Assembly: GCA_015234065.1 (NCBI GenBank)
Contig: JADFWS010000007.1
Span: 1-34,251, forward strand
Length of the DNA stretch: 34,251 nucleotides
Source of the DNA: Candidatus Omnitrophota bacterium
GTDB taxonomy: Bacteria; Omnitrophota; Gorgyraeia; Zapsychrales; Fredricksoniimonadaceae
Reading direction: 5' to 3'
Under the pieces are notes generated by a model. That model did not search any database, had not been told where the DNA came from, and was given only the letters and a program-made list of their open reading frames with translations. Both the position numbers and the translations under genes were made by a program. Position 1 is the stretch's first letter. Each line of letters starts with the position of its first letter. This document shows positions 1 through 34,251 of this stretch, one piece after another.

Positions 1-3000
1 ACATCTGAACAATTGCCTCAACCGGAGGCTGATCGGATATTTTATGCGGCAGTGGGATCTGATGCGGATGCCAAAGAAGTGCCGAATTTTGTGGTGAAGA
101 ACCTTCGCCAATATGTGACGTTTGACGGATTTAAAGGCCGCGGGTACAAGGAATTCGGCTGGGCTTTTGAATTCATGCGTGCGTTGACGGACAGCGACCC
201 CGGCCTTGACCGTATCCTTATCCGCAAAGGGTTGTTGCGGTCTCTGGCGCAGGGGGTCACCTATATTGAAGTGACGGTGAATGATATTCGCGGATTAAAG
301 TTTGCCGTGCTTGGTGCTGAAGATGCGGCCAGGGAATCAAAGGGCCGTTTGCAGGTCGCGGTCCTCTACGGCCAGCGCCGCGATCAGATGTATCGCGTGT
401 GGGCCAGGCCTGTTGAGGAACAGGCGGCTGAAATGGCCCGGTATGAACATATGACTCTTGCGGCACTCATTGAGGATATCCGTAAGAAAGTGGTTGTCGA
501 AGATGCGCATTGCTTCGGGATCATGCCCGAGAAAAGCCATGCCGAGTTTAATACGGCTTTAGAGGAAATGCGCTGGTTATGTGATGCGTCCCGGTGGAAG
601 TCCGGCCTGTTGCCTGCTGAGCAGTTACGCCGCCTCTTGATCGAGGCTTTGGCCGCGCGCACGCTTGCGTTGGATGAGATCAAACATTTTCAGCGGGTCT
701 GTGAAGAGCTCAAGCATGAAAACCTGGTCGCAGCCCGGCGCATCGTGGGGATCTCGTTCGTGGGCAATGACAAATATACTTTTCCCTGGCTGTATGCGCC
801 GGCGATCCGTTATGCGCAGAAGAAAATAAAAATGAAGACCACGATACACGCCGGGAAATCCTGGCGGCCGGGGATGTATTTACGGGTCTTACACCATGTG
901 GATCAGGACCTTGCGCTTGGGCCGAATCGTGTTGAGCATTTGTGCGTCCTTGAGCCGGACCCGTCTGATCCGAACGTGCTGATCGAAGAGGGGCTGACGG
1001 ATAGCCAGCGTCAGGAAGCCGCGGATCTTCGCCGGAAAATACTCCAAACGCTTTTTAACAGGAAGATCCCGGTCTCGGTGGCGTTTTCAAGTCAGCGGCT
1101 GGGAGACCCCGCCAGCATGGACCGCACGCTTCGGCTGATCAACTTCTTTGCGCGGGCATTTATATTAAAAAGCGAGCTGGAGAAACATTTTCCGGGTGCG
1201 TTCAACCTGTTGCAGGCAAAAGGCTATCTGGAAGTTTTTCCTGACGAGAAGACGGCGATATCCGGCGGGGCCAAGGGGCTTCTTTCGGGCGATATGAGCG
1301 CGCTGGAGAATGATCGCGTGCTGGCCTTGGCATTGAAGGAACGTTTTTCAGACCTGGTTGTGTTCCTTAAACAGGCGCCGGGTATTGACGTCTCGTTTAA
1401 CATGCCGAATCCCGCGGTCGAAGGGGTTGCGCTGGCCGATGATATCGCGGAAGCTGTGCTGCGCCTGCCGCATATGCCGTTTGCCCGGTGGCGCAATATG
1501 GTTGACGACGGAGATACGCGGTGTTTTCACCGGACAGTTGAGGTTTTGATCGAGCGCCTGCTTGAAGAGATGGAGAAGGTCTATGAGCGCACTTTCGGGC
1601 TTTGGCATGATATTTGTGTTTTTGGCAGTGCGCGTACCGGCCGGGGGCATCCGCTGAAAGTGTTTGAAATGGGCGAGGCCCTGGGTGTATGGATCATGCG
1701 CCTGGGCGAAACGATCGTGACAGGCGGCGGCCCGGCGGGTATGGAAGGCCCGCTCGTGGGGTATATCAAGGAGCGTAGTCGTCACGGAGCGCAGGTCACA
1801 ATGGCAACCATGACCCGTGTGGTGCGCATTGCGTTGAATTTTTTTGAGCCGCTGAATGTGTATGCGGAAAAGGTTTGGGAGTTCAATCATTTTATGTTCC
1901 GCAAGGAAGCTTTGTTCCGTTTTGCCAAGGGCGTGATCGCGCTTCCCGGCGGGTTTGGCACCATGGAGGAGATCCTCGAAGCGGTTGTCCGTGGGCATCG
2001 GGTGCAATGCCTTGGCGATTTTTGGAAGCCGGTCATGCAGGCGTTCGACCGGTACTGGCAGAAGGCGGGTTTACCGGACCGTGTTATGAGCAAGCTTGAT
2101 TTTACAGCCTGGGCTGAAGATACATGGAATAAAGAACCGCCGCAGGCGTTGTTGAATATTATTAAAAATCCTTTGAAGCCCGCGCAGGTGACAGAAACTG
2201 AAAGACAGGAACGCCGCCGCGTGATCCGCGAAGGTATCCGCATGTTCGAGGCTTTGCATGAGCCTATTGTTTTTGGCGGTGATGCCGGAACAGATGCCCA
2301 GTGGCAGGCGATGGCAGAGACCATGCGTGAAACAGTGGCGCGCGGGATCCCGGTTCGGGTCATCAGCCGCGGCAGGGCTTTTGAGCTGGCGTGGCAGATC
2401 GTTGTGGAGGAGGCCAACAGGCCGGACCTGTTCCAGGCGGTCTTGTGGTCAGGCACGCATAAAGCGCCATGGGAGAATAATGAAACATATGCGCTGGCTT
2501 GTTTTGAAGAGCAGGTCTTGTTCACCACGGATTATACGATGGAGCGTTTTCTGGGCAATTATCGTTCGCTGCGCATGGTCCTGACGCCCGGCGGTGAGGC
2601 GCTGACGCTTCTGATGGCGGATATGATGGTCGTGGTCCAGACCAAGAAAGTGGCCCAGCGTCCTATTGTGCTGATCGATGATGAAGGCGGCGCGGCTGAT
2701 GAGCTGTTCGCAGCGCTGGAATCCGTGTTCGAGCCCGCCGGAACGATTACCAAAGGCGATCTTAATATTGTCCGCCGCCTTAAGACCGGTTCTGGGATCA
2801 TTCAATATTTATTTCCGGCTTCATCTCATAAATCTCCGGGCATGATGATTCCTTTTCGGGCATGGTTTCATTGGGTCAAGAGCGATATTCTTAAAGAGAA
2901 AATTGCCTGTGCCTGGTGCCCGTCTGTGGAAAACTTTTTGATCCGTCAGTGCCGCATGCCACAATGGCTTTTTATGCTGTTACATTTCCCGGGCGATCGT

Positions 3001-6000
3001 GAAGCGGCGCGCGACGTGTTCAACGTTGTGCGTAACGCTTCCACCAATGCCGCGGCACATACGGCTCACGGCGTATTTAATAGGGACACACTATTTTGCG
3101 CAAACAATCCGAACAAACCGAACAATAATAGTGTGTCCCTATTATTCCTGGGTGCCGCGGCGGTTGTTACGACGGTATGCGCAGCTGCCGGCCTGATGAT
3201 GTATCCGCACGCACTGGATCATGTTCCTTCGTTATATGTGATGTTCGCCTGTTACGGCTTGGGCACTGTTATTGGATGGATCACGGCGATGATCGATAAA
3301 AAGCCGCTTGGCTGGTGGCTGATGGTGAAGGGCCTTGTGCTGGATACGCTTGTTATCGGCTGGACGAATACTCTCTGGTATGACTATGTGTTCCCGTTAT
3401 ATGGACGGGTTTTGCCGGGCAGCGGTTTTGGCCATCAGGTATTTATTAATTTTCTGCATTCCTTCGGCTCGGCATTCCCGTTCTTTATTGTGTACCTTTT
3501 TTGTTCGTTGTTATGGACGGCGCGGTTCAAAGGCAACTGGTTTGCATATTTGAAAACAGCGCATACGATGTATTTTTCAACAGCCACCGTTGGGTTGATC
3601 TATTGGGCGTTTGTTATTTTGGGCGCTATGCGTCTGAACCTGCCCATGACCAATATTAATGCGGTGGCGACCGTGCCGTACGCGATCGGGCTTATCTGGT
3701 GGGGGAACGGCGGGTACGCGTCGCCGTTGGCGCAATGGCTGCCGCGGTTGCCCTGGTCAAACGCCCAGTGGGCCGGAATTTATTTAGGGGTCGTGGCCGG
3801 GTTCTGGGGCGGCATCGTGGGGCTGGGGCTTTTCAGCGCCACACCGTGCACATTCCTTATGGCGTGCGCTCTTGCAGGTTATGGGCTGAAAAGTTTCGGG
3901 AGCACGCAACACAATACGAGGTCTTCGTGTTCTGGGCCCGTCAACCCGGAGCTGCCGATCCCTGTCGAGGCATTCCAAAAGAGCGCGCTGGTGTTGCGCA
4001 CGATTGCGGGCAGGGCGGATGTTTTTAACGATTTTGCCGAGCGCCTGATCTGGGTTGTTGCTGATCCTGCAGAGCGTCCGTTTGAAGCACGCTGGAAGGC
4101 GCGCCACAGCCTGGTAGGCGACGCGATGACATATCTTCTGTTATGGATCGACATGGTTTTGGCCACACCGGCGAGCCTGGATGCCTGCATTCAACGGTCA
4201 ACGGTTGGCGGCGGGCAGGCGTACTCAGGCCGTATTTCCGGGCAAATCGAGGCGTTTGCGACATCATTGAGTGCGCTTGAATTCGCGGCACGAAAAAGAA
4301 CTCCGGCAGAGAAAGCGCATTTGGCGCAATATAAAGGCACGCAAGAAAACCCGGTGCCGGCTGTAGACCTGGGGTCTTTTATTGATGAAACGGTTATTGC
4401 CGTAGATGCCGAACGTAAGGAGAAATTTGACAGGGCCTTAAAGGATATTCGACAAGAGTGGACGAATGTCGAAACACTTTTTAATGACGAGATCCTGCCG
4501 TATATCCGCGCGCGCGAACAAGCATTGACCGATCATTCTAAGGATACGCTATGTCAGACGAATAACCCGAACAATCCGAATAGAAATAGTGTGTCCCGAT
4601 TATTGTTGTTGTGCCTCACCGGGATGGCGGCCCTGCATTTCGGCGTACCGCACGCTTCGGCCGCGACGGAATTTCTGGCTGTGAGCGGTGCCGCCGGCCG
4701 CGCGTCGCCGCTATTGGGGATACCTGTGTCGTTGGCATTGCCCGCTTTGTTTACAACCCTTCTTGGAATGTGCTCATCGTTATTCAAGTCCCGCCGGCCC
4801 GGAACAACCTATGAAGAGGGTGGTGTGACCTGGGAAGTATGTGACCCCAAAGATATGGTCTTTGAGCAAAGAAATAAAAGGATAAATATCACGTCGAAAG
4901 TGACCTATAAAGGCGATCCGCGCTGGGTGAAGCAGGCGCTTGTGCTGGAGTCTCTTGATGAGGCAAAAACCATTGTCCCGATGGCAGCCCTCTATCAAAA
5001 GATCGGCCGGCTGGGTTTTCAGGGCTTGAACACCGCCGAGGCTTTCCTGGATGTGCGTGGCGCTAAAACTATTGTGATGACGACATTGCCGCCTGGCAAG
5101 CCGCTGAAGGACCCGTTTTTTCGAGGCATCACAACGGCCGGGAAGGTCGATATTATTCTTCAGGTGGCGCGAGCGCTCAAAGTTTTTCATGATCATGTCG
5201 GGGTCCATGCGGATGTGCACCCGTTGAATGTCTGGGTTACGGATCAAGGCCGGGTTATTCTTTTTGATTATGATGTGGCGTTCAGCACGTCGGATGAGTT
5301 TATGGCACGTAAACTGATGGCGGCATGTTTTGACCCTGATTTTTCCTCGCGCAAGCGTCGCATGATCTGGCGCGATCAGTTGGAGCCTGAGTGGATCAAG
5401 CGCCCGGCATGGTCAACGATCACGGTCACGAAAGATATGGTTTTTGGCCCGGAAGAAGATGTGTATGCCCTGAGCACCATGTTGTTGTATCTCTTGTTCG
5501 GCCAGGATGGGCTGCAAGAATATAATTCCCGGGGTTTTAATGATTTTGAAAAGTTCTTTGTGCGTGATGGCCCGGTCAACGTGGAGCCCGAAATGATGGA
5601 TTTTCTCCGTCGGGCTTTAGTGGACGATCCCCAAAAAGGTTTTCAGGCCGCGGAGGCATTCATTGCGGCGCTGGAAAGAGTCAGAGCCGCGTTGCGGGGC
5701 CCCGCGAAGCGTGTCGAATTGACTGCGGATGTTTTCAGAAAAACGAACGTATCGATGGCCGGTATCTTTTTGGAAGCGGAGATCCCGGCGCGCCAACAAT
5801 TTCTGCAGAGCCTCGGTGCGGATATTCTTTTGGCATTTTCGATCTGGCATGTGATCCAGGCGAATGCGCCGCCGCTTGATGTGGAATCATATGCCTGTAC
5901 ATCGATCAGCACCATGGTTGTCTCTTTCAAAGGCAAGATCAGTTTTGACCGGCATCCAGCATTTCAGTATCTTTCCCCACGTGCGGCACGCTACATAGAA

Positions 6001-9000
6001 TTTTTTGAGACAAGATGTAGTTCTAATGAGGATATAGAGCGGGCTTTCCGTGATTTTCTCAATGATATCTTTCGTGTTCGTCGCCGCCTGGAAGCGCAGT
6101 TCAGTTTTATAAGGGAATTCAACGATCTTCGCCCTGAAGGCCAACGGATCCGGCATTTTAACGGGCTGGTTTTTGAGCAGAAGATTTTGGAGCTTTTGGG
6201 GTTTGAAGGTGAAGGCCGTGACTTGGTTCATGTGAGCGCGCGCAAGGCGCTGAAGGATGCCGTCTCGGCGGCACAATTGAATACGATGGATCAGGATAAC
6301 CGGATCCGCGGCATTTCCGGCGAGGTGACCGGGCTTGATGAGCTGGCGATCAAGTTTGGGCAGGTTATGCAGTCGACCCGGGCCGGCGTTCTCGACGGGA
6401 CGAACAGGTTTGTTCCGTTAAAAGCGGTTAATAAAGTTAAAGAATTCGACCAGGTTGCGGTTACGACCGAGAACGGGAAGCGGCGGCTCATCGTCCAGGA
6501 ATGTAAATTTTCCGGCGGATATTTTAAGCTTCTTCAGCAGGTCATTGGCGGCCTTGTTTCGTTAAAGACATACCGGGAAAAGTTATCGCATCTTGAGCTT
6601 GTGAACAGCCATCCGGATTACAGGGGGCGTGTGGCCGAGTATCGGCATATTCTGGAGCATGAGATCAATGGCGGTGTTCTTAGCCTCGGGATTGCGGCGT
6701 ATTTGCACAGGCATTCCGAGTTGGCATCGCGCCTGCATGTGACGGACAAAGGGTTTTCGTTTCGAGTTCCGTTATCAGAATTCCACTCATTTTTCTTTTC
6801 ACCGCGGCAACGTCCGTTTATTCTGGCCGACCCTGCGGTACGCGGCGCGCATATTGATTGGGCCAGGACAGAAGTAAAAGTTAAAAGCATCATTGATGAG
6901 AGCCTGAAGGCCGGTTGCGGTAACGAGGAGATGGTGATCACGGTCAGTAATGCTGACCCTGAAGGGCTGAAATTATTACAGGCCATTGCTGAAGAGTATG
7001 CGCTTGCGCACGCGATCTCATTTGAGGGCTGGCTGCAGGACCGTGTGCGGCTGGCCGCGATTGACACAGTGATCATTGATTTTGACGGGTCGGTCATCGG
7101 GATCGATGAGGCGCTTCTTGATTCGCTCATGGCCAATAGGATCGAAGCGTTGTTGTCGTCGGGCGTGCATGTGATCATTGTGACCGGGCGTTCCCGCGAT
7201 TCTTTCTTATCGCATCTTGGGAAAGGTGTTGCGCTGCGTTTCAGCCAACAAAGAGGCCGCTGTTATTTGGTTACGAATACCGGCGCGGCCTGGTATGAAT
7301 TAATGAATGGAGAGGCCCGGCTGCGCAAGCAGGCGCCCGGGACAGAGGATCTGTCCGGGGATATTGGCCGTGTGTTGACAGAAATATTCCGGCGTTCAGT
7401 GCATGAAGTGTTTGATCATGTCGGCCTGGCTGAAAATATGCCTGGCCAAAAGATTTCTTTGAACGCGCCGTACGATCTTTTTCTTTCCCTCAAGGAAGAA
7501 AGCCAGCGGCGCTGGTGCCATATGATCGCGGACCGTGTTAATCGGCACATTGAACCGCTAAAAAAAGCAGGACTTTTGCCTTCGGAATCCCGGGCGTTAA
7601 TATCGTCGGAGACCGTATATATTGCATTGCATGAGAAAGCCGGATTTTTACCTGCGGTTCTGAGGGAACTTCAAGGCCAGCGTGTGGTGTTCTTGGGCGA
7701 TTCCATGGGAACCGCGTATTATCCCGGCAATGACCGCAGTGTGTTTACGCTTTCCGCCGCTAGTATTCAACAGCTTGGCCTCGAGCGTTTTGACAGAATT
7801 TATGTTGGCCATGAGCGGATGCTGGAGATCCCCGAGGGCATTATTCGTGCCAGTGCGGCGAAAGGTGAAAAAATATGGGCTCCGGCGAGGCGCATGATGG
7901 CTGCGATTGTGCAGGCAAAGAAGGGTGCGTTCTTGTCTGAGGCGTCATTGAAGGTCCCGCCGGGCATGCCGGCTTGTCCGTTATGGGTGGGTGGCTTGGT
8001 GGCAGGGCATCTCGGGATGCAGATATTTTCCGAAGAAAAATGGTTCTTCACCGGCATCATCGCCGTTGTTTGGTCCGCGTGCCATATCGGTGCATATATT
8101 TATGACAGAAAGGACGAGCTTTGGCAAAGTGTTGCGCGCGCGGGCCGAGGGCTGTGTCAGAATGCGGTTAGATTGTTTGCGCTCGTGCTTTTCTTTTTGG
8201 AAAGAATGAGCACACTTTTTGCCATTGAGGCTCCGTGGCTCATTCGTTCTTCGCTCGGGCTGCTCGGCATTTTTATCGGAATATCTGTGGTCAGTTTTTA
8301 TTTTGCACCGGGGCTTTTGCTCGCTTCGGCAAAGCTCGGCGTTGCCATTGCTGTGTTTATGGTATATGCCGGCAGCGCGGTATTCCTCGATGGCAGGGCT
8401 CGCCGTTTGGGCGTGGCTCCGGCAATGCTGGCGTTGACGGCGAGTGGCATCATTTATGGATTTCTGGATTTGCCGTGGCACGCGGCCGTGTGGTTTAAGT
8501 ACGGTATTCTTCCGGAAATGCTGATGTACGCGGTTGCGGTCTTTGCGGCGAATATGCTCCGCCTGATGGCGGTTGCCGGAAAAGGCGCGCACGGGCTTGC
8601 GTGGCCCCGTGAAATGAAAAGAGCGTCCTGGTGGCGCGCGATGTTGTTTGGCCGCCTGCTTCGCTGGGCGATGGCAGGAGCCGCGTCGGGAAGCTTTATG
8701 TACGCGTATTTGACGTTCTTAAATGACCGCTGGTCTTTATCGTTCAGCAACATGATCGTGGGGGCGCTGGTCAAGACCGCGTTTGATCAGGGCATCATGA
8801 CATTCTTTGTGATCTTTCCGATGCTTGTTGCGGTTGTTGAGCTGATCGGACAGCGGGAAAGCCTTCGATATGTTTTTATTGGGAAGACAGGGCTGGCGTC
8901 GAGAGCCAATATATTCGGGGTCTTCCGGCAGAATATATATGCGCGTTACAAGGGGCTTCTGGGGTTTGATGTTTTTTACTGGTCTGTTATCCTGTTCGTA

Positions 9001-10845
9001 TCCTGGTCAGTCAATGCATGCATTGCCGGCGCGTCCAATGCGTTTGTGGCCATGGTCATTGAATCTATTTTTACCATGCCCGCGATCTTTTATTGGTATG
9101 TTCATTTGAATAAGAGCTACGTTTTTCAGAGCCGTGTTCGCGTTAATGAACATAATTGGCCAGGGCTTGCGAAAAATATGGTCCGCCACATTCAACGCAG
9201 GATCATGACGGATTGCGTTATGATCGCGGATTCTGAGGCAACGGCCATGCAGCTGGCGGTTTTTTTGAATAAGCATGCCGGTATCCGCGCGGCGTTCGCT
9301 GTTGATGAAAACAGCGTCAGCCTGGCGCGCGAACAGCATCATGCGAATATCCTTATCCTTGTCCGGCACAACCGGGCATGGCCGCAGTGTGTCAAGCAAT
9401 GGCGGAGCACGCCGTCAGGCAATGCCGACGCGAGGCGCGGGAAGTTGCAGGCTTTTCTGCCGGATAGTAAAACCGATCAGCCGCGTGCGTATGACATGCC
9501 TGTGCCGCCGGAGGTCCAGCAGAATATTGAAACACGCGATGGCGTCAAGCGGCTTTGCTGGTCTGCGCCGGTGCAGGGGTTGCGGCTCCTGGATCAGAAA
9601 AACCAGCCTATGGCGTATGAAGCCCGGAGTGTTCAGCGGGCATTGTATCTGCTGGGGGCTGTTTATGGCCGGGCGTCACCCAGGCCAAAATGCTGGACTG
9701 TGCGCGTTACCACGTCGCTGGAGCAGACCAGGGGGTGTGTGGCCGCGTGCCGCATCAAGGAACGTGTCGTGTCGCTTTCCCCGTATTTCTTTACGTTGCC
9801 GTTGTTGCTCCAGGCTAGGATCCTGTATCACGAACTGATCAGCCATATGGCCAAGGATCTGCGCCTCGAATCTTCCGCCAAGGCCGATACAGATACATTC
9901 TGGCAAACAAAAATGCTGGACCATCCCGGTATCCGTGGAGTTGTGCTGGATGACCTTCTTACAAAAACCGCGAATATTGATTGGAGCCCGGACCATTTAA
10001 CCGGGGCATTCCAGAAAGTCCAATTTGGGAGGTATCTGACGGCGCAATATGCGGTCAAATACCTGGAGTATGATGAGTGTTCCCTGTCGGCGCTGGATAA
10101 CGTGGAACATCAGGCCAATGATGTGGATACGCTGCTGCAGCTGCATTCCCAGGGGCAGATCCCGTCGCTGGCTCTGCCGCTGGCGGCCTGCCGGGAGGGA
10201 TTCACGATGTATTCCATTCAGCCAAATTATGGAAATTATAAAATTGTTGATCCGCGCCGGCCGTTTGACCCGGCGCGTGTGACGGAACTGGCCCGGCGTA
10301 TGGCCGAAGCAGTACAGCAACTGCATTCCCGTCACATGCTCCATCGGGATATCAAGCCGGATAATTTTATTGTGGATGTTGATCCGGCAACGGGAAAAAT
10401 CCTGAGCGTGGTTTTGTGTGACCTGGGGTTTGCTGTTCCTGCTGGAACTATTACGGAAACGACGGGCGCGCAGAGATATATGTGGCCGCAAGACTGGAAA
10501 GAAAGAAATGCCCGCGTCCGTCAGGATGAGCGCGCGGATCTTTATGCGCTTGGCTTGACGATCTGTGAAATGAGTACCGGGGCCGCGTTCAATATCCGTC
10601 AGTATCGCACGCGGATGCGGGCGTTAGGCCCGTCGGCGGCACCGTTACTGGACGTTATAGAACATTGCATCAATGTCAAGCGGCAGAAAGGCCCGGCGTA
10701 TACACGCGTATCCCAGGCTGTTGCCGCCCTCAAGCGGGCCGCCCGAGCTCAAAAAAATGCGGATAAAAAGGCGCGGGCGCAATTTGATTTTGACGAGCTT
10801 CATGCCAGGGCGGCCAAATTCAAGCCGGGCTGGCTATTACGCTGA
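1..10845 (+). CDS. Giant multidomain protein, 5'-truncated by the window edge (ADA-like / LOG-like x2 / TM / kinase-like / PD-(D/E)XK-like / HAD-like / TM / HExxH / Ser-Thr kinase)
   Basis: Frame 1 is open from base 1 (aca tct gaa caa ttg...) to the stop at 10843-10845; the listed TTG at 13 is probably not the true start. Motifs: PGGFGTMEE (LOG), HADVHPLN...DYD (kinase-like), DFDGS...VTGRS...GDS (HAD), HELISH (HExxH), HRDIKPDN...DLG (kinase). Confidence 0.85.
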   Translation, partial: TSEQLPQPEADRIFYAAVGSDADAKEVPNFVVKNLRQYVTFDGFKGRGYKEFGWAFEFMRALTDSDPGLDRILIRKGLLRSLAQGVTYIEVTVNDIRGLKFAVLGAEDAARESKGRLQVAVLYGQRRDQMYRVWARPVEEQAAEMARYEHMTLAALIEDIRKKVVVEDAHCFGIMPEKSHAEFNTALEEMRWLCDASRWKSGLLPAEQLRRLLIEALAARTLALDEIKHFQRVCEELKHENLVAARRIVGISFVGNDKYTFPWLYAPAIRYAQKKIKMKTTIHAGKSWRPGMYLRVLHHVDQDLALGPNRVEHLCVLEPDPSDPNVLIEEGLTDSQRQEAADLRRKILQTLFNRKIPVSVAFSSQRLGDPASMDRTLRLINFFARAFILKSELEKHFPGAFNLLQAKGYLEVFPDEKTAISGGAKGLLSGDMSALENDRVLALALKERFSDLVVFLKQAPGIDVSFNMPNPAVEGVALADDIAEAVLRLPHMPFARWRNMVDDGDTRCFHRTVEVLIERLLEEMEKVYERTFGLWHDICVFGSARTGRGHPLKVFEMGEALGVWIMRLGETIVTGGGPAGMEGPLVGYIKERSRHGAQVTMATMTRVVRIALNFFEPLNVYAEKVWEFNHFMFRKEALFRFAKGVIALPGGFGTMEEILEAVVRGHRVQCLGDFWKPVMQAFDRYWQKAGLPDRVMSKLDFTAWAEDTWNKEPPQALLNIIKNPLKPAQVTETERQERRRVIREGIRMFEALHEPIVFGGDAGTDAQWQAMAETMRETVARGIPVRVISRGRAFELAWQIVVEEANRPDLFQAVLWSGTHKAPWENNETYALACFEEQVLFTTDYTMERFLGNYRSLRMVLTPGGEALTLLMADMMVVVQTKKVAQRPIVLIDDEGGAADELFAALESVFEPAGTITKGDLNIVRRLKTGSGIIQYLFPASSHKSPGMMIPFRAWFHWVKSDILKEKIACAWCPSVENFLIRQCRMPQWLFMLLHFPGDREAARDVFNVVRNASTNAAAHTAHGVFNRDTLFCANNPNKPNNNSVSLLFLGAAAVVTTVCAAAGLMMYPHALDHVPSLYVMFACYGLGTVIGWITAMIDKKPLGWWLMVKGLVLDTLVIGWTNTLWYDYVFPLYGRVLPGSGFGHQVFINFLHSFGSAFPFFIVYLFCSLLWTARFKGNWFAYLKTAHTMYFSTATVGLIYWAFVILGAMRLNLPMTNINAVATVPYAIGLIWWGNGGYASPLAQWLPRLPWSNAQWAGIYLGVVAGFWGGIVGLGLFSATPCTFLMACALAGYGLKSFGSTQHNTRSSCSGPVNPELPIPVEAFQKSALVLRTIAGRADVFNDFAERLIWVVADPAERPFEARWKARHSLVGDAMTYLLLWIDMVLATPASLDACIQRSTVGGGQAYSGRISGQIEAFATSLSALEFAARKRTPAEKAHLAQYKGTQENPVPAVDLGSFIDETVIAVDAERKEKFDRALKDIRQEWTNVETLFNDEILPYIRAREQALTDHSKDTLCQTNNPNNPNRNSVSRLLLLCLTGMAALHFGVPHASAATEFLAVSGAAGRASPLLGIPVSLALPALFTTLLGMCSSLFKSRRPGTTYEEGGVTWEVCDPKDMVFEQRNKRINITSKVTYKGDPRWVKQALVLESLDEAKTIVPMAALYQKIGRLGFQGLNTAEAFLDVRGAKTIVMTTLPPGKPLKDPFFRGITTAGKVDIILQVARALKVFHDHVGVHADVHPLNVWVTDQGRVILFDYDVAFSTSDEFMARKLMAACFDPDFSSRKRRMIWRDQLEPEWIKRPAWSTITVTKDMVFGPEEDVYALSTMLLYLLFGQDGLQEYNSRGFNDFEKFFVRDGPVNVEPEMMDFLRRALVDDPQKGFQAAEAFIAALERVRAALRGPAKRVELTADVFRKTNVSMAGIFLEAEIPARQQFLQSLGADILLAFSIWHVIQANAPPLDVESYACTSISTMVVSFKGKISFDRHPAFQYLSPRAARYIEFFETRCSSNEDIERAFRDFLNDIFRVRRRLEAQFSFIREFNDLRPEGQRIRHFNGLVFEQKILELLGFEGEGRDLVHVSARKALKDAVSAAQLNTMDQDNRIRGISGEVTGLDELAIKFGQVMQSTRAGVLDGTNRFVPLKAVNKVKEFDQVAVTTENGKRRLIVQECKFSGGYFKLLQQVIGGLVSLKTYREKLSHLELVNSHPDYRGRVAEYRHILEHEINGGVLSLGIAAYLHRHSELASRLHVTDKGFSFRVPLSEFHSFFFSPRQRPFILADPAVRGAHIDWARTEVKVKSIIDESLKAGCGNEEMVITVSNADPEGLKLLQAIAEEYALAHAISFEGWLQDRVRLAAIDTVIIDFDGSVIGIDEALLDSLMANRIEALLSSGVHVIIVTGRSRDSFLSHLGKGVALRFSQQRGRCYLVTNTGAAWYELMNGEARLRKQAPGTEDLSGDIGRVLTEIFRRSVHEVFDHVGLAENMPGQKISLNAPYDLFLSLKEESQRRWCHMIADRVNRHIEPLKKAGLLPSESRALISSETVYIALHEKAGFLPAVLRELQGQRVVFLGDSMGTAYYPGNDRSVFTLSAASIQQLGLERFDRIYVGHERMLEIPEGIIRASAAKGEKIWAPARRMMAAIVQAKKGAFLSEASLKVPPGMPACPLWVGGLVAGHLGMQIFSEEKWFFTGIIAVVWSACHIGAYIYDRKDELWQSVARAGRGLCQNAVRLFALVLFFLERMSTLFAIEAPWLIRSSLGLLGIFIGISVVSFYFAPGLLLASAKLGVAIAVFMVYAGSAVFLDGRARRLGVAPAMLALTASGIIYGFLDLPWHAAVWFKYGILPEMLMYAVAVFAANMLRLMAVAGKGAHGLAWPREMKRASWWRAMLFGRLLRWAMAGAASGSFMYAYLTFLNDRWSLSFSNMIVGALVKTAFDQGIMTFFVIFPMLVAVVELIGQRESLRYVFIGKTGLASRANIFGVFRQNIYARYKGLLGFDVFYWSVILFVSWSVNACIAGASNAFVAMVIESIFTMPAIFYWYVHLNKSYVFQSRVRVNEHNWPGLAKNMVRHIQRRIMTDCVMIADSEATAMQLAVFLNKHAGIRAAFAVDENSVSLAREQHHANILILVRHNRAWPQCVKQWRSTPSGNADARRGKLQAFLPDSKTDQPRAYDMPVPPEVQQNIETRDGVKRLCWSAPVQGLRLLDQKNQPMAYEARSVQRALYLLGAVYGRASPRPKCWTVRVTTSLEQTRGCVAACRIKERVVSLSPYFFTLPLLLQARILYHELISHMAKDLRLESSAKADTDTFWQTKMLDHPGIRGVVLDDLLTKTANIDWSPDHLTGAFQKVQFGRYLTAQYAVKYLEYDECSLSALDNVEHQANDVDTLLQLHSQGQIPSLALPLAACREGFTMYSIQPNYGNYKIVDPRRPFDPARVTELARRMAEAVQQLHSRHMLHRDIKPDNFIVDVDPATGKILSVVLCDLGFAVPAGTITETTGAQRYMWPQDWKERNARVRQDERADLYALGLTICEMSTGAAFNIRQYRTRMRALGPSAAPLLDVIEHCINVKRQKGPAYTRVSQAVAALKRAARAQKNADKKARAQFDFDELHARAAKFKPGWLLR
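3078..3144 (+). repeat. Palindromic element, family A copy 1 (inside the giant ORF)
   Basis: Perfect 18-bp arms taatagggacacactatt (3078-3095) and aatagtgtgtccctatta (3127-3144) around a 31-nt loop containing caatccgaacaaaccgaac. Confidence 0.9.
4537..4602 (+). repeat. Palindromic element, family A copy 2 (inside the giant ORF; left arm degenerate)
   Basis: ctaaggatacgctatgtcagacgaataacccgaacaatccgaatagaaatagtgtgtcccgatta aligns with copy 1 in the same orientation and reading frame (NRDTLFCANNPNKPNNNSVSLL vs SKDTLCQTNNPNNPNRNSVSRL). Confidence 0.75.
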
Positions 10846-10873
10846 AACACGGCATTTCGGGGGCGCGCAGGCA

Positions 10874-11611
10874 TTACGGATTGTCCGGGTTTTCGGCTCT
10901 GGCCTTTTCCAGGTCGTGGCGTATTTGCGGATACGCCCGGAGTGCATTCATGATAAAGCGCGGGTCTTTGATCAATACCTGCAGTTTTGGATTGTTGAAC
11001 ACTTTGGCGTAATCGCGGTTTTGCGACGCGGACATGAATTCGGGGTCGCGTAAAAGCTCTTTTACGCGAGGGTCGTTGAGCAAAGGCGCAACATTGCCTG
11101 TGCTTAAAGACGCCATCACTTTTTCCGGGCCTGCGTAGCAGGCTTCGCGCCCGCAATCTTCAGCTGTACCCGGAAATATCGGGATATATAATGCCACGAT
11201 CCGGTAATACTGGGAAGCGCGGATATCGTCTTGCGTCTTTCCGATGTCCATAACTTGTGAGGGAAGGAGCATTAAAAACGCGGTGATCAGAATAACCCAG
11301 ACACTGCCCCAAACCAGGCTGATGCCGGCGCCAAGAATGCGGCTGATGAGCGGTGGATTAGGCGGAAACGCATGATCGAATGCCCGGATCGCAAGGCCCA
11401 TGGCCCAGCTCAGCATGATCTGGCCAAGTGTCAGCGTTAAAAAAGACAGGTACCAGTTCTTGGTCGTGACCCACAGCAGCCATGCGGTCATGACCGCGAT
11501 AACGCATGCTAACGGCCCGATGAGCGCGCGGACAAAGCCTTGCCAGAATCCTTTAAGAAGAAGGAGGGAAAAAACAATGAAGATGATAATATCGGTCGAA
11601 GTCAGGTTCAT
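10874..11611 (-). CDS. CvpA family membrane protein
   Basis: MNLTSTDIIIFIVFSLLLLKGFWQGFVRALIGPLACVIAV...: N-terminal multi-TM region typical of CvpA-like proteins; start chosen at the internal Met next to the upstream gene (ATGA overlap). Confidence 0.7.
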   Translation of the reverse strand: MNLTSTDIIIFIVFSLLLLKGFWQGFVRALIGPLACVIAVMTAWLLWVTTKNWYLSFLTLTLGQIMLSWAMGLAIRAFDHAFPPNPPLISRILGAGISLVWGSVWVILITAFLMLLPSQVMDIGKTQDDIRASQYYRIVALYIPIFPGTAEDCGREACYAGPEKVMASLSTGNVAPLLNDPRVKELLRDPEFMSASQNRDYAKVFNNPKLQVLIKDPRFIMNALRAYPQIRHDLEKARAENPDNP

Positions 11612-11796
11612 TGATTGTTTAATGTCCGGACGTAAAAGAAATATGTTCCCAGTAGCAGAAAGAAAACAATGAGGGGCAGAAGAAGCGCGGCCAGGACCGG
11701 CCAAGGGTATAAAGTGATTTTAAAGCGGTTTTTGGCCTGTTTTTCGCGTTGCACCTGGTACTCTTTAATTGTAAGTTTCTGTTTCTTTTGAGCCAT
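11608..11796 (-). CDS. Small single-pass membrane protein (62 aa)
   Basis: MAQKKQKLTIKEYQVQREKQAKNRFKITLYPWPVLAALLLPLIVFFLLLGTYFFYVRTLNNQ; charged N-terminus, one TM; 4-bp ATGA overlap with the downstream cvpA-like start. Confidence 0.6.
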   Translation of the reverse strand: MAQKKQKLTIKEYQVQREKQAKNRFKITLYPWPVLAALLLPLIVFFLLLGTYFFYVRTLNNQ

Positions 11797-11863
11797 ATGC
11801 GTGTATTATACATAGAGTAAAGTCGAAGAAAGCGAATTTTTCAAGATTTTTTTGTCCTGGGCT

Positions 11864-11891
11864 TTGCAAGTCAGGTTTTTCATGTTATACT
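11864..11891 (+). promoter_or_regulatory. Putative sigma70-type promoter upstream of the PilZ genes
   Basis: TTGCAA (11864-11869), N16, TATACT (11886-11891). Confidence 0.4.
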
Positions 11892-11972
11892 TCTTTTGTT
11901 GGAAGCGTTTTCTCATGATGCAAAGTGTTGTAAACGTTAAGGTTAGGTTTCAACAATAAGTCTAAAAATTCC

Positions 11973-12000
11973 TTGCAAAAATGATCATGAAGGATAAAAT
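11973..12000 (+). promoter_or_regulatory. Putative second promoter, near-leaderless relative to the ATG at 12007
   Basis: TTGCAA (11973-11978), N16, TAAAAT (11995-12000); the -10 ends 6 nt before the ATG. Confidence 0.4.
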
Positions 12001-12006
12001 ATAATT

Positions 12007-12354
12007 ATGGACATGGAAAACAAGAGACAATCCAAGCGTTTTGACTGCTATGTACCGGTAGATGGCAAAGATGGTTCTGCTTTTTCTCGCGCCAAGACCG
12101 TAGATATTTCTCGTGACGGTATTGGGTTCCTTTCTGATCATGCGATTCCGTTAAATGAAAAGGTTGCGATCGAGCTGGCGCTGAAGCCGGACAGTGAGCC
12201 TGTTCTGGTCATTGGCCAGGTCAAGTGGGTCCGCAAGCTGTCGGATTCCGATCAATATCGCGTGGGGCTGACATTTTCTGATATTATCGACGGCTCGCGT
12301 GACGACCTTGATAGTACGCTGAGCACCAGGTTTCTTTCCCGCGAAGTTGTATAA
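12007..12354 (+). CDS. PilZ domain protein
   Basis: KRQSKRFDCYVPV...AKTVDISRDGIGFLSDHAI...VIGQVKWVRK...YRVGLTF matches the PilZ pattern (RxxxR, D/NxSxxG). Confidence 0.8.
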   Translation: MDMENKRQSKRFDCYVPVDGKDGSAFSRAKTVDISRDGIGFLSDHAIPLNEKVAIELALKPDSEPVLVIGQVKWVRKLSDSDQYRVGLTFSDIIDGSRDDLDSTLSTRFLSREVV

Positions 12355-12371
12355 CCTCTTCTCTGTGGTGG

Positions 12372-12731
12372 ATGGAGAGTATTAAAGTGGATACACACGT
12401 TCCAAACGACAACAGGCTTTTTGAGCGTTTTCCTGCTCGCTTTCCGGCCAGGTTTCATGATACGGACAGCGCTTATGGGGCCGATGTGCTTTTACGCGAC
12501 GCGTCGGGCTCGGGCCTGCGTATTGCCACCCGCCAGAAACTTCTTCTGGATGACCGCCTGTCCCTGGAGGTCGAGCTTCCCGACGGGAAAGATGCGGTCG
12601 TTTTAAGCGGCCGCGTGCGCTGGATCCACAATACCTCGCCGCAGCTCGCCGAAGCCGGGATCGAGCTTCACAAGGTGTCTTTTATGCGCATGCACCGGCT
12701 TGTCAAGTATTCCATCGAAACCGCCGCATAA
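12372..12731 (+). CDS. PilZ domain protein (second, tandem)
   Basis: RLFERFPARFPARF...VLLRDASGSGLRIATRQKLLLDDRLSLEVELPDG...LSGRVRWIHN...AGIELHKVS. Confidence 0.7.
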   Translation: MESIKVDTHVPNDNRLFERFPARFPARFHDTDSAYGADVLLRDASGSGLRIATRQKLLLDDRLSLEVELPDGKDAVVLSGRVRWIHNTSPQLAEAGIELHKVSFMRMHRLVKYSIETAA

Positions 12732-12737
12732 TTTCGC

Positions 12738-12766
12738 TTGTCATTTATTTTTTCCTACGTTAGAAT
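12738..12766 (+). promoter_or_regulatory. Putative promoter for the GH94-type gene
   Basis: TTGTCA (12738-12743), N17, TAGAAT (12761-12766); ATG at 12778. Confidence 0.45.
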
Positions 12767-12777
12767 ATCGCTCCGTT

Positions 12778-15495
12778 ATGTCTTCCGAGAAAAAATTCTA
12801 TTCATTTCTTTCCGACGGCGTTTCGTTCCGTTCTACGGATGCGGCATGGTCGCGCCTTATTTACGCGCCGCTGTGCGGCCCCGACGGGAACAGCATCAAA
12901 TCTGCCATTACGCCGCTTTTGTCCGGTGATATTAAATTGGATAAAGGGAAATATATTACGCGTCCCGCGTCCCGCGAGGACCTGCGCCAGCCTGTTCGCA
13001 ATTTCTTCATGTCGGTTGAGGGCCGGGGTGTGGCCGGTATCGGGGATGCTGCGGACGCATCTGTATCTGTCGAGATCGGGCAGCTGTGGCATAAGCAGGT
13101 GCGTTCATTTCCAGCCCTGGGCCTGGCCACGGAAACGCTTACGTTTGTTCCGGTATCCGCAGAAACGCTCGAGCTTACGCGGGTGACGGTTAAAAACATT
13201 TCAGATCAGGTGGTGGCTTTTACGCCGACGGCGGCGATCCCGATCTTCGGCCGTGCGCTCGCGAACAAGCATGATCATGAGCACGTGACCGCGTTATTGC
13301 ACCGGATCGACGTGTGTGCCGACGGCGTTTGCGTCACGCCGACCATGCTGTTCAATGAAGAGGGCCACAAGCAGGGAAAGAATACATATTATGTTTTCGG
13401 TGCCGACGGCGAGGGCGCCGCGCCGCAGGGGGCGTTCCCCACGATCGAAGCATGTTGCGGCGAGAGCGGTACGCTTGACCGGCCCGAGGCGGTCATGCAG
13501 AACCTGCCGTTGCGCAAGCTGAGCGAGCCCGAACTTCAGGGCCGGGAAGCGATGGGCGCGCTGCGTTTTGCCAGGGTGTCTTTAAAGCCCGGCGCAGTCA
13601 AGGAATTTATTATCGCGGCCGGTATCGGCGCGTCGTGCGATGACGGGGTTGCGGCGTTCACGCGGTTTAAGACCAGCGCCGCGTTCGATAAGGCGCTGGA
13701 GGCTAATAAAACATTTTGGGCCGGAAAAACATCGTCGATCCTGTTTGAGGACGGAGACCCTGATTTTGACGCGTGGATGCGCTGGGTCACGCTTCAGCCG
13801 GTCCTGCGCCGTATTTTCGGGTGCTCGTTTCTGCCGGATCATGATTACGGCAAAGGCGGTAAAGGCTGGCGCGATATCTGGCAGGACCTCTTGTCGCTTA
13901 TCCTGATTGAACCGGAGTCGGTGCGCGATCAGTTGCTGAATAATTTTGCCGGCATTCGTATCGATGGCTCGAATGCCACGATCATCGGGCAAAAGCCGGG
14001 TGAATTCATGGCGGATCGCAATGCGATCACGCGCGTCTGGATGGATCATGGGGCCTGGCCTTTTTTGACCACACTTTTATATATCAATCAATCCGGGGAT
14101 ACGGACCTTCTTTTTGAAAAGGCGCCGTATTTTGCGGATCTTCAGGCTTCGCGCACCTTTGAAAAGAATACGGCCTGGACACCGGCGTACGGCAGTCAGC
14201 TGAAAGGCCGCAAAGACGGCGTCTATTACGGCACGGTGCTGGAGCATATTCTGGTCCAGAATCTGGTCCCGTTCTTTAATGTGGGCGAGCACAACATTAC
14301 TCGTTTGGAGAGTGCGGATTGGAACGACGGCCTGGATATGGCTTTCAAACGCGGCGAGAGCGTGGCCTTCATGTCGTTTTATGCCGGGAACCTGTTGTCG
14401 ATCGCGGAATTGCTCGAGATCACGGCCCAGGCGCGTAATCTTAAGACGATCACCGTGGCGGCGGAGCTTAAGCTTTTGTTCGATACGCTGTCGTCCCCTG
14501 TGAATTATGACAATATCGCGGAAAAGAAATTCCGCTTGTTCGACGAATATTTTAAAGCGGTCCAGCCCGAGCTTTCGGGCGATACGTGTGAGCTGGATAT
14601 TGCGGCGGTGGTATCCGACCTGCGTGCCAAAGGCGCGTGGATGTCCGCGCATATCCGCAAGCAGGAAAAAGTTTCCGTGCCGGCTGATGCCGGCGCCTTC
14701 ACCTGGTTCAATGGATATTATGATAATCAGGGCGAGCGCGTGGAAGGGTTTAAGGCCGGCCGTGTATGGATGACGTTAACAGGCCAGGTATTTCCGGTCA
14801 TGCACGGCATTGCCAATGCGGAAGATACGCACGAGATCATTAAGTCGGTCCGAAAGTTTCTGAAAGACAAAGACCTGGGTGGTTTTCGGTTGAACACGGA
14901 TTTCGGCGTAAAAACGCATCTGGCGCTCGGACGGGCGTTCGGTTTTGCATTTGGCACAAAAGAGAATGGTGCGGTTTTTTCACATATGGCGGTCATGTAC
15001 GGCTATGCGCTGTATAAGCAGGGTTTTGCCCGCGAAGGGTTTGAGGTGCTGCGCTCGCTGTACGATATGAGCATGGCGCCGGGCAAAGCGTTCATTTATC
15101 CGGGTGTTCCGGAATATTTTGATGGGACCGGCCGAGGCATGTATCATTTTCTTACCGGCTCGGCCAGCTGGTATGTCCTGACATTGCTCACACAGGCGTA
15201 TGGCGTGCGCGGCGAAGGCGGGGATCTTATCCTGTCTCCAAAACTCGTGGCCGAGGAATTTTCCGCGTCAGGTGAGGCCGCGGTCACCTGCCAGTTCGCG
15301 GGCAAGGCGGTGCGGGTCGTGTACGTGAATCCTAAAAAGAAAGATGCCGGCGCCTATCGCATTGAGGCTGTTCAGCTGAACGGCTGTGACGCGGATGTGG
15401 TGCCCCATGCACCGGCTGAAGTGAGATTATCGCGCGCGCTTCTGGCAGCCGCACTGGCTCCTGCCGAGATCAAAGTATTTTTGACAAATATGTAA
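12778..15495 (+). CDS. Glycoside phosphorylase-like protein (GH94 / related GH-Q clan, cellobiose/beta-glucan phosphorylase type)
   Basis: KGWRDIWQDLLSL, DHGAWPF, SADWNDGLD and GSASWYVL are hallmark-like motifs of GH94-type phosphorylases; start at MSSEKKF rather than the upstream Met overlapping the PilZ gene. Confidence 0.75.
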   Translation: MSSEKKFYSFLSDGVSFRSTDAAWSRLIYAPLCGPDGNSIKSAITPLLSGDIKLDKGKYITRPASREDLRQPVRNFFMSVEGRGVAGIGDAADASVSVEIGQLWHKQVRSFPALGLATETLTFVPVSAETLELTRVTVKNISDQVVAFTPTAAIPIFGRALANKHDHEHVTALLHRIDVCADGVCVTPTMLFNEEGHKQGKNTYYVFGADGEGAAPQGAFPTIEACCGESGTLDRPEAVMQNLPLRKLSEPELQGREAMGALRFARVSLKPGAVKEFIIAAGIGASCDDGVAAFTRFKTSAAFDKALEANKTFWAGKTSSILFEDGDPDFDAWMRWVTLQPVLRRIFGCSFLPDHDYGKGGKGWRDIWQDLLSLILIEPESVRDQLLNNFAGIRIDGSNATIIGQKPGEFMADRNAITRVWMDHGAWPFLTTLLYINQSGDTDLLFEKAPYFADLQASRTFEKNTAWTPAYGSQLKGRKDGVYYGTVLEHILVQNLVPFFNVGEHNITRLESADWNDGLDMAFKRGESVAFMSFYAGNLLSIAELLEITAQARNLKTITVAAELKLLFDTLSSPVNYDNIAEKKFRLFDEYFKAVQPELSGDTCELDIAAVVSDLRAKGAWMSAHIRKQEKVSVPADAGAFTWFNGYYDNQGERVEGFKAGRVWMTLTGQVFPVMHGIANAEDTHEIIKSVRKFLKDKDLGGFRLNTDFGVKTHLALGRAFGFAFGTKENGAVFSHMAVMYGYALYKQGFAREGFEVLRSLYDMSMAPGKAFIYPGVPEYFDGTGRGMYHFLTGSASWYVLTLLTQAYGVRGEGGDLILSPKLVAEEFSASGEAAVTCQFAGKAVRVVYVNPKKKDAGAYRIEAVQLNGCDADVVPHAPAEVRLSRALLAAALAPAEIKVFLTNM

Positions 15496-15509
15496 CAGAA
15501 TGTTAAAAT
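15481..15509 (+). promoter_or_regulatory. Strong putative sigma70 promoter for the ABC transporter operon
   Basis: TTGACA (15481-15486), N17, TAAAAT (15504-15509), overlapping the 3' end of the upstream gene. Confidence 0.6.
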
Positions 15510-15557
15510 ACGACCTTCTTTTAAAAGGTATTTTTACTTTATTTAATTCCGTCGGAG

Positions 15558-16868
15558 ATGGGGCGGCACATGACCTTCAGGATGAAAATGTTATTGCCTG
15601 TGATATGCGGCCTTATGCTGCTGGCGGTATCCGGGTGCGGTAGCCCTGTCAAGCCGGTTGATCAGATCGAAGTCTGGCACTGGATGACCGATCGCCATGA
15701 CGTGCTCGAGCAGCTTGCCAAACAGTACGAGCAGGAAACCGGCATCAAGGTCAAGCTTGAACTCTTTGCCCCTTCGGATGCGTATACTCAAAAGATCATT
15801 GCGGCCGCCCAGGCCAATGTCCTTCCCGATATTTACGGGATCCTCGACAAAAAATCTATTGTAGCGGCATTTATTAAGGCCGGTTTTGTCATGGACCTGA
15901 CGCCTGCGTACCAGGCGAATAACGGGGCATGGGAGCAGTCGCTGTTTGCCAAGGCGCTGGAGACAACCCGTTTTGCCGAGGGCAATGCCAGCAAGGTCCC
16001 GCCCGGGTTTTATGGTGTGCCGATCGATACCAGCAGTATTCAGATGGTGTATAACAAAAACCTGCTGAAAAAAGCCGGGATCGCCAAACCGCCGGCGACA
16101 TTCGATGAATTCATTCTGGATATTGAGGCCCTGCGCCGCGTGGGCGTTACGCCATTCGTATCCGGTTTCGGTGAAATGTGGCTGCTTGATTGTTTTGCGT
16201 CGAATTATGCGTTTAACATCATGGGCGAGCAGAAAGTCATGCAGACGCTGCGCGGAGAGGTGCCGTACACAGACCCCGACTGGATCAAGGTATTGACGAT
16301 CTTTAAGACACTGCGCGATAAAAAGGCTTTTATCGAGGGCATTGTGACCAAGGGCAACAAATATTCCGAGCAGGACTTTGCGCTTGAGCGTGCGGCATTC
16401 TCGTTTAACGGGTGGTGGTGTGTGAATGTGTATAAGGGGATGAACCCCGGGTTATCGTACGGCGTGGTCCCGCTGCCGGCCATGGCATCGCCGTTTCCCC
16501 TCAAAAGCTGGGGAGGCGCTGGTTCCTGGTTTGTGGTGAATAACACGTCAAGAAATAAAGACAAGGCTGTTCGGTTTCTCCAGTGGTTGACGGCTAAAGA
16601 ACAGCAGGTCTTTTTATCTGAAAAAACATTAAACCTTCCGGCTAATCGTGAGGCGATCAGGATGATCCCCCCGGTGCTGGGAGATTTTGCAAAAGCCATG
16701 GATAATATGACCCATCCGACGATCTGGCCGGTCAATGAGGATCCACTGGTGATCGAGGCGTTTGACAAGGGGCTCCAGGCGATCATTATCGGCGAAAAGT
16801 CGCCGGAGAGCGTGGCCCAGGATGTCCAGGCTGTCAAGGCGCGGCAAATGGCAAAAGCAAAGAAATAA
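15558..16868 (+). CDS. Sugar ABC transporter substrate-binding lipoprotein
   Basis: Lipobox LLAVSGC; EVWHWMTDRHDVLEQLAKQYEQETGIKVKLE and FSFNGWWCVNVYK...GGAGSWFVVNNTSRNKDKAVRFLQWL match carbohydrate uptake family 1 SBPs. Confidence 0.9.
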   Translation: MGRHMTFRMKMLLPVICGLMLLAVSGCGSPVKPVDQIEVWHWMTDRHDVLEQLAKQYEQETGIKVKLELFAPSDAYTQKIIAAAQANVLPDIYGILDKKSIVAAFIKAGFVMDLTPAYQANNGAWEQSLFAKALETTRFAEGNASKVPPGFYGVPIDTSSIQMVYNKNLLKKAGIAKPPATFDEFILDIEALRRVGVTPFVSGFGEMWLLDCFASNYAFNIMGEQKVMQTLRGEVPYTDPDWIKVLTIFKTLRDKKAFIEGIVTKGNKYSEQDFALERAAFSFNGWWCVNVYKGMNPGLSYGVVPLPAMASPFPLKSWGGAGSWFVVNNTSRNKDKAVRFLQWLTAKEQQVFLSEKTLNLPANREAIRMIPPVLGDFAKAMDNMTHPTIWPVNEDPLVIEAFDKGLQAIIIGEKSPESVAQDVQAVKARQMAKAKK

Positions 16869-16880
16869 GAAAGTCGCGGC

Positions 16881-17804
16881 ATGGGTGCTCACGCACAGAT
16901 CAGGGCTCTGAAGATCCCGAACGCAGATATATATAAAAATTTTTTGTTCGTGCTACCTGCGGTCGTTATTTTTTTGCTGTTTTATATTTATCCGTTCTTT
17001 CAATTATTTTATGTGTCGCTGCATGAGTGGCCGGGCATTGGCCCCATGACGTTTGTGGGCCTCCAGAATTTTAAGGACTTGGCCGGCGATCAAATCTGGT
17101 GGGCGTCCATCGGGCACGCGGGGTATATTACACTCATTGCGCTGACGTTTCAGAATGCGCTGGCGTTCGCGCTGGCCCTGGCGTGCGATCGCGAGATCCG
17201 CATGAAGCGTTTTTATCGGGTGATCTTTTTCATTCCGCCGGTGTTGTCGGAAGTGGTTGTCGGCATCCTCTGGAATTGGGTGCTGAATGCCGGCCAGCAA
17301 AATGGCCAGCAGATCGGGCTGCTCAATGCGTTTCTTGTTCAGGCTGGTTTGCCGAATCTTGTTCATGGCTGGCTTTCTGATCCGAAAACAGCGCTGACGT
17401 GCATTGCGGTCGTGCATGCCTGGAAAGGTTTTGGCTGGGGTTTTATGCTGCTGCTCGCGGGCCTGCAGACCATTGACCGCCAGCTCTACGAAGCGGCCAG
17501 GGTAGACGGGGCCAGTAGCTGGAGAATGTTCTGGAATGTGACCGTGCCAATGATGTTCCCGGTGATCACGGTGGTCATGATCCTGACGATTTTGGGGTCC
17601 ATGCAGGTGTTTGTCCTTATTTTGTCGCTGGTGAATCAGGGCCTTGTGTATCATACGGAAGTTCCGGTGACGCGCATTCTGGGGGCCATGTCCGGGACAA
17701 ATCAGTTCGGTTATGCCTGCGCACAGGCGGTTATTTTCGGTGCTATATTGCTCACGGTTTCATTTTTGGTAAAGAAGTTGTCGGGGTTTGGAAAACAGGC
17801 ATGA
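16881..17804 (+). CDS. Sugar ABC transporter permease (MalF/UgpA-like)
   Basis: Multi-TM protein with EAARVDGASSWRMFWNVTVPMMFPVI (EAA loop). Confidence 0.9.
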   Translation: MGAHAQIRALKIPNADIYKNFLFVLPAVVIFLLFYIYPFFQLFYVSLHEWPGIGPMTFVGLQNFKDLAGDQIWWASIGHAGYITLIALTFQNALAFALALACDREIRMKRFYRVIFFIPPVLSEVVVGILWNWVLNAGQQNGQQIGLLNAFLVQAGLPNLVHGWLSDPKTALTCIAVVHAWKGFGWGFMLLLAGLQTIDRQLYEAARVDGASSWRMFWNVTVPMMFPVITVVMILTILGSMQVFVLILSLVNQGLVYHTEVPVTRILGAMSGTNQFGYACAQAVIFGAILLTVSFLVKKLSGFGKQA

Positions 17805-18652
17805 ATATATTCAACAGCAGATATGTTTTAGAACGCGTTGCCAAAAATACGGCCGTTCATATTTTTTTAATGGCAGCCGCCGCGGCGTGCCTGTTGCCGC
17901 TGTTCTGGATGATCCGCTCGTCGCTTATGTCGAACGCAACGATCTTTACGGATCAGGCGCTGTTCCCGCATGAGTTTAATGCCGGGAATTACGCGACGGC
18001 CTGGGTCCGGGGGAACTTCAGCGTGTATTTTTTGAACAGCGTGCTTTACACCGTGAGTGTTGTCGCCGGGATCGTCATGATCGCATCGCTGGCGGCGTTT
18101 GCGTTCTCGCGCCTGCGCTTTCCGGGCAGGGATGTTCTTTTTTATATGTTTGTGGCGGCGATGATGATCCCGCTTCCGGGATCTTTTGTGCCGTTGTTTG
18201 TCATGATGAGTAAACTGCATCTGACGAACAGCCCGCTCGGGTATATCCTGTGCATGATCAACGTGGGTTTGCCGCTGAGCATCTTATTATTGAAAACATT
18301 CTTTGATAAAATGCCGCAGGACCTTGAAGATGCCGCGCGTATTGACGGATGCAGCCGGGTCCAGATCTTGTGGCATGTGGCATTACCGCTGGCCCGTCCG
18401 GCAATCGCGGTGATCGTGATGTACAACACGCTGAATGTCTGGAATGAGTTTATTCTGGCGAATTTGTTGCTCAATGATAAAAGTCTTATGCCGCTGCAAA
18501 CAGGCCTCATGGCTTTTGCCGGCACGCATCAGGTGGATTATCCGGTCCTGATGGCGGGTCTGACGATTACTGCGATCCCGGTCGTGGCGGTGTATGTTTT
18601 CATGCAAAAGCATATTGTTAAAGAGCTTTGGACGGGGGTGCTCGTTGGTTAA
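17801..18652 (+). CDS. Sugar ABC transporter permease (MalG/UgpE-like)
   Basis: EDAARIDGCSRVQILWHVALPLARPAI (EAA loop); start overlaps the preceding stop by 4 bp. Confidence 0.9.
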   Translation: MNIFNSRYVLERVAKNTAVHIFLMAAAAACLLPLFWMIRSSLMSNATIFTDQALFPHEFNAGNYATAWVRGNFSVYFLNSVLYTVSVVAGIVMIASLAAFAFSRLRFPGRDVLFYMFVAAMMIPLPGSFVPLFVMMSKLHLTNSPLGYILCMINVGLPLSILLLKTFFDKMPQDLEDAARIDGCSRVQILWHVALPLARPAIAVIVMYNTLNVWNEFILANLLLNDKSLMPLQTGLMAFAGTHQVDYPVLMAGLTITAIPVVAVYVFMQKHIVKELWTGVLVG

Positions 18653-18656
18653 TTCG

Positions 18657-21002
18657 ATGATGCGTTATTTCTATTTTTGTGTGGCAGGTCTTGCGGTGTT
18701 GCTGCTTCTGACATCCGGTATTGTTGCGGGAAGCGCGTGCGCGGCGCCTGTTGTGCCGGCGGCAGTCGCAGCGCCGGACGACCTTGCGGGGGCATCCACC
18801 GAAGATCTCGTGAAGAAGTGCTGGGCGGCGTCTTCCAGAGGCGATTATACTGAAATTGATCGTGTGGTTAATGCCATGGTGGCGGCCTACGAGCAGCAGG
18901 CGATGGCGCTTCATGCGGAGTTGTCGGCGTTTCCGCCGGTGGCTATTGTCGGGAATTATAAGGTGATGAATGATGTGGCGACCGCGTTGTTTATCCGTGC
19001 CGAGGGGCTTATGCACCAGGGCCAGAATGACAAGGCCATTGCGGCGTTTCAGGATTTGATCAAAACATATCCGTATGCCCAATCGTGGGACCCCAGCCGC
19101 GGCGCGTTTTGGTCTGTGGCGGAAAAAAGCCGGGCCAGCCTGGACACGCTTTTGGGAAAGAATGAAGAAGATACGGTTGTACGTGTTAAGCCGACGGCCC
19201 CTGTTTTGGCCACGCCAGGTACGGACGCGGTAGTGGATTATAAGAAATACGGCTCCTTTCACAACGTCGGAACGCCGGAATATAAATATGTGATGCGTAA
19301 TCCCAATGAGCTGGCGAAAGCCGTGGGTGAGGGGATTTATCCGAATACCGGGGATGTACTGAAGAATCCTGCGTACAAGCAGGCCTATAAAGAAGGAAGG
19401 CTGAGCGGGTCGCATTGGGATTTTGCGAATACAAGGGACCTCGAGGCTGCGTATTTGAAATGGGCGACCGCGGCCGAAGACCCGGGTGTCAAAATGTTCT
19501 TTGTAGCGCTATCCTTTGAAAAGGGCGGGCTTTTTCTCGAGGCGATCAAGGCGTATCATGCGCTCATTGTTCATTTTCCAAAGACCACGGCCTGGACGTA
19601 CTGGCGCACCCCGTGGTATCCCGCGCAAGCGGCCATTGGCAAGATCAAGAATATTTTGCGTCGGCATCCGGAGCTTAATCTGGTCTATAAATACGGAAAA
19701 GTTGAAATTGATAATTCGGATGATAATGATGCCACAAATGACGTTTTTCATGTGTATCCGGGAGTTATTGAAACAAAAACTCTGATCGAGAAAGCAGAGG
19801 AAAAGCTTCCGACGGCTATTCGTCAGCGCCTGGGAAAACCCCGGAAGCATCTGGGTGGAAAGAAAGTTTCGCTCGTCAAATATGCGAACGGCCATTGGCG
19901 TATGTTCGTGAACAATCATCCGTTCATGATCAAGGCCATTACGTACACGCCGACCAAGGTCGGCCAGAGCCCGGATAATGGGACCGTGGAGAACTGGATG
20001 TTCCAGGACAGTGATAGTAATGGAAAGATCGACAGCCCCTACAAATCCTGGGTCGACAAGAACGGGAATAACACGCAAGACCCGGATGAACCTGTGGTCG
20101 GCGATTTTCAGCTGATGAAGGAAATGGGTGTCAATGCCATTCGCCTGTATCACAATAATCAAAAGATCAACAAAGAGCTCATGCGTGACATGTACAGCCA
20201 TTATGGCATTATGGTGATCATGGGCGATTTTGTCGGGAAGTATGCCCTGGGCAGTGGCGCTGACTGGTCGACGGGAACAGATTATGAGAATCCCGAACAC
20301 CGCCGCCGGATGATGGATAGCGTCGAGCAGATGGTCCGCGAGTTCAAGGATGAGCCGTATATCCTGTTCTGGCTTTTGGGCAATGAGAACAATTACGGCG
20401 TTGCGTGTAATGCGGATAAAAAGCCGGTGGCGTATTATAAATTCATCAATGACGTGGCGAAACGCATTAAAGAGATCGACCCTGACCGTCCGGTGGCCAT
20501 CGCGAATGGGGATATTCTGTATCTGGATATTTTTGCCAAGAATGCGCCGAATGTGGATATTTTCGGCGCGAATGTGTACCGGGGGGATTACGGGTTCGGT
20601 TCATTCTGGGATACGGTGAAGCGGGCCACCAACAAGCCGGCCATGATCACGGAATATGGGGCGCCGGCGTATGGCCGCGGCCTTACGCTCGACGAGGGTG
20701 AGGAAGCCCAGGCGGCGTATCATCAAGGCAACTGGCTGGACATTCTGGAGAACTCCGCCGGATATGATGACGGCGAAGGTAATGCCATCGGCGGTGTCGC
20801 GTTTGAATGGATGGACGAGTGGTGGAAGAATTATGAACCATCCAAGCATAACACCAAGGCCGACGTGGTCGGGCCGTTCGCGGGTGGTTATTATTATGAA
20901 GAATGGTTCGGCCTTGTAGGCCAGGGGGACGGGTCAAAAAGTCCTTATATGCGCCAGCTTCGTAAGGTGTATTATATGTACAAGGACCTGTGGAATAAGT
21001 AA
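18657..21002 (+). CDS. Exported glycoside hydrolase-like TIM-barrel protein with N-terminal helical/TPR-like domain
   Basis: N-terminal hydrophobic signal; MFVNNHPFMIKAITYTP...MGVNAIRLYHNN...FWLLGNENNYG...PAMITEYGAPAYGRG resembles GH2/GH5-like barrels with two Glu candidates. Confidence 0.7.
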   Translation: MMRYFYFCVAGLAVLLLLTSGIVAGSACAAPVVPAAVAAPDDLAGASTEDLVKKCWAASSRGDYTEIDRVVNAMVAAYEQQAMALHAELSAFPPVAIVGNYKVMNDVATALFIRAEGLMHQGQNDKAIAAFQDLIKTYPYAQSWDPSRGAFWSVAEKSRASLDTLLGKNEEDTVVRVKPTAPVLATPGTDAVVDYKKYGSFHNVGTPEYKYVMRNPNELAKAVGEGIYPNTGDVLKNPAYKQAYKEGRLSGSHWDFANTRDLEAAYLKWATAAEDPGVKMFFVALSFEKGGLFLEAIKAYHALIVHFPKTTAWTYWRTPWYPAQAAIGKIKNILRRHPELNLVYKYGKVEIDNSDDNDATNDVFHVYPGVIETKTLIEKAEEKLPTAIRQRLGKPRKHLGGKKVSLVKYANGHWRMFVNNHPFMIKAITYTPTKVGQSPDNGTVENWMFQDSDSNGKIDSPYKSWVDKNGNNTQDPDEPVVGDFQLMKEMGVNAIRLYHNNQKINKELMRDMYSHYGIMVIMGDFVGKYALGSGADWSTGTDYENPEHRRRMMDSVEQMVREFKDEPYILFWLLGNENNYGVACNADKKPVAYYKFINDVAKRIKEIDPDRPVAIANGDILYLDIFAKNAPNVDIFGANVYRGDYGFGSFWDTVKRATNKPAMITEYGAPAYGRGLTLDEGEEAQAAYHQGNWLDILENSAGYDDGEGNAIGGVAFEWMDEWWKNYEPSKHNTKADVVGPFAGGYYYEEWFGLVGQGDGSKSPYMRQLRKVYYMYKDLWNK

Positions 21003-21017
21003 ATTGGCAAATCGCGC

Positions 21018-21036
21018 GAAAGTATGGCATACTTTC
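21018..21036. promoter_or_regulatory. Perfect 19-bp palindrome (operator or short hairpin)
   Basis: gaaagtatg g catactttc: 9-bp arms, 1-nt centre, between the GH stop (21002) and the next gene (21090). Confidence 0.5.
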
Positions 21037-21089
21037 CCGTACATGCGACGTAAAATAAGGGTGTTTAAAAAATAACAGGAGGAGTAGAT

Positions 21090-22022
21090 ATGAAGAAGGT
21101 CGTGATCGTGAGTGTATTTGTTGCGTTTTTAGCGGTGGCGGGCGGCTTCGCGCGCGCAGAAGAAGCGGCGATACCCGTTGTCCCGTCGGGCGCGGCGCCG
21201 GTCGTTGTGCCTGCGGCGCAGGCCAAGGCGGCATATAATTTCGGAGACCATCGTTCCTCGACGCTGACGACGAAGGCGTGGGGCGCTCTGGCCATGAAAG
21301 ACCTGGACGGCGTTTTGGCGTATACCGGCAAGTGCCTGGAATTGTATGCGGCCGAAGCGGCCAAGATGCAGGCAGGGCTCAAGGAATTTCCGGCAGGCGA
21401 TGACCAGAAGATCTTTTCGTTCTGGGCGTTAAATGATGTGGCGACATCTGTTTATATTCAGGGTGAGGCGTATAATCGCGCCGGGGATAAGGAAAAAGCC
21501 AAAGCGGCGTTTGAACGTGTTACTAAAGAATTCTCGTTTGGCCAGGCATGGGATCCGTCGAAGAAGCTGTTCTGGAAGCCGTCCGTGGCGGCCAAAGACA
21601 AGCTGGATATGATGGCCAAGGGGATCGATCTTGATTTCAGCGATATGTCTTCCGCCGGGATCGTAAAGAAGGCGTGGGAAGCATCTGCGGCCAAGAATGT
21701 CGCGGCTGTTGAGGCGTATGTGGCCAAGAACCTCGAACTGTACGGGGCCAAGGCCAAGGAAATGCAGGCGGGCCTGACGGAATATCCGTGGGAATCTCCT
21801 GAAAAGATCCATTCGTTTTGGGCGCTGAATGATATTGGCACGTCACTGTTCGTCCTGGGTGATACGTACCGCCAGGCCGGCCAGAATGGCAAGGCTAAAG
21901 AAACGTTCCAGAAGCTTGTGAACGAATATTTCTACGCGCAGTGCTGGGACCCGCAGGGCTGGTTCTGGAAGCCGGCGGAAGCGGCACAGCAGAAACTGGT
22001 CGAGCTTGAAGCGGCCAAGTAA
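21090..22022 (+). CDS. Exported protein with two tandem TPR-like repeats
   Basis: Signal peptide MKKVVIVSVFVAFLAVAGGFARA; SD aggagg; two ~115-aa homologous modules (KAWGALAMKDLDG...WDPSKKLFWKP and KAWEASAAKNVAA...WDPQGWFWKP). Confidence 0.8.
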   Translation: MKKVVIVSVFVAFLAVAGGFARAEEAAIPVVPSGAAPVVVPAAQAKAAYNFGDHRSSTLTTKAWGALAMKDLDGVLAYTGKCLELYAAEAAKMQAGLKEFPAGDDQKIFSFWALNDVATSVYIQGEAYNRAGDKEKAKAAFERVTKEFSFGQAWDPSKKLFWKPSVAAKDKLDMMAKGIDLDFSDMSSAGIVKKAWEASAAKNVAAVEAYVAKNLELYGAKAKEMQAGLTEYPWESPEKIHSFWALNDIGTSLFVLGDTYRQAGQNGKAKETFQKLVNEYFYAQCWDPQGWFWKPAEAAQQKLVELEAAK

Positions 22023-22034
22023 TTGAAAGTATCC

Positions 22035-22700
22035 ATGTCAAAGATCATGTATCCTGTGATGGCCGCGGTTTTAACCGCGGCCATCCTGGGATGTTCCAGC
22101 CCTAAAGCTGTGCAGCCCTCTGTTAAAAAGGCCATTCCTGTTGCTGCGATTAAGCCTCAGTCAGGCGATACCAAGGCTTTTGAGCCGTTTTATGTGTACC
22201 GGGATAAATCATTTAGAAATCGTTTTACGCCTTCGGGTTACATGCCGACCGGAGAATGTGTTTCCTTGGATGATGGCTGGCAATATGATGTGAAAGATGG
22301 GAAAACCTGTGTTCGTATTGTTTATGATGTGGCCTGTTCTAAAGAGGGCCGTAAATGGATCGGTATTTACTGGCAGAACCCGCCAGACAATTGGGGTGGC
22401 AAGAAGGGTGGTTATAATTTGACAGGGGCGTCAAGGCTTGTGTTCTGGGCCAAGGGCGAAATGGGCGGCGAGCGTGTCGAAGAGTTTCGCGTTGGAGGCA
22501 TGGGCGCCAATCAGTTATATCCCGATTCAGATACAGCTTCGATCGGCCCGGTCATTCTTTCCAAGGAATGGAAAGAGTATACGATCGACCTGCGCGGCAA
22601 GGACCTGTCGTATATCAGCGGGGGCTTTGCGTGGGTCGCTAATGTGGATGGTAATCCGCATCACTGTACGTTCTATCTGGACAATATCCGTTACGAATAA
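22035..22700 (+). CDS. Lipoprotein with carbohydrate-binding / galactose-binding-like domain
   Basis: Lipobox AAILGC; LTGASRLVFWAKGEMGGERVEEFRVGG...ILSKEWKEYTIDLRGKDLSYISGGFAWV...TFYLDNIRYE resembles beta-sandwich CBM-type domains. A TTG start at 22023 is possible. Confidence 0.6.
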   Translation: MSKIMYPVMAAVLTAAILGCSSPKAVQPSVKKAIPVAAIKPQSGDTKAFEPFYVYRDKSFRNRFTPSGYMPTGECVSLDDGWQYDVKDGKTCVRIVYDVACSKEGRKWIGIYWQNPPDNWGGKKGGYNLTGASRLVFWAKGEMGGERVEEFRVGGMGANQLYPDSDTASIGPVILSKEWKEYTIDLRGKDLSYISGGFAWVANVDGNPHHCTFYLDNIRYE

Positions 22701-22715
22701 TCAAAAGATGTGAAT

Positions 22716-22766
22716 AAAATAATGCAGGGGACCCTGAGCGAAGCGAAGGATCCCCTGCATTATTTT
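22716..22766. terminator. Strong hairpin ending in a T-run; also a family B repeat
   Basis: Perfect 16-bp arms aaaataatgcagggga (22716-22731) and tcccctgcattatttt (22751-22766), starting 16 nt after the stop at 22700; loop contains ccctgagcgaagcgaagga. Confidence 0.75.
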
Positions 22767-22819
22767 GTCAGCATTCTTTTTACCTTTTACTTTTTACTTA
22801 TAAAAACTTCGCTTTTTCC

Positions 22820-22848
22820 TTGTACTACTTTTTCTCCTTTGTTATAGT
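22820..22848 (+). promoter_or_regulatory. Putative promoter for the coiled-coil gene
   Basis: TTGTAC (22820-22825), N17, TATAGT (22843-22848). Confidence 0.45.
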
Positions 22849-22889
22849 TGAGATTGCTTCAGTCAATAAAATCCATCAAGGGAGATATC

Positions 22890-24254
22890 ATGTCGCGGAT
22901 TGCCAAACAAAGTCTGGTGATTTTGGGCGTGCTGTTCGTTATCAGCGTCGGGGTCGCATTATTCGCCCTGGTGCAGAAACGAGCGCTCGAGCAGGAAAAT
23001 CAGGTTCTTCAGGGGCGCGTTCAGGAGCATGAAACAAAAGAGCGCACGTTGACGAAGCAGCTCCAGAAAATGGAACAGGATTCAAAGGCGCTGCGCGAAG
23101 ACCTTGAAAAGAAGAACGGTGAAGCGGCTTCCCTCCAGAAAAAAGTTGAAGATATCAGCAAAGAATCCGATCGCCTTTCATTCGAAGTGGATAAAGTCAA
23201 AGGTGAGCGTTCCGATCTTGAACAGAAAATGACGAATATCCGCAGTGAGCGCGATAATCTCATGAAGCAGGTCACCGAGCTGAAGAACCGTCCTCCCGTT
23301 GAAAAGATCGTTGAGAAAATTGTATATCGTGATAATCCGACTCCGCCTCCGGCCGCGCCTGTTGATGTGGCGCTTGCGGCCGCGGTCACTCCGGCGGTTG
23401 CGGAAGTGCCGGCTGATGCTCCGGCGCCAAAGGCGATCCAGGCCGGATCGACCTCTCCGAGAGACAGTGGCAACGAAGAATATTGGGCCAAGGTTGCGCG
23501 TGACAAAGCGGCCCTTGAGATCGAGCTGAACAGGGTCAAGCAGGAACTGAGCGGCACATCCATCAAGATCGCGGAACTCAAGAAGGCTAATTCCGATATG
23601 GAACTGGAGATCGGGCGCCTGCGCAATGAGCGCGAAGAGATCAATCAAAAGATCAAGTACGGCGAAGATCTGGCGGACAGCTTGTCTGTGGAACTGGCAC
23701 GGTCGCGCAATGAGCAGCGTGTTGTCCAGGATCATGCCGACAGGGTTAAAGACGAGAATCTTGGCCTGCGCACCGAGATCCGCCAGTTGTCCACGACCAA
23801 GGTCGCGCTTGAAAAGAGCATTGCCAAGTTGAGCGATGACAAGGGTACGGTCGAGAAAAAACTCGCTGAAACTGAAAATGTGATCCAGAACAGGATCGAC
23901 GAGATCTGGCGCATCAAAAAGGATATTGATTCTCGCTTTGAAGCGCAGAAAGGCACCAAACCTGGCGAGAGCGAAGTGGAGCTCGCGCCGATCGTGGTGA
24001 ACGGCGGCACAAAGGCTTTGGCGCCGCTGCCGGTTAAGAAAGAGGGTACGGTCGTCAGTGTCAATGAAGAGAATAATTTTGTGATCGTGGACATGGGCGA
24101 AAAGACCGGCATTAAGGTCGGTAATACCATGAAAGTCCTGCGTAACGGCAGCGTGATCGGCATGGTTGAGGTCATTCAGGTTCGGCAGGATATTTCTGCG
24201 GCGGACATCAAGCAGAAAACAGCGTCGTTCAAACCCGGTGACACGGTTAAATAA
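22890..24254 (+). CDS. Membrane-anchored coiled-coil protein
   Basis: SD aagggag; one N-terminal TM; long heptad-rich K/E/Q region; C-terminal GTVVSVNEENNFVIVDMGEKTGIKVGNTMKVLRNGSVIGMVEV beta domain. Confidence 0.7.
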   Translation: MSRIAKQSLVILGVLFVISVGVALFALVQKRALEQENQVLQGRVQEHETKERTLTKQLQKMEQDSKALREDLEKKNGEAASLQKKVEDISKESDRLSFEVDKVKGERSDLEQKMTNIRSERDNLMKQVTELKNRPPVEKIVEKIVYRDNPTPPPAAPVDVALAAAVTPAVAEVPADAPAPKAIQAGSTSPRDSGNEEYWAKVARDKAALEIELNRVKQELSGTSIKIAELKKANSDMELEIGRLRNEREEINQKIKYGEDLADSLSVELARSRNEQRVVQDHADRVKDENLGLRTEIRQLSTTKVALEKSIAKLSDDKGTVEKKLAETENVIQNRIDEIWRIKKDIDSRFEAQKGTKPGESEVELAPIVVNGGTKALAPLPVKKEGTVVSVNEENNFVIVDMGEKTGIKVGNTMKVLRNGSVIGMVEVIQVRQDISAADIKQKTASFKPGDTVK

Positions 24255-24262
24255 AGGGTCCT

Positions 24263-25267
24263 GTGGCCAGAAAACAAGTTAGTATCAAAGATGTGGCCCG
24301 GCGTGCGAAGGTCTCGATCACGACCGTGTCGCGCGTGATCAATAAAGTCCCCACTGTTAATAAAAAGAATATCGAGCGCGTTGAGGAAGCGGTCCTTGCG
24401 CTTAAGTATCGTCCGAATATTTCCGCTCAGCGCCTTGCGAGCGGCTCCAATAATACGATCGGCCTTGTGATGCCCGGCTATCCGGGCATTTTTCATTCAT
24501 TCTTTGCGGTAGAGATCATCCGCGGGGTAGGGCATGCGTGTGAATCGCTGCACCTCGATATGGTATTTCATATTACCGACGGGGCCAGCCCTATTTCGGT
24601 CAGCTATCTCGGCGGCATTATTTTTGCGGATGTGATCGAGAACCGGCGCCAGGTCGAAGATGCCGTGGCCGATGGTTTGCCGTGCCTCGTGATCAACAAT
24701 GTTATCCAGGATATTGATGTCAGTTATATCGGGATCAATAATCTGAAGGGCGGCAAGATCGCGGCAGAGTACCTCGCGAGCCTGGGCCACAAAAGGATCG
24801 CGACGATCACCGGAAATTTAAAAACACAGGCCGGGTTCGACCGGTTTGACGGGTTCATGAAAGGCATGGACGACGCCAAGCTCGAGGTTCCCAAGGAGTA
24901 CGTGTTCCGTGGGGATTATTCGCGCCGCAGTGCCCGCCAGGCCGCGGAATATTTCTTTTCCATGGAGAACCGGCCGACCGCGATCTTTGCGCAGTCTGAC
25001 GACATGGCGCTTGAAGTGATCGCGGTGGCATACGAAATGGGTATTCGTGTTCCGGAAGATGTTTCTGTTATCGGGTTTGATGATAATCCCCAGGCGCTCT
25101 ACGGGCCGGTGGGCCTGACGACCGTGCGCCAGCCGGTCTTCGAAATGGCGGAGAAGAGCGTCCGTGTCCTGCATGAAATGATCTCTGGCAAACGTGAAGA
25201 AAAGCTTAAGATCGCCCTTGATCCTGAGCTCGTCGTCCGCGATTCCTGCATTTCCTTCCGTACATAA
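24263..25267 (+). CDS. LacI family transcriptional regulator
   Basis: VSIKDVARRAKVSITTVSRVINKVPTVNKKNIERVEEAVLALKYRPNISAQRLASG HTH plus periplasmic-binding-like domain; GTG start. Confidence 0.95.
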   Translation: MARKQVSIKDVARRAKVSITTVSRVINKVPTVNKKNIERVEEAVLALKYRPNISAQRLASGSNNTIGLVMPGYPGIFHSFFAVEIIRGVGHACESLHLDMVFHITDGASPISVSYLGGIIFADVIENRRQVEDAVADGLPCLVINNVIQDIDVSYIGINNLKGGKIAAEYLASLGHKRIATITGNLKTQAGFDRFDGFMKGMDDAKLEVPKEYVFRGDYSRRSARQAAEYFFSMENRPTAIFAQSDDMALEVIAVAYEMGIRVPEDVSVIGFDDNPQALYGPVGLTTVRQPVFEMAEKSVRVLHEMISGKREEKLKIALDPELVVRDSCISFRT

Positions 25268-25319
25268 GTCACAACACTGTTTTGTTGTTCTGTATAATAG
25301 TGAGGCAAAACGCCCTGCC

Positions 25320-25348
25320 TTGACTTTGCCCGGTCCACATGTTATCTT
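25320..25348 (+). promoter_or_regulatory. Putative promoter for the 1,084-aa ORF
   Basis: TTGACT (25320-25325), N17, TATCTT (25343-25348). Confidence 0.45.
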
Positions 25349-25414
25349 TTACCATTCTTTTACATTCTTGGCGAAAAGTGTCTTTAAAATTAATATTAAT
25401 TAAAAGGAAAAATT

Positions 25415-28400
25415 ATGCGGCAGGTACTTTCTTGTGTGATGGCGGTGTTGATCGGGTTTGGGCCCGAAGCGTCGTATGCCCAGGCGGTGATCATGAATTT
25501 GCCGCAACCAGGGACCATGGTTCATGTGAGTGAGGCCTTTGCGCCGATTGCACTCAAGGGCATGGTGATTTATCCCGAAGACCCGCTCAAGTTTGATTTT
25601 CTCGTCGATGCCGGTGACGAAAAATTGCAACCCGCCGCGTTCAAACAGGAATCCCAGCGTTTAGTGAATTATTTTCTCGCGTCCATGACCATTCCCCGGC
25701 AGGACCTGTGGGTTAACCTGTCGCCTGTGGAGAAAGACCGCATTGTGCCGGATGCCCTCATCAAGACTGAAATGGGCCGCGATATGCTGGCTCAGGATTA
25801 CCTCTTGAAACAGCTCACGGCATCCATGATCTACCCTGAGGATAACCTGGGGAAAACGTTTTGGAAGAAAGTCTACGATGAGGCGTATCGCCGCTTTGGC
25901 ACGACTGACATCCCGGTCGACACATTTAATAAAGTCTGGATCGTTCCGCAAAAAGCATCGGTGTTCGAGAAGGGCAACGCGGTATATGTTGTGAGTACGC
26001 ATCTTAAGGTGATGCTCGAAAGCGATTATCAAGCGAATGTCCGTCATGCTGAGGCCCCGGGGGCCGAAGCATCGCCGGTGCGTATGGGGGGCAAACAAAA
26101 GAATGGAGGGGATCCTTCGGCTTCGCCTCAGGATGACGTCGTTGCTCCCGACGACCTAGCCAAACAGATCCTCCGTGACATCATCATTCCTGAGCTTGAA
26201 AAAGAAGTGAATTCCGGCAAGAATTTCGCGCCGCTCAGGCAGATCATTGATTCCCTTGTCCTGTCCCAGTGGTATCAGGACACGCTCAAGAACAGCATCC
26301 TCAATAAAACCTACGCCGGAAAGAACAAGATCGCGGGCATTGATACAAGCGCCAGCGCAAATCGTCAGAAGATCTACGACGCCTATATGGAAGCGTATAA
26401 AAAGGGCGTGTTTAATTATATTAAAGAAGAGTCAGCGACGATGCGTCATGCTGAGGCCCCGGGGGCCGAAGCATCGCCTGTGCGTATGGGGGGCAAACAA
26501 AAGAATGCCGGGGATCCTTCGGCTTCGCCTCAGGATGACAGCGCTCTTGCAGGGGATCCTTCGGCTTCGCCTCAGGATGACAGCGCTCTTGCAGGGGATC
26601 CTTCGGCTTTGCCTCAGGCTGACGCCGTTGCCCACAAGTATTTTTCCGGCGGCGTGAATTTTGAAAAAACCATTCCGCGTGACAGTGCGTCTGAACAGGA
26701 ATTCAAACAGAGCGCGATGACGACTGCGGTTTCAACAGTGCAGATCAGTTTGCGTGATGCAAAAAGTGCGCCGACTTTGAAATTTGTTCCTCAGAGTGAG
26801 TATATTCAGAGGCAGGCACGCTGGGCACGCATACTGGAAAAGCGTATTTTTTTGCTTCAAACGGATGAAGAAACGCCGGGAAAGGTGCTTCTTGCGCATG
26901 ATCAGTTGTTTTCAGGCCTGGATCCTCGAGGTGTTCTTGAGGCTGAGCGTGTGCTTCGAGAAGTCATCACGGATCCTGCGTATGCATGGAATGATTTAAA
27001 AGTGCAGTATACTGGCGGCGATATTGTTTCGAACAAATCGCTGTCGCCGTGGGCAAAGGTCCAGGCATTGGATTTATTGATATTAAGGCTGTGGAGATAT
27101 GCCAAGAGTCTGGAAGCGGATGTTCCAGGTGTTCAACAGGCCGAGAATAAGGCAGAGGCCCGCAAACAGGTTTTATTGGAAGAACTGGGTGTCACGACAT
27201 CCGCGGAGCTTTTAGAAAAGCTTCAAAGTCTGGAAGTGGCTCGCATGGTGAGCCCGGATGCGGGTTCTTTGGAGGAAATGAACAAGATAGCGTTGGCCAT
27301 TGTTTACGACCAGAAAGCTGCTCCGGTAATGCGTTTTCAGACCGCGCAGATGCTTAGTGAAATAAGCGACAGGCAAGAGGTGGCAGGAATGGCGTTCGGG
27401 TTTTTGGGCATGGATCATCATATGACAGACGCGCAACGGCTGGAATGTGCCCGTTGGTTTGATGCCAAGGGTGATCTAGATCAGGCCGGCGTTATTCGTC
27501 GTGCTGTGGGCGTCGAATCCGCCATGACGGCGCAGGCGCTGTTTAATCCGAAGGCATGGGCAATGTTTGTGGAGCAGGCTTTGCCTGAAGCAGATGCCGG
27601 TATGCCGAATGTGTTGCGTCAGCAGCGTGATGAATTTCTCAAGGTTAAGACTGTGCAGGATTTTCTGAACCTCATGGTTAGGCTTGCCGATATTCTGGAG
27701 CGCTCGTCGGATAAAGGCATTCCGGAAGAACAATATCTTGAGAGAAAGACCAGGCATGTTCATATTGACGTATTTTGGGTGGCGTCGGTTTTGGCCAGTG
27801 TTTTGAGGGATATTCAGTTCCGTACAGGAACGGATGAGGCGACGGCCAAAGAGCTGAGAAAAGGGTTTGAGGAGCTTAGGCGGAATTTGCTCACGGATAA
27901 GTCTGCCGGAGAGATCGTCCAGGAATTTCTGAAGCACAGTGTCAGCTTTCTTCAGGCATTGGCGGATAGCACGAACGCGGCCATGCTGACCGAAAAAGAT
28001 AAAGAAGCGTTCAAAGCACTGTTGAATTCCGGGTTCACTAAAGACGCTACGCTGGCGGCGGAGATCGGAAAACTGGCGAATCGGGCAGGCCTTTCCGACG
28101 GAGACCTTCAGTGGCGGACGGCTATGTTCTTGCAAGTTTTAAATGGGAGCGCGAATCAAGAGTACGGCCGTTTGTCTAAAATGGCGGCACTGGATGCGAT
28201 TAAACTTGAAGGCTTCACCAAATACGCGGTCTTTAAGGCTATTCAACAAACGCGCCGTCAGAAGTGGGTCGAGATCGTGCAGGCGGTATTGAAAGCTTGG
28301 TCAGACCCTGATCGCGATATCCGTCAGAAGGCTTTTGACCGGATGGAACGTATGTGGAGTTATGTCCAGGAGTTGGGAGGCTTGGAAACGCAGGCTCTTT

Positions 28401-28669
28401 ACGCGGCGCTGGAGCAGAATGTCCTGACCAATGAACAGGCCGCCCTGGTCAGAGACGGGAAGGTCCCGGTCGAAGCGGCGATGGCTGGAAAACAAGTCGA
28501 CGGTGGTATTGACGCGCGGAATATCGGGCTGGACCGTCAGGGCCGGGGGAATGCGGAGATCGTCAGCTCTGAGGCGCTTGAAAAAATGATCGCGGGCTGG
28601 ACAGGCATTCAAGGCGTGATCGTCAGTGTGACGCCGATGAGCAGCGTGTTGCCGGTGTTCGGCATTTAA
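25415..28669 (+). CDS. Large exported protein of unknown function with embedded palindromic-repeat peptides
   Basis: SD aaaagga; signal-like N-terminus; YPEDPLKFDFLVDAGDEKLQ...PEDNLGKTFWKKVYDEAYRRFGTTDIPVDTFNKVWIVP; in-frame repeat inserts; stop codon lies in a family A element. Confidence 0.8.
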   Translation: MRQVLSCVMAVLIGFGPEASYAQAVIMNLPQPGTMVHVSEAFAPIALKGMVIYPEDPLKFDFLVDAGDEKLQPAAFKQESQRLVNYFLASMTIPRQDLWVNLSPVEKDRIVPDALIKTEMGRDMLAQDYLLKQLTASMIYPEDNLGKTFWKKVYDEAYRRFGTTDIPVDTFNKVWIVPQKASVFEKGNAVYVVSTHLKVMLESDYQANVRHAEAPGAEASPVRMGGKQKNGGDPSASPQDDVVAPDDLAKQILRDIIIPELEKEVNSGKNFAPLRQIIDSLVLSQWYQDTLKNSILNKTYAGKNKIAGIDTSASANRQKIYDAYMEAYKKGVFNYIKEESATMRHAEAPGAEASPVRMGGKQKNAGDPSASPQDDSALAGDPSASPQDDSALAGDPSALPQADAVAHKYFSGGVNFEKTIPRDSASEQEFKQSAMTTAVSTVQISLRDAKSAPTLKFVPQSEYIQRQARWARILEKRIFLLQTDEETPGKVLLAHDQLFSGLDPRGVLEAERVLREVITDPAYAWNDLKVQYTGGDIVSNKSLSPWAKVQALDLLILRLWRYAKSLEADVPGVQQAENKAEARKQVLLEELGVTTSAELLEKLQSLEVARMVSPDAGSLEEMNKIALAIVYDQKAAPVMRFQTAQMLSEISDRQEVAGMAFGFLGMDHHMTDAQRLECARWFDAKGDLDQAGVIRRAVGVESAMTAQALFNPKAWAMFVEQALPEADAGMPNVLRQQRDEFLKVKTVQDFLNLMVRLADILERSSDKGIPEEQYLERKTRHVHIDVFWVASVLASVLRDIQFRTGTDEATAKELRKGFEELRRNLLTDKSAGEIVQEFLKHSVSFLQALADSTNAAMLTEKDKEAFKALLNSGFTKDATLAAEIGKLANRAGLSDGDLQWRTAMFLQVLNGSANQEYGRLSKMAALDAIKLEGFTKYAVFKAIQQTRRQKWVEIVQAVLKAWSDPDRDIRQKAFDRMERMWSYVQELGGLETQALYAALEQNVLTNEQAALVRDGKVPVEAAMAGKQVDGGIDARNIGLDRQGRGNAEIVSSEALEKMIAGWTGIQGVIVSVTPMSSVLPVFGI
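26042..26138 (+). repeat. Family B palindromic repeat block, in-frame copy 1
   Basis: cgtcatgctgaggccccgggggccgaagcatcgccggtgcgtatggggggcaaacaaaagaatg...ggggatccttcggcttcgcctcaggatgacg; near-identical to the block beginning at 26444. Confidence 0.9.
26444..26632 (+). repeat. Family B palindromic repeat block, in-frame copy 2, extended by a 42-bp tandem repeat
   Basis: Same block plus ggggatccttcggcttcgcctcaggatgacagcgctcttgca repeated with 42-bp period (starts at 26510, 26552 and 26594; last unit diverged), encoding GDPSASPQDDSALA. Confidence 0.9.
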
Positions 28670-28730
28670 TAGGGACACACTATTTTTGTTCGAGTTCTTC
28701 GGATTGTTCGTATAAAATAGTGTGTGTCAT
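28667..28730 (-). repeat. Palindromic element, family A copy 3 (opposite orientation)
   Basis: taatagggacacactattttt...aaaatagtgtgtgtca; the reverse complement of the loop (acgaacaatccgaagaactcgaacaa) matches the copy 1 loop (caaacaatccgaacaaaccgaacaa). Confidence 0.8.
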
Positions 28731-28754
28731 TTTTTGCTGTGCTATAATTTATCT

Positions 28755-29297
28755 ATGGGCTTTGGCGGATTATTAAAATTGATCGCGGACAAGTTTGCCG
28801 AATTGCATATCCGTTATGCGGTGATCGGCGGCTTGGCGCTTCATGCGGCGGGGTATAACCGCTCGACGGGAGATGTGGACCTGCTTGTTCACGCGGATGA
28901 TATTGACCGTGTGAAGACGATCTTACTTCCGGCGGGATATTCGATACTGCATGAGAGCGAAAATATTCTGAATCTCGCCAGCCCGTGGCAGATGGTCGGC
29001 GGCGTGGATGTGATCAAGGCTCAGCGGCATTATACGTTGGCGATGCTGGAACGGGCCAGGCCATATGATGTGCTTAAAGATGTTCGGCTTCCGATCGTCC
29101 GTCCCGAAGATGTGATCGGGCTTAAAGTGCAGGCGTTTTGCAATGATCCCGCTCGTCGTGCGCGAGACCTCGCGGATATTGAGTGGCTCATCCGGTATCA
29201 AAAAATAGACATGGCGCTTATTCAGGAATATTTTAACGTGTTCTCCATGCAGGATGAATTGGCGTTGATCGTAAAGAAGGTGCGCGATGCTCAGTGA
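28755..29297 (+). CDS. Nucleotidyltransferase-fold protein (MNT/AbiEii-like)
   Basis: LHIRYAVIGGLALHAAGYNRSTGDVDLLVHADD (GG...D.D pattern) and RPEDVIGLKVQAFCNDPARRARDLADIEWLI; ATG at 28755 preferred. Confidence 0.65.
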   Translation: MGFGGLLKLIADKFAELHIRYAVIGGLALHAAGYNRSTGDVDLLVHADDIDRVKTILLPAGYSILHESENILNLASPWQMVGGVDVIKAQRHYTLAMLERARPYDVLKDVRLPIVRPEDVIGLKVQAFCNDPARRARDLADIEWLIRYQKIDMALIQEYFNVFSMQDELALIVKKVRDAQ

Positions 29298-29493
29298 GCA
29301 GGACAAGAAAGATATGCTTGCCGATGCGGCTGACCCCAAACGCCGCGCCGCGTTTCGCGCGGCTAAAGAGCGCCAGGCACGCACGCATGTTGATGGCACG
29401 ATCGACTGCGCATTCCTCGATGAAATGCTTGCGCTTTTTCCGCATCCGCCGAGCAAATCTGTTGTTACAACCCCCGGTCGCTGGTTGCTTTGA
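29287..29493 (+). CDS. Small hypothetical protein (68 aa) overlapping the preceding gene
   Basis: MLSEQDKKDMLADAADPKRRAAFRAAKERQARTHVDGTIDCAFLDEMLALFPHPPSKSVVTTPGRWLL; 11-bp overlap with upstream CDS, stop 4 bp before the mnmG ATG. Confidence 0.55.
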   Translation: MLSEQDKKDMLADAADPKRRAAFRAAKERQARTHVDGTIDCAFLDEMLALFPHPPSKSVVTTPGRWLL

Positions 29494-29497
29494 TTGC

Positions 29498-31366
29498 ATG
29501 CCTAATTCTTATCATTGCATAGTTGTTGGTGCCGGCCATGCCGGCATTGAAGCGGCGCTGCTTCCGGCGCGCATGGGCGTCAAAACGCTCATGGTGAACT
29601 ATGCGTTCTCGACCATCGGGCTTATGAGTTGTAATCCGGCGCTGGGTGGCGTAGGCAAGGGCCAGCTGGTGCGCGAAACGGATATTCTCGGCGGTGAGAT
29701 GGGCCGGGCCGCGGATGTGACCGGGATCCAATTCCGCACACTCAATGCGTCCAAGGGGCCCGCGGTCCATTCGTCGCGCTGTCAGTCGGATCGGGCGGGG
29801 TATAGCGCGTATATGCAGGATGTGATCCGCCATCAGCCGAACCTTTCTTTTGTTGAGGGAGAGGCGGTTGAGGTGATGGTTTATAACGGGCGCGTGACGG
29901 GCCTGAAAATGGCGGACGGCGTCGTGTTTGAAGCGCCGAATGTCATTATTACTGCCGGAACATTCTTGAATGGCCGTATCCATCTGGGGCCTGAAATTAC
30001 ACCTGGCGGGCGCATTGATGAGAAGCCGTCCTTGTTATTGGCGGAGAATCTGAAAGACCTGGGTTTTGTGATCCGGAATTTCAAGACCGGAACGCCGCCA
30101 CGGCTCGACGGACGCACGATCGATTATTCCCGCATGACCGCGCAGTATTCGGATGCGGCGTTTGTGCCGTTCTCGTATCGCACACCGGAAATCCCAAAAG
30201 ATAAAAAGCTTGTGCCGTGCTGGATCACAGAAACAACCGCGCGCACGCACGCGATCATCAAAGAGAACTTTCATCTTTCGCCCATGTATTCCGGCCAGAT
30301 CGACGCGACCGGTGTGCGTTATTGCCCGTCGATCGAGGATAAGCTCAAAAAATTTGCAACCAAGGAGCGCCATCCGGTCTTTATCGAGCCCGACGGGATC
30401 GATACACCGGTCGTGTATCCGAACGGCATCTCGACCGGGTTGCCAAAGGACGTGCAGGAAGCGTTCGTGCATACGATCCCGGGCCTTGAGAAAGCGGAAT
30501 TTATCCGGTACGGCTATTCGATCGAGCATGGTGTTATTTACGCCGAGGAGTTAAAAGGCAGTCTGGAATCCAAGCGCATTGCAGGATTGTTTTTTGCCGG
30601 ACAGCTGAATGGCACGACCGGCTATGAAGAAGCGGCGGTGCAGGGCTGTGTCGCCGGGATCAACGCGGCTTTGCGTGCGCAAAACAAGGCGCCGTTTATT
30701 CTGCGCCGGGACGAGGCCTATGCGGGCGTGCTGATCGACGACCTGATCACTAAAGGGACGAATGAGCCGTATCGCATGTTCACGTCGCGTGTGGAATACC
30801 GGTTGGTTGTGCGCGAGGACAATACGGATGAACGCCTGGCCGCGTATGCGCACGGTTTTGGCGTTATGAGTGATGCCGCTTATGATGCGATCCGGCAGAA
30901 ATATGAGATGGTTCAGCGTGTGCGGGCGCGGCTGCGGGCCGTGTCCGGCGGGCCCAAAGAGTTGAATACGATTCTGGAAGCGCGCGGCTCTGCGGCGATG
31001 GCACAGTTGATGCCGCTGTCGGATGTGCTGCGGCGCCCGAATGTCCGTTACGAAGATTTAAGCCCGCTTGATCCGGAATTAGCGGCAGTCCCGGCAGCGG
31101 TTGCGGCGCGCGTGGAATATGATCTGAAATATGAAGGGTTTATTGAGCGTCAGCATAAGGATATTGCGAAGTTCCGTCATCTTGAAAACATCAAAATTCC
31201 TGATGGGTTTGAATATAAAGGGATCCCGAGTTTGTCGTTTGAAGCCTGTCAGAAGTTGTCTGCGGTGCGCCCGGCGACGCTGGCTCAGGCCAACCGCATT
31301 TCCGGCATCACGCCGGCCGCCATCACCATCCTCATGATCGCCCTCAAAAAGCATTTTGCTAAATAA
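29498..31366 (+). CDS. mnmG: tRNA uridine-5-carboxymethylaminomethyl modification enzyme MnmG (GidA)
   Basis: VVGAGHAGIEAALLPARMG...STIGLMSCNPALGGVGKGQLVRETDILGGEMG...FRTLNASKGPAVHSSRCQ...AGQLNGTTGYEEAAVQG...FTSRVEYRL; start at MPNSYHC. Confidence 0.96.
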   Translation: MPNSYHCIVVGAGHAGIEAALLPARMGVKTLMVNYAFSTIGLMSCNPALGGVGKGQLVRETDILGGEMGRAADVTGIQFRTLNASKGPAVHSSRCQSDRAGYSAYMQDVIRHQPNLSFVEGEAVEVMVYNGRVTGLKMADGVVFEAPNVIITAGTFLNGRIHLGPEITPGGRIDEKPSLLLAENLKDLGFVIRNFKTGTPPRLDGRTIDYSRMTAQYSDAAFVPFSYRTPEIPKDKKLVPCWITETTARTHAIIKENFHLSPMYSGQIDATGVRYCPSIEDKLKKFATKERHPVFIEPDGIDTPVVYPNGISTGLPKDVQEAFVHTIPGLEKAEFIRYGYSIEHGVIYAEELKGSLESKRIAGLFFAGQLNGTTGYEEAAVQGCVAGINAALRAQNKAPFILRRDEAYAGVLIDDLITKGTNEPYRMFTSRVEYRLVVREDNTDERLAAYAHGFGVMSDAAYDAIRQKYEMVQRVRARLRAVSGGPKELNTILEARGSAAMAQLMPLSDVLRRPNVRYEDLSPLDPELAAVPAAVAARVEYDLKYEGFIERQHKDIAKFRHLENIKIPDGFEYKGIPSLSFEACQKLSAVRPATLAQANRISGITPAAITILMIALKKHFAK

Positions 31367-31391
31367 TCAACAACCGACATAACCTCCGGGG

Positions 31392-32000
31392 TTATGAACG
31401 CTCGAGTGCGAGCCGCAGGATGACTTCGGCCATTTTGGCGGCACATTGCATGACGCGAGGTGCCAGGGGGGCGGCGCCAGTGTGGATGTCGGCACTATTG
31501 TCGCCGACGATATACAGGTTCCCTGTTTTCTTGACCGCGGTCACATGACTTTCGTCCAGCCCTGCCATGCCGTTGCCGCTCACCACAAATTTGGCTTTTG
31601 ATACGGCCCATCCGACGAACGCGGTTTTTGTTTCTGCCTGATCGAACGCTTCAACCAGGATCGCACAATGTGTAAAGAACGTGTCGGCCGACGCCGGTGA
31701 CCACTCACTTAAATGCGTGATGATGTCCAGGTCCGGATTGATCGTGAGCAGCCGTTTTTTCAGGCACAGGACTTTGGGCTTGCCAATGTCGGCGAGCGTG
31801 TAGTCCTGGCGATTCAGATTGGACGCTTCAATGGTATCTTTATCGAGGATCGAGATCTTTTTAAAGCCGGTGCGGACGAGAATAATGGCAATGTTCGACC
31901 CCAGGCCGCCGGCGCCGGCAATACCGATGCGTTGTTGCTGGATAACTTCCAGCTGTTCAGGCTTTAAATAGCGTAAAAGGGCGGTTTCAAAAATGTTCAT
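31392..32000 (-). CDS. thiF: ThiF-family adenylyltransferase (E1-like)
   Basis: RIGIAGAGGLGSNIAIILVRTGFKKISILDKDTIEASNLNRQDYTLADIGKPKV; adjacent to thiS/G/H. Confidence 0.85.
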   Translation of the reverse strand: MNIFETALLRYLKPEQLEVIQQQRIGIAGAGGLGSNIAIILVRTGFKKISILDKDTIEASNLNRQDYTLADIGKPKVLCLKKRLLTINPDLDIITHLSEWSPASADTFFTHCAILVEAFDQAETKTAFVGWAVSKAKFVVSGNGMAGLDESHVTAVKKTGNLYIVGDNSADIHTGAAPLAPRVMQCAAKMAEVILRLALERS

Positions 32001-32050
32001 ATGTATTTTAGAGACTTGCAAAGAAAGCACGCGTCATGTTGAACCTGCTC

Positions 32051-32172
32051 TCGTCATCCTGAGGCCGTAGGCCGAAGGATCCCCTGCATTATCTTATCAG
32101 CATGCTGTTGATGCGCAAATCAAGAAATCCGGGAGATCCTTCGCCCGCCTTCGGCGGGACTCAGGATGACGT
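32051..32172. repeat. Family B palindromic repeat cluster between thiH and thiF
   Basis: tcgtcatcctgaggccgtaggccgaaggatcccctgcattat...gagatccttcgcccgccttcggcgggactcaggatgacg: two facing palindromes. Confidence 0.85.
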
Positions 32173-33186
32173 GCTTTGCGTGTTATCAATCCTTCGCCAG
32201 TCGGTGAATACGGGATCAAAGCCGTGTGTTTTCAAATATTCGATCATTTCCGGCGTGGAGCGGGCGTCATTAATGTCGAATTGCGGGGCGCCCTCGGTCG
32301 CGGTCCCGGCGTAGCCGCCGACCGTGGTTTTAGACCCGGCAGACACGCGCGTCACACAGATCTCAAGCATCCGGTTGCGCAGTGCGGCGCTTTCACGCGT
32401 CGAGAGATTAATGCCGACACGCGGAAACAATGTCCGCGTCAGTGCCATAATTTTTACCAGTGTGATGTCATCAATCAAGTTGGGTGTAAAAGGCGCGCCT
32501 TTGATCGCCCGCAGGCGCGGGAATGACAGTGAATATTCTACACCGGGAAACGCCTGTTCCATATCGCGCAAATGGGCGTAAAGCGACGCAAGGTCTTCCG
32601 CTAGAGGCCCAAGCCCGAGGAGAATGCCAATGGAAATATGCCGCATACCGGCCGCGGCAATGCGCCGGGGGGCGTCGTAACGAAAATCATAATCCTGTTT
32701 CTGCCCGCCGAGGTGTACGTCTTTGTAACGCGCGCGGTCGTAGGTTTCCTGGTAGATCGTGACGCCATCCGCACCGGCGGCATATAAAGCGCGGTAATCA
32801 TCAACGCTCATGGGGAACACTTCAAGCGCAATACCTTGGAAATATTTTTTTGCGATCACGACGGCGTCCTGGATATAGCGGACAGGCGTCGCCTGCGGCG
32901 ATTCGCCGGTCAGGAGCAGGACATTTTGAATGCCTGTGGCCGCGATCGCGGCCAGTTCGGTGTCAATTTCTTCAAGTGTCAATTTGACGCGCTTGATCTT
33001 GTGATGGCTGTGAAATCCGCAATAGGTGCAGTGGCTTGAGCAGTAGTTGGAAATATACAGCGGCGTATAAAGGCCGATAGCTCGTCCGAAATACTGGCGT
33101 GTAAGGTCTTTGGCGTGTTGTGCCAGGGCTTCCAGCTGTTCGCGCGACGGATCGTTCAGAATAGCCGCGATCGCGTGACTATTCAT
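32161..33186 (-). CDS. thiH: 2-iminoacetate synthase ThiH (radical SAM)
   Basis: [23 protein letters not shown] (CxxxCxxC), [37 protein letters not shown]. Confidence 0.93.
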
Positions 33187-33952
33187 ACAAAAATCCGGTC
33201 AGCGGCGAGGACGCTTCGCCCGTCGGGCGTCTTGAGGGGAGCCCGCTTAAATATCCCGCGCGTCCTGCGTCGACGGCTTGCGCGAAGGCTTTGGCGATCA
33301 TGGCCGGGTTATCCGCAATGGCAACGGCGGTATTCACGAGGACCGCGGCCGCGCCGAGTTCCATGGCTTCACAGGCTTGCGACGGCGCGCCGATCCCGGC
33401 GTCCACAATGATCGGAAGCGAGATCTCGTTAATGAGCACCTGGATAAATGCGCGCGTTTGAAGTCCCTGATTTGAGCCGATAAAAGACCCGAGCGGCATG
33501 ACCGCGGCCGCGCCGGCTTCGACGAGGCGTCGTGCCACATAAAGGTCGGGTGTCACATAGGGAAGCACAATAAAACCTTCAGCGGCGAGGATCCTGGTGG
33601 CCTGGATCGTTGCGTCATTATCCGGAAGCAGATATTTGCTGTCGTTAATGACTTCGATCTTGACCCAGTTACCCTGGCCCGACGCCCGGGCCAGGCGTGC
33701 GATGCGGATCGCTTCATCCGCGGTGCGCGCGCCCGACGTATTCGTTAAAAGCGTGACGTTCTTGGGGATATATTCGAGGATATTGTCTTCGTGATGGTCA
33801 AGGTCGATGCGGCGCAAAGCCACGGTCACGATCTGGGTGCCCGAAGTTTCGATCGCGGCTTTTAAATCCGCCTTGCTTTTAAACTTTCCGGTCCCAAGCA
33901 GAAAACGGCTTGTGAATGTTGTTCGGGCAATGGTGAAAGCTGTGTCTATCAT
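33179..33952 (-). CDS. thiG: Thiazole synthase ThiG
   Basis: [36 protein letters not shown]...[25 protein letters not shown]...[15 protein letters not shown]...[29 protein letters not shown]. Confidence 0.96.
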
Positions 33953-34152
33953 TATCCGCCGCCTACGAAGGTAACAAGTTCAATGGTCGCGTTCTCTGGA
34001 ATGACGATAGAGCCCCAGTGCGCTTTGTTGGTGATAGCGCCGTTCATTTCAGCGATGACATGAAGGGGATTTTTGGCTGTTTGTTCCACCAAAGACGTCA
34101 AGGTGCTTCCGGCAGGGATGGTGGTCTTTTTTCCGTTCAATAGAATGTCCAT
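33952..34152 (-). CDS. thiS: Sulfur carrier protein ThiS
   Basis: [24 protein letters not shown]...[12 protein letters not shown] with C-terminal GG; TAATG overlap with thiG. Confidence 0.93.
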
Positions 34153-34162
34153 AAGTTTTGCT

Positions 34163-34191
34163 ATCTTACCCCCGCCGCTTTCAAAAAGCAA
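34163..34191 (-). promoter_or_regulatory. Putative promoter for thiSGH
   Basis: Minus strand TTGCTT (34191-34186), N17, TAAGAT (34168-34163), 10 nt before the thiS ATG. Confidence 0.35.
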
Positions 34192-34251
34192 GGCGTTGTC
34201 AACTTGTAATTGTTTAGCAATTCGAAAGAATTGATATTTGCAGATCCATTT

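Follow-up and report, generated by a model that had tools for sequence, protein, structure and literature searches.

An open reading frame at a contig edge is very probably the C-terminal end of a giant multi-module protein gene of an Omnitrophota bacterium

Main finding

We analysed a 34,251-nucleotide stretch of DNA (the window) and conclude from sequence comparison that the open reading frame (ORF) at its left edge very probably encodes the C-terminal end of a giant protein from an Omnitrophota bacterium. The best explanation overall, to which we give roughly even credence, is that it would encode the end of a giant polyenzyme, Tad-linked and threaded through the membrane, for attachment or predation. 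The comparisons show a giant family whose predicted products start with a C39 peptidase head, whose genes lie downstream of a TadB/TadC-like pair and whose bodies are mosaics of putative membrane bundles and enzyme modules; in the giants of the window ORF's family, a predicted LOG-LOG unit, often ADA-LOG-LOG, is found towards the C-terminus. Because giant Omnitrophota ORFs have already been published, the window ORF is not a new kind. An earlier preliminary description could name no matching architecture and proposed an undescribed system, a proposal that gives way here to the tail of a giant-ORF kind already described; by its predicted module content, this tail differs from the known giant Omnitrophota ORFs.

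An open frame cut by the contig edge

The window is contig C154:1–34251 of a fragmented genome, G000 (1.75 Mb, 176 contigs, 85.7% complete). A single open frame (frame +1, 3,614 codons) runs along its plus strand from position 1 to a stop ending at 10845, in agreement with the uninterrupted frame of more than 3,600 codons in the preliminary description, and its codon-phase composition is even throughout, with GC2 lowest and GC3 high, the same as in the adjoining genes. The 5' end is open; because the frame reaches the contig edge in a fragmented assembly, the gene start lies off the contig and only the last 3,614 residues are visible. Residues 5–759, the ADA-LOG part, share 52% identity with the C-terminus of a 20,296-residue frame of the nearest relative, the sister genome G005 of the same family. 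That frame is longer than 60.8 kb, compared with the 10.8 kb left by the contig edge here, and itself leaves its contig. Identity to the nearest relative at codon positions 1, 2 and 3 is 58/67/39% over residues 1–500 and 70/72/46% over residues 500–760; since it peaks at position 2 and is lowest at position 3, conservation acts at the protein level. Even codon phase and coding-type conservation rule out a chance ORF or frame artefact, and an assembly fusion peculiar to C154 is ruled out by relatives in other assemblies that carry the same modules in long frames. Ordinary chromosomal genes lie 3' of the giant ORF, including a CvpA-like gene, PilZ, a GH94-type enzyme, a sugar ABC transporter, a LacI regulator, MnmG and thiazole synthesis genes.

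It is very improbable that separate genes were merged here by stop-codon decay, repeat insertion or assembly error, with no single polypeptide being made. Two in-frame palindromic repeats at module boundaries would suit such a merger, as would the gap and broken frame seen where ADA lies in one relative (G032). However, independent assemblies hold the same modules in long frames and not as the separate genes that the preliminary description had allowed for, two of the giants (G005 and G010) are collinear over their length, the codon phase of the window frame is uniform with coding-type conservation, and a complete single-contig genome (G108) contains a frame of 39,687 codons.

Giant relatives

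A first contig scan with residues 1–700 as query found no relative. The ADA-LOG module was found, whole or in part, in long frames of G032 (5,134 residues), G029 (3,749 residues) and G053 (7,841 residues), and also in G004 (2,169 residues) and G010, where the frame is complete at 35,884 residues. The giants of G005 and G010 share six matching blocks from the N-terminal head to ADA, and because the order of the blocks agrees throughout, the two genes appear to be true orthologues in which a conserved backbone carries variable insertions. The window's other modules recur in differing orders in giants throughout the class, in frames of up to 70,450 residues. Of the domain order for which the preliminary description proposed a search, the ADA-LOG(-LOG) unit is shared, the module order past LOG2 is not conserved among the relatives compared, and module content differs greatly between genera.

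The giant of G005 contains UPRTase, guanylate kinase, NUDIX, 2H phosphodiesterase and M28 domains, as well as HAD, PEP-utilising, sugar transferase, HATPase and metallophosphatase domains; PPDK, hexokinase, VTC, a full sigma-70 and M48 are contributed by the giants of other relatives. With 29–73 hydrophobic segments and many enzyme domains, the relatives' giant ORFs fit the giant membrane-associated polyenzyme of the preliminary description, apart from its nucleotide-sensing role (see below). On the minus strand of L043 (G026:C20), a 5,044-residue frame with both ends open combines a complete sigma-70 (regions 1.2–4), HAD and VTC, a polyphosphate polymerase domain, in one polypeptide. In the giant frame of L047/L048 (G032:C239), PPDK, eukaryote-type hexokinase domains and a histidine phosphatase follow ADA-LOG-LOG, and N-runs and a frame break occur where ADA starts. 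The open frames of 70,450 (G270:C2), 57,756 (G412:C2) and 44,856 residues (G035:C3) are among the largest predicted coding frames.

A common head beside Tad genes

The N-termini of the G005 and G010 giants are homologous and consist of a C39-type cysteine peptidase preceded by a conserved signal or anchor segment; in the peptidase, Cys and His are invariant and Asp is almost invariant in an alignment from 29 genomes. A full copy of this head was found in 33 of 55 relatives, essentially one per genome. Scanning the phylum gave 35 genomes of the order with one strong copy, and weaker copies begin giants elsewhere in the class. Among the 40 head loci in named genomes, 38 are titled Omnitrophota, Omnitrophica or genera thereof, and the other two bear the labels Elusimicrobia and "bacterium". 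G005 and G010, both of the window genome's family, bear the head, and Zapsychrus and Aceula are among the named relatives. The genome titled Elusimicrobia (G002, JAAYZZ010000124.1) has a giant head and is placed in the window genome's family, and its title is probably a mislabel. The head, backbone and pre-ADA pieces of the giant were not found in the fragmented G000 assembly.

With the upstream genes of G010, G005 and G108 as seeds, we scanned 30 head loci. A T2SSF (TadB/TadC-type) gene lies upstream on the same strand in 28 of them and a tandem TadB/TadC-like pair precedes the head gene in 26, with two conserved larger frames commonly further upstream. By our own estimate, a same-strand tandem T2SSF pair within 10 kb would be rare by chance in a 2-Mb genome, at a few per cent. 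G005 is an exception, having an F-type conjugation set (TraC, TraU, TrbI) together with a secretin, T2SSE and T2SSF upstream. At that locus (L039, 1–16255 of G005:C79), where the usual Tad pair is replaced, a tail-collar pilin is also among the genes directly upstream of the giant. The search for Tad adjacency in G000 led to TadB/TadC genes at the end of contig C36, where TadC is followed by an unrelated membrane-protein frame, inside which the contig ends 424 bases past TadC.

Velamenicoccus archaeovorus and other known systems

The genome G108 consists of one 1,974,201-base contig, on which a 39,687-codon frame starts at 29823, right after TadB/TadC-like genes at 27778–29579. In the published Velamenicoccus archaeovorus LiM genome, the giant ORF has 39,678 aa and the Tad locus spans 12382–29832 (PMC10066038). 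Because the giant frame and Tad position match these values closely, G108 is almost certainly Ca. Velamenicoccus archaeovorus LiM. Its giant contains the head plus a LOG-LOG unit at residues 33,912–34,371, LOG1 being intact and LOG2 degenerate, and residues 538–892 of the window frame match residues 33969–34309 over this unit (E 5e-27). The window tail thus resembles the V. archaeovorus giant in phylum, in a LOG-LOG unit near the C-terminus and in its many membrane segments, and the relatives' giants share its N-terminal head, the V. archaeovorus gene lying directly after TadB/TadC. In contrast, BLASTP did not find the window's arrangement of ADA, kinase, PD-(D/E)XK, HAD, RpiB and HExxH modules there, and the window piece has neither its own head nor its Tad neighbour on the contig.

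Peptides of the V. archaeovorus giant are three-fold up in attached cells, and formation of a coat has been proposed (PMC10066038); open cytoplasmic contact between the predator and its prey has been reported (PMC13153191). The predation-type giant protein of the preliminary description fits both the Tad-type locus beside the head gene and the homology to a giant that is up in attached cells (PMC10066038). As summarised in PMC12057145, West-Roberts et al. (2023) describe Omnitrophota giant genes of 30,000–85,804 aa. To the extent of that summary, the window tail is like those giants in being an Omnitrophota frame with many membrane segments and a predation-related reading, and it would be set apart by being built of nucleotide/sugar-enzyme, kinase, nuclease and protease modules, not glycan-degrading ones.

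MARTX-type proteins are multi-effector toxins with an internal processing protease. By analogy, the giant family may resemble them in having an export-linked chain, an embedded cysteine peptidase and several enzyme modules; unlike them it has interspersed membrane bundles, and its processing is putative.

The ADA-LOG-LOG unit

All modules, membrane regions and palindromic repeat copies given with window coordinates below are on the plus strand. The ADA-like module (1–1500, residues 1–500) was compared in an alignment of 5–7 relatives. Adenosine deaminase (PF00962) is characterised by a catalytic HAGE and a metal-binding Asp (NxDDP), which the window module lacks: HAGE has become HAGK and NPDD has become NPNP, replacing the catalytic Glu by Lys and the Asp pair by Asn-Pro. 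The same loss is found in the sister G005, and both HxGE and NPDD are kept in the modules of G032, G004 and G010. Among the relatives, G032 alone reaches Pfam A_deaminase, at 3.4e-6, slightly short of the cut-off, and a PDB search with the module gave no match. ADA is therefore the weakest domain assignment, based on one relative's sub-cut-off Pfam score, motif conservation and position, and the window module is probably a pseudo-enzyme.

LOG1 (1609–2235; Lysine_decarbox/LOG, Pfam PF03641, 8.7e-11, and alignment) retains FRK and PGGFGTMEE, corresponding to the R-K and PGGxGTxxE of LOG phosphoribohydrolases (PF03641). LOG2 (2248–2790), recognised by alignment, is degenerate, with TPGGEALTLL in the position of PGGxGTxxE, so that the motif is lost (PGGEALTLL). 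The tandem is also present in G108, and G032 and G029 have two LOG stretches each. LOG1 has the motif of stand-alone LOG (lysine decarboxylase family) proteins; unlike them it is diverged, in tandem with a degenerate LOG2 and inside a giant frame. Small stand-alone LOG frames of ~220–250 aa were found in nearly all relatives as well. Of the calls in the preliminary description, LOG1 is firm, LOG2 holds but is degenerate, and ADA is weak with its catalytic residues lost. The proposal of nucleotide sensing gains little support, the ADA-like module being without its catalytic Glu and Asp, LOG2 being degenerate and the LOG motif being kept in LOG1 only.

A structural role would suit the ADA-like domain and LOG2 too, as both seem to be catalytically inactive. 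The giant might form an extracellular coat or adhesive layer, its enzyme folds being mostly exapted, inert building blocks, a structural reading that we consider unlikely. It would agree with the coat proposed for V. archaeovorus (PMC10066038), with the missing catalytic residues of ADA and LOG2 in the window and with the very numerous hydrophobic segments of the relatives. It accords poorly with the kinases, HAD, PD-(D/E)XK, HExxH, LOG1 and the C39 head, all of which retain active-site residues in divergent relatives.

Kinase, nuclease, phosphatase and peptidase modules

Beyond LOG2, the calls of kinase-like, nuclease-like, HAD-like, HExxH and C-terminal kinase modules were each backed by relatives, profiles or predicted folds, so that most modules of the preliminary description gained support; its list was right in kind, missed an RpiB-like domain and included one ADA and one LOG that look dead. 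Kinase-like module 1 (4813–5700; HADVHPLN ... DYD) has HWDxKPxN..DFD in relatives, and Foldseek matched it to PknB (probability 1.00) and a profile search to PknA (4e-6). The PD-(D/E)XK nuclease-like module (6100–7002) has E81, D117, E134xK136 and Q147 invariant among 9 relatives, its D117 and E134xK136 supplying the superfamily core D ... (E/D)xK; profile searches of Pfam and PDB returned no family for it. The HAD-like phosphatase module (7033–7920; DFDG ... GDSxGTxxxPGNDR), which has backing from relatives and from profile and fold searches, matches phosphomannomutase and IMP-nucleotidase folds, and its relative in G026 gives a Pfam Hydrolase_3 match.

The RpiB-like Rossmannoid domain (9118–9435) reaches Pfam PF02502 at 1.4e-6, and Foldseek assigns it to RpiB with probability 0.99–1.00, yet with E of only 0.05–0.1. 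In the HExxH metallopeptidase-like module that follows (9451–9909; HELISH, with an E as third-ligand candidate), H144, E145 and E157 are invariant and H149 almost so across 11 aligned modules. Most of the module is predicted by AF2 at pLDDT 90–97, and the AlphaFold model of the C-terminal tile, poor beyond the HExxH region, has a mean pLDDT of 55.8; profile searches gave no Pfam or PDB family for this module. The Ser/Thr protein kinase module 2 at the C-terminus (10018–10785; HRDIKPDN ... DLG; Pfam PF00069, 4.2e-21) has the HRDxxxxN and DFG-like motifs of PF00069 and matches PADLOC kinase models at 1.5e-25. Membership of a defence system was ruled out, as the PADLOC matches are to generic kinase domains only. 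In the giants of other families, active-site residues are likewise retained by the kinases, HAD, PD-(D/E)XK and HExxH modules.

Membrane regions and one-sided modules

The preliminary description had counted two membrane regions, and hydropathy reveals a third: region 1 has ~8 hydrophobic segments (3139–3858, residues 1047–1286), region 2 has two (4591–4764, residues 1531–1588) and region 3 has ~10 (8041–9099, residues 2681–3033). In this topology, derived from hydropathy alone, the regions are roughly even-numbered (8, 2, ~10), and all enzyme modules could therefore be on one side of the membrane, which would speak for an enzyme array anchored in the membrane more than for a coat that is freely secreted.

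The same even numbering would suit a membrane-anchored metabolic or signalling polyenzyme working in the producing cell, with the producer's own nucleotides and sugars, and not prey, as targets. Housekeeping-like UPRTase, guanylate kinase, NUDIX, PPDK, hexokinase, VTC and a full sigma-70 in the relatives' giants are consistent with such a role. We nevertheless regard it as rather unlikely, because in the head a peptidase comes after an export-type signal, the gene is within a Tad locus, the V. archaeovorus giant is more abundant in attached cells (PMC10066038) and module content varies greatly between genera, unlike that of metabolism.

A model for the giants

For the preferred reading, a giant polyenzyme for attachment or predation, we can offer a mechanism that is tentative. 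The chain, tied to the Tad machine, would be threaded through or delivered across a membrane and cut by its own embedded proteases (the C39 head and HExxH modules), and its kinase, LOG, nuclease and phosphatase modules would become exposed to a cytoplasm containing ATP and nucleotides. The most likely occasion would be when the bacterium attaches to a prey cell or opens it, with the modules acting at the contact.

A more specific version, which we hold to be doubtful, is that the giants may form a family that is defined by its head, encoded at Tad loci and essentially single-copy. Its members would be secretion-coupled multi-effector polyproteins with no described counterpart, whose modules would be released or presented in prey. 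One export signal and one C39 peptidase would then lead a string of 10,000–50,000 residues of interchangeable, still catalytic modules, among them kinases, LOG, nucleases, phosphatases, metalloproteases and even a sigma factor. In the papers searched, which covered West-Roberts et al. (2023) through PMC12057145, no report of the common head, its single-copy behaviour, the Tad linkage or the LOG-LOG module came up.

PMC10066038 treats the function of Omnitrophota giant genes as an open question and notes "few annotated domains" as well as "poor conservation". The conserved head, Tad neighbourhood, collinear backbone and shared LOG-LOG module provide a handle on these genes: the head can serve to define the family, which can be located beside TadB/C in many genomes and whose modules can be expressed and assayed singly. 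If our reading is true, some of the largest predicted bacterial proteins share an operon-like context with an attachment or secretion machine.

Interspersed repeats

A palindromic DNA repeat (AATAGGGACACACTATT...) is interspersed at ~14 genomic sites in G000, and its in-frame copies adjoin membrane segments. Copy 1 (3079–3146; fold z = -5.1) is in frame at the boundary between LOG2 and the membrane region, the diverged copy 2 (4537–4604), identified by repeat comparison, is in frame at another module boundary, and copy 3 (28664–28728), identified in the same way, is outside the giant ORF. The copies at 3079–3146 and 4537–4604, both overlooked in the preliminary description, indicate that the gene tolerates insertions at those module boundaries. 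We do not claim selection of the repeat's frame, because 4 of the 6 frames of copy 1 are open. The peptide motif NNPN..NSVS, which is seen twice, was considered as a protein linker or sorting signal and rejected, since it is the translation of the palindromic repeat copies. Between TadC and the giant head of another locus (L151, 7668–8195), we noted by eye a REP-associated Y1 transposase-like frame, which suggests a possible origin of such palindromic repeats.

Elsewhere in the window, an AbiEii/NTP_transf_5-like nucleotidyltransferase (28722–29294) adjoins a palindromic repeat copy. A 1,084-aa frame without a Pfam match (25415–28669) contains a tandem in-frame 42-nt repeat (GGGGATCCTTCGGCTTCGCCTCAGGATGAC...), which is found also at positions 22744 and 32073 of the window.

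What the first reader, a model, noticed from the sequence alone, without database searches (positions are those of the whole stretch)
26042..26632. Palindromic repeats inserted in-frame in a protein-coding gene, expanded into a 42-bp tandem array
Seen: two near-identical blocks in the same frame encode RHAEAPGAEASPVRMGGKQKN(G/A)GDPSASPQDD; the second continues as GDPSASPQDDSALA-GDPSASPQDDSALA-GDPSALPQADAVA. The same DNA motif (gatccttcggcttcgcctcaggatgac and its complement) occurs in non-coding DNA at 22732 and 32051-32172. Inference: this intergenic-type repeat has invaded a coding sequence, as described for Rickettsia palindromic elements, and is expanding by tandem duplication, probably at a tolerant linker.
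Basis: partly seen in the sequence, partly recalled or inferred. Interest (0 to 1): 0.72.

Follow-up and report, generated by a model that had tools for sequence, protein, structure and literature searches.

The report
Mobile palindromes repeatedly invade protein linkers
A short mobile hairpin repeat that normally sits between genes has landed, in frame, inside a protein gene of an Omnitrophota bacterium and multiplied there, and the same few linkers of this protein family have been hit again and again by unrelated repeats in this and other species, so one family works as a sink for such elements.

Summary
In ORF 25415-28669 (1084 aa), two 97-nt inverted dimers of a repetitive extragenic palindrome (REP; CGTC-tagged hairpin) are read in frame as RHAEAPGAEASPVRMGGKQKN(G/A)GDPSASPQDD. 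The second dimer is followed by two more units at a 42-nt period. A covariance model finds 70 units in the genome. Nearly all lie between genes. Every copy deep inside a gene lies in this one paralogous family (about 28 members; no Pfam, NCBIfam or PDB match). Paralogues show the empty site.

The tree rejects a single origin for the CGTC carriers (p-AU 1.6e-9). Other Omnitrophota show the same with further REP families. Over 101 genes, 14 of 16 strong inverted repeats fall in four short linkers (22% of the DNA, p 6e-8). In two other genomes the invading GTAG-REPs also flank a Y1 (RAYT-like) transposase gene. No such enzyme was found for the CGTC type here.

Coding palindromes are known (Rickettsia RPEs; intragenic REPs). 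Repeated invasion of homologous linkers of one protein family across a phylum by many REP families appears undescribed. Most likely cause: mobile REPs tolerated at flexible linkers.

The parts
25415..28669 (+). Host ORF, 1084 aa, probably secreted (N-terminal hydrophobic stretch ending SYAQA); conserved Omnitrophota N-terminal domain, variable C-terminal part
   Evidence: no Pfam/NCBIfam/PDB match
26042..26138 (+). REP inverted dimer A in linker A (CGTC tags outward): units 26042-26079 (+) and 26099-26138 (-), with spacer
   Evidence: empty in paralogues
26444..26540 (+). REP inverted dimer B in linker B (before HKYFSGG), near-identical copy of A
26506..26631 (+). 42-nt tandem array of the right-hand REP unit (three units: 26501-26540, 26543-26582, 26585-26624)
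22731..22764 (+). Intergenic REP unit (partial)
   Evidence: 30.5 bits
32052..32093 (+). Intergenic REP unit, left half of a dimer
   Evidence: 60.5 bits
32123..32171 (-). Intergenic REP unit, right half of the dimer
   Evidence: 53.2 bits

Best explanation
The insert is a CGTC-tagged REP inverted dimer (REPIN-like) that inserted in frame into a flexible linker of a paralogous secreted protein. SHOWN: it is a member of a multicopy, mainly intergenic hairpin family; paralogues have the empty site; the same linker has been hit several times by unrelated REP families in this and other Omnitrophota; two GTAG-type REP families found in such linkers in other genomes also lie next to a Y1 transposase gene there. 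INFERRED: the elements arrive by single-strand transposition (by a RAYT for GTAG types; enzyme unknown for the CGTC type), insertions that keep frame and avoid stops survive because these linkers are loops that tolerate length change, and the large paralogue number offers most of the tolerant coding target. Block B arose by copying block A within the gene. The 42-nt array grew by the same head-to-tail unit duplication seen in intergenic REPs, with only a multiple-of-three period surviving in coding sequence.
For: Hairpin with compensatory changes (99.4% of cells paired, 5 pairs with double changes). 70 units in the genome; deep-internal coding copies only in this family. Empty linkers in paralogues. 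Carriers scattered on the tree, one CGTC clade rejected p-AU 1.6e-9. Different families at the same linker. Other genomes: insert table, strong inverted repeats in linkers p 5.6e-8, same dimers intergenic and in linkers with the element 93-100% identical and flanks 48-76% at linker A. Y1 transposase genes beside the same GTAG-REPs. Intergenic REP arrays have periods 43, 41, 41, 38 against 42 in the gene.
Against: No transposase was found associated with the CGTC family in this incomplete genome (85.7%): its one Y1 gene is flanked by its own GGGGACACACTATTTTTG terminal repeats. Some shared insertions may have spread by gene duplication or gene conversion: L010/L011 as one clade is not rejected, and L219/L220 elements are identical with somewhat raised near-flank identity. 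Linker density is at least comparable with intergenic density (rough estimate), which is more than pure tolerance with a frame filter would predict.
Confidence: 0.72

Rival explanations
1. The linkers are selected acceptor sites: REP-encoded peptides or the hairpin DNA give the family something useful (linker diversification, recombination between paralogues, mRNA-level pausing), so insertions are retained rather than merely tolerated.
For: At least six acquisition events at one linker in one genome; linkers 0, A, B and C hit in many genomes and by many REP families; the GGGGACA palindrome was found almost only inside the family here; elements nearly identical between diverged paralogues.
Against: No peptide sequence is shared between REP families; most paralogues do without an insert; survivorship at loops explains position; large paralogue number raises target size.
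Confidence: 0.17
2. One ancient insertion, then inheritance and gene conversion among paralogues; no recurrent insertion.
For: L010, L011 and block B share element details; L219 and L220 carry identical elements.
Against: CGTC carriers do not form a clade (p-AU 1.6e-9) and GTAG carriers do not (1.5e-6); three unrelated palindrome families in one linker cannot share an ancestor; carrier REPs differ in loop type.
Confidence: 0.07
3. Assembly or binning artefact, or misannotated ORF.
For: MAG with 176 contigs; arrays are prone to collapse; only three units are assembled.
Against: A 3.2-kb uninterrupted ORF runs through all inserts; flanking homology continues in frame on both sides; the same phenomenon is found in independent MAGs.
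Confidence: 0.04

Closest known systems
CGTC-tagged REP superfamily (Di Nocera 2013, PMC3733652)
   Same: CGTC tag, A-T/T-A first stem pairs, inverted dimers, mostly intergenic, some intragenic in frame, no dedicated transposase
   Different: Stem interrupted by a tandem G-A mismatch, loop length variable, tail C(C/T)CC(T/G)GCATTATT rather than CCA; Omnitrophota; coding copies concentrated at homologous linkers of one paralogous family
Rickettsia palindromic elements (RPE), incl. RPE-4/RPE-6
   Same: Palindromes translated in frame inside conserved protein genes; RPE-4 and RPE-6 are CGTC repeats according to PMC3733652
   Different: RPEs hit many unrelated genes in one genus; here one paralogous family is hit repeatedly by several repeat families across a phylum
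GTAG-REP/RAYT systems (REPtrons, REPINs)
   Same: In other Omnitrophota the linker palindromes carry GTAG tags and matching REPs lie next to a Y1 transposase gene
   Different: The window's own element is CGTC-tagged and no associated RAYT was found
ERIC, Correia and other bacterial MITEs fused to ORFs (Delihas 2007, PMC2229807)
   Same: Small non-autonomous elements forming in-frame fusions
   Different: Those reported fusions are scattered over genes, and the elements are different kinds

Membership tests
CGTC-tagged REP superfamily | Unpaired CGTC (or TGTC) tag at one end | tested here: met
   Consensus CGTCATCCTGAG; G2-T3-C4 invariant in 20 units
CGTC-tagged REP superfamily | Stem of 8-9 bp, first two pairs A/T | tested here: inconclusive
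   8 pairs, first two A-U and U-A in all 20 units, but the helix is split by an unpaired G-A/G-A step
CGTC-tagged REP superfamily | Loop of 4-5 nt (a few families differ) | tested here: not met
   Loop and inner stem vary in length among units
CGTC-tagged REP superfamily | 3-bp tail, mostly CCA | tested here: not met
   Tail C(C/T)CC(T/G)GCATTATT; the paper says most, not all, tails fit CCA. So it is likened to the superfamily by tag and stem start, and not filed in CGTC-1 to CGTC-4
CGTC-tagged REP superfamily | Frequent inverted dimers, multicopy, mostly intergenic | tested here: met
   70 units, inverted dimers frequent, nearly all outside genes
CGTC-tagged REP superfamily | No associated transposase | tested here: met
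   Only Y1 gene in the genome has other terminal repeats; genome 85.7% complete
REPIN/RAYT system | RAYT gene flanked by the same REP in the genome | tested here: not met
   Not met for the window's CGTC element. For GTAG-REPs of other genomes: L270 is flanked on both sides by inverted copies, L266 has copies on both sides, L267 has one upstream and one inside the ORF
Rickettsia palindromic element | Occurs in Rickettsia with RPE-specific sequence | tested here: not met
   Host is Omnitrophota by its protein family; works like an RPE but is not filed as one
Rickettsia palindromic element | In-frame insertion in protein genes with insert-free homologues | tested here: met

The most novel reading that the evidence does not exclude
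The linkers of this Omnitrophota protein family are preferred or selected acceptor sites for REP elements, so that mobile palindromes from many families act as a standing source of new linkers and of recombination points in an expanding family of secreted proteins, rather than being merely tolerated there.
Probability: 0.18. Interest if true: 0.82.

Novelty: new variant of a known kind. Interest (0 to 1): 0.62.

Why it matters
Protein-coding palindromes have mostly been described as scattered curiosities. Here one homologous linker serves as a replicated natural experiment: the same site, in dozens of paralogues and many species, hit by several REP families, with empty sites alongside. That makes it possible to ask directly how REPs move, which insertions survive in proteins, and whether mobile DNA supplies new linker sequence. 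It also exposes two GTAG-REP families of other genomes, with adjacent Y1 transposase genes, as candidate autonomous sources.

Tried and rejected
Profile search of solved structures found nothing; Pfam and NCBIfam have no model for the family. A DNA pattern with fixed loop length found only 7 copies and was replaced by a covariance model. A literature search for the motif as letters gave only irrelevant hits; no paper in the library joins Omnitrophota with REPs. A pattern search showed the GGGGACA palindrome at <=2 mismatches in the family, plus one doubtful weak hit on a contig position outside it (C99). Rejected: a conserved peptide domain (absent from most paralogues), a single ancestral insertion, chance. 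Many ORF-overlapping REPs near 5' ends were discounted as probably upstream of the real start codon.

Full report
OBSERVATION. ORF 25415-28669 translates without interruption through both blocks and the tandem. Block 1 (26032-26137) and block 2 (26434-26539) are 93% identical; the 42-nt unit repeats from 26506 to 26631. The core motif has 4 matches at up to 3 mismatches and none in shuffled sequence.

WHAT THE ELEMENT IS. Twenty units, most from this genome's loci, align to CGTCATCCTGAG-(variable)-CGAAGGATC(C/T)CC(T/C/G)GCATTATT. The hairpin has the form ATCCT-GA-GGC...GCC-GA-AGGAT; 99.4% of cells pair, five of eight pairs change on both sides, and sliding the partner destroys this. A covariance model finds 70 units at E <= 0.05 in the 1.75-Mb genome; only 150 of 1421 first-look candidates were scored, so weak copies may be missing. 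Many units form inverted dimers with CGTC tags outward and a spacer ending ...CAAACAAAATAATGC(A/C)GGGGATCC. The window inserts are such dimers. CGTC-tagged REPs are a described superfamily without a known transposase, and Rickettsia RPE-4 and RPE-6 belong to it (PMC3733652). Tail and loop differ from the published summary, so I liken the element to the superfamily by tag and stem start only.

WHERE COPIES LIE. Of the 70 units, those deep inside an ORF are those in the window gene (six by the model: 26042, 26099, 26444, 26501, 26543 and 26585) and those in C146, C129 and C106. All four genes are members of one family, at the same linker. Other ORF overlaps lie near the 5' end of the open frame, where the real start is probably downstream (inference from position; not tested one by one).

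EMPTY SITES. The family has about 28 members in this genome. Most paralogues have a short linker between LKVMLESDYxA and the next conserved segment. Four carry CGTC-REP sequence there: window L010, L011, L018 as dimers, L013 as a shortened single form. Two others (L020, L028) carry GGGGACATGTTGCCC...GGGCAACGTGTCCCC, and L016 carries GTAGGGGC...GTCGCCCCTAC, with a degenerate form in L017. As single-stranded DNA these fold better than shuffles, z -3.5 (window), -6.7 (L020), -5.9 (L028), -2.9 (L016), except L017 at -0.8. The GGGGACA palindrome was found in three paralogues (C115, C164 twice, and a weaker match in C121 at an earlier linker) and at one doubtful place elsewhere. GTAGGGGCGACCC occurs in C91 (two in a family fragment, two outside it), C136, C150 and C159. 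In C136 the family gene is split into two ORFs at the palindrome, which shows what a poorly placed insertion may do.

INDEPENDENCE. On a tree of 22 paralogues built without the linkers, carriers are scattered. Holding the four CGTC carriers together is rejected (p-AU 1.6e-9), as is holding the two GTAG carriers together (1.5e-6); L010+L011 (0.29) and the GGGGACA pair (0.19) are not rejected. The least reading is about six acquisitions at linker A in one genome. Gene conversion could have moved some of them.

BLOCK 2 AND THE ARRAY. Blocks A and B share the unusual left hairpin (ATGCT/AGCAT) and spacer; L011 shares part of it. Block B is therefore most likely a copy of A within the gene; the match includes the eight bases G(T/C)CGTTGC after the element, which speaks for a recombination-type copy rather than clean transposition. 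Head-to-tail REP arrays also occur between genes with periods 43, 41, 41 and 38. The coding array has period 42. Expansion is thus a habit of the element, and the coding copy shows a frame-preserving version; the numbers are small.

OTHER GENOMES. A scan with insert-free paralogues returned 79 loci, nearly all labelled Candidatus Omnitrophota. Over 101 genes, 20 of 26 insertions of 8 aa or more lie at linker A. Strong inverted repeats (score >= 11) number 16, of which 14 lie in four linkers that make up 22% of the DNA (binomial p 5.6e-8; 2.6 expected in codon-shuffled genes). The linker windows were drawn after seeing the insertions, so the p-value is somewhat flattering. The sequences include CGTC-type (L194, L145/L151, L166) and GTAG-type (L157, L153, L140, L180, L169) palindromes. 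The L157 dimer has 19 matches in its genome: three family members at linker A and five at a further linker C, one in frame in a UvrD-like helicase, and others between genes. At linker A the elements are 93-100% identical while flanks are 48-76%. The L151 dimer has at least 40 copies in each of three genomes, mostly intergenic among the loci examined, with four in linker A of family members.

HOW THEY MAY MOVE. Y1 transposase genes were sought in five other genomes. In G057 (the genome of L140), L270 has GTAGGGGCGGACCTTGTGTCCGCCC in inverted copies on both sides and L266 has copies on both sides. In G055 (the genome of L157), L267 has one copy just upstream and one in frame inside the transposase ORF (RAGLEPAPT). 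This fits RAYT-driven mobility for GTAG types. In the window's genome the single Y1 gene has other terminal repeats, so the enzyme for the CGTC type is unknown. Intergenic CGTC dimers have on average 1.0 open frames of six, the same as shuffles, while the coding dimer has four; so coding copies look filtered for readability.

WHAT IS KNOWN AND WHAT IS NEW. In-frame palindromes are known from Rickettsia and from intragenic GTAG and CGTC REPs, with the suggestion that they sit in loops or linkers (PMC3733652; PMC2229807; PMC10969869). That 2013 paper noted one case of REPs at about the same site of recB in two Xanthomonas species. I found no report of many REP families repeatedly occupying homologous linkers of one paralogous family across a phylum; only an open-access library was searched. 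The family itself has no Pfam, NCBIfam or PDB match.

MECHANISM AND DOUBT. Neutral tolerance at loops plus large target size explains most of the pattern. A rough density estimate (my own, with an assumed 5-10% intergenic fraction) puts linkers at or above intergenic density in this genome, which is more than a frame-filtered neutral process should give; this keeps the selected or targeted reading alive.

Noticed in passing
window 13-10845: A 3610-aa ORF with several seemingly unrelated segments (kinase-like, hydrolase-like, membrane stretches); a giant multidomain protein.
   Followed up: no
L267:1459-1962 (-): A Y1 transposase ORF in another Omnitrophota genome carries a GTAG-REP in frame inside itself (NNRAGLEPAPT) and another just upstream.
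   Followed up: partly
L227:81-1703 (-): UvrD-like helicase with an in-frame GTAG-REP dimer (VGAGLRPALNDVRVGLEPTPT) between the P-loop region and AITFTNKAA; repair helicases with REPs were reported in PMC3733652.
   Followed up: partly
L115 (G000:C136) 253-326: GTAGGGGCGACC dimer at a family gene that is split into two ORFs there; looks like a disruptive insertion.
   Followed up: partly
L009 (G000:C157): The genome's only Y1 transposase gene is flanked by inverted GGGACACACTATTTTTGTT repeats; their start resembles the GGGGACA palindromes found in linkers.
   Followed up: partly
L134 (G000:C91) 1-420: Family gene fragment with GTAGGGGCGACCC hairpins in frame after the signal peptide (VGATRWVA) and at the next linker.
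   Followed up: partly
L028 and L020 linkers: Besides the palindrome, both carry a similar following stretch (LPxxQPxN..KA/RATQ), perhaps a further repeat.
   Followed up: no
window 22703-22779: Intergenic REP lies inside a longer 33-nt-arm inverted repeat.
   Followed up: no
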